64,000 nucleotides of DNA from Spinacia oleracea (taxonomy: Eukaryota > Streptophyta > Magnoliopsida > Caryophyllales > Amaranthaceae). Under the pieces are notes generated by a model. The model worked only from the letters and a program-made list of their open reading frames with translations, ran no database searches and was not told where the DNA came from. This document shows positions 1 through 64,000 of this stretch, piece by piece. Position 1 is the stretch's first letter, and each line of letters begins with the position of its first letter. The position numbers were made by a program, and so were the translations under genes. The DNA is taken from contig NC_079491.1 of the NCBI RefSeq assembly GCF_020520425.1, positions 20,513,449-20,577,448 on the forward strand, written 5' to 3'.

Positions 1-1771
1 TCTTAACCCATTTTTGTTTTACATAATTTATGTTTCTTTGATCCTGTTCCTTCATCTTGGAACACTCAGTACTTATGTGACTTCCACTTCCACATGAGAA
101 GCATACTTTTACACTAGGAAGATCCACATACTTCTTCTTATGACTATTTTTATGGTTAAAGCCCAATCCTTCTGTTCTCTTAGATTGAGCATTCTCAATC
201 CATTTGGGAGGAACTTTAGGTGGTTGTCTCTGTGCCCTGGCCATGGATAGTTCCCTTTCCAGTTTCTCTTTTTGTTCCTTTGTGGTGATCAGATCTTTGT
301 TTAAATTTTCTAAGTCGATGTTAAAAATTCCCATGTTGATTTCCAAGGATTTTGTAGGATCTAAACTTAAATTAAACATCTTATATTGACTGAGTTGAAC
401 TTGTAGAAGGATGTTTTCATTTCTAATTTTTTCGAATGACTCATTAATAGAGGTATTTCTATCTAGTAATTCAAAGAACCTGCCTTGGACATCAGATCTA
501 ATATTGTTCAGATAATTTATGTGGTCTTTACTGAGTTCCAAGGCTCTATCACTTTGTGCTTTTAATATACTTAGCTTTTTGTAATCATCTAGAGTTTCTA
601 GCAACAGTTCAATTAGTTTTGACTTTGAGAGACACTGAAGAGTGGAGGAACTTACTTCTTCTGATGGAACTTGATCAGTTCCTTCTGTTCTAGCCATAAG
701 GCAGAGATTTGCAGTTTCTTCATTTGGTTGTTCCTCATCGTCTTCTGAGTCTGTTGCTTCGCCCCATGCAGCTATCATGGCCTTCTTGAAGTTTGGTCTG
801 TTGAAGGTAGACTTGTTAAAGCGATCTTTGACCTGTTCCTTCCCTTTTCCTCTGGTCTTGTCGTTCTCCCACAGAGGGCATTCACGAATTTGGTGATCAG
901 TTTCTCCACATTTGAAGCAACCTTGCTCAGTTTTGGAACTAGTGATTTTCTTGGCAAAGTTCCTTCCTTTCTGGTTTCCTGGTTTGAAGTTCCTATAGAG
1001 CTTTCTCATTCTTCTGACCAGCATGGCAGCCTCTTCTTCATCTGGTTCAGATTCATCGAGTTCCTCAGCCTTTAGAGCAAGTCCTCGATTTCTTGAGCTC
1101 TCGGGAACAGCAGCTCCAAGATGCAGTTCGTGTGTCATCAAGGAACCAGCAAGTTGTTCAATGTTGAACTTGGTGAAGTCCTTGGTCTCAAACAGTGCAG
1201 TGACCTTTGTTCTCCAGCGATCATCTTGTGGCATGCTTCTTAGTATTTTTCTTACCTGTTCATCTGTGGGAATGATTCTACCAAGAGAAACTAATTCATT
1301 GGTTATGTTAGTAAATCTAGTGAACATTTCTTGAATAGTTTCTTTTGGAAGCATCTCAAATCTTTCATATTTAGACATCAAAAGGTCAATTTTGGAACGC
1401 TTAACTTCATTAGTTCCTTCGTGGGTTACTTGAAGTAGTTCCCAAATCTGTTTTGCGTTCTTGCACCCCATGACTCTGTTGTGTTCATGAGGTCCAAGCC
1501 CGCAATGCAAGATTTTGACAGCCATGGCATTCATCTCATATTTATCAAAGTCTTCTTTAGAAAATTCAGACATTGGTTTAGGAACTACCTCGTTTTCAGC
1601 ATTGGTCTTTGTTACCTCGAAGTCTCCAACTTCAATTACACGCCAAACTTGGTAATTTTCAGCTTTGATGAATATCTCCATTCTATTCTTCCAGTATGAG
1701 TAGAACTTGCCATTGAACATAGGTGGCCTTTGTGTCGAGTAACCTTCTTCCAGTTTCTCTTGTGAGTTCAT
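1..1771 (-). CDS. Copia gag polyprotein, N-terminal part (fossil element)
   Basis: Capsid-type gag of the copia element. The likely start is the ATG at 1769-1771, about 50 bases after the primer site. The frame reads leftward to the window edge and continues beyond it. A gag-like (UBN2/DUF4219 type) region lies at about 1200-1700. One CCHC zinc knuckle lies at about 880-925 and begins CFKCGETDHQIREC, fitting C-X2-C-X4-H-X4-C. A second Cys-rich segment begins near the window edge. Between them is an acidic, coiled-coil-like stretch, as in SIRE-type gag-pol. It is element machinery, not a host gene. Confidence 0.8.
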   Translation of the reverse strand, partial: MNSQEKLEEGYSTQRPPMFNGKFYSYWKNRMEIFIKAENYQVWRVIEVGDFEVTKTNAENEVVPKPMSEFSKEDFDKYEMNAMAVKILHCGLGPHEHNRVMGCKNAKQIWELLQVTHEGTNEVKRSKIDLLMSKYERFEMLPKETIQEMFTRFTNITNELVSLGRIIPTDEQVRKILRSMPQDDRWRTKVTALFETKDFTKFNIEQLAGSLMTHELHLGAAVPESSRNRGLALKAEELDESEPDEEEAAMLVRRMRKLYRNFKPGNQKGRNFAKKITSSKTEQGCFKCGETDHQIRECPLWENDKTRGKGKEQVKDRFNKSTFNRPNFKKAMIAAWGEATDSEDDEEQPNEETANLCLMARTEGTDQVPSEEVSSSTLQCLSKSKLIELLLETLDDYKKLSILKAQSDRALELSKDHINYLNNIRSDVQGRFFELLDRNTSINESFEKIRNENILLQVQLSQYKMFNLSLDPTKSLEINMGIFNIDLENLNKDLITTKEQKEKLERELSMARAQRQPPKVPPKWIENAQSKRTEGLGFNHKNSHKKKYVDLPSVKVCFSCGSGSHISTECSKMKEQDQRNINYVKQKWVK

Positions 1772-1836
1772 ACTTTCAGGAACTTGACTCAAACAGGGTT
1801 TCCTGTGTTTTGGTGAGTACTGGCTCTGATACCAAC

Positions 1837-3134
1837 TGTTATTCCAGTAGGAACACGCACAAGAGGGGGGGGGTGAATTGTAATTAGATCTTTGATAAAG
1901 TTTCTTGCGGAATTTAAGAAACAATCAAGAAACTGAGAATAGAGAAGACAATAACAACAATTGTGAAAACTTCTTGATACTAATCAAGAAGAGAATTCTT
2001 TTATTATGGTAATGCCTCGATTACAATAATCTCTCCAACACAAGTTCCTCTCAAACTCGTGTTCCTCACAGTAATCTACTTCGATTACAACTCCTTAACT
2101 TCTCTCTCTCAGACTTAAACTCTAAGTCTAAACAGGATAACTCTATCCTTACTAATACAAAATATAATTCGTGTTTGGATAACTCTAGATATTAATAATG
2201 CTTTTGTGAGAATATAAGAAACTTAGGAACTTTGAATTAACTAGGACACAAACTGTTTTAGAAAATCTTAGACAAAACGTTTTTAGGAAAGCAAAAACTC
2301 TCAGAATGTTTGTGTACTTTAAACCAAAAACGATTTCCCTTTTATAGTGTTTATCCTTAGGGTTAGTTCCCTTCAAAACCTCAACTGCTAACTGCCAGCA
2401 CTTTGGTCTCCACGTCCCTTGACTTGAGGAACAAGGGGAAGACCACTTCCCACGTTCAGCCATGAAGCAGTTGGTGATTTGACTCAATCAAACCCTAAAA
2501 CATTTCTTTAAAACAGATTTTATTTATCTACAAAAACTTAGGAGAATTTTTAGGAAAATAAGTTTTGTTTAAATAAAATAAAACGTAAATCTATTTTATA
2601 TTAAATATGCAAAACTTGTTTTTATTTAAGAAATGTTTTCCATAAAAATCGCTTCCAATAAAATAAATGGCCTAATTAAATCATAAGTTCCTTGAGTACT
2701 CTATATACCATTTAGCATAATTAATATTTACATAAAATTCTAAGTACAGTGGACTACCTAGACTTCATGTCTTCCCTTTGTCTGGAACTTGCAACTCAGA
2801 AGCTTCAGACGTTCCAGCCAAGGAACATTGATGAGTTCCTCTCTAGCTAACACAGGAACTCTTGGCTATGAGTCTGTAATAGTTCTTGTGGATATTCGGA
2901 ACTCTTGATATGTAACTGTGTTGCTCCTCTTGTGACTTCAAACTGGAACAGATACAACTTCCAGCTCTGAAACTCCATTGACTGTTCCAAGTGTACCTCA
3001 GGAACTTCACCAGTTTATTCAAGTTCCTATCCTAATAGAAACTTGGGCATATGCCTGTTCAAAGTCATTTAGCAACCATAATCAGGAAGTTTGCAATATG
3101 TGTGTGTGTCATCAACCAAAACATAGGAACAACA
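1837..3134 (-). repeat. 5' LTR of the SIRE-like copia element
   Basis: About 1298 bp. On the + strand it starts TGTTATTCC and ends GGAACAACA, so the ends form a short imperfect inverted repeat with TG...CA termini. Two bases separate it from the primer-binding site. A TATA-like box (CTATAAAAGG on the minus strand) lies near 2340-2352 and fits the LTR promoter. The flanking five bases are TATGA (3135-3139); the partner duplication is outside the window. Confidence 0.75.
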
Positions 3135-3212
3135 TATGATAAACTAAAACCATAAGTAGTAGCTTTGCCACTTTATTAATCAACGAAAAATAAAACTAAG
3201 GATTACATTTCT

Positions 3213-3919
3213 CTAGAGACTAACGTCATCACGACGATCATTTCTTTCCTTGTATTGCTCTGGAGTAAAGTCTTGATCATTAGGATCATCCAAGTCTTCT
3301 TCCGGATCCGAGTCTTCATCTATAGCCTCATGATTTTGCTGTGGCTCACTATCAACCACATTATTCTCTTCAAGCTCATCTTCAGATCCACTGGATATCT
3401 CAATGGTTGGTTCAGGAACTATAGGGTTAGGATTCTCAATCTCTACCACATCACCATCACTATCCTCCTCAACATCACTAGCTTGCTCGTCATGGATCAT
3501 ATCATCCTCACCATCACTTTCTATTCCTCCATAGCCCATACCTAGACCCGCAGAATACTTTCCATCCTCATAGTTATTTCCGCAACCTCTAGGATAGTAG
3601 CAAGAACCTCAGAATCATACTTCCACCTACCATCACTAGTCCCATATTTGTACCTATTAGGGGTACCATCACTATAATGCATGTCACTGAACCTATTCTT
3701 GAGGTCTATGTAAGGGTTCTTATGGGGTAAACAATGTATAATCATACTAGCCATCATATCTTTGTGCCTAAGGTGGGGCATGTTCTTGGTCGAAGCCAAA
3801 TAGTCACAAGCAAACACGATCTTCTGAACATACGTGCGAGGAGTCTCATTATCCATCTTCTCTAAGTATCCTAAACTGGTGAACTTAGAAGGTAGCATCC
3901 TTAATTCCTGAAAATTCAC
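3213..3919 (-). pseudogene. Fossil coding fragments, possibly gag-like
   Basis: Two adjacent minus-strand reading frames. The upstream one (3542-3919) encodes a compact segment containing LPSKFTSLGYLEKM and ETPRTYVQKI. The downstream one (3213-3539) is a strongly acidic Asp/Glu-rich tail. Together they look like one decayed protein of a repeat element, broken at about one place. I do not recognise the family. The pattern weakly recalls plant retrotransposon gag. It lies between the copia LTR and the gypsy LTR at 4710-7644, and could be internal sequence of that gypsy element. Confidence 0.35.
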
Positions 3920-4709
3920 AACTCAAAAGTCTTACTAACGCGTTTCCATAGAAATTTCCAACCCCAAAAGGATACAATAAATAGTTCGTGGAGCCATACA
4001 ATTTCAATGCACAAATATATGCTCAACATGAAATATGATGCAATTAATCACATAAAGCAAGATAAAACATGATTAGAACATATACATGGAAATTAATAAT
4101 CCACATAATCACATAAAATGCATTCTTAGACTAATATGCCCTTTCTTAATCTACCCATTTCTCTCTTGAAAATAATATTAATTTTCGAAATTAATTAAGA
4201 AATAACTCCTAACTTAGTTGAAATTATTTAAATTAAAATCGAAAATTAATAAAAATTATCAATTAATTAAATAAATAACTGAATAATTTTCGGATAATTA
4301 AAAAATAAAAATAAAGAAATCCGAAAAAATTAAAATATAATTTCGAAAAAAATATTCGAATAAAATAAATAGAAAAATAAATAATTAAAATAATTCGGAT
4401 AATTAAATAGAATAATTTCCGAAATTAAGAAAATAATTCGAATTTAATTCGAATTTTTTCGAATAAAAAAAATTAGGAAGAATTAATTAAATTAAATAAT
4501 AATTCAAACTTTTCAACTTATTTCAAACGACCCAAAATAATTGGTATTTGACCTTTAAAATATTGAGTACTCAAAATAATGCGTTTTGACTTTTGGAAAA
4601 TAATTTTCGAAAATCCTAAAGTTCCGCAATTGTAGTTTAAGGATTTACCACTTTGCACTATTAATTAATGCAAAGCAGCTCTCAAACTAGAGCTCTGCAA
4701 ATACCACTT
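3920..4709. other. AT-rich DNA, no gene seen
   Basis: Very AT-rich sequence dominated by AATTAA and TTCGAA-type words. No supported reading frame. Reading minus-ward from the LTR at 4710 there is a weak primer-site resemblance (TGGTATTTGCAGAGC against TGGTATCAGAGC), so this may be the leader of a gypsy element. Confidence 0.4.
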
Positions 4710-7644
4710 TGTAGCACCCTAATAATTCCTTGCTTTTATAAAACCATTTTCCAACTTAAAATAAAGGAATTACTAAAGCATTACCGCCACCGTGATAACG
4801 GTTAAGGCTATTACCAGAATTACGCAGCGGAATTAAATGTCAACTAACTTTTAAAAACCATAATTAATAAAATATCGAGGCCTCCTACAATTTGGAACCA
4901 TAATGGCCCAAAACCCAAAATATAAATAATCCAAACATTTCAAACATAATTAAAATATTACAGAAAATAGTTTCAAAAGACGAAAACATGCAACTCTCTC
5001 AATCATCCCAAGCCACATGATTTCGATCGTACTTGATCTACCAACCTGCTATATTATTCTACTCCCCAACAATGCAAGTGCAAATGATGGATCATCATAG
5101 GGTCATTAAGGCAAAGGCCATGACCGGAAACACACAAAGCACGTAGTCAGCAAAAGCGAGTACTTACAAGCGTAGAGTAATGAAACTAAGCATGCATCAC
5201 TCACTAAACACTAATCAACATGCAAAAGCCATATAATAACAAATCAAACAATCATGAGATACAAGACTCGACTCTTGACTCACAATTTAATTAGAATAAG
5301 CTTCGAACGGGCCAAAAGAATAATCCACAAAGGGAAAAAGGTGATGGGAGCCAACCAAACACCAAATATAATAATAATAAAATCGGGCCATACCGAGTGT
5401 CGGGCCATACCGACGGAATTCCTGCGCATAAGATAAATGAGACAACGTCTTGTATCATTAGTAGGAGTACGAGCTTTCCGGCAAGACTCCCCCCATTGTT
5501 CATACTCAAGGTATATACGTTCCAAGAGTTTTGAAGCTTGTTCCGGTTGCACTTTACGTTTATTAATATTTTAATAAAGGCGAACTCAAGACTCGACAAC
5601 ATGCATACATACAATTAATAAACGACAACCAAAACAATCTTATTTCAATGCTTTAAGACTTGTGATCAACCAAGCAAGACACTTGTGATATTACTACCAT
5701 GTTCCTCCTCACCAAAGTGAGACTCCACATCATGCATATTAACATGAGGGTTGTGCCCTTGCACGACAAATCCTAATTCATTTCATACATAATATTCCCA
5801 ACTGAACCCTACATGTGCGGTGGCTTACGTGAGCTAACCCTTCACATGTGGTAAAATAAATAGTACAACGAGGTACAAATAAATGGCTCAAAGTATGCTA
5901 GACATCCCGTACAATAGAATACAAATAATTAATCCATCCCTTGCATGTGAATTGAACCATACATGCATAAATATTGAACAACATGATTGACAATGAAATC
6001 CATACTCATAATAATTTCAACATGCTTGTTCAACAATTAATTCAATAAATCCAACATCACAAAACACATGCTAGTTCACCAAAATAAACATGATTTCACA
6101 TAATGTAATTCACATCATCAACAATCATGTAATGTCATTGACAAAAAGGTGTGGTCGCCCTAGACTTGTACGTACCTTGAATACCTAAGCGTAGGGGCCA
6201 CTTTGCAATAACGAGCCCTCAACTAGAAATCACCTCCTATCATCAAAATAATGAAACTTAAATTATTTCCATGTTCATTAAATTTCCAGCAACTTTATAA
6301 AAACTAAAACTTCCTTTAGACTTTAGAATTCAATCGTTTTTCAATAATAAAGTCGTCTCAATTTGTAAAATCAATCCCTAGTACAAAAACATACTTTTTC
6401 CGCCTTTAAAATCAATAAAAATCGACACTTTAAAGCCTTATTCAAATCTGAAAATATGATTGATTATCATAATTAAAATCATCACCTAATTATGCTAATC
6501 AATTGACTCATTAGGTCTAGGTTAAAACCCTAACTTGAAAATCCCAATAACACTAGTTTAATATTATAAAAATCCATGCTTTAAACAAATCTGAAAATTC
6601 ATCCTTTAATAATTAAAATAAACCTAATGAATCACAACACACAAATCCTCAAACCACGGTATTCATAACCGGTTCCCAGCATTTTAATTACTCAAAACAA
6701 TATTAATATAATAATTTAAAATACGGAATTTAAATAGAATAGGTAAGGAAGAAGAGAATTATACCAATCCGGCCTATAGCACAGAACAATCACGAATTAG
6801 GGTGATTGGGCGAAAAGAGATTGGAAAACGAACACGAACAACAACAACAACAACAACAACACACACACACACACGCAATCGTGTGTGTGCGCGCAGCAGC
6901 GAAGGGACGAGGCACGGGGCGCGCGCTGTCCGCGAGGACGAGGGCAGCAGGGGCGCGCGCTGTGCGCGAGGAGAGAGCGAGAGAAGGCGAGAGTGTGGCT
7001 GGGCGCTGTGCGCGCGGGCACGAGCGAGAGAGCGAGGGAAGAGAGGGCGCTGCACGCGAGGCATGAGCGAGAGAGTGAGGGAGGTGTGGGCGCTGCGCGC
7101 GAGGGCACGAGCGAGAGAGTGCAGCGCTGGGCGTGAGGCCGAGCAGCACGAGAGCACAACAGCACGGGCACGGGGCTGTGTGCGTGCGTGCGGAGTGCCG
7201 AGCAAAGAGAGGAGAGGAGTGAGGTGCAAGAAATCAAAAAGGGGCTTTATGAAATTTTAGGGGTTTATTTAATGATGGGGAGTCCTATTTATAGGCTCCC
7301 TAATCCCTTGATGGGCTAGGCTTAGGATATTTGAGTTGGGCTTAGGAATTAGATGAATTGGGCTAGCTTAGGATTTAAATTAAACCGTTTGGATTGCGCT
7401 TGATTAATAAAACGAACTGGACTTTTTATTTAAAACCCGAAGCTTTAAAAATCATTTGCAACTCATTTAATTTCCCGACTCAAGAATTAAATTCGTTTCG
7501 TAATTAATTAAAATAATAAATATTCTAATTAATTAAAATACATTAAATACATTTAAATATTATTTAAATTCTAATAAATCGTAAAATGCTTTATAAATAT
7601 AATAAAATATATTTATAAATATTATAAAAATACGAGGTATTACA
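4710..7644 (-). repeat. Ty3/gypsy LTR, about 2.9 kb
   Basis: On the minus strand it begins TGTAATACCTCG and ends GGGTGCTACA, the TGTAA/YACA style of plant gypsy LTRs. A TATA box (CTATAAATAG, minus strand) lies near 7285-7295. Below it is a GC-rich stretch of GCGCGAGAG-type words (about 6880-7220), which explains several long overlapping but meaningless frames there. The terminal 140 bases are clearly related to those of the LTR at 8061-10741, so both belong to one family. CACTT occurs at 4705-4709 and 7643-7647, but it overlaps the terminal CA, so the target duplication is uncertain. It is either a solo LTR or the 5' LTR of a truncated element. Confidence 0.75.
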
Positions 7645-7762
7645 CTTGTGATCTGACAATATACTGGTGGCGGACAAAGTCTAGGCTACTTAGTAAGTGA
7701 TTGTTTAGCAGTAGTAGTTATTTATTGGATAAGCACTAAAAGCTCTTGTATCATTTACCTAG
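7645..7762. other. Short spacer before the copia LTR
   Basis: 118 bp between the gypsy LTR and the start of a copia LTR. It may be the 3' internal end of the copia element or pre-insertion DNA. No coding signal. Confidence 0.3.
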
Positions 7763-10700
7763 TGTTTGAAGGAAATATGCCCTTGGTCCAAGTTTGTATT
7801 TAATGCTAAGTCTAATAAATGCGATTCAGTATTAATTAAGCAAGTTAATTATTCAGTGAGATCAAGGAATCTGAATGCCTAGCTAGATGCCGCTTCAGTT
7901 CAAGTGGAATTAATATTATTAATGCCACAACTTACTCTTGTCTGAACCCGTAGGGTCACACGAATAGTACATGAATGGATCAAGTATTTAAGTGAGTAAT
8001 ATATTTAGTAAATAATCTAATTATAGATATTTGGAAATGATAGATGTTGGTTTCAATTGGTGTAATCCCCCGTTATTTTATACATTTTATTAATATATTT
8101 TAACATATAGTTAATTATATTTAAATAGAATTTACGAATTTTAGAAATAAATATATAATTAAAGTATATTTATTTTATTACATTTCGAATATTTTTAACG
8201 ATTTACGAAATCAAAAGTAATTTTAGAATTTTACGTTGAAAAGAATTCGAATTACGAAAACGCGTTCGATTGAATTTGGATAAACAATCCTAACTATTTT
8301 TGGATTCGAACAATCTCAATTCTAGTCCTAGCCCAAGTTGGCAAAGCCCAAATAAGTAAACCCATATCCCAACCCATGTTCCAATTTCACGTAAACAACC
8401 CTCCTCTCCTCTCATTCAACTTCACGTGAAAAACCCAAAAAGCAAAACCTCCTTCTCTCCTGCCGCCCAGCCGCCGGACCTCTACCGTGTTCTCGCCGCC
8501 GGTAACCTTGTTCTCTTCTCTCCTTGTTCTCTCCTTCTCCTTCGTACTTTCGTTTCTCTTTCGTTTCCCTTTTCTATGTCGTTTTTTTCCCTTAACCATT
8601 GCTTTGGTTTCCTCACAACAACCACCTCGAGTGTTCCTCGCCGCCATCACAGCCGCCGTGAAGTGCACGGTAGTCTCTTCTCTTCTTTGCTCAGTCGTTT
8701 TTCTTTTTCTTTTTCTCATTCGTTTTCTTTTTTCTCATGTTATTCGTTTCGCGCACTCCTCCTCCTTCGGCCTTTGCACAGCCACCACCAAGTCGTGCAA
8801 CCACTCTCTCACTGCCGCCGAGCAGTTCTTCCGCCGCCGGCCGCACCTCACACCGTCTGCCACCTCCGTCATCCCTTCCTTGTTGGTTAATTCTTGAAAA
8901 CCTAAAGCTAATCTAATTTTAGTTATATGTTATTAATTAATCTATGTTGGATTGAATTAAATTTATGACTTTTATGACTTGTTTATGAGTTTCAAATTGT
9001 AACGTTGCATAATTAAATTATTGATTTTCAGATTTCACAAATTGATTAAAACGAGATTTTGAATTAATTAAAGCGGGAATTTTAAGTTTCAATGGTTTTA
9101 AATTATAGTAAGAATGATTAGGAATGATTAAAACTATTATTTTTATGCTCTAAGCATGATAATTTGATCTTGGCAAAGTTTTTAAACGAGTTTATATTGC
9201 TGAAAATATAAGTATGATATTTGCAAAAATTTTCAATGAATTTCAAACATCGAATTCAATAATTATTATGCTAGGAAATCAAATATTCAAGTTTTCATAT
9301 TGGGGAAAGTTCTAAATATGTTTAGGATTCATTTAGAATGCTTTATTGTGGTTGCGAATGATTAGAAATTCATTGGGATTATTTGTTGGTTGTTTTAGGC
9401 GGAGAATTGTCTTTAGACGACTTTTGAAAGTGTTAAAGTGGCCTATCAGTTTGTTTACAAAAGGTACGTACATACCTGTGTGCTTGGAGATGTGTGTTAT
9501 TTGTTGAAACCATGTTGAAATTGTTGATGAACTCGGTTATGTTGAAATTACATGTTTAATATTGTTGGATGGACTTGTTGAACATATATTTCGTTATGAG
9601 AATTATAACATGTTAGTATGGATGATTGATGCAAACATGTTGGTTGGGAACACTAGATTATTTTATACACATTGATCCAGATCGATTGATCGTTGTTCCC
9701 TTTAGTTTTTTCACTACTTTATGAGGGTCGAGGACCTTGTTTAGTAAGTTGAAACCTTATGCCCATATAGAGGGGTTGATCAGTATTAAAGGAAATGTTG
9801 AATTAATTGGAATAAGTCTTGATTGATACTTTTGTGATCACTTACTTAATTCCAAGATAAAAACAGTTGTGAATAATTGTTGATTGTATGACTTATGTGA
9901 TTGTTGAGTCATAACAGAGTTTTAATTTGTAAATCATGTAAAGTGAAACTGAGTAGCAATAGCTTTAGACTGTGCACGTCTGAAGTGACGGACAATCAGG
10001 AGTTGGGGTCATAGGTCGCCTATGGCTTTCTCTGGGCCGGATTGATCACCGGTTCTATTTCAGTCAAACGTTCCTCGATATCGCAGGTCATTGGGGTTAC
10101 GGAGTCGCGCCCGTACCTCGTCTTCCTTAGTGAAGGCTTCTAGTAGACAACTCATTCCATTGACTATTTCAATTAAAGTAATGTTAATGATACAAAGGTC
10201 TAGTTCAGTCGAGTATAGTCTTCAAGTCAATATGTTTTGGTTATCCTTGCTTATGTTTAATAGTATCATGTTAGGATTATTATTGTTTTAGTATGTAGTA
10301 CTCAGCTTTGCTAATTACGTGCTTTGTTTGTGTGTGTTGATCATGGCTATGCCTTATTGATACTGTGATGACCCATTTTTGGTGAGCAGTCTCTAAGGAT
10401 TAATAAGCGTTGCCATCTACAGGTTTGAAGATGATGCATCATTGGGATCGAGATTAGAGAGCTTGTATTTAGTTTGCCTTGCTATGTGATTTGGGTTTTG
10501 TTAATTTGGACTTTAAACTTGTCGTACTATCTACCTTACTTTATTTTCGTTGATTGGTTTTGGGAATTAACTCTGTAATTGATAATTTATAAACCTAAAG
10601 TTAGTTTATGTTTTCCGCTGCAAAATTCTGAATAAGCCGTTACGTTTTCACACGGGCGATAATACTTAATTTGGTAATTCTCCATAGTTATATTTATAAA

Positions 10701-11635
10701 AAGGGTTATTTTCTAAAAAGGAGAATTGTCGGGATGTTATAATTGGAGATGAAAAAACCATCAAAAGACAAAGAAAGAATATTTGTCGTATACGGAGATA
10801 TTACCGGAAACGGAAATATGGTTCATAAAGGAAATATAAATATTATCGAAGTCGAAGATATTACCGGAAACGGAAATATGGTTCGTATCGGAAATATTAT
10901 TGGAAATAGAAATTTTGCCGGAATCGGAAATATTATCGGAAATGGATATATTGCCGACATCGGAAATATTGTCAGAATCGGAAATATTATCAAAAACGGA
11001 AATATTGTTCGAGTCGGAAATAAATTCCGGAATCGGAAAATAAATCGGATGTACGACGAACGACATGCCAACAAGCAAGGTCGGCCCATCACTCGACGAG
11101 CCAGCCACAAGCACAGCACATCATGCCAGGCCGCAAGGCCCAACGCGCAGCGGTAACAACAAGCAGCTGGCCAGCGCACATAGCAACCCCGCAACGCATT
11201 GCTTGTGCACCAAGGTGACCGGCCATCCCTTAGGGTTTTGAAGTTTTGGGAATTTTCCCAAAACTGCCTAATTCGTTCTTAGGTTTTAGCTCCTAAAGTT
11301 TTTCCTATTTTCCTATATATATGTGGTATAGCATCATAATATACACACGAGTTTTACATTCTTTTTCCTATCACACAAAGTGAGATCCCGAATTAATAAA
11401 CCTTAGATTAAATCCCAGTTGGTTGAACCTAAGGCGGATCCGAGCGTGAGTTGACTTTCTACGAAGGGACGACGTTTGAAGTTCTAACTTGTTCTTGTTC
11501 GGTTCGGGAGCAGTTAGGGAAGGCACACATCACAAAGTATGTAATCTGAATTATGCTAATTAACTATGTGCAGATAATTTGGATTCTGGCAATTTATGGT
11601 TTTTCCGCATGACATTGGATTGTTCATAACCTAAG
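7763..11635 (+). repeat. Copia LTR split by a nested gypsy LTR (fossil)
   Basis: The LTR starts TGTTTGAAGGAAATATG at 7763, is interrupted at 8061-10741, and resumes at 10747. It ends just before a primer-site-like TGGTATCACGAGCC (11638-11651). Without the insertion it is about 1.2 kb. The second half has many imperfect repeats of GGAAATATT/CCGGAAACGG words (10795-11040), a GC-rich stretch with GCCCAACGCGCAGCGG-type words, and a TATA-like CCTATATATATG near 11311-11322. This LTR type is, from memory, abundant in chenopod genomes. The exact 3' end is uncertain by a few bases. Confidence 0.65.
8061..10741 (+). repeat. Solo Ty3/gypsy LTR nested in a copia LTR
   Basis: 2681 bp beginning TGTAATCCCCCG and ending GTCGGGATGTTATA. 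A perfect 5-bp target duplication, ATTGG, flanks it (8056-8060 and 10742-10746). The copia LTR resumes directly afterwards, so this is a clean solo LTR left by LTR-LTR recombination. Its 3' end shares TTCCGCTGC and a sequence with CCGTTA with the 3' end of the LTR at 4710-7644. The frames at 8426-8897 fall in a CT-rich tract and are not genes. Confidence 0.88.
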
Positions 11636-13410
11636 TGTGGTATCACGAGCCTCTTGTTAATTGCATAATCAATTATAATTAACATGGATTAAATTTTATA
11701 AATTTGCAAAGAATTAAAGTGGTGAATTAATGTCGTGGTAATTAATTGCAAATTCATGTGATTATTTAATTATATGTTCGCAGGATTTTCGGCAGTTTTG
11801 TCAATACTAATCGGAATCTTATGATTTTATAGTGAATTTCGCATGTAAACGACGTTTTAAAATTTTAATAAAAAGAGTTTTTTCGGCCGAACCAAGAATT
11901 TCCAAATTTGAAGCCTAACTTTTAGGGGTGAGCACAACAAGGTACCTATTAAAATTCCAGGAACCGGAACCGGAACTTGTTGCAACAGGTTCCGATTCTA
12001 GGTACCCTATTTTTTTAATTTTTTTAATATTGTTGATATTTTATTGAAAAACTATCTACTTTATGGTTTGGGCTTTGATTTTTTTTTTTTTGTTATAATT
12101 TGGGCTTAAGTTGTAATTCTGTATTTATATTTTCCAACAATTAGCTTGGTTTGTTTTATATTTTGGGCATATGAGACATTTTTATTTGGCCTGATTCTTT
12201 TTTTTTTGGGTACTCCATGTTACAATTAGTGTGTACAGGGTACCCATTTCAAAAAATTGAGAAAGGGAACCGGAATCGGAACCTGTTGCAACAGGTTCCT
12301 AAATTTGTTACCCGGAACCGGAACCTACACAACAGGTTCCGGTCCCGGAAACGCAGATTCCTAACAGGTTCCGGTTCCGATTCAGGGTACCCTGACTTTT
12401 TGCTCACCCATAGTAAATATGAATTTTTGGAGGTTTTAGTTTTTCGAACTCAAATTATAATTTGTTAATGATGTTAAAATTAATATTTTCAAATCTTGTT
12501 AGATAATCTTGAATTAATAAATTACCTACTGCATATGATTAACAATTTCAAGATTTAAATTCGTTAATTATGCAACAATTTGTAATTATAGTTAATTCGT
12601 GGATTTTCAAATAATTTGTAATTTGATTGGATTTTTAATAATTAATTGATAATTTAATTGGGATCTAGTGATTAAAAGACCACCATAATTTGTTAAAGCT
12701 CGAATCTTTAAAATTTTAGGAACCCTAATTTTAATCCCCTAATGTTTATGTAATAGGAAATTATTTTTCTTAATGAATTTTCGATTAATCGCCTAAATAT
12801 TTATGAAATTAATATAATTTATTATAATTTGTCATAAAATTTTGAAAATTACAAAATTTTGATTATATAAAATCGTTCACAAACTTGCACGCACGAAGCA
12901 ATGGAAAACCTAGTGTTATCTGAAAGGGGTGTTGTAATGGTGCAAGCATGCAACGACGAGCAAGGGAGCTCGTCGCCCATGCGGTACTGCTACAACGAGC
13001 AAGGCAAATGTGTGCGCGGTGTGCGGGCTGCGACCTGTGCGTTGTGTGTGCTCTGTGTGTGTCGGCGTAGGCGAGAAGCAATGGGTGCGAAGAGCAAGCC
13101 AGGCAGGGCTGGACGAGCGACACGCTGAGCAAGGGGGATCGCGTGCCCACATCGCCTAGCACACTCGCCCAACGAGCACAAGGCACCGATGATGTGGGTG
13201 CTGGCCTCGTGGCAGGCGCGCTACTCCATGCTACCCGCCTAGCGATGTAGGCAGCGGCACGACCGGGCGATGGCTTCGGCCATGGGGCGCACATGCTGTG
13301 CCCTGCTGCTGTAAGGCCTTGGCGAGGGATGGGCTTTGCGCCCATGTGCCTTGCCTTGGCCGTAGCGCATGCGTGCTATGGCTATGTGCCACATGTTATT
13401 GTACTCGTCT
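11636..13410 (+). mobile_element. Leader / internal region of the copia element (fossil)
   Basis: Begins with the primer site at 11638-11651 and continues as a long non-coding leader. The right part (12880-13390) is GC-rich and contains GCACGCACGAAGCAATGG and repeated GAGCAAGG words, a leader style I remember from chenopod copia elements. No gag or pol is seen; the element is truncated on the right by a Ty3-type LTR. The frames here are low-complexity and are not supported. A hAT-like element (11923-12412) interrupts it. Confidence 0.5.
11923..12412. mobile_element. Non-autonomous hAT-like element
   Basis: About 490 bp with ends TAGGGGTGAGCA and TGCTCACCCATA, forming a 12-bp imperfect terminal inverted repeat of a common plant hAT type. 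The interior has inverted copies of GGAACCGGAACC and ACAACAGGTTCC plus GGTACC words near both ends, so it can fold strongly. No coding capacity. An 8-bp target duplication could not be read, probably from decay. Confidence 0.55.
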
Positions 13411-13764
13411 CCCCACGGACGACGCCAAATTGTTTCGGGGTTGAAACGATGGTAGAAGCGTCCTTGATATCTTGAGTTCCGGCCAAGTACGGTGCCTGCA
13501 AGATGAACTCCGGGCCAGGGGGGTCCACGAGGCGTAGCCTCGGACGCTCAAGTCAGTACAATTGATGTATAAAATGATAGTGTTTAGGGGGGAGAGAGAG
13601 TAGGGTTGCTTCTCTAGGGTCAGAGAATGACCTCTTTTACCTTGCCCCTTGAGGGGTATATACAATGCTTTGTTGGGCCTTTGAGGCCTTATAAGTGATA
13701 TTGGGCTTTGTTGGTTTTATTGGCTTTTGGGTTAAAATGGCATGCCCATTTTAACAGCCTAACA
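13411..13764 (-). repeat. Short Ty3-type LTR with primer site (fossil)
   Basis: On the minus strand an LTR of about 334 bp (13764 to 13431) starts TGTTAGGCTG and ends CCCCGAAACA. It is followed two or three bases later by TGGCGTCGTCCGTGGGG (13411-13427), a Tat/Athila-style Ty3 primer site. Almost no internal sequence follows, so the element is truncated. The short LTR could also mean a TRIM or other small derivative. Confidence 0.6.
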
Positions 13765-13881
13765 GTATATATATACTTGGGCGTAAAAAGTCAAAGTGAT
13801 ATAAACATACTCCGTAGAAAGTACTTATTACTCCGTATTACGGAGTAGGTAAACTTCATTATCGTACAATACAAATATATA

Positions 13882-14180
13882 CTCCCTCCGTCCCTTAATA
13901 TTCGCCTGTTTTTCTTTTCGGGCCGTCTCTTAATACTTGCACCGCTTCTATAAATTGATTTTTTACCAATATTATATTATTTCTCACACTTACCTACTAA
14001 CCCACTCCCTACAAAATATCATTTAAAAATTCACTCCCCCACTACCCTTACACATCTTCTACTAACTATATAAAAAAAATACTCCAATACCAACAACCAC
14101 CCATTAAATTAATAAGTCAATTTAAGTGTCTTAAAATACGCACCGGTCAAACCGATGCAAATATTAAGAGACGGAGGAAG
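13882..14180. mobile_element. Stowaway-like MITE
   Basis: 299 bp, beginning CTCCCTCCGTCCC and ending GACGGAGGAAG, with TA duplications at 13880-13881 and 14181-14182. The TIRs match the Tc1/mariner Stowaway consensus. It is the same subfamily, in opposite orientation, as the MITE at 14761-15087. Confidence 0.82.
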
Positions 14181-14217
14181 TACCATATTAGTGGTAGAGT
14201 AAAATACAAATATACTA

Positions 14218-14572
14218 CTCTCTCCGTCTCTTTTTGTTCTTTACGTTTTCCTTTTTGGGTATTTCAAAATGTTCTTTACCTTTTCTTTTATATTATCACA
14301 TAAATGACTTAGTATTATATCAAAATTTGTGTCCAATTATTATTTTAACCAATTAAATTCATTGAGTCATTTAATCTCTCACACTTTTCCATTGGGACAT
14401 CAAAATTTTCTCATTTCTCAATATCAGAATTTTGATAAAAGTGAAAATATTATAAATAAACGTAATTTATCTTATTTAGATAAAAAAAATGAGGAATCCC
14501 GATACAAAATAATTAATCGTTAAAACGTGTGAAAAATATCAAATGTAAAGAAAAAAAAAGAGACGAAGGGAG
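14218..14572. mobile_element. Stowaway-like MITE, second subfamily
   Basis: 355 bp with TIRs CTCTCTCCGTCTC and GAGACGAAGGGAG and flanking TA at 14216-14217 and 14573-14574. The interior is unlike the other MITEs. Any small frames in it are chance. Confidence 0.75.
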
Positions 14573-14596
14573 TAACGTATTAGTACACTAGTACAT

Positions 14597-15189
14597 CTAT
14601 CCGTGGACTATGGACCATGGTGCACATAGAGCATGGTGCACCATGTGCACCAAAAGAACACATGTGCATAAACAAAAGAACATGACACTACGACAAAAGA
14701 ACATGCAATATAATTTTTTTTTACTTTTTTGTTATAAAAAATCACAATTTATTAAAAATACTCCCTCCGTCCCTTAATACTCGCATCGGTTTGACCGGTG
14801 CGTAGTTTAAGACATTTGAATTGACTTAATAATTTAATAGGTGTTAGTTGATAGTGGGGTATTTTTTAATATAGTTAGTGAGAAATGTGTAATAGGTGGG
14901 GAGTAGTGAGTGGGGGGGGGTGTGGATTTTTAAATGATATTTTGTAAGGAGTAGGGTGTAGGTGGGGTAGTAGGTAAGTGTGAGAAATAATATAATATTA
15001 ATAAAGATTTCTATTTATAGAAGTGGTGCAAGTATTAAGGGACGATCCGAAAAGGAAAGCGGTGCGAGTATTAAGGGACGGAGGGAGTATAAAAATATAT
15101 ATGTCCATGTTCTTTTTACGTAAACGGATGTTCTTTTAATTATATACTAATGTTCTTAAGGTGCACCATGGTCCACCTTATAAATTGCG
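14597..15189. mobile_element. MITE holding another MITE
   Basis: An outer non-autonomous element is recognisable from inverted arms, GGACCATGGTGCACA on the left and GTGCACCATGGTCC on the right, and matching subterminal AAAAGAACAT/ATGTTCTTTT words. The 9-bp direct repeat CTAGTACAT flanks it (14588-14596 and 15190-15198), which would fit a Mutator-like MITE. Without the inner Stowaway (14761-15087) it is about 264 bp. Confidence 0.5.
14761..15087. mobile_element. Stowaway-like MITE nested in another MITE
   Basis: 327 bp with TIRs CTCCCTCCGTCCC and GGGACGGAGGGAG and TA at 14759-14760 and 15088-15089. Subterminal motifs (ACTCGCATCGGTTTGACCGG and its inverse) match the MITE at 13882-14180 read the other way. 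It interrupts the element at 14597-15189. Confidence 0.85.
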
Positions 15190-15438
15190 CTAGTACATGC
15201 TACAGTTCTACTCCTACTGGATACTGTCCTAAAGGCTATAGTCATACGGAGTACAGAAATGACGATTAAATTCATTAATTTACACCATTAACATGAAATT
15301 ATCCAATAATAACAAAATATGTAAGTTTACAAATTTCTCCTAAATTCCCTCCCACTCAATCCATCCATATTCCATTTCCTCCCTAAATAAAGCAACACCC
15401 CCCACCTTTCCCCTCTCTTTCTCTCTCTACAATCATCA

Positions 15439-18400
15439 ATGGCAGCAATTTCATCAGACTATTCAAACTCCACAATTGCAGACCATCTCAAATGCCGCAA
15501 ACCCAGAAACCAACGTTCATCATCATCTTCAGATCCAAAACACCCACAAATGCCTTCAATTATTCAATCCACTCGCTGCAAATCCACCATTTCTTCCCTC
15601 CTCCTCTCCACTTTCACCAACAATCATGAAAACACCAAAATCACCCCCAAAAAACACTTCAAAAACCCCGGTTTACGCGGCTTCGGGTGCGCCGCTCGCC
15701 CCGAGGTTACCGTCCCGGCTGTTATTAGGTCGTCCGCCGATTGGGAAAGCAATCAAACAAACAACAGGCAACATAAAAACAAGCATAACAATGTTGCGGG
15801 TTCGAGTTCCAGTTCTAGAAAGAAGAAGAACAAGAATAAGAATAAGAATGCGCAACAATTGCAAAGTGTGTTGATGGATGACCCAATTGGGTCAGTTGGT
15901 GTTCAAGATTTATGGTGTGGTGATGCTTCTGCTGCTGCTTCTGTTGATTGCGTTCGTCCTCTGTCTTCTGGTCACAACAACAGAGGCAAAATTGATCTTG
16001 ATAAACTTCATCATAGAGAGGTTCTTTTTATTTTATTTTATTTTATTTTCAATTTCTGAATTAATTTCCTTTTTATTTGGGATTTAAATTTCCTTTTTGG
16101 GTTTTTATTGGTGCATATTTGTGAATTGGGATTCTAAAATTAATGGGGAATTTCTGCAGGTGTTACTCCTAGTTTTTATTTATGCATCGTTTTTGTTGGA
16201 TTTGAGCCCACATTCTTGAATGATACCCGGTATTTAATTATGGAAAATGATATATGTAGCCGCAAGAATTAAGTATTCAAGAGTAGAAACCATAAATCAT
16301 TAGTTACTCCAATCGACGTGTGATTTTATAATCACCTACATTAAATATTTTGAAACTTCGTTCATTAAATTAATTTTAAAACTTTATATGTGTACGTCAT
16401 TTGTTTGAATTTCTTGGATTAGATGAAGCTATGGCCATAAAAATATTGAAAAATCTGGGGATTCTTCCAACTTTATACCTTAAGTATTGTGCTGCCTTTT
16501 GTCTGGGAAAGCATATTCTATGTAGTAGAAAATATTATCATATGGGTTGGATGTTGAGCGCATAGTTTATCCTTCATTTAATTTCACTAATGCTCAGACA
16601 TTCTGCAGTTTTCCCATCAATTTTGTTAGGTGGCTTAATTCATAGCTTCATCTCTTTGTCTCAACTGATTGGATTAAACTAACGGTATTGGATTAAACTA
16701 ACGGTTTAGCACTAAGGGCCAAGGACAAGTGTACAACCATCAAATATACAAGTATTATTTAAAGTCGTATTAATGTTAGAATGCACGACAAAATCACGCG
16801 TCAACCTGTGTTAGTCCGTATTGTTTACTTGTTTAGTTTAGACATCATTTTACTTAAACTACTGTTACTGTCATGGTTCTTTTTCCATTGAAGTTTTGTT
16901 TAGATTTTGGTCAACATTTCTTGTGAATTCTTTTAAAACACCGTATTTGTTATTCTTTTGAGTTGTATTTCTGTCTTTCCTGTCAGCTTCTATCGTTTGC
17001 CAGTATCGTTTGACTATAATCTGTCATTAATTTGTTGTATCCTTGTCGACTTGCAGCGTGCCTCCTATAATTCTAGACAGAGAGTGAACACTGAGCATTT
17101 TGCTGCCCCAGGCCTGGATTCTGCCTTTGATGTTCCCTCTTTTGGACCAGATGTATTTGAAGCCCAGTACTACCATCATATGCGTAGTCGAACCCCCGAG
17201 GGGTTAGCAGAGGTTTGTTAATATCATGCTTGTACAAATTTGGTTTTTGACATTTCAATTACATCTTGCACTATCGTAGTTTAACCTTTATGCAAGGAAA
17301 AACTTTGCTTAGCAATCTAGGAATGGATTTGAAAGTGCCCATTTATTTGTTTGTCAAGTGACTTTTACTTGATGATGTTTTCGGCTTTTAGGTATGGTTT
17401 GTCCCCTAATCATAGTATATATTTCTTGCGTGGCATCTATTTCATTATTACATTAGTGTCCTGCTTTTTTTATAACAATTTATTCATGAGAAAATAGATG
17501 TCACATTTATTTATATTAGGTGTAAAGTAATGTTTCACCAATATCTGGCTTCTAATTTAAACAAACAACCTATAGGGTGTCCCATTGTATCATTGTTAGA
17601 CCCCAACCTATAGTCCGCTTCACAGGATTTGTTTGGTACAACTAGATCATATGATACTACAGCCATAAATCACTCATTCTTCTTGGGCTTGAAGGTAAAC
17701 AATCAGCTCAGTTGCGACTTTGTTTTAAGATAATAGACTACATTTGATGAAAGTAAAGGCTTGCTTAGAATAATCAATTCATACCCAGATATGTATTCCC
17801 TCAAAAAAAAAAAAAAAATTTGCATATTTTCTTACAAGGTACTATTAGGATTGTAACTTTTGCCATGATATAGTCAAAGGAAATACTTTTTGGTTAAAAT
17901 TGAGATTATTTTAGGAATTATTTAACTGCAAAAGCGAAACGTTCTTCGTATTATTTGTATTTAGAAATGGGTTTAAATTATTGGAATTTGCAATTCCAAT
18001 TGGGGATTCTAGTGCCTGAAGGTAGGTACTTTTAGGATTGTAGCTTTTGCCATGATATAAAGGAAATACTTTTGGTTTAAATTGAGATTATTTTAGGAAT
18101 TATTTTACTGCAAAAGTAAAACGTACTTCGTATTATTTGTATTTAGAAATGAATTAAATTATTGGAATTTACAATTCCAATTGGGGATTCTAGTGCCTGA
18201 ATGTAGGTAAAGTGGGTTTGACTTTACTTCTGTTCTCAACCTTGATAACCACATCCTTTTCCTAGTGCCCTTATTTCTTTATATCTCTAAATCTCTAATG
18301 ATTCTGTTTTGTTTGAGGAAACAATTAATTATGTTTAGTAGCTTGCTCGTGAATTTATGTTGCTACTTTAGACCATCCCTGTAGGGGTTAAGTAATGATT

Positions 18401-20560
18401 TGTAAGGCAGTGTTGATAACGTCCTCATAGGGTTGGGTATTCATAGAGGTCACAGAAGCGTACCTGCTACTTATAGAACATATTGGAAGTGTGACTTTTG
18501 TGGGTAGCTCCATGAAAAGTTAAACCAATGTGTGAAAAATAAAAAAGTTATGGATGCATTATCTAAGCGTAGTTAGCTAAAAATGAGGCTAAAATATTCG
18601 ATATCTGTTTACAAACTGTTCAAAAATGGAGTTTACAAACTGTTCTCTGTATGTTCAATCTCTGTTTAACAAATAGATTAAAACACTCCTGCAAAAATAA
18701 ATAATGTTAAATAAAAAACGCAGCATAGATTCTAAAATATTTTTAGTTCTTGTTTCAGGCTTTCAGCATAACCTTAAGTCTTTTAACTTCAGGGTTTTGT
18801 TATGCACATAAGCCGTCTCATATCTGTCTTTTCCTAGATGATTATATGGAGCTCTTCATTAATTATATTTAAATGTTGTTTGAAACAGTTAGAGATATTA
18901 TTGAAGGTAACATGGTGAAAATTAAGAAAGGAACCTTGGTTTTTCTTCTTAGTTACTTGATTAAACAAACTCCAATATTGTTATAGGATACTTGGATGTA
19001 AAGGTCTAAAGGATGCCATCCTAGAATCCATATCTCTCATTATTGTCCCAATGAAGTCAGCTCATAACATTGGCACAGAGTATATTAAAAATAGTGGGTT
19101 GTTTTGACTTTTGAAGAGAAATTCATCAAAACTTAAGCTAGTTTTCATCTCCATCACAAATTTGCTGAAAAACAATAGTAATTTTTCTTGTCCCAACTTA
19201 ATGAAATGCTGTCAAGATGGATTTCCGAACAGCTCCTTGTTGGTACTTGGTATTTTACGTGTTGCAGCTTTTAGAGCTGACTTAAAAGCTGTTTGATGTA
19301 TGGATATTGGATGTGCTATGATAAATAGCCTGTTGTAAACTTCCCTGGATCCGGGCTTTAGATACAAAGAATTCAGAAATAGATTGATAAACAAAAAATA
19401 TACTTAAGTTTTCCTCTTGGAAGAACATATTTCCAATATACAGAGTAAATGATAATATTTGGCTTGTAATTTTTTTAAAAGATTGTTTACGGAAGGGCTT
19501 GCTTTTTTTCTCTTCATTTTCCCCCTCAAAACCAATTTTAGGCTGTTAAGAATGTCAATTAAGAATAATCGTTTTTATTGCATAGAGATAACTATGTTTT
19601 TCTTGCTTGCTGATTTGCAATTTTATAATCAGCCTATATCAAGAGCAGTTTGTTTTACAGAACTAACATTGATGAGGCTCCAGTGAACCTATTCTCTTCC
19701 CACATTAGTCCAGAGCCAAGTAGCTCTTTAGTAATTTTAAAAAAAAAAATTGTATTCAAGTAGCGTTCAATCTGAAGTAGCATGTTGCCATAGTTTCCTG
19801 TGTGGCGTTGTGCTGACTACTGAGTCCCCCAATTATTCCTGTGCTGCTTGTTAAATAATTGTATTGCGGTACGTTATACGTCCTAGACTGTGTTGAATGA
19901 ATGGGTCAACAAAACTAACTTATATGTATGCTTTGGACACAGATCTTAATGTTCCAAAATGGTCTGCTGTCGGGAAGAAGATCGGGTGGTGCTGATAGAT
20001 ACCGGGATTTGAGACTAGATGTTGATAATATGACATATGAAGTATGGCTATCATTTCTCATACCCTTGTGATAATTTTCTATCAACATATTTGGCAGAAA
20101 TGTGGTTACGTTGTGAATTTTGCTTATGTATGCTGCATTTCTTTCTGATGGTCCAAACAGGAATTGCTCGAACTTGGTGATAGTATTGGGCATGTGAATA
20201 CCGGACTGCGAGATGATCAGATTGGCAGATGTCTCAGGAAAACTAAGCTCTCTGTCATAAATGAACTTGCGTCACAACCCCGCATATCAGCTGAGATAGA
20301 AGGAAAATGCAGCATTTGTCAGGTTAGCATCTGGACCCAATCTATTTATGAAGTATTAAGCTTAAATAATAATCTTAAACAAGAATATAACCTAAAGTTG
20401 CGAGTGGTATTTGTTATAAATTTTGCAGGAAGAGTATGAAGCGGATGAGGAGGTGGGGAAACTGGAATGTGGACATGATTATCACTTGCATTGCATTAAG
20501 CAGTGGCTTGTTCGGAAAAATGCTTGCCCTGTTTGTAAAGCTGAAGCATCTTCTCTTTAG
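15439..20560 (+). CDS. RING-H2 E3 ubiquitin ligase (MBR/RHG1A-like)
   Basis: Probable E3 ubiquitin ligase, 376 aa. Five exons with consistent GT-AG sites and all in phase 0: 15439-16020, 17057-17212, 19943-20041, 20161-20322, 20429-20560. Residues 1-194 are low-complexity, Ser/Asn/Lys-rich, with a basic tract that could be a nuclear signal. About 265-300 contain RDLRLDVDNMTYEELLELGD, the conserved segment before the RING in plant MBR/HIP-type ligases. The RING-H2 is at 329-369 with exact spacing C-X2-C-X14-C-X1-H-X2-H-X2-C-X10-C-X2-C and the Trp expected in E2-binding RINGs. The exon 4/5 junction falls just after the first Cys pair. A CT-rich stretch lies just upstream of the ATG. The gene looks intact; its substrate cannot be told. 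Confidence 0.9.
17838..18208. repeat. Tandem duplication inside RING gene intron 2
   Basis: Two adjacent direct copies of about 185 bp (about 17838-18024 and 18025-18208), both running from TTAGGATTGTA through TTGGGGATTCTAGTGCCTGAA. They differ at scattered sites, so the duplication is not brand new. The rest of the 2.7-kb intron (17213-19942) shows no recognisable element. Confidence 0.75.
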
Positions 20561-21424
20561 GATTTCGAGTGGGTTCTGTCCTGTGATTATTGATATTTTT
20601 CCCCATTTGTATAGATTTAAATTTGATGGCCATTACATAGTAGGGTAGTGTGTTCATTGCTGTGATGTGAGTGTGTTGGCTGTTCTGAAGCTTGGTTTCC
20701 CACTTCAGCAAAGTGGGAAAAATTTATCAAATAGGGTTTTTCTCATTTATTTTATCTTCCCTGCTGAAGGATTCATGAGCCGCAGTAGAGAGTTTTGTTT
20801 CCTGTTATTTGTTCCACATATAAAAATTCGCTGTTTTGCTCCATATATGTTTTCTTTTTAAAAAAAATTATGTTTGATCTCATTTTGGGTACTGGAGTCT
20901 GAAGTTGCATTTGCTAATGCTGGTATGATGTTGGGAGTGGATTCTTTAAGTAATGATTAAAACCGATTGATGGTTTAACTATTAAGCAAATTGACGATAG
21001 AAGACTTGTTATTAAACTTAGTGACTCACCGTCTGAATGTTACTGAGTTTATCCAAACTGAATCCAATTCGAATTTTCTCCTCTAGATTCTCTTGCAACT
21101 TATTCATTTTCCCCATGTTTAAGTGCACTTATGGGGAATAAGGTGCCATGAAATCACTGATGGATGCTAATGATTCATGAAGTTGTTTAATGCAGAAGGA
21201 TTCTTTTTATGTACTGTAGTTGTTTTCCTTCTAGTATCAAGGATGTCAAATAATGTGCATATGTATGTATATACAGAAGATGAAATAATAAAATCCTGTA
21301 TCTATTTCCATGTAACCCTGTACAAATAAGTAAATTTTTTGCAGGATTCCAAGCCCTTTTGATGATATCCTGTAAGTTTGTATCCAAGAACAAGATTGCG
21401 TGACAGTCCTCAGCCCGCAAAAGA
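20561..21424. other. Region between convergent gene ends
   Basis: About 865 bp between the RING stop codon and the stop codon of the hydrolase on the other strand. It presumably holds the two 3' UTRs. No repeat or further gene is seen. Confidence 0.6.
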
Positions 21425-24400
21425 TCATCTATCAAGTTTGTCATGAGCACTGAGAAAATGGATGATACATGGACAAACCTTCTTGGCAGCCTAGCAGCAG
21501 ATTACAACTGGTATAAGTAAACAGCCGCCATTCACTAAGTAACTGTAAAAGATGATAGGACAGAACTAGAAAGAAGCTTACAAAACGGCCTCCCACTAAA
21601 TCATAGTGAGCATAATGCGGACCGCCAACTTCTCCAAACACTTTGAATGTAATTTTATCCTCAGGGATCACCTTGATTGTTTCTGTTACATCATATTGAA
21701 ATAGCGTGTAAATTCATTTATAGGGATAAACTCATAAAAGCATTATACTACAAGAGATTCAAACATGTGGTACGAGTAAGAACTAAGAAGTACTGTATGT
21801 TATACCGTAAACAGCTTCAGGAGGACAGATTAAGTCTCGATCACCAGCAAGGGCCAAAATAGGGACATTGGTCTTGTGAAGATGATCCTTGTAATAAAAT
21901 GTTCCAGATCGATCCCTTAAACCAGAGCTCTCAAAAAGTGTTGCTAATTGCAAGAGGAGTTTGGCAGGCACTGTACCTGTAGTACAAGTTGAAGAACAAA
22001 TGATAGCAAAGGTAAGTTTATATATGAAATGGAGCAGATTGACAAAAGTGTTGACAGTCGCTATATATACAAAAAAAAGGTCCTTTACTCACAGAAGTTC
22101 TTGAGGGTAAACTTGTCAAACATCTCCGGGAGCATCATGTCCTGAGCAGATATCATCGAATTCAGCCAAGACAGTAGAAATGGAGCACGAGAAGCGAGAG
22201 GTTGCATGGTGGCAAGCAGTGCACCTATAGGTATCGATGTGATCTTTAAAGCCTTTGCAGGATCCGCCTACATAATCACAGGCTTGTGTCAGCTAGCTAT
22301 CTGATAGTTAAACTAGCATAGATTATATATAGTGAACTGAAAGACAAAGTTCATCATAAAGAGTCTTCCTACCAAAGGCAAGAGTAGTTCAAGAGAAGAT
22401 TTTGAAGATGAATAGTCAAGTGCTGATGATAGTGTAGTCACTGCTGCAAAAGGAGACTGTCTTCCTTCAAACCCTAGCAAAAGAAAATAAAGTTGTCACC
22501 CCTATGATCCTCAAAGAAGCTTCTAAATGAACTGTGAAAATGCAAATCCACAGTGTAATTATAGGAACATGAAACAGCTCAAACCAAAAGCTCATTAGTT
22601 ATTGTTCCATCTATGACATAGGAGAGATCAACCACAAAACACGAAAGAAAGTTGGCATACCACACAGTGAGAGAGCTGCATACAGCAAAATACCACCCAT
22701 AGAATGCCCAATGGCAAACAATTTTCCATCCTGAGGGTTGCTTTGCATCTTAATGTAGTCCACCTGCAATAAGGATTTATGCAACCTATAATAATTCTGC
22801 ACATAATCACTTGTACACACTTTTCTAATACTCATTCTATATACTGCTGTCTGCAACCTGTTCATTTTAGAAATTACAGGACTCACTCCTCAGTTTTATG
22901 TTATAGTGTTATACCATCAAAGTGAATCCTGGCTTTCATCTTCTTTTAGATAATGTATGTAACAGTCACTGTTTTATGACACCCCTTACTGTTACTCTGA
23001 TTTGATGTTAAAAAAAACTTACGACTAGAGGCAGATCTTCTTTTAACAACTGATCAAAGTCCCATTCACTGTCCAGAAACAAGTCTAGCTGCCTTTGGAT
23101 ATCCCCTACCATCGGAATAAATTTCTCATTCCAACTCGAGTCCTTAACTTGGGATTGACCTGTCTTTGATAACCCTGCAAGTTCTTCCTTGATCTTAGAC
23201 TGTTGTTCAATATAGCAATTAATGAAAGATCCTATGCAGGACAAAATTATGATAGAAAATACAAGTGAAATTTGGTAGGCGGCTCACCTTGAAAGGATTC
23301 TAGTCCTCTCATACTGAATCCAGCACCCCGAACTTCAAGAATCCATGTGTCAAATCCTTCTCTTGACATATGACGTGCAAATGAGGTCTGCAATCATCCC
23401 AATGCATCAGTTAAGGCTCTTAGCTAGCTATTAACTCTTAAAAACCCAGATTATGTAGAGAAAGCAGGAATAATGAAGTGGTGATTCAGAAAGCAGAACA
23501 CAGAAAACAGAAGAATCATGGAGTATTATGCATCCAAATTTACAAAACTAGAGTAAGCCCAGTTTGGTAGTTGGTAATAAATGGCGGAAATTGGAAATGA
23601 ACCTACTGTAATTTGGCAAGGAAAGTAACATCATAATGTCCATGGCGATGCAATCTCATCCCAAACTTATGTTTTTCTTCATAGATTTTCATTCCTGCCT
23701 AATACCATCGCACAAGGAGTAATGAATGGTAATGAGATTTATGAAGAAAACTAAACTTCGAGGTGGATTAGCATTAACATAGACATTTTTATATCTTTCG
23801 TTGCAAATTTACAATGCAAATTCTATTATCGTTACCACAATTTAGTACTTCACTGCCTACCAAATCATGTATCCAAATTCAAAAAGTACTCCGTAAAACA
23901 GTAGTGATTGCAACCAGAGAAAGGAGAACTATGTACCCAAATTTACAAACTATAGTTAAAGTTGAAAGATGAAAGATGAGGATCTCATTGTACAACAACC
24001 GATCGTACCTTGCACCATGTACACGTTACAACTTACAGTTGTAGTTTTGTACACAGAAAATTGCTTGAACTCTTAATCAAATAAGTCTTTCTTAACCATA
24101 TCCTAATTCTAATACACAATCATACAAAATCTTTGTAATATCTTTTGTTCTTTACACTAGAAAACTCTTATTTATTTATTTTAACTTATCGACCCTTACC
24201 TACTCCGCATCTAAAATGTTACCCGGATACACCGTGTAGTCGTGTATCCTTTATTTTCTATGTGAGAGGACCACCCGTGGGCCGTGGGCATAAAAATACC
24301 AAAATAAGAGTGAGTACCCCTAACAAGTTTTACCTTACACAAACCTATTGGCTTCCTTTTAGTGGAAAGTTGGAACAATTGTAAAAAAAACAATAAAATT

Positions 24401-24874
24401 ACAAAGGTGAGAAAACTGACTTGAGGAGAGAGATCATATCCAATAGCATTAGTCCCGACGCCAGACAACAATAACAGAGGATGATTCCTGGCATTTACTG
24501 CCTGCATCGCATATTCCCATCACTTACATTAACATTAGCAACAAACTACAATTTACGCGTGATTTTATTCGTATATTCCTAAATAGTTAAAAGAAGAATA
24601 GACTATAAAAGAAAGAAGAAAGGGAAAAAAAGAAAGAGACATTGGAAGATGGAAGGTAACGCCACAGCGCAAGTCGCCAATCTGTGTTAGGCACTGTTAC
24701 ATAATGAAGCTCGTCGGCCGTACAGTTCTCCGGCTTCTCTACCACGGCTGCTCTCAGTTTCATCGCCCTGAAACGATGTCGTCTTGTTTGGATCCATTTC
24801 CTAGGCGTTTGATTACCCCAAATCGGCAAACAGATATCCTGTTTAATAGTGTTCATATTTAAATTTGAAATCAT
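21425..24874 (-). CDS. Alpha/beta-hydrolase family protein
   Basis: Predicted 427-aa hydrolase. Ten exons, all GT-AG and phase-consistent (minus order): 24874-24641, 24501-24421, 23387-23288, 23174-23023, 22763-22661, 22473-22373, 22267-22093, 21976-21806, 21682-21582, 21490-21425. LLLLSGVGTNAIGYDLSP (about 88-105) fits the oxyanion-hole region. GHSMGG is the nucleophile elbow (Ser about 210). GDRDLICPP supplies the acid (Asp 361 or 363), and the His lies in PHYAHYD (about 395-398). The order and the ADELHYV segment near the start resemble the plant family of Arabidopsis At1g15060/At1g73750, recalled from memory. The substrate is unknown. The first Met is chosen as the only one giving a full first exon; an internal Met near residue 38 is an alternative. 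No clear signal peptide. Confidence 0.88.
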
Positions 24875-25454
24875 TTTGATTACAATTTTTGCGTTAAAAA
24901 ACAGTTTGATTTCTTTTTTGGCGGATTATTATTTGTTTCTCCGGTTACTAAAATACGTCAAAAGCATTCTGTCTTCAGGGACTTGTATTTGTGGGCCCTT
25001 GATATTTCATTTTGGATAGGACCAACTGACCAAGTGATGTGGTTCAAGGCTTTCGTGTTAACGTTGATTATTGGAACGTAATGTACGTAGTATGATTTAG
25101 GATGAAGTTTCCATATTTGTAGAGAGTGTAGAGACCATGTTAGAGATGGAAAATAATTAATATAATTAAGAGTGAGGACCATGAGAGTAGAGATATATCT
25201 TAAAAATATACTCCCTCTATTATGAATACTTCAATATTTGTCTCTTTAAGACGTTTCTAAATACTTGCAACACTTGTTCTTTTGGCATGAGACCACTACT
25301 TATTTAATGTTTATGTCTCCTTTTTATCTTACTTGGTACAAATTCTTTAGCATTCCTCCCTCACATGCATAATTAAACAATTAAACATCATAACTAACTT
25401 TTGTTGCATATTAATTTATTTATTTTCAAGTACTACACATAAACATTCATAAAA
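24875..25454. other. Upstream region of the hydrolase gene
   Basis: Presumed promoter and 5' UTR of the hydrolase. At 25211-25310 there is a one-ended Stowaway-like remnant (CTCCCTCTATTATG...), with no matching right end. No gene. Confidence 0.4.
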
Positions 25455-26868
25455 CGGGTTTTTCATGAAATACCCCTGAGTTTTGGCATAATTCACCAAA
25501 TGCCCCTCGAATTTCGAAAATGCACCAAATGCCTCTCACAAATAACTTAATACCCAAAATATTCTTACATGTAACAGACGTTAAGTCGACGTTAGAATGA
25601 CTTTACTATTTTGCCCTTATTTTTCTTTTGGGCGCCATAACCCTTCCCTACACACTTCCTTGCTTTCTACAGTTTAAAAAACGTGACTCCTAAACTGCCC
25701 CTCTCTCTCTCTCCCATGTTCTTCCTCATTCATCCACCATAACTGCATTCTTCAATCACCCAAAAAGCTTCAGAATTTTGTTGTCCATTGTGCGGAAGAA
25801 GTTGTTTTCTGGGTTTTCAACCTCAAGCGAACTCCCAGAAGGGGGTTTTGGGCGAATTGCGCAAGGAAATTGCAGAAGCTCGAGTTCAAGTGTGAATTTC
25901 GCGTTCTTAGGTTACTCGTGCATCATGTAAGGTATGTAATGACAAGCGCACTATTTATTATTTTTTTTATTTTTCAAACTTCTGTTGCGCAAATTTTAGG
26001 GTTTAGGTTTCTGGAAATTTGACGTTGGAGATGACTTGTTTGTTTGCGTTTTCATGAAATAAAATATGAATTAGTTGTTTGATGTCTTGCATGTCAATTT
26101 GGTAATGAAAATTTAAGTTTTTTCGTGATGATTTTGTGTGTGTTAGGATGTCTCTATTTGGTTGTTGCTACACTATAAGTCTCATGATTTTGATGTGAGA
26201 GTTGTGGACATTGATATATGTCAGTTGATGGACATATTTTTGGATATATTTGAGGAATCGTCTAAGAAAAATGTATTTTTGCCTGATAAATTTAGGTTTT
26301 ATACTAACTCACCTAGTGGCAGGGTAGAATTGGTAGATAATAGTGTAATGATGAGAACGTGGGGGTGGAAGAACATAGTAAAAATGTGGGTAGAGGAATC
26401 AGATTATCAAGGGGTAGTTTTTAGGTCAGCTGTAGCTATGATGGAGAGGCAAAGGAAGGAGGAAGAAAGAAAGTTTAGGGAGAGACTGAAAGAGCTTTTA
26501 AGGATGCAAAGAGAGGCAAAATAACAGAGGAGGGAAGAGGAGGAAAAGGAGAGTTTAAGGAGAGAAATGGAGGAAAAACAACTAAGCTACACAGTTGCTA
26601 TGGAGGTTCCAATGGTGAATTGTGAGGATGATGGAATTGAGTATATGGGGATCTATAGCAGAGAGGATGTTGATGAAGTGTTTCATGAGGTTTCTCAGCC
26701 ACAACCACAAACACAAGACTCCCCCCTCCTAAGCAACCTTCCAAGCCTAATCCAAGGAAGAAAATTACCCCCAAAAAAGAAGAAGACACCAAAAACTGCA
26801 CCCCCACAGCTTACTGAAACCATACTCACACCAGAAACAACACAACAAACACCATTGGAAACACAAAA
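25455..26868 (+). mobile_element. Left part of a Mutator-like element
   Basis: The first 130 bases (CGGGTTTTTCATGAAATACC and on) are a diverged copy of the long TIR of the complete small MULE at 47732-49072: the same order of TTCATGAAATA, GAGTTTTG, AATTCACCAAATGCCC and CCTCACAAAT. A leader and part of a MULE reading frame follow. The element is cut off at about 26868, where a copia LTR piece begins; no right TIR is seen nearby. Confidence 0.6.
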
Positions 26869-26929
26869 CGAGCGACGAGTCAACGCACGAGTGATGGCCC
26901 ATCGCTCGACGAGCCAACCCGCAAAGTAA
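26130..26929 (+). pseudogene. MULE-associated protein, N-terminal part, broken
   Basis: A reading frame after an acceptor-like TGTTAG encodes LLLHYKSHDFDVRVVDID and on, resembling the PB1-like N-terminal domain of many plant MuDR-type proteins, then a charged Glu/Arg-rich coiled-coil-like stretch and a Pro/Thr-rich segment. One in-frame stop (TAA at 26522-26524) interrupts the coiled coil, and the same frame then continues to 26929. Its last 20 or so residues are read from a copia LTR fragment. The transposase core is absent. Decayed and non-functional in its present form. Confidence 0.5.
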
Positions 26930-27015
26930 GCGCAACACCAGGCACAAGGCCCAGCGCCATCGCTCAGCCTGCTGGCCAACGCGTATGGCTAGCTGTGCAT
27001 TTGGCTTGTGCGCCA
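26870..27015 (+). repeat. Copia LTR fragment (fossil)
   Basis: About 145 bp matching, with divergence, the GC-rich part of the copia LTR at 11050-11210: the order CATCGCTCGACGAGCCA, AGGCCCAGCG, CTGGCCAACGCG is shared. It joins the MULE remnant directly. Confidence 0.55.
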
Positions 27016-27339
27016 AGCTTATTTGCACGACAAACATAAGAAATTTCTTAAAGTATCAATTATTATAAATTGAATAACAAAAAATGTATATATTTGGAAA
27101 AACACACAATTGATTATCTAAAAAGTAGTGTAACAATTAACTTTTTTTTATATGTATGATTTGAGTAATTAAGAAAGGATAAAGTAAATTTTTTGTAATA
27201 GGTTGTTATTCAAATATATATTGGGCATTAAAGTTTTAATATTTATAAGAATGACTTTTGTCTTTTTTCATTACTTTAAGTCATACATTATATCATTGTA
27301 TAGATGGTTATAACTTTACATAATGAATAAGAGGTCATG
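27016..27339. other. Unassigned AT-rich DNA with a SINE-like piece
   Basis: No gene. At about 27302-27355, GAGGTCATGGGTTCGAACA resembles the B box of a tRNA-derived SINE, but no A box or poly(A) end was found. Confidence 0.25.
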
Positions 27340-28725
27340 GGTTCGAACATTAATACTAACATTTTTTGTGATATAAAATTGAGTAATGCATGTGTGCGCG
27401 CGCATGATATGGCACATCGTCATTTCCCTTGCCAAATCACTGTGAGGTGGCATTCCTTGCATTTGAGATTTAATAATTGTATAGATAAGTTGTTACCTTC
27501 AACAAAACATGCATGGAAAATATTATGTTCAATTGCTAATAGAAGGCCGCGCCATTGCAAAGAGCCATAACTTCAATAAAAAGAGGAGACAAAGTTCCAG
27601 GATTGTAGGTTCTACTAATATATTACCTAGGTGATCCCTAATAACAACTTATGTTGTTCATGAGTTGCTACGAACTGACCCATCAAAATTAATTTTGAAA
27701 ATACCGGGAGTATGAGGTGTCCATGCGACGCGAATATGTGGTACATGAAGGATTCACCAGAGCGTCGTGATGACTGATATCATTCAACGAATCTAGACAT
27801 GTGAGCGTATTCATTCCGTAAAAATTCTAAAATCTCTAGTGTAAATTCCCATTGTTGACACAGGAGACTGTCTAAAAATGTAAGCGTTACGAGTTTTTCA
27901 AATACTCCAAATGGATGTGATTATCTTCCTGGTCGGGAGGTTAACATTATGTCGGAGTTCACGGAAAAGTGTAATAACAAAAGAAGATTGCAGATGAGTT
28001 CCAAGCCAAGAATTGAAATCTCCGCATCCCAATATTCTCTAGCTATGGGCAATGAAAAAAATAAATGATCTCGTGTTTCGTTTGGAGTAGCACAAAAAGG
28101 GCAACAATTAAGGATGTCAATATGTCGATAAGATAAATATCCCGAGTTGGGAGGCTATTATGCAACAATTGCCAGATTCTTTTTTAAAAAATTTCGGGGT
28201 AATATCTAGTTCCTTATCCTGGAAAATTCCCACTTGGAGGGAGAACAAAAATTATGAGCTAACCATATAGCAGATTTAACGGTGAACTTACCATTACTAG
28301 TGAAACTCCAATATAGTTCATCTAGTAAATCATTTCCTGGTAATAGGATACCTTTAATAGTTTGCACAACAAATGGTGGAATAATCAAGGAGAGGGTCTG
28401 AATGTCCCAAATTCGATTGTCTTTGGTGAAATGATTGACTGTAAGATTTAGATTTTGGTAACATATGTATCCAAGTTCAGATATGCGACAAGGTTGGTCG
28501 AAAACACCATTTATCAAGTCAGTAAATGACATTAGACGTTGCACCTTTTTTCATCTAAGTCCTTTGTGAATGAGAGTTCTAATTTGAAAGATTTTTTTTT
28601 CCCAGATCGAAGAATCCTTAGTCTTAGATATTTGGAATGGATTGAAAGAACCCATAAATCATTGTGATTAGAAATGATTTTCAAGCCTAACTTAGCTAGG
28701 AAGAGGGCGTCAAAATCGCAGCCAT
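27340..28725 (-). pseudogene. LINE ORF2, 3' part (decayed)
   Basis: Minus-strand remnants in the expected order of a plant L1-type ORF2. DALFLAKLGLKIISN and LWVLSIHSKYLRLR (28777-28650) are the post-RT linker. GKFTVKSAIW (about 28270) precedes a zf-RVT region (about 28190-28040) with LPTRDI and a Cys-containing strand. RNase H-like traces lie further left (27960-27650). There are many stops and frame changes. The more N-terminal LINE sequence (GGIGLRKI) lies beyond the large MULE at 43455-43570, so the MULE interrupted this LINE. Confidence 0.65.
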
Positions 28726-28747
28726 GCATGTATTTGCAAATACATGC
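28726..28747. repeat. Left terminal palindrome of the MULE
   Basis: A perfect 22-bp palindrome built of GCATGTATTTG and its complement. It is followed by CATGGGAAATTTGG inside the element. Confidence 0.65.
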
Positions 28748-29897
28748 CATGGGAAATTTGGTACTTTCGCGCGCCATTTGAAATTAAATCCGTTTGCTTG
28801 CGTGGACTCCGTAACGGGCTTCAACTGCTGACTCCTCACTCCTTACTTGTTTCCTCTCATCTTCCAATCTCACTATCTCTCTCTCCTTGATCGAGTTTTG
28901 TGGTAAACCAAAAAATCGAATTCGAATTTCCAAAAACAATCACTCAAGATTTGTTGGGTTTTTTTCTCGCAAGTAGCACTGAAGTTCTAGTCACTCAAGT
29001 TCTCGCAAGAAGCACTCGGAAGTTGGACGAAATTCTGTTCGTGAAAAAGCCCCAAATTTTCGAGGTATAAACCCTAAAATTGAAATTAATTAGGGTTTTT
29101 GTTTATAAATTTAAAATTATTGTCAATTGTTTATAGATTTGGACATGATACGATTTTTGCATAAATCCTTGAGCAAATGTTTGCATAAATTCGCACTAAT
29201 TTTCCGTATTTAATGCGAGAATGGAATTGTTGATTTCAGTTGTGAATTGCTTTCATGTGATAATGATGATAAAGTGAATGTGATAAATTGCTGGATAACC
29301 CCCCCCCCCCATCTTAAATTAATTTCCCTTGATTAAATTAATTGTTTGAGTTGGTTTCATAATTATGTTTAAATGGTTGAAGTAGTTTCAATTTCTTGGT
29401 TAAATGGGAAATAGTGTTAGGTTATTTGTCCAATAATTTGGTATTGGTATTTGCAATTCATCGAAATAGAAATTGGTAATAACTTTGTTTATAATGAAAT
29501 TCTGATTGATTTTTTTAGAACAAGGTGGTGGCATGCCTTGTTGTGATGGTGGAGGTGGAGGTGGTGGTGGTGGTGGTGGTGGTGGTGGATGGGTCTGCTA
29601 GTTGTGATGTATCGATGTATGATATTTGCAATTCATGACTTTTTATCTTGTATTTTGATTGGTGTTTGGGTAGTCGAAAACCGGTTCGTTGATTTGATTG
29701 AATGCATGGTATTTGCAACAAGCTTGTAAGGGTTGTTGCCATTGTTGTGAAAGTGTTAGGGAACCCCTACCCCCGCTTCTTGTTTGTCGATGTTAGTTGA
29801 ATGTTAATCGATGTTAATCTAGTTTGTGTAGTTTGAGTGTCCTGGTATTAGTTGTGTTAGTTTGACATTCCTGGTTTAATTTTGTGTAGAAGTTAGT
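28748..29897 (+). promoter_or_regulatory. Left subterminal / 5' leader of the peptidase gene
   Basis: Between the left MULE end and the first ATG of the peptidase gene. It contains a CT-rich tract (28850-28890), a C10 run near 29300, and a GGT/GGA microsatellite at about 29547-29589. It presumably holds the promoter and leader introns; no TATA box is convincing. Confidence 0.35.
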
Positions 29898-32800
29898 ATG
29901 GGGAATTCAAAGATGACGAAGAAAGGGGGTGGTTCAAAGAAAGCTGGGAGAACCCCTCCGAAGAAGCATGTTGTGAAACCTAGTGCAAGTGGTAGTAGGA
30001 AGAAGAAGAGGCAGAAGATGGTGTACCAGGAGGCAAGTGAAGATCTAGATGGCGTACAATGCAGTGAGGAGGAATGTAGTGAAGAGGAGTCCTCCTCCGA
30101 GGAGTCCTCCTCTGAGGAGTGCTCTGCTTCACCTTCTGCGTCATCCACGGAAGGGTCAGAAGGTGATTCCTCGTCTTCATCTTCTTCTTCGGAGGAGGAA
30201 GAGCCAAGAAAGAGAAAGAGGAAGAAGTCCTCGAAGAAGGCCTCGAAGAAGGTAAATTTTAGTATTTTAAGTAATACTAAATTATTGTTTTAAATTAAAT
30301 AAGTATTATTTGCAATAAAAATATAAATTTAAATCAATTTAGTATTATGTTAAATAAGCTTTAACAGGTTTGCGTAATATATTTTCAGGTTTCGAAGAAA
30401 AAGAACAAGAGTGCCGGGGAGATTGTCAAGGCACGTAATCGTGTTGTCTTGACGCATTTACGAACTTGTGAAAAGGTAAATTGTGTTATTTATGTTAGAT
30501 TTAACATTTGAGTATTAGAATTTCTTTAGTAATGTATTATAAAAGTTATATAAGTTATAAAAGTTATATGTATTTTTTTTTAAATATTTCTTAATCAGGC
30601 CCCTAAAATTATTTGCCGGGTCGAGTCGTTCGTCAAGTTAATCAAGAAACTGGATGATTCAAGACGGGAAGAAGTAGAGAAAATGGGTTTCTCGGGGTTG
30701 TTGGAAATGAAGTTGGGGAAGTTGGACAGGAGATTCTGTTACTGGTTGATGACCAGGGTAGATGTTGAGGGGCATGTAGAGTTTGGGGATGGGAATGTGT
30801 TCCGGTTTACCCCGCAACATGTTCAAAGGATTTTTGGGCTGCCAATGGGAACGAAGGATGTTCCTGCACCTGTGGCAATTGATTGGAAGGATAAGAAAAT
30901 GGTACGTCCTGCCATTAAGCTATTTAAGATGTACGGTACTGGAGTTGCTGATCCTTCGAAGGATATGGTGTTGTTGGCGAAGGTAGCCAAAGTTGTGGAG
31001 GGGGAGAAAGATTCAGCGGGGGAGGTTATACCTCTAAGTACCCCTGGTGAGAAGCTAGCATTTAGGAATGCATTCTTGGCTGTGGTAGTGGGCCACTTAC
31101 TTTGCCCTACAGCCATGTGCACCAACCTGTCACACAAATTGATGGTTGTTGTTTCGTTGGGTGGTGTGGCAGAGGAGTACGATTGGTGCACGTGGACTTA
31201 TAATAGGCTGATGGAACGTGTGGAAGTGTTTTTGAAGAGTTTTTACGATGATGGTTATGCTCGTGGATGCGGTGGCTGTGTTGTGGCCTTAATGGTAAGA
31301 TTTGTGTCACATTTTAATTTATTTATTTGATTTTATATAATTGCAAATCTAGTTATAATACTTGTTTGACTAAATTTGCAGATTTTTTACCTTGATCGCT
31401 TGGCGGGAACCCCCGTTGATGTAGAACCTTTACCTAGATTGAAGGTTTAGGGGAACCTGGAAGTGAAAAAAGCAATCAAGAGAGACAAGAGAAAAAGATA
31501 CGACTATGGTAGATCCAAGGTAATACAAAATTGGTGGATGTTTGATTGAAAAAAATTTAGTTACGTTGTAATTAACGAGGTACTTATGTATTTGCAGTCA
31601 AAGAAGGTGGTGTATGATGGTGAAGTGAGAAACAGTGTTAGTGGGCTGACAAACAAGGAAGTTGACCGGCGGATTGATATTGTAGATGAGCCGTTGACCG
31701 GCAAGGGCACGGAAACTGATCCTAGTAGGGCAGATGTTGGCAATGCAGGGGGAAACGCTGGTGTTTCCCTCTTAGGAAATTTAAGTAGAGATAGTGCCGC
31801 TGTACAAGAACTGGCGCATCAGGTAATTTATGTGCAAATCAGGAAACTACTTTAGGTTGAATTTTTGTGTTATTGTTGGTTAGGGTTAGTGTAATTTATG
31901 TGCAAACCCGAGCGTATGATTGTTTTGGATGTGTGCAATGTTGAGTTGTTTTGGTGCACCATGTTTGGTTTGTGCAGGTACTTGAGTTGTTCAAACCCGA
32001 GTTGGAGCGTATGATTGTGAATGTTGTGTCCGAGAGGGAATGGTTAGCGAGCGGTAGTGGTATGGGTGTTGGTGATGGCAGTGGGTGGGGTGGTAGTTTG
32101 GTTGGCACTGGGGGGTTTACTGGCAGTGCTGGCAGTGGTTGGGTTGGGCCTCGTGGTGGGTTGGTTGGCACTGGTGGGTTGGTTGGCACTAGTGGGTTCG
32201 GCACTAGGCGGTTTGTTGGCAGAGGTGATTACGGTGTTGGTACGAGTATGGGAATGGGAAGAGGGCCTGGTGGTATGGGAATTGGAAGAGGGCCTTTTGG
32301 TTTTCCTGGGGGTATGGGAAGAGGGGGTGGTGATGATGTAAGTGTAGGTCTAGGTCTAGGTCCTCCTGGGTATGAGAACGCTCCTCGTCAAGGCTACGAT
32401 GCTGCTGCTCGAGCGCCGATCGGCTTTAATGCATTTGCAAGTGGAAAGAATTCAGGAGGATCAGGAGGTTCAGGAGGATCAGGTGGAAAGAACAATGCTG
32501 GTGGGGGTTACTCAGCAGGCGATTCTGGTTCGTTCCACTATAACATTGGTGGTGGGGGTGGCGGTGTTTCAGCTGCTGTTTCGAACGGTCTCTCGACTGC
32601 TGCGGCACCTGTTCAGGTCGAGGAAGGTCCTGTTGGGATGGTTGGAATGGTGGCAGCTTCGTGTGTGAAGCTAGCTAATCAACTTTCGTCTGAGGAGATG
32701 CTAGACTCAACAACTGGATCTTCAAAGAAATCAGACGCCGCAGCCGTTCCACCGCAGCCGTTCCACCAGAAAGTTGAGCAAGTGACAAATGTTGAGCAAG

Positions 32801-34234
32801 TGACAATTGTAGATAAGGGAAAAGAGAAAGAAAAAGAGAACGAGCCAGCAATTACTCCAGTCCCAAGAGAGTGACTAAGCCTGCGTTGTCTTCTGTTGTG
32901 TATGAATTGTCTACGAATCCACAGAGAATTACATCGTTTGCAAACCGTGTCCTTGTATTCATCCAATCTTGGCGGTCATCAAGGAACATCCCCACCTGGT
33001 ATGAATATTTAAATAAATCGTTTACGTGTATTTATACTTATTGAATGTGGCTCTAATTGTAAATGAATTGTATATAGCCCGGGACCAGAGATGATTAGCT
33101 GTGATGGTGGGGTGGCTGATCAAAGGGATTGTTACCACACATTGATGGCGAGCCAATGTGTGAGTACCGGGTATGTTCTGATGGCTTCCTTTCTGTACAC
33201 TAAGGTGTGGAGGGTGAAGGAGTTCGTTGGAAAGAGTGAAAGGATATTGCTGACTCCTGATTTTGCCGTAAGTATTGTCGGGTTAACTTTATTTTTCTTT
33301 CTCATCTATGTTGGTTTGTATTATCTGATTGTTGTTTTTCTTGGTTCAAAGTTAAGGGTATTGGAACCCAGAGACTCCAACTACATCATAGGCACCAAGT
33401 ACGGCAAGGTTCTGAAAAACATCCCGTTTACTTCTCTAGCGACGGTATGTTTTTTGGTTTAATATATGCGTGCTTAATTTTTAAGTGAAGCAGTTATAAC
33501 GGGACACCTGTGGTACAGGTTTTTGTCCCCGTACTGGTCAAAGAACATTAGTGGGGTGTTTGTTTTGACATTAAGGGGAAGGCAATAAGATTGATTGATT
33601 CGATCTTAAAAAACCCAGCGGAGAAACATGCCGATAACCTTAATGATCTGGTAAATGTTGAGGACTTGACTTTGTACTGATTTTCATAAATTTGTAGGAG
33701 TTTGTTGAGGAGTTAAAAATGTGAATGTTGGTATACTCGTACCAGGTTAATGCAATGGACACCATGTTCGAGGTGAATGTACCTGGATACCAGGCAAGGA
33801 CAATGAGCAATTGGTGTACTGAGGTCATCAACATAGCAGGCAATGTGGACAAGTAAGTATATATGTGGTTTATTTGTATTCTTAATCGTGCCTGTAAAGT
33901 TTATTATTTGTTTGACTTAAAAATGTGTAAATGTGTTGTAGTAAGTCGTGCGGGGTTATAATGTTAAGCTGCATGAAGGCATGTGCGCCTCGGTTCGTGG
34001 CACAATATGAAGTGGTAAGTATAATTTTCTCAACTTCAACTTCAAGATTTTGTGTGGTCCAACATAGTAGTAGGACTTACATTTTTCCTGATTTTGTAGC
34101 ATGATTTGGTGAAATTAAGAACGACGTTAATGCTTGACGACTTGCTGTCGGAATACAATGACGTCAGTTACGCCATGCTTGAAGCAATGCTGCCTCGAGC
34201 TAGGATAAGGGGGGGTAGTGATGGTTTGCCCTAA
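29898..34234 (+). pseudogene. MULE passenger gene: Ulp1-like (C48) cysteine peptidase, decayed
   Basis: Twelve exons: 29898-30251, 30389-30475, 30599-31294, 31382-31519, 31598-31822, 31978-32998, 33078-33267, 33352-33444, 33519-33650, 33746-33852, 33942-34014, 34100-34234. Order: a basic/acidic low-complexity N-terminus; a conserved segment with RRFCYWLMTRVD and PQHVQRIFGLPMG, seen in MULE-borne plant proteins; a long Gly-rich tract (exon 6); then the peptidase. The triad is visible as His in KEH, Asp 17 codons on in LIDS, and Cys in NKSCGV. It is broken by TAG at 31448-31450 and at 33549-33551 (right after the catalytic His; TGG expected at both) and a frame change near 32840-32870. The native role would be SUMO/ubiquitin-like deconjugation; what it does for the element is unknown. 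Confidence 0.75.
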
Positions 34235-35925
34235 ACTGGTTCTTGGATGATTCATAGTATTTATAATTTGCAGGATAATGTGGGTGTTGGATAATTTTGT
34301 GATCATAGTTGTTGGATAAATTGTTATTAATTTGTAAATTTGGTAGTTGGTTGAATATTTAGGATGTATGTTGTTGGAAGACTTTGTGATCATGGATAAT
34401 ATTGTTGTTGGAAGACTTTGTGATCATGGACAAAAATTTGTGATCATGGATAATATTGCAGGATGAATATTTCAGGCTTCAGGGTGTATTTTTTTGCAGG
34501 ATGCATATTTCCAAGTTATATGCAAAATATGGCCCAAAGTCTATGCAAAATATGGCCCAAATTATATGCAAAGTATGACCATATTCGCACCATTTTTTTC
34601 AAAAAACAGTACCAATTTTGTACCCTTAACACCATAATCATACACTTAAATACCAATTTATATAACACGAATACCATTTTTAAATAATGAGTACCATTCA
34701 ATGTAAATGAATTGCAATGAGTACCATTTTTGTAACAAAGAACACCATTGTTCTATTAATAAAACCATTTTTGATGACTATGTACCATATTGGAGAAAAT
34801 AGTGGCACACTATTTATAAAGTAATACCATTTTTCATAAAACAATACCATATATAAATGGTTAGAGTGAAGTATGGTTTAATTTTAGAAAATGATTAGAG
34901 TGAAGTAAAGTATGGTTTAATTTTGAAATTAGGATTAATTTCTATAATTAAGAGTGTAAATATTGTTTGAAATTAAGGATATGCTTTAACGATTCGATTT
35001 ATGATTCATATAAGATTCATGGTTGTTTATTTGAATAAGTATTTTTTGGATGATTCGATTTATGATTTATAATTATAATTGTGAGAATTTTGAATAATGA
35101 TTTGATTATGATTCAATTTCACATAACGATTTCACATAATGATTCGATTATGATTCAATTTCATGAATGATTCAAATTTACGATTCACATAAGACTTATG
35201 GTTACTCAAGCGAACATGGTTCCCTCTAAATCATTTGAATATGGGTGATTCGACGTATGATTCCATTTGAAGAATCGACTTAAGAATAGAATGATGGTTA
35301 TTCAATTTGATGGTTAATGACTCGATTTAATGGAATAATTAGGAATCATAGTTTAATCAATAAAATATGGTGAATACTTAATAATCAATCCAATTACAAT
35401 TGCTATATTATGATTTTAATTATAAAACATAACTTTTCAAAGATAACTTAATACCATTATAGATATCTTAATACCAACCTTATTAAAGTAACTACCACTT
35501 TCTTTAAACATAACACCACTTTTGACAACACAGTGCCACTCTTTTTATAAATGAATACCACTTTTACCTATTTGAATACCATTTTTATGTATTTTGAATT
35601 AAATTTGGAAAATGGTTAAGAGTGATATATGGTTAATTTTAAATTTAGGGTGTGTAATTATAGGTGAGAGTTAAATCATGGATAATGATTCGTATAAAAT
35701 GATGAATTATGATTCACGATTCGATTCTACGATGAATTCAAATTAATGATTCAAATGTAGAGTTTAATAAGGTGAATGATTGATGATTCAATTCCATTCC
35801 ATATTGAACTAGGATATTCGGTAATTATGTGAATAAGGATGATTGGATTCATGGTTTAATGTTTTGATTAATTAATTCGATTTGGGGTTTAATGGTTTAA
35901 TGTTTAATGTTTCAATTACTTAATG

Positions 35926-35975
35926 GGGTTTAGGGTTTGGGGTTTAGGGTTTGGGGTTTGGGGTTTAGGGTTACA
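35926..35975. repeat. Interstitial telomere-like repeats
   Basis: About seven units, alternating TTTAGGG (the plant telomere repeat) and TTTGGGG, in the AT-rich middle of the MULE. Too short for a true telomere. Confidence 0.75.
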
Positions 35976-36271
35976 TGGTGTAAAATTTTATTCTTTTTTT
36001 TAATGCCATTTTTTGGGATGACTGATACCATTTTTGACAATATAATACCATTCTAGATGTATGTTAAACCATTTTTCAGAAATCAATGTCATTTTTAAAT
36101 TATTAAATACCATTTTAGGAATTGGTAATATTGTCAATTTTGAAGTTAGAGTTAAGATTTTTAATTTTGAATTTATAGTTAAAAAATATACTTAAGAGTG
36201 ATATAAGATAAAATGGTTAATTATTTGAATAAGGTTGACCCTAAGGTTGATAGATTATTCGATTTCTAATT

Positions 36272-36653
36272 CGGCATATGAATCAAAAATCATTCTAATG
36301 ATTCGATATACGATTCGATACTTTTACTTATAAATAATGATTTGATTATGATTCGATTTCACATCATTCGAATAATGATTTGATTATGATTCGATGAATT
36401 AATGATTCGATTATGATTCGATTTCACGAATGATTCAAACATGGTTACTCAAGCGAACATGGTTCCGGCATATGAATAAAAAATCATTCTAATGATTCGA
36501 TATACGATTCGATACTTTTATAAATAAAGATTTGATTATGATTCGATTTCACATCATTCGAATAATGATTTGATTATGATTCGATGAATTAATGATTCGA
36601 TTATGATTCGATTTCACGAATGATTCAAACATGGTTACTCAAGCGAACATGGT
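36272..36653. repeat. Tandem duplication of about 190 bp in the MULE
   Basis: Two adjacent copies, 36272-36465 and 36466-36653, each from CGGCATATGAAT to CAAGCGAACATGGTTC. They are nearly identical apart from a few small indels, so this duplication is younger than the surrounding decayed repeats. A related piece of the same end is at about 35208-35223. Confidence 0.75.
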
Positions 36654-38071
36654 TCCCTTTAAATCATTTTAATAAGGGTTAGTGACTCGATTTAATGATT
36701 CGATTTATGATTCATGGTTAGTGACTCGATTTAATGGAATAATTGGACTTAATCAGGAATCATAGTTTAATCTATAAAATTCATGGTTTAATAATCAATC
36801 CAATTACAATTGAAATGGATTTTATTTATAACTTTTCAAAGAATATTAAAGAATCCCATAATAAAGATAATTTAATACCATTATTAATGAAGTAACTACC
36901 ACATATGTTCATTTTAACACCACTTTATATAACTGAATACCCTTTTAACCTATTTGAATACCACATATGTTCATTTTAACACCACTTCAATTTGGAAAAT
37001 GGTTAAGAGTGATATATGGTTCACGTAAGATTCATGGTTAATCATTTGAATAAGGATGATTAAGGATGATTAAGGATGATTGGATTCATGGTTTAATGAA
37101 TTGATTGATTTACTATGATTCATTCTACTATGAATTATGAATTACGATTCTAAGATTCGATTCCATCAAAGGTATGAATTGCGATTCATGATACGATGAA
37201 TCGAGAGTGACATAAGGTAAATGGTTATTTGAATAAGGATGATATATTATTCGATTTCAAATTCGGCCTATGAAATCTTCGGCTTAAAAATCATTCTAAT
37301 GATTTCTTATGATGTCGATATACGATTCGATAACAATACTCGATGTGATGGAACAATTAAACTACTTAAATATTTCATAAAATAAAGTACTTAAATATTT
37401 CATAAAATTAAAGTACTTAAGTATTCATAAAATATTTTAGAAATTAGAATTTTTGATGATATTTTAGAAGTTATATCTTGAATAAGACCTTTAAATGAGT
37501 ACCACTTTTGTAACAGGAGTATCATTTTTATGTAAATGAATACCATTTTTTGTAACTGTGTACCACTTTTATGTAAACGAATACCATTTTCATGCAAATG
37601 AGTATCATTTTTATGGGCCATTTTTATGGGCCATGCAATATAATTTCATTTTTATGTAAATGAATACCATTTTTATGTAAATGAGTGCCATTTTGGATCG
37701 GATAGTACCATTAGGCCTATTTTGAATGCTTCCTAATAAAAAAACAAGGTATGTTTGAATACTACAATTTTGAATATAGGCCTATTTTGAATATGGGCCT
37801 ATTTTGAATATGGGCCTTTGAAACTATGCACTAGGATAAGGATAATGTAAAAATGTACCAAATCAAATGTTTAAAGTCTCCCACAAACAAAGGAAAATTA
37901 ATTCACAAACACAACAACTATTCCAATTGAGTAAATCACAAACACAACAACTATTCCAATTGAATGAATTACAAGTCCTTAACCTTCCCCATTTCCTCCC
38001 AACAAGATATTTTGTATAAATCTAGGAACCACCATCGTCGCCTTTGAACCACCATCGTTGCCTGAAACAGG

Positions 38072-41000
38072 TTACATAGAAACACTTCCATTTTGCGTAA
38101 ACGAATGAAAATGGTTATTATAAACAATAGCAGTGTTGTTGTTGATGTTGTTTAGTGGACGAAACTGACCTACGGAGGAACACCCTTGATGACAAGATGA
38201 CGACCCAGGATGGTACGAGTTTATAACAGGGATCAGATGGCCCATTTGAGAAGGATGGCTCACTTCAGAAGGATGGACAATTTGAGAAGGATGACCTATT
38301 TGAGTAGGATGGCCCATTTGACAAGGATGGCCCATTTGAGGATGCACCATTTGAGAATGCCCCGATTGAGGAGAACCAAACGTGACATGGTCCCCAGACG
38401 GGTCTATGTAGCCATCAATATATCCATCTCCAACATATGCTCGTTGTTGTTGATATACACATCCGGGAGCTGAAACAGGCCGGGCATAGTACCTAAAGGA
38501 ACCATCCAACATTTGTATACCACCAACACTTTGTACAAATTCCTGAAAACAACAGTGAAAATAAAGATCCAACTTGTCCACTTAATTTCCAACTGAAACA
38601 GACTAATAGACTTAATTTCTGAAAATAAAGATCCAACTGCCAAAACCAAATCAAATCAAATCAGAAAGCTTAATTTCCAAATCAAAACAGACTAACAGTG
38701 AAAACAGACTAACAGACCAACTGCCAAAACCAAATCAGAGACTTAATTTCCAACTACCAAAACCAAATCTTCTGGTTCTAGTTTACTAATATACTTAATT
38801 TCCAACTGGTTCTATTTTACTTAATTAACTAGCTTAATTGTTTAATTCTTCTATTTTACTTAATTAACTAGCGTAAATGGTTCTATTTCTATTTCTTAAA
38901 CTATAACTAGCTTAATTAACTAGCTTAAACTATATTTCAGACGAAAGATGAACTTGTATAATGAAAGCTTTGTAAATTACCTGTTGGGGTGGCTGGGGAT
39001 GCACGAAGTTTTGTTGCGGTTGTTGTTGCTGCGGATGCACTATAAGTTGTTGCTGCGGATGCACTATAAGTTGTTTCTCATCAACCTTCTTGCTCTTCCG
39101 TGGCTTCCTCGGTGCCGCAGGCTTCCTTGGCGCCGCTGTCTTCCTCGGTGCCGCTGCCTTCCTCGGTGCAGCCTTTGGTTGAGCTGGAGGAGGAGGACAT
39201 GGAGGACAAGGAGGGGGACATGGAGGAGGACATGGAGGAGGACATGGAGGACAAGGAGAAGAAGGACCAACATCATTGGTTGAGCTAGGAGTTAGAGTCT
39301 CTCTGTTCATTAGTTGTTCTTGGGTAATTGGCCGCTTCAGACGCTCGGTACATGACCTATACCGGTAACTAGTAGTCTTGTGGGCCGGTCTTGGAGGTAT
39401 TGGAGGATCTAACAAAGGAAAAACCTCATTGCCATTTGCTTGGACCCCATGTAGGCCCACATCTATGCTTTCAAGGCTAGGACTGCCACCAACATCATCA
39501 TCATCATGATCAAAGCCACCTGTTAAACCAGCTGCAATTGCATCCATTGCATCTATTCTATCATTGAAGCTTCCTGATAAACCCCGAGCAAAGCTGCTAG
39601 ATAAACCTCCAACGCTTCCCGATACACCACCACCGGCACAACTTCCTTCATCCTCATTCGTTTGTGGGAAATCAAACACCATCGTACGTCGTACCCCAAT
39701 AGGTTGTAACTGGACAACGGATAAGGGGGTCAATTTCGTACCACCTTTCTCCAAACACACAGATGACGGGGTACCAACTACAACATCCTCATTTTTCCTT
39801 TTCCTGTCAAGCATTGCAATCTTCTCATCCAAACGCATTGCCAACAAGTGAGATATTTCAACAACAACATCCATCGACTCTTTGTAGGTAGCTGCCCTTG
39901 AAGGTAAAGGCTCAAACAACACCATTAGCTTATCGTACCTGTCAATATTAAACATTATATGTGAACAACAGATACACATTGACTACATGTACACATTATG
40001 AGGTATATCAGCTTTAATAAAATAATAATTGTTTTAGTAAATTAATAATTCTAACCTACACACAACTTCTGTCTTCAATGGGTCGTGGTACATCACCCTA
40101 ACCTTCGTATGCTTCCTTTCAACATCTTTCCGCCAACGACGAAGTATGTACTTGCCAGGAATTCCAGTTTGGTTATTCAAGTCATAAACCAATATCATAT
40201 GCCTACACATTATACCGTGACATTCAAAGTGCTTACAATCACAAGATGCTTCCTTGGTAACGTAATTATACGTTGCAACAAACTTCGTCTTATGCTTCGT
40301 AACAATCTCCTTCCTTGCGTGTTTAGGCTTTATCCAAACCCTATCCTCAAGCTCGTACTCTTCAACAGACTCATCCAACATTTTCTTGCTCAAACACCGC
40401 ACATACAGTACCCTACTACACTCTCTTTGGACCTCATGAAATTTGGCGTCCGTGTATAATTTCTGGAAAAGTTCCTCGGCTGGGAAACAGGTGACAATTT
40501 GCCTTAGATTTCTCACAGTGCTCGTATCGGCCATAGTTTCTTCATTTGCCCTTGCCTCCATTGCTTCACAGTAAGCCTCAACAAACTCATACAAATGAGT
40601 ATGCTTGTGTACAAATTGATCAAAAAAACTGTTTATACTTTCAACTCGTTGGGTCGTCTTCATGCCAGCCCAAAATAAATGCTTCAAATACGCAGGAACC
40701 CACATGTTCCTTTCCGCATACAACCCTGATCAGATGAATTTCACCAACAACTCAGGTAACTGATCAGTTGCACAGATCATAACCACAGATCAGGATCACT
40801 GATCAGGTAAACTGATCAGAGCACTGATCAGGAACATTGATCAGGAACACTGATCAGGTACACAGATCAGGTACACTGATCAGGTACACTGATCAGGTGC
40901 ATTTATCAGGTACACTGATCAGGTGCACTGATCAGGTACACTGATCAGGTGCACTGATCAGGTGCACTGATCAGGTACACTAATCCACTGATCAGGTACA

Positions 41001-43158
41001 TTGATCAGGTGCACTGATCAGGTGCACTGATCAGGTGCACTGATCAGGTGCACTGATCAGGTGTGTGCACAGATCAGTGGTGGTGTGCATCAGTTTAGAT
41101 TATTTTTTTCACATTAAATATACAATTCATCTCCAAAATATATATATAATTCACAGACGGAGAATGTACCTTCAAGCCAATCATCATCAACCTGGTACCT
41201 CTCCATCACTGTTTCCCAATTTAATTCGAACTCATCACATGTTAGACTATCATATATTGCCCGCTCCAGGTCTACCTTTAAATCGGGGTACTCTACATGC
41301 GTTCCAAGCTTCCTACTAAACTTCTGAAGAATGTGCCATATGCACCACCTATGACATGTATTGCTCATGGTTGTTCTCAAAGCCCTCCTCATCGTGGGAT
41401 CTTGATCAGTCAATATCCCAATTGGGGCTTTACCACCCATACATTCTAACCAATTGCCGAAAATCCACTCAAATGTGTCACTATTTTCATGCGAAACAAG
41501 CGCACATCCAAGTAATATGCTCTGACCATGATGATTTACACCAACAAAGTTCGCAAACGGCATTTTATATTTATTGGTCAAGTACGTACTATCAAAGCAG
41601 ACAACATCACCAAACTCCTCATAAGCAGCTCTACTACGAGCATCAACCCATAAAGCATCCTGCAACATCCCTTTTGCATCTTGCCGGTACACGTGAAAAA
41701 AATCAGAATTATCTGCTTTCATCTTCTTAAAATAGTCATACATTGCCCTCGCATCACCACCACTTGTCCTTGCCTGCCTCACCTTCGCAACCACTTCATT
41801 AAGATCCTTCCGTAGGAAAGGCATTCTACCTCTACCATTCCGTTGCACCGCCATTAAGTTATAAGTTTGAGCTACAGACATACCAGATTGCGAACATACA
41901 TTCGCTTGTCTCAACACATGAGGATTTTCCCTTAAAAACTTCTTCCGGTTATAAGCAATAATCCTATACTTACTAGGGGTGGGGTGATGATTTTCATGAA
42001 CCATTACTGCTCTACGTATCACCCACTCTCCTAACTTATTTACACTTGCAAATACATATACGGGACATTGACATTTCTTAGACTTGCGTACCCCACTCCC
42101 AATTACTTCATGGAGTGAATCGGATGCCTTGCGCCTTCTTTCCGGCACACCATAGCACTCACAAGTCCACAAACAATTACGCTTCTCTTTCCCCATTCCT
42201 TTCTCTTTATCAGAACCAACCACAGATTTCACCGTACCACAACGACGGGCAATACCAAAACCCTTTTGTTTGGCATACCCCCTAAACTGTTCTTCAATCT
42301 CCTCCCAACAACGAAACACCATACCAACCTTCAATTCAAGAACTTCCTCCTCTTCCCCGTAGGCAGTTACTACCATTCGCTTTTTTGGGGTTGTGAAACA
42401 ATCCTCACCACCCTCCTACAATTACATTCAAAGCCAACCCCCATCACAATTACCAATCTCAACCAACCAATTCCAAACAATTCCAAACCAGAACACACAC
42501 CAATATCATGCTAAAAAAAATCATCCTTTATAATCTTTTTGGAAATCTTACATTATTATTAATTACCATCAAATTTATAATCTTACATCATTAATTAGCA
42601 TCATTTCCAAGTTCAGTATTAATTTTAATGATTAATTAATGCATTCAATCATTCATTTTAATGATTAATTCAACAATCAACAAATTCAGTAAATCAATAA
42701 ATTCATACCAACAAACCAATAGATTAATACCAATCAACACATTAACCAATCGCAATAAATTTCAAATTACGAAAAACAATCAGATTTCACAAATCCCTAA
42801 CACATGATTGCTACAAAATCCATAAAACATCAAAAATTGGAGTGAAGTGCCATTGAATGCCATTTCCAGAAACATATGAGTTTCATTTCCATGAAAAATC
42901 AATTGGATAATTTATAGAACAGATCTAGATTCATACCTCTTCGTCGGAGGAGGATTGTGGTTCATACCTCCATATGAAGTCTTCTTCTTCCTCTTCTCCT
43001 TCAACCTCGCGACTACCTTCACCATTTTCGTCACCATTTTCGTCACCAATTTCGTCACTAATTTCATCACTAATGCCCTCCATTTCCGAAATTAACATTA
43101 TGGAGCAACCCCCAAATAATATCTCAACAAACGTGGATGAAGAAAAATAGGAGAACAA
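38072..43158 (-). CDS. MULE transposase, FAR1-type with MULE and SWIM domains
   Basis: Transposase of the large MULE, binding its ends and cutting and pasting the element in the nucleus. Five exons in consistent phase (minus order): 43158-42937, 42415-41170, 40725-40062, 39938-38981, 38542-38072; 3561 bp, 1186 aa if the start is at 43158. ATGs at 43098 or 43083 are plausible too. Exon 1 is acidic. A FAR1-type domain lies at about 105-200. The MULE catalytic core has Asp in FDSTYLTNKY (about 349), Asp in LTDQDPTMRR (about 411), and a likely Glu in RVESINSFF (about 518). The SWIM zinc finger CDCKHFECHGIMCRH is at about 651-665. The C-terminal 400 residues are low-complexity repeats. No stop or frameshift was found, unlike the peptidase gene nearby, so the element may have been mobile recently. 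Confidence 0.85.
38200..38375 (-). repeat. Coding minisatellite: Gly/Val-His-Pro hexapeptides
   Basis: An 18-bp unit repeated about eight times in the last transposase exon gives hexapeptides such as QMGHPS and QIVHPS. The DNA units (GGATGGCCCATTTGAGAA) have diverged but stay in frame. Confidence 0.8.
39000..39265 (-). other. Repeat-built tail of the transposase
   Basis: Within transposase exon 4, in protein order: a Cys/Pro tract of CPPP units (about 39265-39180); a basic tract of four AAPRK-like units followed by RKSKK (39175-39080), which looks like a histone H1 tail; and Gln-rich IVHPQQ repeats (39070-38985). All in frame. Basic Ala/Pro/Lys tails commonly bind DNA without sequence preference. 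Confidence 0.75.
40735..41070. repeat. Intronic minisatellite, unit about 12 bp
   Basis: About 22 copies of the unit CACTGATCAGGT with small variants (GTGC or GTAC as spacer) fill most of transposase intron 2 (40726-41169). The unit contains the palindrome CTGATCAG. The array touches the splice acceptor: the last CTGATCAG (40726-40733) supplies the intron-ending AG. Confidence 0.85.
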
Positions 43159-43427
43159 GAAGAAAAAAATGGGTTTGGTTTTTTTTTTTCGGATGAATTA
43201 TGGTGGTGTTCGAAAATGGAGTTCGAACAATTGGTGGTGTTCGAAAATGGTGTTCGAAGATTTGGAACCCAACACTCAGTAAGAAAGAAGAACTAAAAGA
43301 TAGGGGGTTTAATGATTGCCAACTCAGCAATGCCAAATCACCATCCCGTTTTACAATTTCACTATTCCGTTTTCCATTTCCCCCCAAAATTATTTCACAA
43401 TTACATTTATATTTTTTTTGGGGGGTT
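43159..43427 (-). promoter_or_regulatory. Right subterminal region, transposase promoter area
   Basis: About 270 bp between the transposase start and the right MULE end. It carries two close copies of GTGTTCGAAAATGG (43203-43250) that could be transposase-binding or promoter repeats. No clear TATA box. Confidence 0.35.
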
Positions 43428-43451
43428 GGCATGTATTTGCCAATACATGCC
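43428..43451. repeat. Right terminal near-palindrome of the MULE
   Basis: A 24-bp near-palindrome, GGCATGTATTTG followed by CCAATACATGCC, the counterpart of the left end at 28726-28747. Confidence 0.6.
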
Positions 43452-43615
43452 AGACATGTATTTGGACTTCCTCAGCTAGGAAAGCAGAGACAACTGTTGT
43501 TATTTTTCGCAAGCCTATGCCTCCCTAAATGATCTTAGGTTGACCAATTTTATTGCACGAGGCCATGATAATATGATATCATGGGAACACCTTTCTTGTG
43601 TTTTTGTGGCTAGAT
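43452..43615 (-). pseudogene. LINE ORF2 fragment right of the MULE
   Basis: The minus strand encodes QPKII and, after a stop, GGIGLRKI, the conserved segment after the RT thumb in plant L1-type ORF2. It belongs N-terminal of the piece at 27340-28725. Weak LINE-like sequence continues past the hAT element to about 45080. It is decayed. Confidence 0.5.
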
Positions 43616-43754
43616 ATTCATACCAGGCCCGGCCCTAGGGGCTAGGCGAGGGGTGCGACCGCCTAGGGCCCAAGGTGGAAAGGGGCCCTAAATAATTGTC
43701 TATCCAATAATTTAGTACTAGTAATAAACAACACATTAAATACACATGTTATTT

Positions 43755-43830
43755 CCTTGGCTCATTGGTAGAAAGTAGGTTCTAAAGTTTTGATATCTAC
43801 TAGAGGCCTAGGTTCAACTCCCCTTACTAA
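43755..43830 (+). repeat. tRNA-derived SINE-like piece
   Basis: Contains an A-box-like TGGCTCATTGGTAG (43758-43771) and a B-box-like GGTTCAACTCC about 47 bases later, the spacing of an internal Pol III promoter. No clear poly(A) end or target duplication. Confidence 0.4.
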
Positions 43831-44240
43831 CTCTTTTCTTTTTAAACTTTGTCAATATTTTTATTTTTGTGTTTTATGTTGAGTTTATGTACGTAGTATT
43901 AAACTTTTAGTACTCAGTTCTAATTGATATTATATGTGAGCAAAAAAATGCTTATTTGATGGACTATGGGTTTATAAGTTTTAAAATAGATAAGCATTTT
44001 AATGAAGACAAAATTAACTGATATTTTTATATGCTCAAAATGAACATTTATTTTCAAAAAATATATCTTTACGCATATTAATCATCTTGTAATTAAGTGA
44101 GTAGTTATTTTATTGAAATATTTCAAGAAATCGACTAGAGCCGAATTTTGAAATTCTAGGATCATGCAAAGGAGATATAGTAAGTTTTTATTGATTTGAA
44201 TTCAACAATATAATGGATTTCACAAAAAAGAAAAATATTA

Positions 44241-44932
44241 CTTCCTCTGTTCCGGAAATATCGCACCATTTGTTTTTTACACTATTCACACTACGAGTTT
44301 GACCATTTGTTGTGATTCGTACGTGTTTGGGCTCCCAATTGAATACCAATTGGGCCATTAAGTTCAAAGCCCAAAGGCTCACAGCAACAACATCAAACCC
44401 ACTACAGTCCAAAAGGCTATTCAGCCGCCAATCAAGGCCCAAGGCCCGCTTGCAATAAATGACCTAAGGGCATTTATTGTACAAACACTATAAATAAGCC
44501 GTCATGGCTCACTTACCAAGGTACGTCCATTTCACGCCTTAAGACTACTCTTCTAGAGAACTTCTCTCTCTAGAATCCGAGCATTGTTCTTACTTAGGCA
44601 TCGGAGGGGCTTTCCTCGTAAACACCCCCGAGGCTAGTAACTTGTTTATTGTGCAGGTTGATTTGGATACAACACATTCAAGCTAGCAAGATCTTCAACA
44701 CACACAAAAAGGGCCTTCATTCGAAGCCCATTGTTTCATCCACTTCAACACCGGAACAGTACGTAAGGAATTTTAGTCATGTGGGATTATGTTAGATTTG
44801 TATCGATATATATTTTCTAAAAATTAATTTTTTATAATTTTTACTTGAATACGATGTGAGATATTATGAGTCAAAGTAAAGGTTAGATGAGTAAAAGTCA
44901 ACCATGGTGCGATATTTCTGAAACGGAGAAAG
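44241..44932. mobile_element. Stowaway-like MITE interrupted by a solo LTR
   Basis: TIRs begin CTTCCTCTGTTCCGGAAATA and end TTTCTGAAACGGAGAAAG, with GCGATAT/ATATCGC words inside, flanked by TA at 44239-44240 and 44933-44934. Without the LTR and its duplicated site it is about 252 bp. Confidence 0.8.
44324..44758 (+). repeat. Solo LTR inside a MITE (fossil)
   Basis: 435 bp starting TGTTTGGGCTCCC and ending ACACCGGAACA, with a perfect 5-bp target duplication GTACG at 44319-44323 and 44759-44763. It contains CTATAAATAAGCC near 44490, a TATA-like box. Small LTR, probably Ty3-type or TRIM; the family is not certain. Confidence 0.82.
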
Positions 44933-45024
44933 TATTTCAGTTAAAGACGTATTATTTTGGAAGGGCCCAAATCCCTTATTTTGCCTAGGGCCCTCAAAAT
45001 ATCAGGACCGGGCCTGATTCATAC

Positions 45025-45382
45025 ACATCGTTTTCGAAAGTCGCCTTAGACGAGGACCATTTAGTCATTTGTAATTTGGACTGATTATCGACTTCATTAT
45101 CGCTATATATTAAATTTGAAGGGATTTCTAATGGCCACAATAAAGATACCGTGGGCGGCACAACGAAACTGAACCACTAACCACTTTAATTAAAATATTT
45201 GAACATATTAATCTTCGTTAAATTGGCCCACGTGGGACAACGTGGTTAACAAACCCAACAATCCCAAATTTATAGGAAACGAAATCAAAACTAAACACTA
45301 TTTATTTTCTCCTTCACGTAAATATATTATCAGGTTTCATAAGTCAAAATAAACGAGATTTGAAAAATGGATTGAAAAATAC
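45025..45382. other. Unassigned DNA upstream of the UGT
   Basis: Possibly LINE remnant at the left (to about 45080); nothing recognisable in the rest. Confidence 0.3.
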
Positions 45383-45560
45383 TTCTTCCGTTCTTTTTTA
45401 AATGACACAATTATTTAAACACGTTTGTCAATGCACAATTCCAAACATTAATATCTCCAATTTTGAAAAAGAAAAAAAAGTAAAATGTTGATATTTAAAA
45501 AATATTTATTGAGACGAATCTAATAAGACTCCACACGACTATGTTTTTTTCTAGAGGAAG
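45383..45560. repeat. Degenerate MITE remnant
   Basis: Begins ACTTCTTCCGTTC and ends near AGAGGAAGTA, with inner words (TAATATCTC, CACACGACTATG) shared with the MITE at 50512-50768. Confidence 0.4.
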
Positions 45561-45593
45561 TATTTAAATATTGCAACTATTTATAGTTCTTTA

Positions 45594-45875
45594 TTCCCTC
45601 TATATTTATTTAAGGGATACAGTATTTATTTAAGAGATACACTTGTCATTTTTAGCAACTTATCAACCTCACCATCTAATTAAATAATCTATCTACACCC
45701 CACCTCCACCTCCACCCACACCCACACCCCCTAAAATAACATGGTCCCTACTTATTTTACTTATTAAAATATCTATCCAACCCCACTTATTTTATTACTT
45801 TATTTGATTCAATTATTCTTCTTAATACCCGTGTCCGACCAAGTATATCCCTAATATAAATAAATAGGGAAGGAG
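45594..45875. mobile_element. MITE in the UGT promoter
   Basis: About 280 bp. The left end TTCCCTCTATATTTATTT is the approximate inverse of the right end near 45848-45875. TA precedes the left end. The right arm lies 70-90 bases before the UGT start codon and contains TATAAATAAATA (45855-45866). Confidence 0.5.
45855..45866 (+). promoter_or_regulatory. Possible TATA box of the UGT, inside a MITE arm
   Basis: TATAAATAAATA about 80 bases before the ATG at 45943, which would leave a 5' UTR of about 50 bases. Position and sequence fit a plant TATA box. No expression evidence. Confidence 0.4.
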
Positions 45876-45942
45876 TAGTATGTAGGCGCTAATTAAAAGC
45901 TTGGAAAGTGTTAAAAATGATTTTTTTTTGTACGGAGTAGCA

Positions 45943-48900
45943 ATGAAAATGTCTAACAACAACGCAGAGTCCTCTGTTTTGAATATAGCATTTTACCCAT
46001 GGTTTGCCCTTGGCCACCTTACATCTTTCCTCCGCTTAGCCAACAAACTCGCCGAAAGAGGTCACAAGGTCTCCTACTTTCTCCCAACTAAAACAAGTTC
46101 AAAACTAGCTTCTCACAACCACTACCCCGACCACCTTACTTACGTCCCCATCGACGTCCCGCACGTCGATGGGCTCCCTCTCGGGGCCGAGACGACCAAC
46201 GATGCGTCCGTCTCATCCGCGCCCCTTATCATGACTGCCATGGACATGACTCGTGATACTATCGAATCCCATCTAGCTCTTCTAAAACCCGACTTGGTGT
46301 TTTATGATTTTGCGTATTGGATCCCTGAGTTGGGTCGAAAACACGGGTTCAAATCGGTTCATTACATCACTGGATACATAGCAAGATATGCTGGTTTTGC
46401 CGCGTACATTAAGGCAACCCAGTATAATTCCGTTGACCCTCCATTGACCCTACCGTCGCCGGAAGTTTTTCGACGGCGAGCTCATGAAGCCAAGGTGATG
46501 GCTAGTATAAGTAAAAAGGCATTCGGACTAAAAGGTAAAACGTTGTTGGAGATGTTTAGCATATCTTTCCAAGAATGCGATGCTATCGGAGCCAAGACCT
46601 GTAAAGAGATGGAAGCGGAATATAGTGAATATGTTGAGAATATTTTAGGGAAGCCTGTGCTCCTTGCAGGACCTGTTGTCCCTAAAACGCCATCTTCTAT
46701 ACTCGATGACAAACTCCATGGATGGCTACAAGGTTTTGGTGCTGCTACTGTCATATATTGTGCACTTGGAAGTGAATGTATTCTTCAACTTAACCAATTT
46801 CAGGACCTACTTCTTGGCCTAGAGCTCACAGGTGTGTTGTGTTTACATATTCATTCATTTTATTTTCTTTAATATCTATTACATTTCCGATCCACCAAAT
46901 ATGATCTGCATCGGTTTATAACTCAAGTATAAGTTACGAGGAAGTATTTCCGGATATCTGATATTTGCTTGTAAATGCATATCATAGGAAAAGACAAAAT
47001 AGGAAAAAGGACGAAAATTGAATGGTACTCCCTCCGTCCCGGAATACTTGACCTGTTTTCCTTATCGGGCCGTCCCTTAATACTTGACCTGTTTCTAAAA
47101 ATGGAAATATTCTAACAATATTATATTATTTCTCACTCCACCCCTATTAACCCACCTACCCCCCACTCCATACAAAAAATAATTAAAAATTCAACCCCTA
47201 CTCTCCCCCAACCCCACCCCTTTACACATTTCCCACTAACTACATTAAAATAATACCCCACTATCAACTACTACCTATTAAATTAAATAAGTCAATTCAA
47301 GTCCCTTAAACTCTGTGCCGGTCAAACCGGGTCGAGTATTCCGGGACGGAGGGAGTACTTTTTAAAACAAAAATGGTACTTCTTTTTTTTTTTTTTACAG
47401 AATGATATTTTTCTAACATGAATGATAGTATGATACTTTCTTGATATTTATATTGTTATACATATCTGATATTCGAAAAAACGACCCACTGCCTCCGTCC
47501 CATCATTCTAATATTTTAAATCTCAACCCTTCATTTTTTTTACAAAACAATCTTGTGTTTTGATTTATTTGACTTTCACAATACCAATCTCGTCCTTTGA
47601 TTTATTTGACTTTTAGAAATATACAAATATCTCAATTTTCAAATCTAAACCAATTACAAACTACTTTATTAAAAACTGTTCATAAAAATTGTAACGGTTT
47701 GAATGACATATTTGCTAACACATTAGTTTAACGGATATTTCATGAAATATCCCCGAGTTTTGCCTTAATTCACCAAATGCCCATCAAGTTCCAATAATTC
47801 ACCAAATACCCCTCACAAATGACTTGATACCCCAAATACCCCTCCATGACGTCATCATCCTCATAATCAACCAATTACGATCTAATTACTCACATAATCC
47901 CTAATTAACCTCCTAATTAACTCACTCATTAACCCATTAACCCACCCATTAACATATTAACCCACCCATTAACCCATTAAGTCACCCATTTCTTTTTCTT
48001 TTCTCACTCCCCTTCCTTATTCCATTAACCCACCACCCACCTCAAGGATTTCCATGGCTACCCCTTTCTTCACTCTCTCTCCTCACCACCTTCTTTCTTC
48101 CCTGACCTTCCCAGATCTTTCTCTCTCCCTCCTTCCTTCTTCCATTTACGGATAATTCACACATCAATTGCAAACCCAACATACAACAAATCGGGTGAAG
48201 AATAATAATACCCAAAATCGAGCATTGAAGAATTGGGTGAAGAACATGGCTAATTTTGATGAAAATGAAAGGGGGTTTATGCGAAAACAGGTGTTTTTTG
48301 TTGAGGAAATTGAGTTTGGGATTGATGGAGGAAAGAGAACCCAACTTCGTTCATGTGGGTTGTTCTCTTCAATTCTTCCGCCGTCGATTTCGGTTGCTTT
48401 TTGTGGTTCTGGATTTGACGACGGCGACGATTGTTCTTTTTGATTCTTCCGCCGTCGATTTTGGTGTGGTGTTGTCGGAGGAGGCTGGTGGTGTTGGTGT
48501 AGTCGGAGGAGGAGATCCGGCGTCGATTTTGGTGTGGTGTTGTCGGAGGAGGCTGGTGGTGTTGGTGTTGTTGGAGGAGGAGATCCGGCGTCGATTTTGG
48601 TGTACGTGATGTTGTCGGAGGAGGCTGGTGGTGTAGGTGTTGTCGGATGAGATCAGATGATGATGATGAGTGGCGGCGGTGGTGGTAATGTAGGGAGGGT
48701 GGACGTGAGGGAGGAGGAAAAGGTGAGGGGCGACAAATGGTAAATGGGGACGAGGTGGTGGCGGCGGTGATGGGGTCGAGGAGGGAGAAAACGGGGGCGA
48801 TGTGGTGGCGGAAGAAGGGAGACGAAGAAGGGGTGGTGGCGGAAGAAGTCAGAGGAAGAAGATGAGTTAATTAGGAAAAAATGGGTTAATTAGGAAAAAT

Positions 48901-51900
48901 GGGTAAATGAGTGGGTTAATTAGATGGTAATTGAGTTAATTGAGGATGATGACGTCATGGAGGGGTATTTGGGGTAATAAGTCATTTGTGAGGGGTATTT
49001 GGTGAATTATTGGAACTTGATGGGCATTTGGTGAATTAAGGCAAAACTCGGGAGTATTTCATGAAATATCCGTTAGTTTAATCGTGATTATATGCATCCC
49101 TCTTTCTCCATCTTATTCTCAATAGGTTTAACCTTGTAACCTATACTTTCCTCCTAATTATCTCGTTTCTCAACCGATATTTTCTTTTATCACCCTTCTA
49201 ATGTAACATACACGTCTCCCCCAAATCCATTTGATAAACATGTCTTTCTGGTTTTTATTTCGTGAGTCAGGGTTCTTTCTTATTTGACCAACTTGGTTGT
49301 TCCTCTTGTTAGTTTAATGTTGAACAATGAAACACTTTTATGGATTATTGACTTCTTGATATTAAATTACCATTTTCTTTTTATATTATAGATTTTCATC
49401 GCTTTGGTGATCTTACAATAGGGAAGGATTTGGGAATTGTTTCTTTATATTTTAAATTGTAGATTGTTCCGTAAACTGTTGGAAATGCTTTGATAACTTT
49501 TTTTGGGGTCAACAATCTCCACAAAACATAGACCTGATTGCATAAAAAAAGAAAGGGTGTAGATATAATTCTTATAATGACTAAATTACCCAAATTTAAT
49601 AAAATACCCACATTGAATTTACTTCATCCTTTTCAAACCCTTCACTCCCCCCTCCCCTCATTTAATTAATGAGAAAACATGAATCTTTACTCCGTATTAT
49701 TTAATTTGTACCACTCCGTAAAAAATCACTCCCCTCCCCTTCCCTCATTTAATTCGAAAATGATAAAGGTCGCAACATGCGACCTTTAAGCCGTGTCACA
49801 ATGATGACGTGGCAGGCTTATGTGTCATGATTTAAATTGGAAATTAAAATATTTAACTTACATTTTTTATTATACATGTTATAAAAAAAGGTAGGAAAAT
49901 CTTAATATTCTAATTTTTTCCCTTTTTTATATCGCCTACCTTATTTACATATTTTCGTAGTAGAAATATTGAATTAATAGTAAAAATATTATGATGACGC
50001 GTAGCCTACGTGGCGCTTATATGTACCAATTAAACTGCGACACGTAAGATTGCGACAATTAAATGTTGTCGCAACTTGCGATCTTTATCATCGTCCCATT
50101 TAATTAACGAGAAATTAAAACAATAAAAGCTCTTTTTTTATTATGCTAAAATTTACGTAAATGATACAAACATAAAGAATTAAAAGGGACAGATGAAGTA
50201 GATCTAAATTCAAGGTATGCATTTTAAAAGTTTGAAAAACATGTAGGAAACCCAATTTAGAGAAAATTATAAAACTACGAGCCTTTTAGGTATCTTAATT
50301 AGATGCACTCAAAACTTTACACGAGTTGACTTAATAGAGCTAGACTAGATGTTTTTTTTTTTTTAAGGGAAAGATACTAGATTTATATGCACGCGATGCA
50401 TGCTTGTAATATAAAAATGCATGCACAATAATACTTAAATGATTATTATCTCTTGTTATTTTTATTGATATTGTTTCTAGTTAGTTTTAATATTTGTGAT
50501 TTTGATAAAACTCTCTCCGTTTCAAAATAATTGAGACAATTTACCTTTTCACGTTGGTCAATATAAATGTTTGAACGTTAATATCTCTTTTTATATTCGT
50601 AAAAGTTATAAAAAGTTGATATATCGAAAGTAAATATCGAGACGAATCAAACAAAACCTCACACGACTATATTTTTTCTTAGCCACAAATCACAAATGAT
50701 AGTCAAATTGAAATTTGTGAATAGTGTAAAAAGTCAAAGTATCCCTATTATTTCGAAACAGAACGGGAAATTAATGTTTATTCCCGATAACAAAAAAAAA
50801 CTTTTATATTGATTCCCTTAATCCCTTTTATGTTGTAATATAAAAATCTTTTACTTTTAATTTGTTTTTACTTTTAATAATAAACCAATTAATATACTAA
50901 TGTATGTACATTTTTAAATTACAAGAACACGTACATCGCATGCATAGAAAACTAATACTTAGTTTATACTCTCTCCATCCCTTAATACTTGTCCCGCTTT
51001 TCTTATAAAGATGTTTCTTAATACTCGCCCAATTTCTATAAATTATATACCTTTATTAATTAACATGGACCCGCATATATTGCCATTTCCTAAAAGAACA
51101 TTAAAATATTTAACCAACCTCAACCCTCACCCCTTTATTTGACACATTTCCACTAAATATATTTAAAAAAAAGTACCATACTACCAACTACCACCTAATA
51201 AATTAATAATTCAATAAAATTGCCTAAAACTCTGTACCGGTCAAATATGGACGATTATTAAGTTTATTTTGTTGATAATTTCATTTACCTAAGTCTATTT
51301 ATCTTACTTAAGTTTATCCTCCTAATTCCCTCAAAAAAATTCTATCTTTATAACTTTCTATGATTGAAATTGCAACAATAGTTATGAAAATCAAAGAAAA
51401 CGAGGAAGCTCGTTCTCATTATGAAATAACTTCAAATTCTTGTCCAACAAGATATGAGAAGCAAATGTACCATGTCAAAGAAGATGAAACATGAAATTCA
51501 TTTACAAAAGATAAAAGAGGAAGATAAACGTGTGGCAAAATTTGATTCAAGCTTTCTCAAATCTGAAACAAAGAAAAAAAAAGATTAAAAGAAGAAGAGA
51601 AGCTAGTTGCAAGTTAATTACGATTTTTTTTTTTTTTTTTTCGTGATCATCTTAGACTCGTGTTTTTTTTTTAAAAAGGAAAAGAATTGGATGAAAAAAA
51701 TGTTTGTTCATTTACTTATTTTAAGGTGTAGTTACGAAGTTAAGAAAAAGAGAAGGTTAAGATACTATAGATGATCAAGGGGTGAATCATATGAAAAATT
51801 AAAAGTTGAAGTTGATACTAGAAAATAAAAGACAAATCTTATTGTGAATCTGACAATCATATCATTAAGGAGGTAAATATGAAATTGCATTTTATAAGGT

Positions 51901-54900
51901 GATAAACAAAAAAACATGAAACTTAAAATGTGGTAAATAAGAAAAAATCTCTATTGTATTATTATATTTTTTTTAGATATAAATTATTAAATACTTTAGT
52001 TGTCTTGCAGTTTTCATTTACTACGAAATTTTATATTGTTAAGAAGTTTGACGGTGGCATTCTAAATGTCGTAAAGGAAGACCATTATAGTATAACCCTG
52101 TGACAAGTATTGCAATATCTGATGTTCTCATTATAAAAGACAGGTATGGGATCCGGTAAGAACATCTCCCTTATGTAAGAACACTTCTTACGGTAAGAAC
52201 ACTTTTACACTCTCAATGTTCTAAATTTATTCAAGCATGTTCTAAATTTTGTTAACCATATTCTAAAATTATTCAAAAATATTCTAACTTTGTTCAACCA
52301 TGTTCTAAAATTATTCAATCATGTTCTAAATTTATTCAACCATGTTCTAAATTTTCAAGCTCATGTTCTAAATTTATTCGACGATGTTCTAAATTTGTTC
52401 GACGATGTTCTAAATTTATGCATGCATGTTCTAAATTTATTCGACAATTTTCTTAATTTGTTCAACTATGTTCTAAATTTATGCATGCATGTTCTAATTT
52501 TATTCAACCATGTTCTAAATTTAGAACAAGTCAACACATATACATATATAAATGTTCTAAATTTTCAAGCTCGTGTTCTAAATTTATTCAACGATGTTCT
52601 AAACTTGTTTAACCATATTCTAAATTTATCCAACCACGTTCTAAATTTATTCAAGCATGTTCTAATTTTATTCAACCATGTTCTAAATTTTCAAGCTCAT
52701 GTTATAAATTTATTCAACCATGTTCAAATTTTATTCAAACATGTTCTAAATTTGTCCAACAATGTTCTAAATTTAGAACATAGAACCTAGTCAACACATA
52801 TACATATATACATGTTCTGAAATTTCAAGCTCATGTTCTAAATTAATTCAAGCATGTTCTAACATTTATTAAACATTTTATAAATTTATTCAACCATGTT
52901 CTAAATTTATTCAAGCATGTTATAAATCCAATCAAGCATGTTCTAAATTAATTCAAGCATGTTCTAAAATTATTAAACATGTTATAATTTTCAAGCTCAT
53001 GTTCTAATTTATTCAAACATGTTCTAAATTTATTCAACGATGTTTTAAATTTGTTGAACAATGTTCTAAATTTATTTAAGCATGTTCTAAATTTATTCAA
53101 CAATGTTCTAAATTTAGAAATGAGAACCTAGTCAACGCATATACCTATGTACATGTTCTAGAATTTCAAACTCGTGTTCTAAATTAATACAAGCATGTTC
53201 TAAAATTATTAAACATGTTATAAATTTATTAAACCACGTTCTAAAATGTTATAACATGTTATAAATTTATTGAACATGCTTGAATAATTTTAGAACATGT
53301 TTGAATAAATTTATAACATGTTTAATAATTTTAGAACATGCTTGAATTAATTTTGAAATACGGTTGAATAAAGTTAGAACATGCTGAAAGCTTGAATAAA
53401 TTTAGAACATATTTGAATAAAGTTAGAACATGCTTGAATAAAGTCAGATTATAATAAAGTTAGAACATGCTTGAATAAAGTTAGAACATGCTTGAATAAA
53501 GTTTGAACATGCTTGAATAATTTGAGAACATGTTTGAATAAATTTATAACATGTTTAATAATTTTAGAACATGCTTGAATTAATTTTGAAATACGGTTGA
53601 ATAAAGTTAGAACATGCTGAAAGCTTGAATAAAGTCAGATTATGCTTGAATAAAGTTAGAACATGTTTGAATAAATTTAGAACATACTTGAATAAATTTA
53701 GAACATGATTGAATAAATTTATAACATGTTTAATAATTTTAGAACATGCTTGAATTAATTTAGAACATGAGTTTGATTTTTAAGAACATGTATATATGTA
53801 TATGTGTTGACTAAGTTCTCATGTTCTAAATTTAGAACATTGTTGAATGCATTTAGTACATGCTTGAATAAATTTAGAACATCGTTGAACAAATTTAGAA
53901 CATCGTTGAATAAATTTAGAACATACTTGAATAAATTTAGAACATGAGTTTGAAAATTTACTTGAATAAATAAATTTATTATTTATTATATATATATATG
54001 TTGACTAGGTTCTCATGTTCTAAATTTAGAACATTGTTGAATACATTTAGAACATGCTTGAATAAATTTAGAACATCGTTGAACAAATTTAGAACATCGT
54101 TGAATAAATTTAGAACATGCTTGAATAAATTTAGAACATGCTTGAATAAATTTAGAACATGAATTTGAAAATTTAGAACATGGTTGAATAATTTTAGAAC
54201 ATGGTTTAATAAAATAATAAAAAATAAATAATAAAAAATAAATAATAAATAATAAATAATAAATAATAAATAATAAATAATAAATAATAAATAATAAATA
54301 ATAAATAATAAATAATAAATAATAAATAATAAATAATAAATAATAAATAATAAATAATAAATAATAAATAATAAATAATAAATAATAAATAATAAATAAT
54401 TAATAATAATAATAAATAATAAATAATAAATAATAAATAATAAATAATAAATAATAAATAATAAATAATAAATAATAAATAATAAATAATAAATAATAAA
54501 TAATAAATAATAAATAATAAATAATAAATAATAAATAATAAATAATAAATAATAAATAATAAATAATAAATAATAAATAATAAATAATAAATAATAAATA
54601 ATAAATAATAAATAATAAATAATAAATAATAATAATAAACAATAAACAATAAACAATAAACAATAAACAATAAACAATAAACAATAAACAATAAACAATA
54701 AACAAAAACAATAAACAAAAAAAATTAAAAAAAAAATAATAAATAATAATATTAATACTAACAAAAAAAAAATTATTATTATTTATTTATTTATTTATTT
54801 ATTATTATTCATTATTTATTTTTGTTGTTAATTATTATTTTTATTATTTATTATTTATTATTTCCTCTCTCCGTCCCACGTTCCTTGTTACACTTTCTTT

Positions 54901-55805
54901 TTTCGACCGTTCAATATTACGTAGTACTTGGTACACTTATAAATTAGGAATTACCCCACAATTATTATATTGTCTATATTTTTCCACTAACTTTTTTTGT
55001 CCCCACACCCCCTCGTTCAATTAAAAAAATACCACACTAACTCCCATTACATCTACCTTTTCAATAAATAACAATTGATAATCAAACAACCACTTATCAA
55101 CCGTGTAATAGAAATCAACCGTGTAAGAATCAAAATGGCATACGCTGCGAGTATGTAGTATATTTCTTATAGATGTTAAATATTAGTGACCTTTAAGTAT
55201 GCAATATACTTAGGCGTTGTTCTTTTCATCTGATCTTGTCTAATTTTTCTAGTTTCTAGTGTTTTTTGCTTTTCTGGTCTGGTGTGATCTGATCCATAAA
55301 TTCCCTTGCAGGTAGGCCATTTTTGGCGGCCTTGAAACCTCCCAAGGACTACGAAACTGTAGAGTCGGCTTTGCCAGAAGGATTTGCGGACAGAATAAAA
55401 GAAAGGGGAATCGTTGATGGAGGTTGGGTGCAACAACAACTGATCTTGCAACATCCTTCATTGGGATGTTTTATAACTCATTGTGGTGTAGGATCTCTAT
55501 CTGAAGCTATGGCAAGTCAATGTCAAGTGGTGCTGATGCCTCAAGCTGTCGATCAGTTCATAAATGCGAGGCAGATGAGTTTAGAGTTGAAGATAGGTGT
55601 CGAAGTTGAGCCAAGAGAGGATAATGGTGTGTTCACTAAGGAGGCGGTGAATAAGGCGGTCTCCATGGTGATGGATGAAGATAGTGAAATTGGGAAAGAA
55701 GTGAAGGTCAACCATGCTAAATGGAGAGAATTCATTTTAAAGGAAGGTTTGGAGGATTCTTACATCAGTAGCTTTATTCAGAGTCTTCATCAGTTGCTTG
55801 GATGA
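45943..55805 (+). CDS. UDP-glycosyltransferase, UGT79-like
   Basis: Transfers sugar from a UDP-sugar, in this clade typically onto the sugar of a flavonoid or anthocyanin glycoside. 460 aa in two exons, 45943-46831 and 55312-55805, joined in phase. The start is the first ATG; a second lies two codons on. The catalytic His is in WFALGHLTSFLRLA (about residue 25). The PSPG box at about 335-378 is exactly 44 residues, from GWVQQQ through HPSLGCFITHCGVGSLSEAM to PQAVDQF, with the key Trp, His, Ser, Glu and Asp-Gln present. The length fits the family. The oddity is the intron of about 8480 bp, full of repeats, where related genes have none or a short one, as far as I recall. Coding exons look intact. 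The exact substrate cannot be told. Confidence 0.9.
47028..47355. mobile_element. Stowaway-like MITE in the UGT intron
   Basis: 328 bp, CTCCCTCCGTCCCGGAATAC to GTATTCCGGGACGGAGGGAG, with TA at 47026-47027 and 47356-47357. Nearly perfect TIRs suggest it is young. Confidence 0.88.
47732..49072. mobile_element. Small MULE with long TIRs in the UGT intron
   Basis: 1341 bp with TIRs of about 140 bp (47732-47873 and about 48931-49072), nearly identical, and a perfect 9-bp target duplication TTAGTTTAA (47723-47731 and 49073-49081). It has no transposase. The interior has a frame at 48168-48443 and a GC-rich 68-bp tandem repeat, so it may be a Pack-MULE holding a captured gene piece; the source is not recognised. 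Confidence 0.88.
48454..48657. repeat. 68-bp tandem repeat in the small MULE
   Basis: Three copies, each starting GTCGATTTTGGTG (48454, 48522 and 48590), containing GTTGTCGGAGGAGGCTGG. The third is incomplete. Confidence 0.8.
49760..50092. mobile_element. MITE with AAAGGTCGCAAC ends
   Basis: About 333 bp. Left end ATGATAAAGGTCGCAACATG, right end the inverse of GATGATAAAGATCGCAAG. Superfamily uncertain. Confidence 0.55.
50512..50768. repeat. Degenerate MITE
   Basis: Left end CTCTCTCCGTTTCAAAATAA, right end TATTTCGAAACAGAACGGGA: an imperfect inverted pair of Stowaway style. Confidence 0.5.
50966..51256. repeat. Degenerate Stowaway-like MITE
   Basis: Begins ACTCTCTCCATCCCTTAATA and contains CTGTACCGGTCAAA near the end, as in the MITE at 47028-47355. 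The right TIR is decayed. Confidence 0.5.
51257..52150. other. UGT intron DNA, nothing recognised
   Basis: AT-rich intron sequence with poly(T) stretches; no element or gene identified. Confidence 0.4.
52160..54210. repeat. Large inverted minisatellite (foldback-like)
   Basis: Left arm (52160-53240): dozens of units of about 20 bp, CATGTTCTAAATTTATTCAA. Right arm (about 53255-54210): the same unit inverted, TTGAATAAATTTAGAACATG. A higher-order unit beginning GTCAACACATATACATATAT recurs at about 52530, 52792 and 53134, and inverted near 53800 and 54000. The left edge has GTAAGAACAC repeats. The structure suits a foldback-type transposon whose arms are tandem repeats. The frame at 52290-52790 is a by-product. 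Confidence 0.75.
54212..54720. repeat. Heptamer microsatellite (ATAAATA)n and (AATAAAC)n
   Basis: About 400 bp of the 7-bp unit ATAAATA with one interruption near 54400, turning into AATAAAC units from about 54634. TTATTTA-type sequence follows at 54770-54865, making a small inverted pair. The long minus-strand frames here (heptapeptide repeats) are artefacts. Confidence 0.9.
54866..55135. repeat. One-ended MITE remnant
   Basis: Begins CCTCTCTCCGTCCCACGTTC as in Stowaway TIRs; no right end seen before exon 2 of the UGT. Confidence 0.4.
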
Positions 55806-56790
55806 ACTCTTTCTTCAAGTAGATAAATTCAGATTCAGAATCTACTTCCCAGTTGTGCAAGAAGCTTTAAGCATCTGTTTCATGTTTGAAGTGTTGTGAT
55901 CAATAATTAAGCAATTTGTGCGCTTTGGAGCTACTGATTGTCATTTTTCTACTTCTTCTCACTTTTCCAGGAAGGTTTATGCAACTTTGAATTGTATGAT
56001 CAACAATTAAGAAACTTTGATATGGTGCTATTATTGTTATTAAATTAATACAGTAAAACAGTATTAAAAGGTCGAATAAGTACATATAGTATTTAATAGC
56101 AAATATTGTGGAGTTGAGAAAAGTTAACCCCAACTTGATAACTAGACTTGAATCTAACCAGAAAATAGCAGGACATGAATTGACATGAATAACACATTAG
56201 TAAACATTGTGGAGTTGAATGCAGCCTCTTTTTCTGAGCTTGGCTGGGCGACTCGGTTAGCGTTATTCTGTGCGTTGTTCTGAACTGCCAAGCTTCATTG
56301 CCATTCTGACTCATCTGCAATAATGTTTCTTTTTTACGCGAAGATGATTCCTTATCTTCATCACTTAGCTTTGAGACAGTGTTGGCTTTACAACAGTGCA
56401 CAAAAAGGGAAAACCTTACCTTGGTCTTAACTCTAAAGTAACAAAAAACAATCTCTCTTTCATATGAACGTGGATTACATCTTTGAATTCCATAAAGAAT
56501 CATAACAAGCTTGGCTTACAATAGGGAATATCTAGATACATGCCAGATGCCAGATGCCAGATGCCAGATGCTATCGCGGACCATCTAAGTTCTAATATAC
56601 ATGGCTGAGACATTTATATGTACAGAAAAAAGCACAACTAAAGAAAGGATGGCGCAATACAAAAATGTACCATCTCGCATCATGAGTGTCATGAAATGTT
56701 CGATTCTTCTGCACAACGATATGTATAAGTTTGTGGATTTGTATTGCTTTGTGTCATTGTATGACCAGTATGTAACCCAAAATTGACTCA
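55806..56790. other. Between UGT and DUF707 gene ends
   Basis: About 985 bp between two convergent stop codons; presumably both 3' UTRs. A short TGCCAGA repeat (four units) lies at 56540-56570. No gene. Confidence 0.5.
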
Positions 56791-59700
56791 TCAGTTTCTG
56801 TGTTGATCAGTTTGTTTGTACATATCAATCCAACATTTGGAGTTATTCACTGCATCACTCCATCTTTGACTGAACTTCTGCATTTCAATGAATGACTGTC
56901 TCCTGACCTACAATTTCATGAACAATCTCTGTGTTATGAATTTACGATAGACATCAGAGAACAATCTCGGGGAAACCCTTTTCCGTATCTCCTTGAAAAG
57001 CTGCAGTACTATTAATAAGACACCTAATGTCACAGTGAGACTCAAACTTAGAAAATGACATCAATGGAGTTCTCCGTTTAGCCCTCTTTTACAAGACTTC
57101 CTCAAATTTTATTTTTAATTCTCGTTTTTTAGTTCACTTTGCACAACCGTCATTTTGTCGTTCATAATGCTCTGTACTTGGACGTAATTGGCATACAATT
57201 TAACAGAATCCATTATTTGCTTCAAAGAATGACAAGTTCAGAGCACATGACAGAACTTACAGCTGGTCTATTGTCTACTCTTAGTTGCTCAGATGATTCC
57301 TGCAAATAAAAAAGATCAAATGTTTGTCAGAAGGGTGCATGTGGTTAATGGAAAAGAACCTTAACATGCGGCTTGCAGAAGAAATTGTAGTACTAATTCT
57401 AGAAACAAGATATTTCACTACTAGTTGTGGGAAATAAGACAAGAACAAACAAAATGCACAACTACCATAGTATATCGGCGGAATTCACAATAAAACTTAC
57501 TAGTTGTGGGAAAAAGCAGGGGAAATAAGACAAGAACAAACAAAATGTACAACTACCATAGTATATCGGCGAAATTCACAGTAAAACAATTAGGGTTCAC
57601 CAAATCCTGTAAATCATATGGGTTTTGCAGATGATCTACTTTTCTATTGAAAAGGGGAGTAAAATTCTGCTTGTCTCATACTGAGCTGTCTGAAGTTCTT
57701 GAGGAAATTATGGGTTACAGGCTAATGCTTCCAAGTCAGCTATGCATTGTTGTGGCCTTCTTTCTAGATTACTAAAACAATAGCTGGTATCTCTGATTTA
57801 TTCTTAGCGTGCTTTCCTTTCAGCTATCTAGGGATGCCCAGTTTTGCCACCATAGACACTGGTGCTGATTGTGATAAATTGAATGATAGGCTGACAGCAA
57901 AGATCAAGAAACAGCACTTTTGCTGGGAGGTTACAGGTGTAAACTCAGTCCTTTGGAGCATGCATGTCTTCTGGGCTCAAATGGTTGAAATCCCTAAAAC
58001 TGTGATTTTTCAGAACAATAGCATTTGCCGAGCTTATTTGTTGCTTGGCTTTGGACGAAGCCACACCTACCAAACTGTCAACACTTAACAGTGGTTTCTA
58101 GAGAGAGGCTCTTTCCTCTCTCTGGAAACCCTCCCCCGTGTTGAAACCCTATGTTGTCCACATGTGAGTTGTCCCACTTTGGAGAAAGATGAGAGAAAGT
58201 ACCACAAGCTTGTGGAATCACTCCCACTATTGCCAATTGGTTTTAGCGTGGAACCTCCATTGGGCTTCTTATAAGTGGACCGAACTCTCCTCCTTATTGG
58301 GTTGCCCAGACCCATTTCATATTTCTCTGAAATTTAACACACCCCCCCCCCCCCCTTTTATGAGCTTTGTCGGCTAGCCACTCTATCTTGCATAATAATA
58401 TTCAGTCCATCTCATTCTTGATATGAGGAACAGTTCCTTCAGATTATAAAGTGTTCTGCTTATGAGTAGCAATAATACCTTCTTACTAGTACAAACAAAA
58501 AACAAAAAGGAGTACCCACCTTGTTTTTGTCCAGGACACCAAGTGTTGGAAGTCCAAGATGAACGATGTATTCAGAATTCACCACACCAACATTTTTCAC
58601 TCTATCACCCTGAAATGTACCAAATGTAATCAGAAAGGTTTCAACCATGAAATTAGCAGTAGCTGAAGGTAAAACAACAGCCAAAATAGAAGAAGGTGAA
58701 AGAGAATATCATAAGTCACCTGTGCACAATAACCCATCTGTCTATCCAAACCCCAAGCATGAATCAGATCATTCTGCATGGAAATTTTTACTAATTAGTT
58801 CATTACCACTTACCAGAATAAACCAAATAGGGCATTAAAACAACCCTGCCACCGAAAGATATTATCATGTCATTTTTATGTTGTAAATCATAAATATGAG
58901 CAGTGCATGAGAAGAACAATGTACGCAAAAGAGTACTATGCATCTGAAAGCACCGATAACATGTTTTTTTCTCTTTTTCTTGCATACCTATATTTATATG
59001 TTCCCGTTAAACATATTTGTTAATTTGTTATACATTGTATCAAGATTGATGCCAACAACGGAAAGCAGGTTTCACATTTCTAGAGGAAAGTGTATGTACC
59101 TGGATCATGTACCATACACATTGCCAGGCTGCTTTTGAGAAGGCTGGTGCCATCATTTCCACCCACCTGCGTAAATAATCCCAAATAACAATATTTAGTG
59201 GAAAACATTGGCAATTCATCATCCATAATGAAATAGCAGTACATCTTCCACAGAGCACCACAAGCAAAGCTGCATTCATGCAGGCAAAATTGCATAATCC
59301 TATATGCTTACCCAGTGCACGGAGGAGTTGTGCTGTTTTCATCACACAATCCACTGCCTTTAGATTTGTAAAATCTCCTGCTCAAGAAAGAGGGAAACAT
59401 TAAACATATTGATTGCATACACACCCAGAAAAGGAAGCGGCAAAACTTAGATCCTAGTCTCCTACACTTAAAAGCATTGATTTAATCCAATAGGTTACAC
59501 GCTTTTATTAAAACATGTTCATCCAATCACGAATTAGTTTTAACAACAAATGTCTTTCACATCTCTATTCCATTTTTAATTATATAGAATATAGAAATTA
59601 TTTCTTGTTCTACTTCCATATTCATTTTAACAACACTTAACACTGCATATCCATATTTAACATCTACATGTTCTGTTAATCGAAATAATGCTTAAAGGAC

Positions 59701-62700
59701 TGAAGATGAGATATGTTCTTTTATTTGGAAACTGTATGTTCATTATTTTGAATTGGATGTTCTTACAAGAGCAGGATGAGCATCATATTAAATATGTTCT
59801 TTGGATCTATGGAGTAATTTACAGTGTAAAAGTTAGCACCCATGTGCCACATTGATGTAAAAGTTGGCAACGATGCCAACATATTTAACATCTACAAAAA
59901 CAAAATGACATTTAAACTTGCTTTTGTCGCAGGATTATGCGCATACTTTTCAATTCCCTTTTTCGTTATTTTCCGTCTATTCTCCTTAGTTTTATATCTC
60001 TTTAATTTCCAATTTTACTTTTTACCTTTATTTCTACTTAATTTTATTCAAATCAGTGCAGACTTTGAACCTCATTATGCTGTATTAATTCCTACTTGAT
60101 GTCTACATGAACTTTGAATGGTGTTGGCTCTGATTTCAGGGACATGATGTAACAGGGGTAGTGGTGTCAGCGAGGATGGGTATAGGTGATGGAGGTGGTG
60201 AAGTTGGAGGCATGGAGCAGGAGCACAGATATCTCACCCCTGACTTTTCTTTTCAGGGGTTCCAACTTCCAACATCAATTTCACCAAATCATTCCATCAA
60301 AAGATAGCACGAAACCAACAAGACCTCAATGAGGCAAAGCTCTAAGTTTGACACTAATTTGGATATGTCAAAGAAAACAAGATGAAAATTTTAATGAATT
60401 GAGCAAAACGGTTTAATGAATTGGATATATCATTGTGATTGAATTCTGCAGTGGAAAAATCCCCTTTCATACATAATTGTTTGATGAAAGGCACAACGGT
60501 TTATTTTATTTCGTGGATTTGGATAAAGAGAGACTACCCTTTAAATTACCAGCTTATTTTCAGCATCACTTGAAAAAGAAAGAATTCGGAGTGGACTGCC
60601 GACAACATGCCCAACCACCTCACCAAAAATTCTTTTACAGTTCTCCTTAATGGCCTTTAGAATTGTATTTTGAGGAAAGGAGGCTTGGGAATTACACTAG
60701 TAACTATTTTCTATCAAGAATCATAAGCTTGCAAAAGAACTTTACAAAGTTGTGGATATAAAACGTATTACTCTGAAGAGAAATTAATCAATTATTTCAA
60801 TTTTTTAAAGAAGTTTCTACTACAAAAATCTGAAGAGAAATCAATCAATTATTTCAATTTGTACTACCTACATTCCTTATTTCCTTTAATATTCTTGGAA
60901 ATTAATATTTGCACAAAATTCAGGCAGCAGGAGAGAAAATGGAAAAGTGGGGCAACAAGTGGCAAAACCATGAAATTGGGTAAAATAATGACTCATTTTT
61001 TTTTTTTTGCTGCGGATGAGCCACAATGACAATGCAAATTACAATGGAGGGAGGGGGATTCGAACCTAAGACCTATCATACACAGATCCTCTAAGTGTGA
61101 CACTAGGACAAGACCTCATTGGTGCCAATTAATGACTTGTGACTCAACAAAGTGAGGTGGTTTTTTTGGGGCATGATAAGGTAAACCATCGTTGCAAAAA
61201 AGAATAACATAGAAGTTGTAAAGAATAAAAGAGGAATGCACTAATGGGAGGAACAGAGGTAAGCAGACATATTATTAATTAAACTTTATACTGGTCAGAT
61301 TGATGATAACAAGACCTTTTCTTCAATATGGTATATAGCCTACCTGTGCAGTATTTCATTCTTCCTGCGAGCAGTAATAGGGTGATGAACCACTGATTTA
61401 ACAGGATCAAGTGCTGGTTGTGATATCTCAAGTCCTTCACTTCTAATAATGTTGATGTACCTGCAAACAAGTTTGCAAAAACTTATTTACCTAATATCTT
61501 AATAACTAGAACTAATATTTGCCACTTGTTACAGAAACAAAACAAACTGAATCCAGGTATAAAGCAACTACTGGCTGATATTTCTCTGTTTATTATTTTC
61601 CCTGCATCTACAACAAAGAACAGGCAGGAAATATCAGAAACAATAAGCAGAAGCTTTACCTTTGTGGATTGAAGTTTTCTACGTCAAGATCCTCATCCCA
61701 AAGGAAAATATAGTCATACTCTGCCACTATATCTGGATGCAAAAAACGCTTGGCAAACCACCTGCATTGACAAAAATATGTGCAAATGGAGGCTCATTTC
61801 AAACCCCCTGAACACAGTATACACTGACAGAAGAAGTTTATAGATTAAAAGTTACCATTTTGTTTGGTTCTTAGCAGACACATGTATCACACGATTATTC
61901 CACCTTAGATCACTCCATTCATCCACAATGCCATCATAATGAAAGAGCATTATGACAAAGTCGTTGGAAAGAAACTGGAAGTGTATTAAAGGCATCAAAG
62001 ATAAGCCCAACGGATGGCTAGTAACAATAAAACATCAATACAGAAGCAGATCATAAGCATTTACCTTCTCAACAGTTTTATTTACTATCTCCTTTTGCTT
62101 TACTCCCACTGCAATTGCCAACAAATTCAAAGAAGGTTTCAGCTTCTCCTGAAATAATCATATGTTGAAGTTCAACTCGTTAAACAGCTGAAAGCTCAGA
62201 TAGTATAGGATGATATCTTTAGTGCAATTAAATATTGTCTTAAATTCATTTCACACACAGACAATATGCGACTCAATAGTAGCAAATAATTCTTGGACAT
62301 CAAGGGACTCAATAGTAGAAAAGTTCTGGAATGGCCCTTCATTTCATACTTAATGCTTTTATATATCTTTTTTGTTAGGAAATAAACGGACTTAATTAAA
62401 CCGAAGAGGACTTGAATTGGAGATTGGAGTCAAAATCAGACTATCCGTCAACATGCAAAAACATTACGAAGAAATATAGCTTTAGAATATTACATGATTG
62501 TTACCTAGAAGCTTTGAGCTTCATAGGAAATCATGTGGGGAAAGCAAGTAGCTTAGGAAAATCAAGACAACTTGATGTTTCATTCACAAAGGCTCTGGAA
62601 GATTTGTTAATTACTTTACATCCTAGGTTAATGTAAATTGCAACTAGGAAACTAGTAGTATTTCGGTATGTAACAATCTCTAGAATCTTTTAGGCTTGAG

Positions 62701-63329
62701 GAGTAAGCATAATTCTAGTAGACGAGGGTTTCTTTTTAGTTTAGCCTACAAAAGGAGTTTAGGCCTACGTAAAAGAGGGAAAATACAATTGGTGAAAGGA
62801 ATCATCAAAAAGGGTTATTGTGTTATTTTGCAGGAACTTAATAATAAAATATTATTTGAGGGGAGGAAATATAAGTTTCCTCACAAACACTTGTCTGGTT
62901 TGTTCCTAATTCTTCGTGGCACGCGTTGGTTATAACATCTTTCGCCATGTTCTTTTGTGCCTAAATACAAAGTTCCGATTATACATCGGATACCATTGTT
63001 TTCTTAGGTCATACTGAAAGAAATTAGACTTAAGTTATAGCAGAAAAGAGATAGTTACACAAGCATAACAGCGTTGCTGCATACCTTGGCTAAGGAAGAA
63101 TCCCATAAGGGTCGCAATTCGAAGTTGGATGTTCGGACAATAATTCCCTCAGGCAAAGACTCACTACCTGGAGGCCTACATTGATTCTAAAAAGGGAAAT
63201 AGATCAATAACAAATATTTTAAAAGATTCAACATGCTAAAAGTTAAACACTCAACCAACTAACCCTGCAGAAATTAGATTTTGGACTATGTTCAGTGCCC
63301 ATCATTTCCATTGGCCATTTAGATATTTT
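56791..63329 (-). CDS. DUF707 family protein, 5' end outside the window
   Basis: Twelve exons found (minus order): 63329-63264, 63186-63085, 62148-62065, 61974-61855, 61761-61660, 61460-61344, 59377-59312, 59166-59100, 58773-58720, 58609-58520, 57299-57261, 56907-56791. Conserved blocks in family order: LPEGIIVRTSNFELRPLW, LLAIAVGVKQK, LFHYDGIVDEW, WFAKRFLHPDIV, FLWDEDLDVENFNP, GLEISQPALDP, TTPPCTG, NSEYIVHLGLPTLG, RRQSFIEMQKFSQRWSDAV. Members are often called lysine-ketoglutarate reductase trans-splicing-related; the role is unclear, though WDED recalls glycosyltransferase DxD motifs. The visible exons total 1024 bp, one more than a whole number of codons. The surplus is at the end of 61974-61855, where five A in a row give ACAAAAATG. 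The upstream exons, probably with a membrane anchor, are not visible. Confidence 0.85.
57417..57590. repeat. Tandem duplication in a DUF707 intron
   Basis: Two copies of about 80 bp, both with GGGAAATAAGACAAGAACAA and ACTACCATAGTATATCGGCG. The second copy has a short extra piece. Confidence 0.75.
57640..58030 (+). pseudogene. LINE ORF2 fragment in a DUF707 intron
   Basis: The plus strand encodes FQLSRDAQ-like and, in the neighbouring frame, YLGMPSF, KLNDRLTAKIKK and LWSMHVFWAQM, matching the RT thumb region of plant L1 ORF2. It is short and frame-broken, and opposite in strand to the host gene. Confidence 0.5.
58152..58341 (+). repeat. Possible small solo LTR / TRIM (fossil)
   Basis: Starts TGTTGTCCACATGTG and ends GAAATTTAACA, with words (CCACAAGCTTGTGG, TTGCCAATTGGTTTTA) that I associate with short plant LTRs. 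No target duplication was found; it is followed by a C-run. Confidence 0.35.
59378..60985. other. Left part of a large DUF707 intron
   Basis: Left 1.6 kb of the 1.97-kb intron between exons 61460-61344 and 59377-59312. AT-rich with no recognisable gene. The frame at 59842-60099 is hydrophobic but has no support. Confidence 0.4.
60994..61129 (-). mobile_element. tRNA-derived SINE (Au-like)
   Basis: On the minus strand: a tRNA-related head, the B box GGTTCGAATCC (revcomp near 61045-61060), a short body, and a poly(A) tail (poly(T) at about 60996-61008). Flanked by the 8-bp direct repeat TAATGACT at 60986-60993 and 61130-61137. It sits in a DUF707 intron. Confidence 0.75.
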
Positions 63330-64000
63330 CTGCAACAAGTGACTTAACCATTACGATTGAATCACAAAAGCTAAAACAAAATAATTACAAAATGGAAATT
63401 CCAGCAATATATCATTCAGCAGTTAAATCAACGGTCTTTGCCGAAACACAAAACTGAAGTCTATAAGAGACAATTAAAACATCACATCATAGACTACAAG
63501 TAGAACCGCTAACTTGAATTTCATTTTTGATTATTCTGACTGTATTAGTATATTTCACTGAGCGAGCAGTATTTTACAAGAACGGTCAAGATACAGGGTC
63601 AACTAATGACATCAGACTCAAGTCAGATGAGTGAGATGACAGGGGGTTTGCCATTTTGTTTCAGGCAGGACTTTACCAACCCATATTGCTCAACATTCCG
63701 CTTGGAACAGGCAAGTCAATGAGTAACAGATTCACCGGCTTAACTAAGCAAAGACAAACCAGGTCCCGCCTACTTCCATTTTAAGTCACTTGCTGGCGCT
63801 ATTTAGTTGAGGGGGAAAGTAAGAGCTTTTCCATTAAATTCTGGAACAAATACGAACATATCTAGGTTTAGGTACTGGATTAAGCATTTATTAAATTGAC
63901 AAAGTGGAACATGCCAATTTTTGTAACTTAATAGTACAGTTTTTACTTTTTAGGATGAAAGGTTCTCCCTCGGTTTAATTCTTGTACACATACTAGAAGG
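63330..64000. other. Window end, upstream of visible DUF707 exons
   Basis: Probably intron of the DUF707 gene; no further exon or repeat could be supported. Confidence 0.35.

Follow-up and report, generated by a model that had tools for sequence, protein, structure and literature searches.

Terminal inverted repeats (TIRs) are typical of Mutator-like elements (MULEs), though some MULEs lack them. MULEs that carry a ULP1/C48 gene have been published from grapevine, melon, rice and Arabidopsis, and Jittery-like elements are among them. In the available portions of the grapevine work, Jitvine-1 and Jitvine-2 are Jittery-like MULEs of 11.9 and 14.4 kb, in some Jittery-like families ULP1 sequence lies downstream of the transposase, and MULEs, whether or not they have TIRs, contain ULP1 in either orientation (PMC2528002). 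The plant Jittery sub-group, as given in the available part of a survey, has FAR1 toward the N-terminus and SWIM or CCHC toward the C-terminus of the protein, TIRs of 39-292 bp or none, one ORF, and a target-site duplication (TSD) entered as 'not indicated/8 bp' (PMC6446971, Table 1). According to the text available for the maize elements Jittery and TED, both have TSDs of 9 bp (PMC9569675).

We conclude with high confidence that the window (the whole 64,000-nucleotide stretch of Spinacia oleracea DNA that was analysed) holds a complete Jittery/FAR1-type Mutator-like DNA transposon of a plant genome, with the MULE-superfamily features of a MULE domain, a 9-bp TSD and TIRs. Like Jitvine-1 and Jitvine-2, the element has a transposase that, by domain order, is Jittery-like, and it is of comparable size, but it has 47-bp TIRs and a 9-bp TSD, whereas neither TIR nor TSD is listed for the two grapevine families in the available text (PMC2528002). 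Kaonashi (KI) MULEs of Arabidopsis, with their ULP/KIU gene, have a ULP1/C48 gene opposite to the transposase, as the spinach element probably does; in contrast, KI elements are described in the available texts as non-TIR with a mudrA gene, while the spinach element has TIRs and a transposase that is FAR1-type by domain order (PMC13317346, PMC2528002). It differs from the plant Jittery sub-group as tabulated in having two genes and a 9-bp TSD (PMC6446971). The 9-bp TSD is shared with Jittery and TED, Jittery being the namesake of the branch in which domain order would place the element, but the available text gives those elements TIRs of 200 bp (PMC9569675), and Jittery is described, in the text available, as having the transposase gene alone (PMC9168764). 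The Jittery pattern fits except for the second gene, for which the grapevine paper provides a precedent, and the element therefore belongs to an already published MULE type; it is a good specimen and no new type. The available text on the Amaranthus palmeri EPSPS cassette mentions a Ulp1 gene and MULEs, and no such element was found in it (PMC5240378).

A preliminary description had reported a large MULE whose transposase seemed intact, which our analysis supports, but had placed its ends at 28726 and 43451. Those positions are wrong: their flanks mismatch, and they fall short of the element's ends by 23 bp on the left and 22 bp on the right, at an internal palindrome of 22-26 bp that each end contains. 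The true ends are 28703 and 43473, and the features that define them are as follows.

28703 to 43473, unstranded: whole MULE, 14,771 bp, from the TIR and TSD scan
28694 to 28702, unstranded: left target-site duplication, AGCTAGGAA
43474 to 43482, unstranded: right target-site duplication, AGCTAGGAA
28703 to 28749, plus strand: left terminal inverted repeat, 47 bp
43427 to 43473, minus strand: right terminal inverted repeat, 47 bp
28726 to 28747, unstranded: perfect 22-bp palindrome inside the left TIR (the left end of the preliminary description)
43427 to 43452, unstranded: 26-bp palindrome, 24/26, inside the right TIR (the right end of the preliminary description)

We scanned pairs of ends up to 60 bp from the earlier ones for an exact flanking repeat of 8-11 bp (57,600 pairings of two ends with a repeat length). 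An exact repeat was present in 34 combinations, among which 28703/43473 had the best TIR (36/47 matching, compared to 19/47 for the next). The TSD at these ends is 9 bp and identical at 9/9 positions, with AGCTAGGAA on both flanks, while the 47-bp TIRs are imperfect (77% alike); the inverted pair 28703-28749 and 43427-43473 was also recovered by a repeat search around the element. As a yardstick within the window, such a 9-bp flank was common to 10 of 200,000 random pairs of places, and at least 30 matches were seen in 0 of 20,000 random 47-base pairs. A different target duplication, CATGTATTTG (28737/43454), was ruled out, with TIR matches at 9/47 positions.

Two stretches flank the insertion.

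27400 to 28693, minus strand: stretch with a LINE relic left of the insertion, far limit unset; zf-RVT match at about 28136-28029
43483 to 43575, minus strand: LINE-like frame on the other side of the insertion, upper limit unset

When the flanks are joined without the element, a single LINE-like frame on the minus strand, GGIGLRKITTVVSAFLAKLGLKIISNHNDLWVLSIHSKYL, spans the junction, and we take GGIGLRKITTVVSAFLAKLGLKIISNHNDLWVLSIHSKYL to represent the C-terminal region of a LINE-type reverse transcriptase of plants. The zf-RVT match (28136-28029, about 560 bp beyond the junction) has E 2.9e-5 and 25.1 bits, just below the cut-off of 27.5. The joined junction pieces (70 and 47 residues), a 114-residue relic piece (28550-28209) and an RNase-H-like relic piece of 42 residues gave no Pfam match. 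Since the joined frame and the zf-RVT match both point to a LINE, yet the relic has stops, one of them upstream of the junction, the MULE most likely landed inside a LINE that is now decayed.

The transposase gene lies on the minus strand.

42937 to 43098, minus strand: exon 1, from the ATG
41170 to 42415, minus strand: exon 2, with the FAR1-like part at 42283-41984 and the MULE domain at 41605-41321
40726 to 41169, minus strand: intron 2, mostly a 13-bp tandem array with TGATCAG (40752-41062, 24.5 copies)
40056 to 40725, minus strand: exon 3, with the likely catalytic Glu at 40642-40640 and the SWIM finger at 40252-40187
38981 to 39938, minus strand: exon 4
38072 to 38542, minus strand: exon 5, with the stop codon

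As reported earlier, the five exons join in phase without a stop, although over 1,168 codons and not about 1186; all four introns are GT-AG (4/4), and the remaining two frames of the joined exons have 61 and 120 stops. None of 20 alternative AG acceptors for intron 2 gave an in-phase, stop-free join. The 13-bp array in this intron supplies many decoy AGs.

FAR1, MULE core and SWIM parts had all been said to be present, and for the MULE domain (PF10551) this is clear (E 1e-29; 103.3 bits, cut-off 27.6), but the Pfam matches to SWIM (E 0.0014; 18.5 bits, cut-off 19.6) and FAR1 (E 0.0099; 17.0 bits, cut-off 28.1) both fall below their cut-offs. A ZSWIM1-3 RNaseH-like match was also found (E 8.1e-8). 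These two sub-cut-off matches flank the MULE domain, FAR1 on its N-terminal and SWIM on its C-terminal side, an order that would place the element with Jittery. The protein has D, D and E within CFDSTY, TDQD and QRVESIN, residues that we take to be catalytic, and the SWIM pattern is intact. A search of the transposase against solved structures gave one chance-level match (E 0.49), scans for its relatives gave 21 pattern matches and 0 relatives in genome contigs and 1 pattern match and 0 relatives in viral contigs, and an AlphaFold2 model of exon 2 made without alignments (mean pLDDT 32.2) was uninterpretable.

The two TIRs are not equally alike along their length. The inner 24 bp are palindromic (22/22 left, 24/26 right) and identical at 23/24 positions between the ends, whereas the outer 23 bp are identical at only 13/23. 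Allowing up to 3 mismatches, the 22-mer has two sites in the window, which are the two TIRs (chance expectation 0.00), and a scan of a viral contig collection gave 0 matches. That the palindrome is better kept than the outermost ends suggests that it is a putative transposase binding site. In our proposed mechanism, the DDE transposase would bind the element ends, most likely at the palindrome common to both TIRs because of this difference between inner and outer parts, and perhaps as a dimer; it would then excise the element and reinsert it with a 9-bp staggered cut.

A palindromic motif has already been published as part of the TIR of Muta1, an active MULE of Aedes aegypti, so we do not claim the palindrome as new; Muta1 is also similar in its TSD of 8 or 9 bp (PMC5225508). 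By the available account, however, the Muta1 palindrome is 10 bp, imperfect and terminal, while that in the spinach element measures 22-26 bp and lies 20-odd bp in from the end, and Muta1 differs further in its 145-bp TIR with 12-bp subterminal repeats, its length of 3.2 kb and its one 504-residue transposase (PMC5225508).

The second gene runs toward the transposase gene on the plus strand.

29898 to 34234, plus strand: passenger gene, its 12 exons placed by eye at splice signals, with a divergent C48-like C-terminal part at 33079-34234
31448 to 31450, plus strand: in-frame TAG in exon D (31382-31519)
33549 to 33551, plus strand: in-frame TAG in exon I (33519-33650), immediately following the residue taken as the catalytic His in the C48-like domain

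The sequence of the C48 peptidase passenger of the preliminary description is present, but Pfam gives no match for the C48-like part, whether it is split into pieces or the stop is replaced by X, and the plain reading of the passenger contains the two in-frame stops. A phmmer search of the C48-like part against solved structures gave 0 matches. Nonetheless, the segment running from the presumed His to Asp-Ser is in ungapped register with yeast Ulp1 and SENP2, and of 100,000 shuffles of this segment, 8 (Ulp1) and 0 (SENP2) reached its score. Among 127,888 six-frame positions it ranked first against SENP2 (32; next 30) and second against Ulp1 (27; a chance peptide scored 28). Against C48, hhalign of the passenger to a two-sequence profile, with the register unchanged, returned a probability of 7.6% (E 0.0046). 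A Cys-Gly pair lies further downstream, and six residues before the Cys is an Asn at the place of the Ulp1 Gln, a residue to which we assume a role in Ulp1. Thus, judged from sequence, the C-terminal part of the passenger is likely C48-like, and the convergent passenger would be a ULP1/C48-like gene of a type recurrent in plant MULEs. Because of the two stops, one of them directly after the presumed catalytic His, this copy of the passenger probably makes no protease; in our proposed mechanism it would be decayed and unneeded for movement. AlphaFold2 without alignments gave an uninterpretable model for exon C (mean pLDDT 40.7).

Recent activity of the element, which had been suggested earlier, is possible: a perfect 9-bp TSD and the open transposase frame are compatible with it, but searches of the remaining window sequence turned up no further copy (blastn at E 1e-3; with tblastn, two matches at chance level, E 3.9 and 6.2), and the passenger has its two stops. 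We considered that this might instead be an old dead copy whose transposase is open by chance, a reading that concerns activity only and leaves the identity of the element unaffected, and that we regard as a serious possibility while somewhat doubting it. The passenger stops fit such a copy, as do TIRs with only about three quarters of their positions matching. If both genes decayed equally, the chance of finding both stops in the passenger is 0.22, and the difference between the genes is non-significant; therefore, the contrast between them is no proof of selection on the transposase. Moreover, the divergence implied by the two passenger stops, about 0.0145, is consistent with none in the transposase. 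Against great age, the transposase has no stop despite 474 single-base routes to one, and the TSD has stayed perfect. If rates are equal and the gene model holds, the absence of stops limits neutral divergence to less than about 0.019 (5% level), an upper bound from a simple neutral model, and no date.

We also weighed the view that the passenger is not decayed at all, and that weaker splicing skips both stops, the product being shorter and dead as a protease yet still of use. Both stops would be lost in frame through use of a GT at 31445 and an AG immediately preceding 33552, and the frame change near 32865 could be bridged by two candidate introns, because of which we claim no frameshift there. 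However, joining without stops requires a weak donor and loses coding-like sequence that includes the presumed catalytic His, and we consider this view unlikely.

Between the two genes lies one further feature.

34235 to 38071, unstranded: AT-rich non-coding middle, 27.6% GC, with ATGATTCGAT and AATACCATTT repeats

All window copies of ATGATTCGAT (13/13) and AATACCATTT (7/7) are inside this middle, and all those of ACTGATCAGG (15/15) are inside intron 2 of the transposase, with the caveat that the motifs were chosen post hoc, once the arrays were visible. The shorter AATACCA has 21 of its 32 window copies in the element and 11 outside, and the shorter TGATCAG has 7 of 47 outside.

According to the available text, the VANC anti-silencing protein of Arabidopsis VANDALs targets motif arrays in non-coding parts (PMC5735166), and a review, in its available portion, notes a Ulp1 domain in some VANC genes (PMC13317346). 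The spinach element is similar in that a second gene adjoins the transposase and short-motif tandem repeats occupy non-coding parts of the same element (PMC5735166). In contrast, no DUF1985 match was found in the parts of the passenger that were searched (exons A, C and the C48-like part with Pfam at E up to 1; exons B-D joined and the C48-like part at E up to 10), and the passenger reads as broken. Furthermore, the VANC21 and VANC6 motifs given in the available text differ from the motifs seen in this element (PMC5735166). The resemblance is a parallel of layout only. By analogy, it could be supposed that a Jittery/FAR1-type MULE evolved a VANC-like anti-silencing module independently of the Arabidopsis VANDALs, in which the C48-bearing gene family would be the DNA-binding protein, the ATGATTCGAT, AATACCATTT and ACTGATCAGG arrays its targets, and a copy with a broken passenger would rely on intact relatives; we think this quite improbable. 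If the passenger and arrays were a VANC-like system, this would suggest that transposons outside VANDAL arrived at the same silencing escape.

Finally, we think it very improbable that the locus is a domesticated FAR1/FRS-type host gene next to an unrelated C48 gene, with no transposon, since, despite an order of FAR1, MULE and SWIM as in FHY3/FAR1 proteins, matching TIRs and a TSD enclose both genes and break the LINE-like frame, and domesticated copies are generally without TIRs and TSDs in the available account (PMC2528002).

As a Jittery/FAR1-type MULE, the element adds a TIR and a TSD of a kind unlisted, in the available text, for comparable grapevine families (PMC2528002). With its exact ends, its perfect TSD in a LINE-like relic and its open transposase, it is a usable reference copy, and its TIR and palindrome sequences are probes for relatives in the host genome.

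Most of intron 2 (40726-41169) of the five-exon, minus-strand transposase gene is occupied by a tandem array of a 13-bp unit bearing TGATCAG (40752-41062). Because the intron consists mostly of this array, it holds 21 AGs, and only the last of these gives an open in-phase join.

Within the non-coding middle of the MULE, we also noted a tandem duplication (36272-36656) in which a 190-bp unit is present in 2.0 copies with 96% matches. An inverted repeat with 31-bp arms (44239-44269 and 44904-44934), which are 87% complementary and spaced 634 bp apart, lies a short way to the right of the MULE; this pair is possibly a small transposon. At the window edge, a Copia-type gag frame with a zinc knuckle (2-1924, minus strand) is open and continues past the edge.

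Right of the MULE, two plus-strand coding parts resemble a single UGT79-type glycosyltransferase: the first (45886-46872) has a UGT79B30-like protein as its closest solved relative (E 4.8e-79), and the second (55293-55805) has a UDPGT match (7.2e-10). The gap of ~8.4 kb between them contains simple-repeat stretches, and LLFIIYY repeats form a long simple-repeat frame there (53979-54782). The two parts look like a glycosyltransferase gene split by a giant intron or one that has been interrupted.
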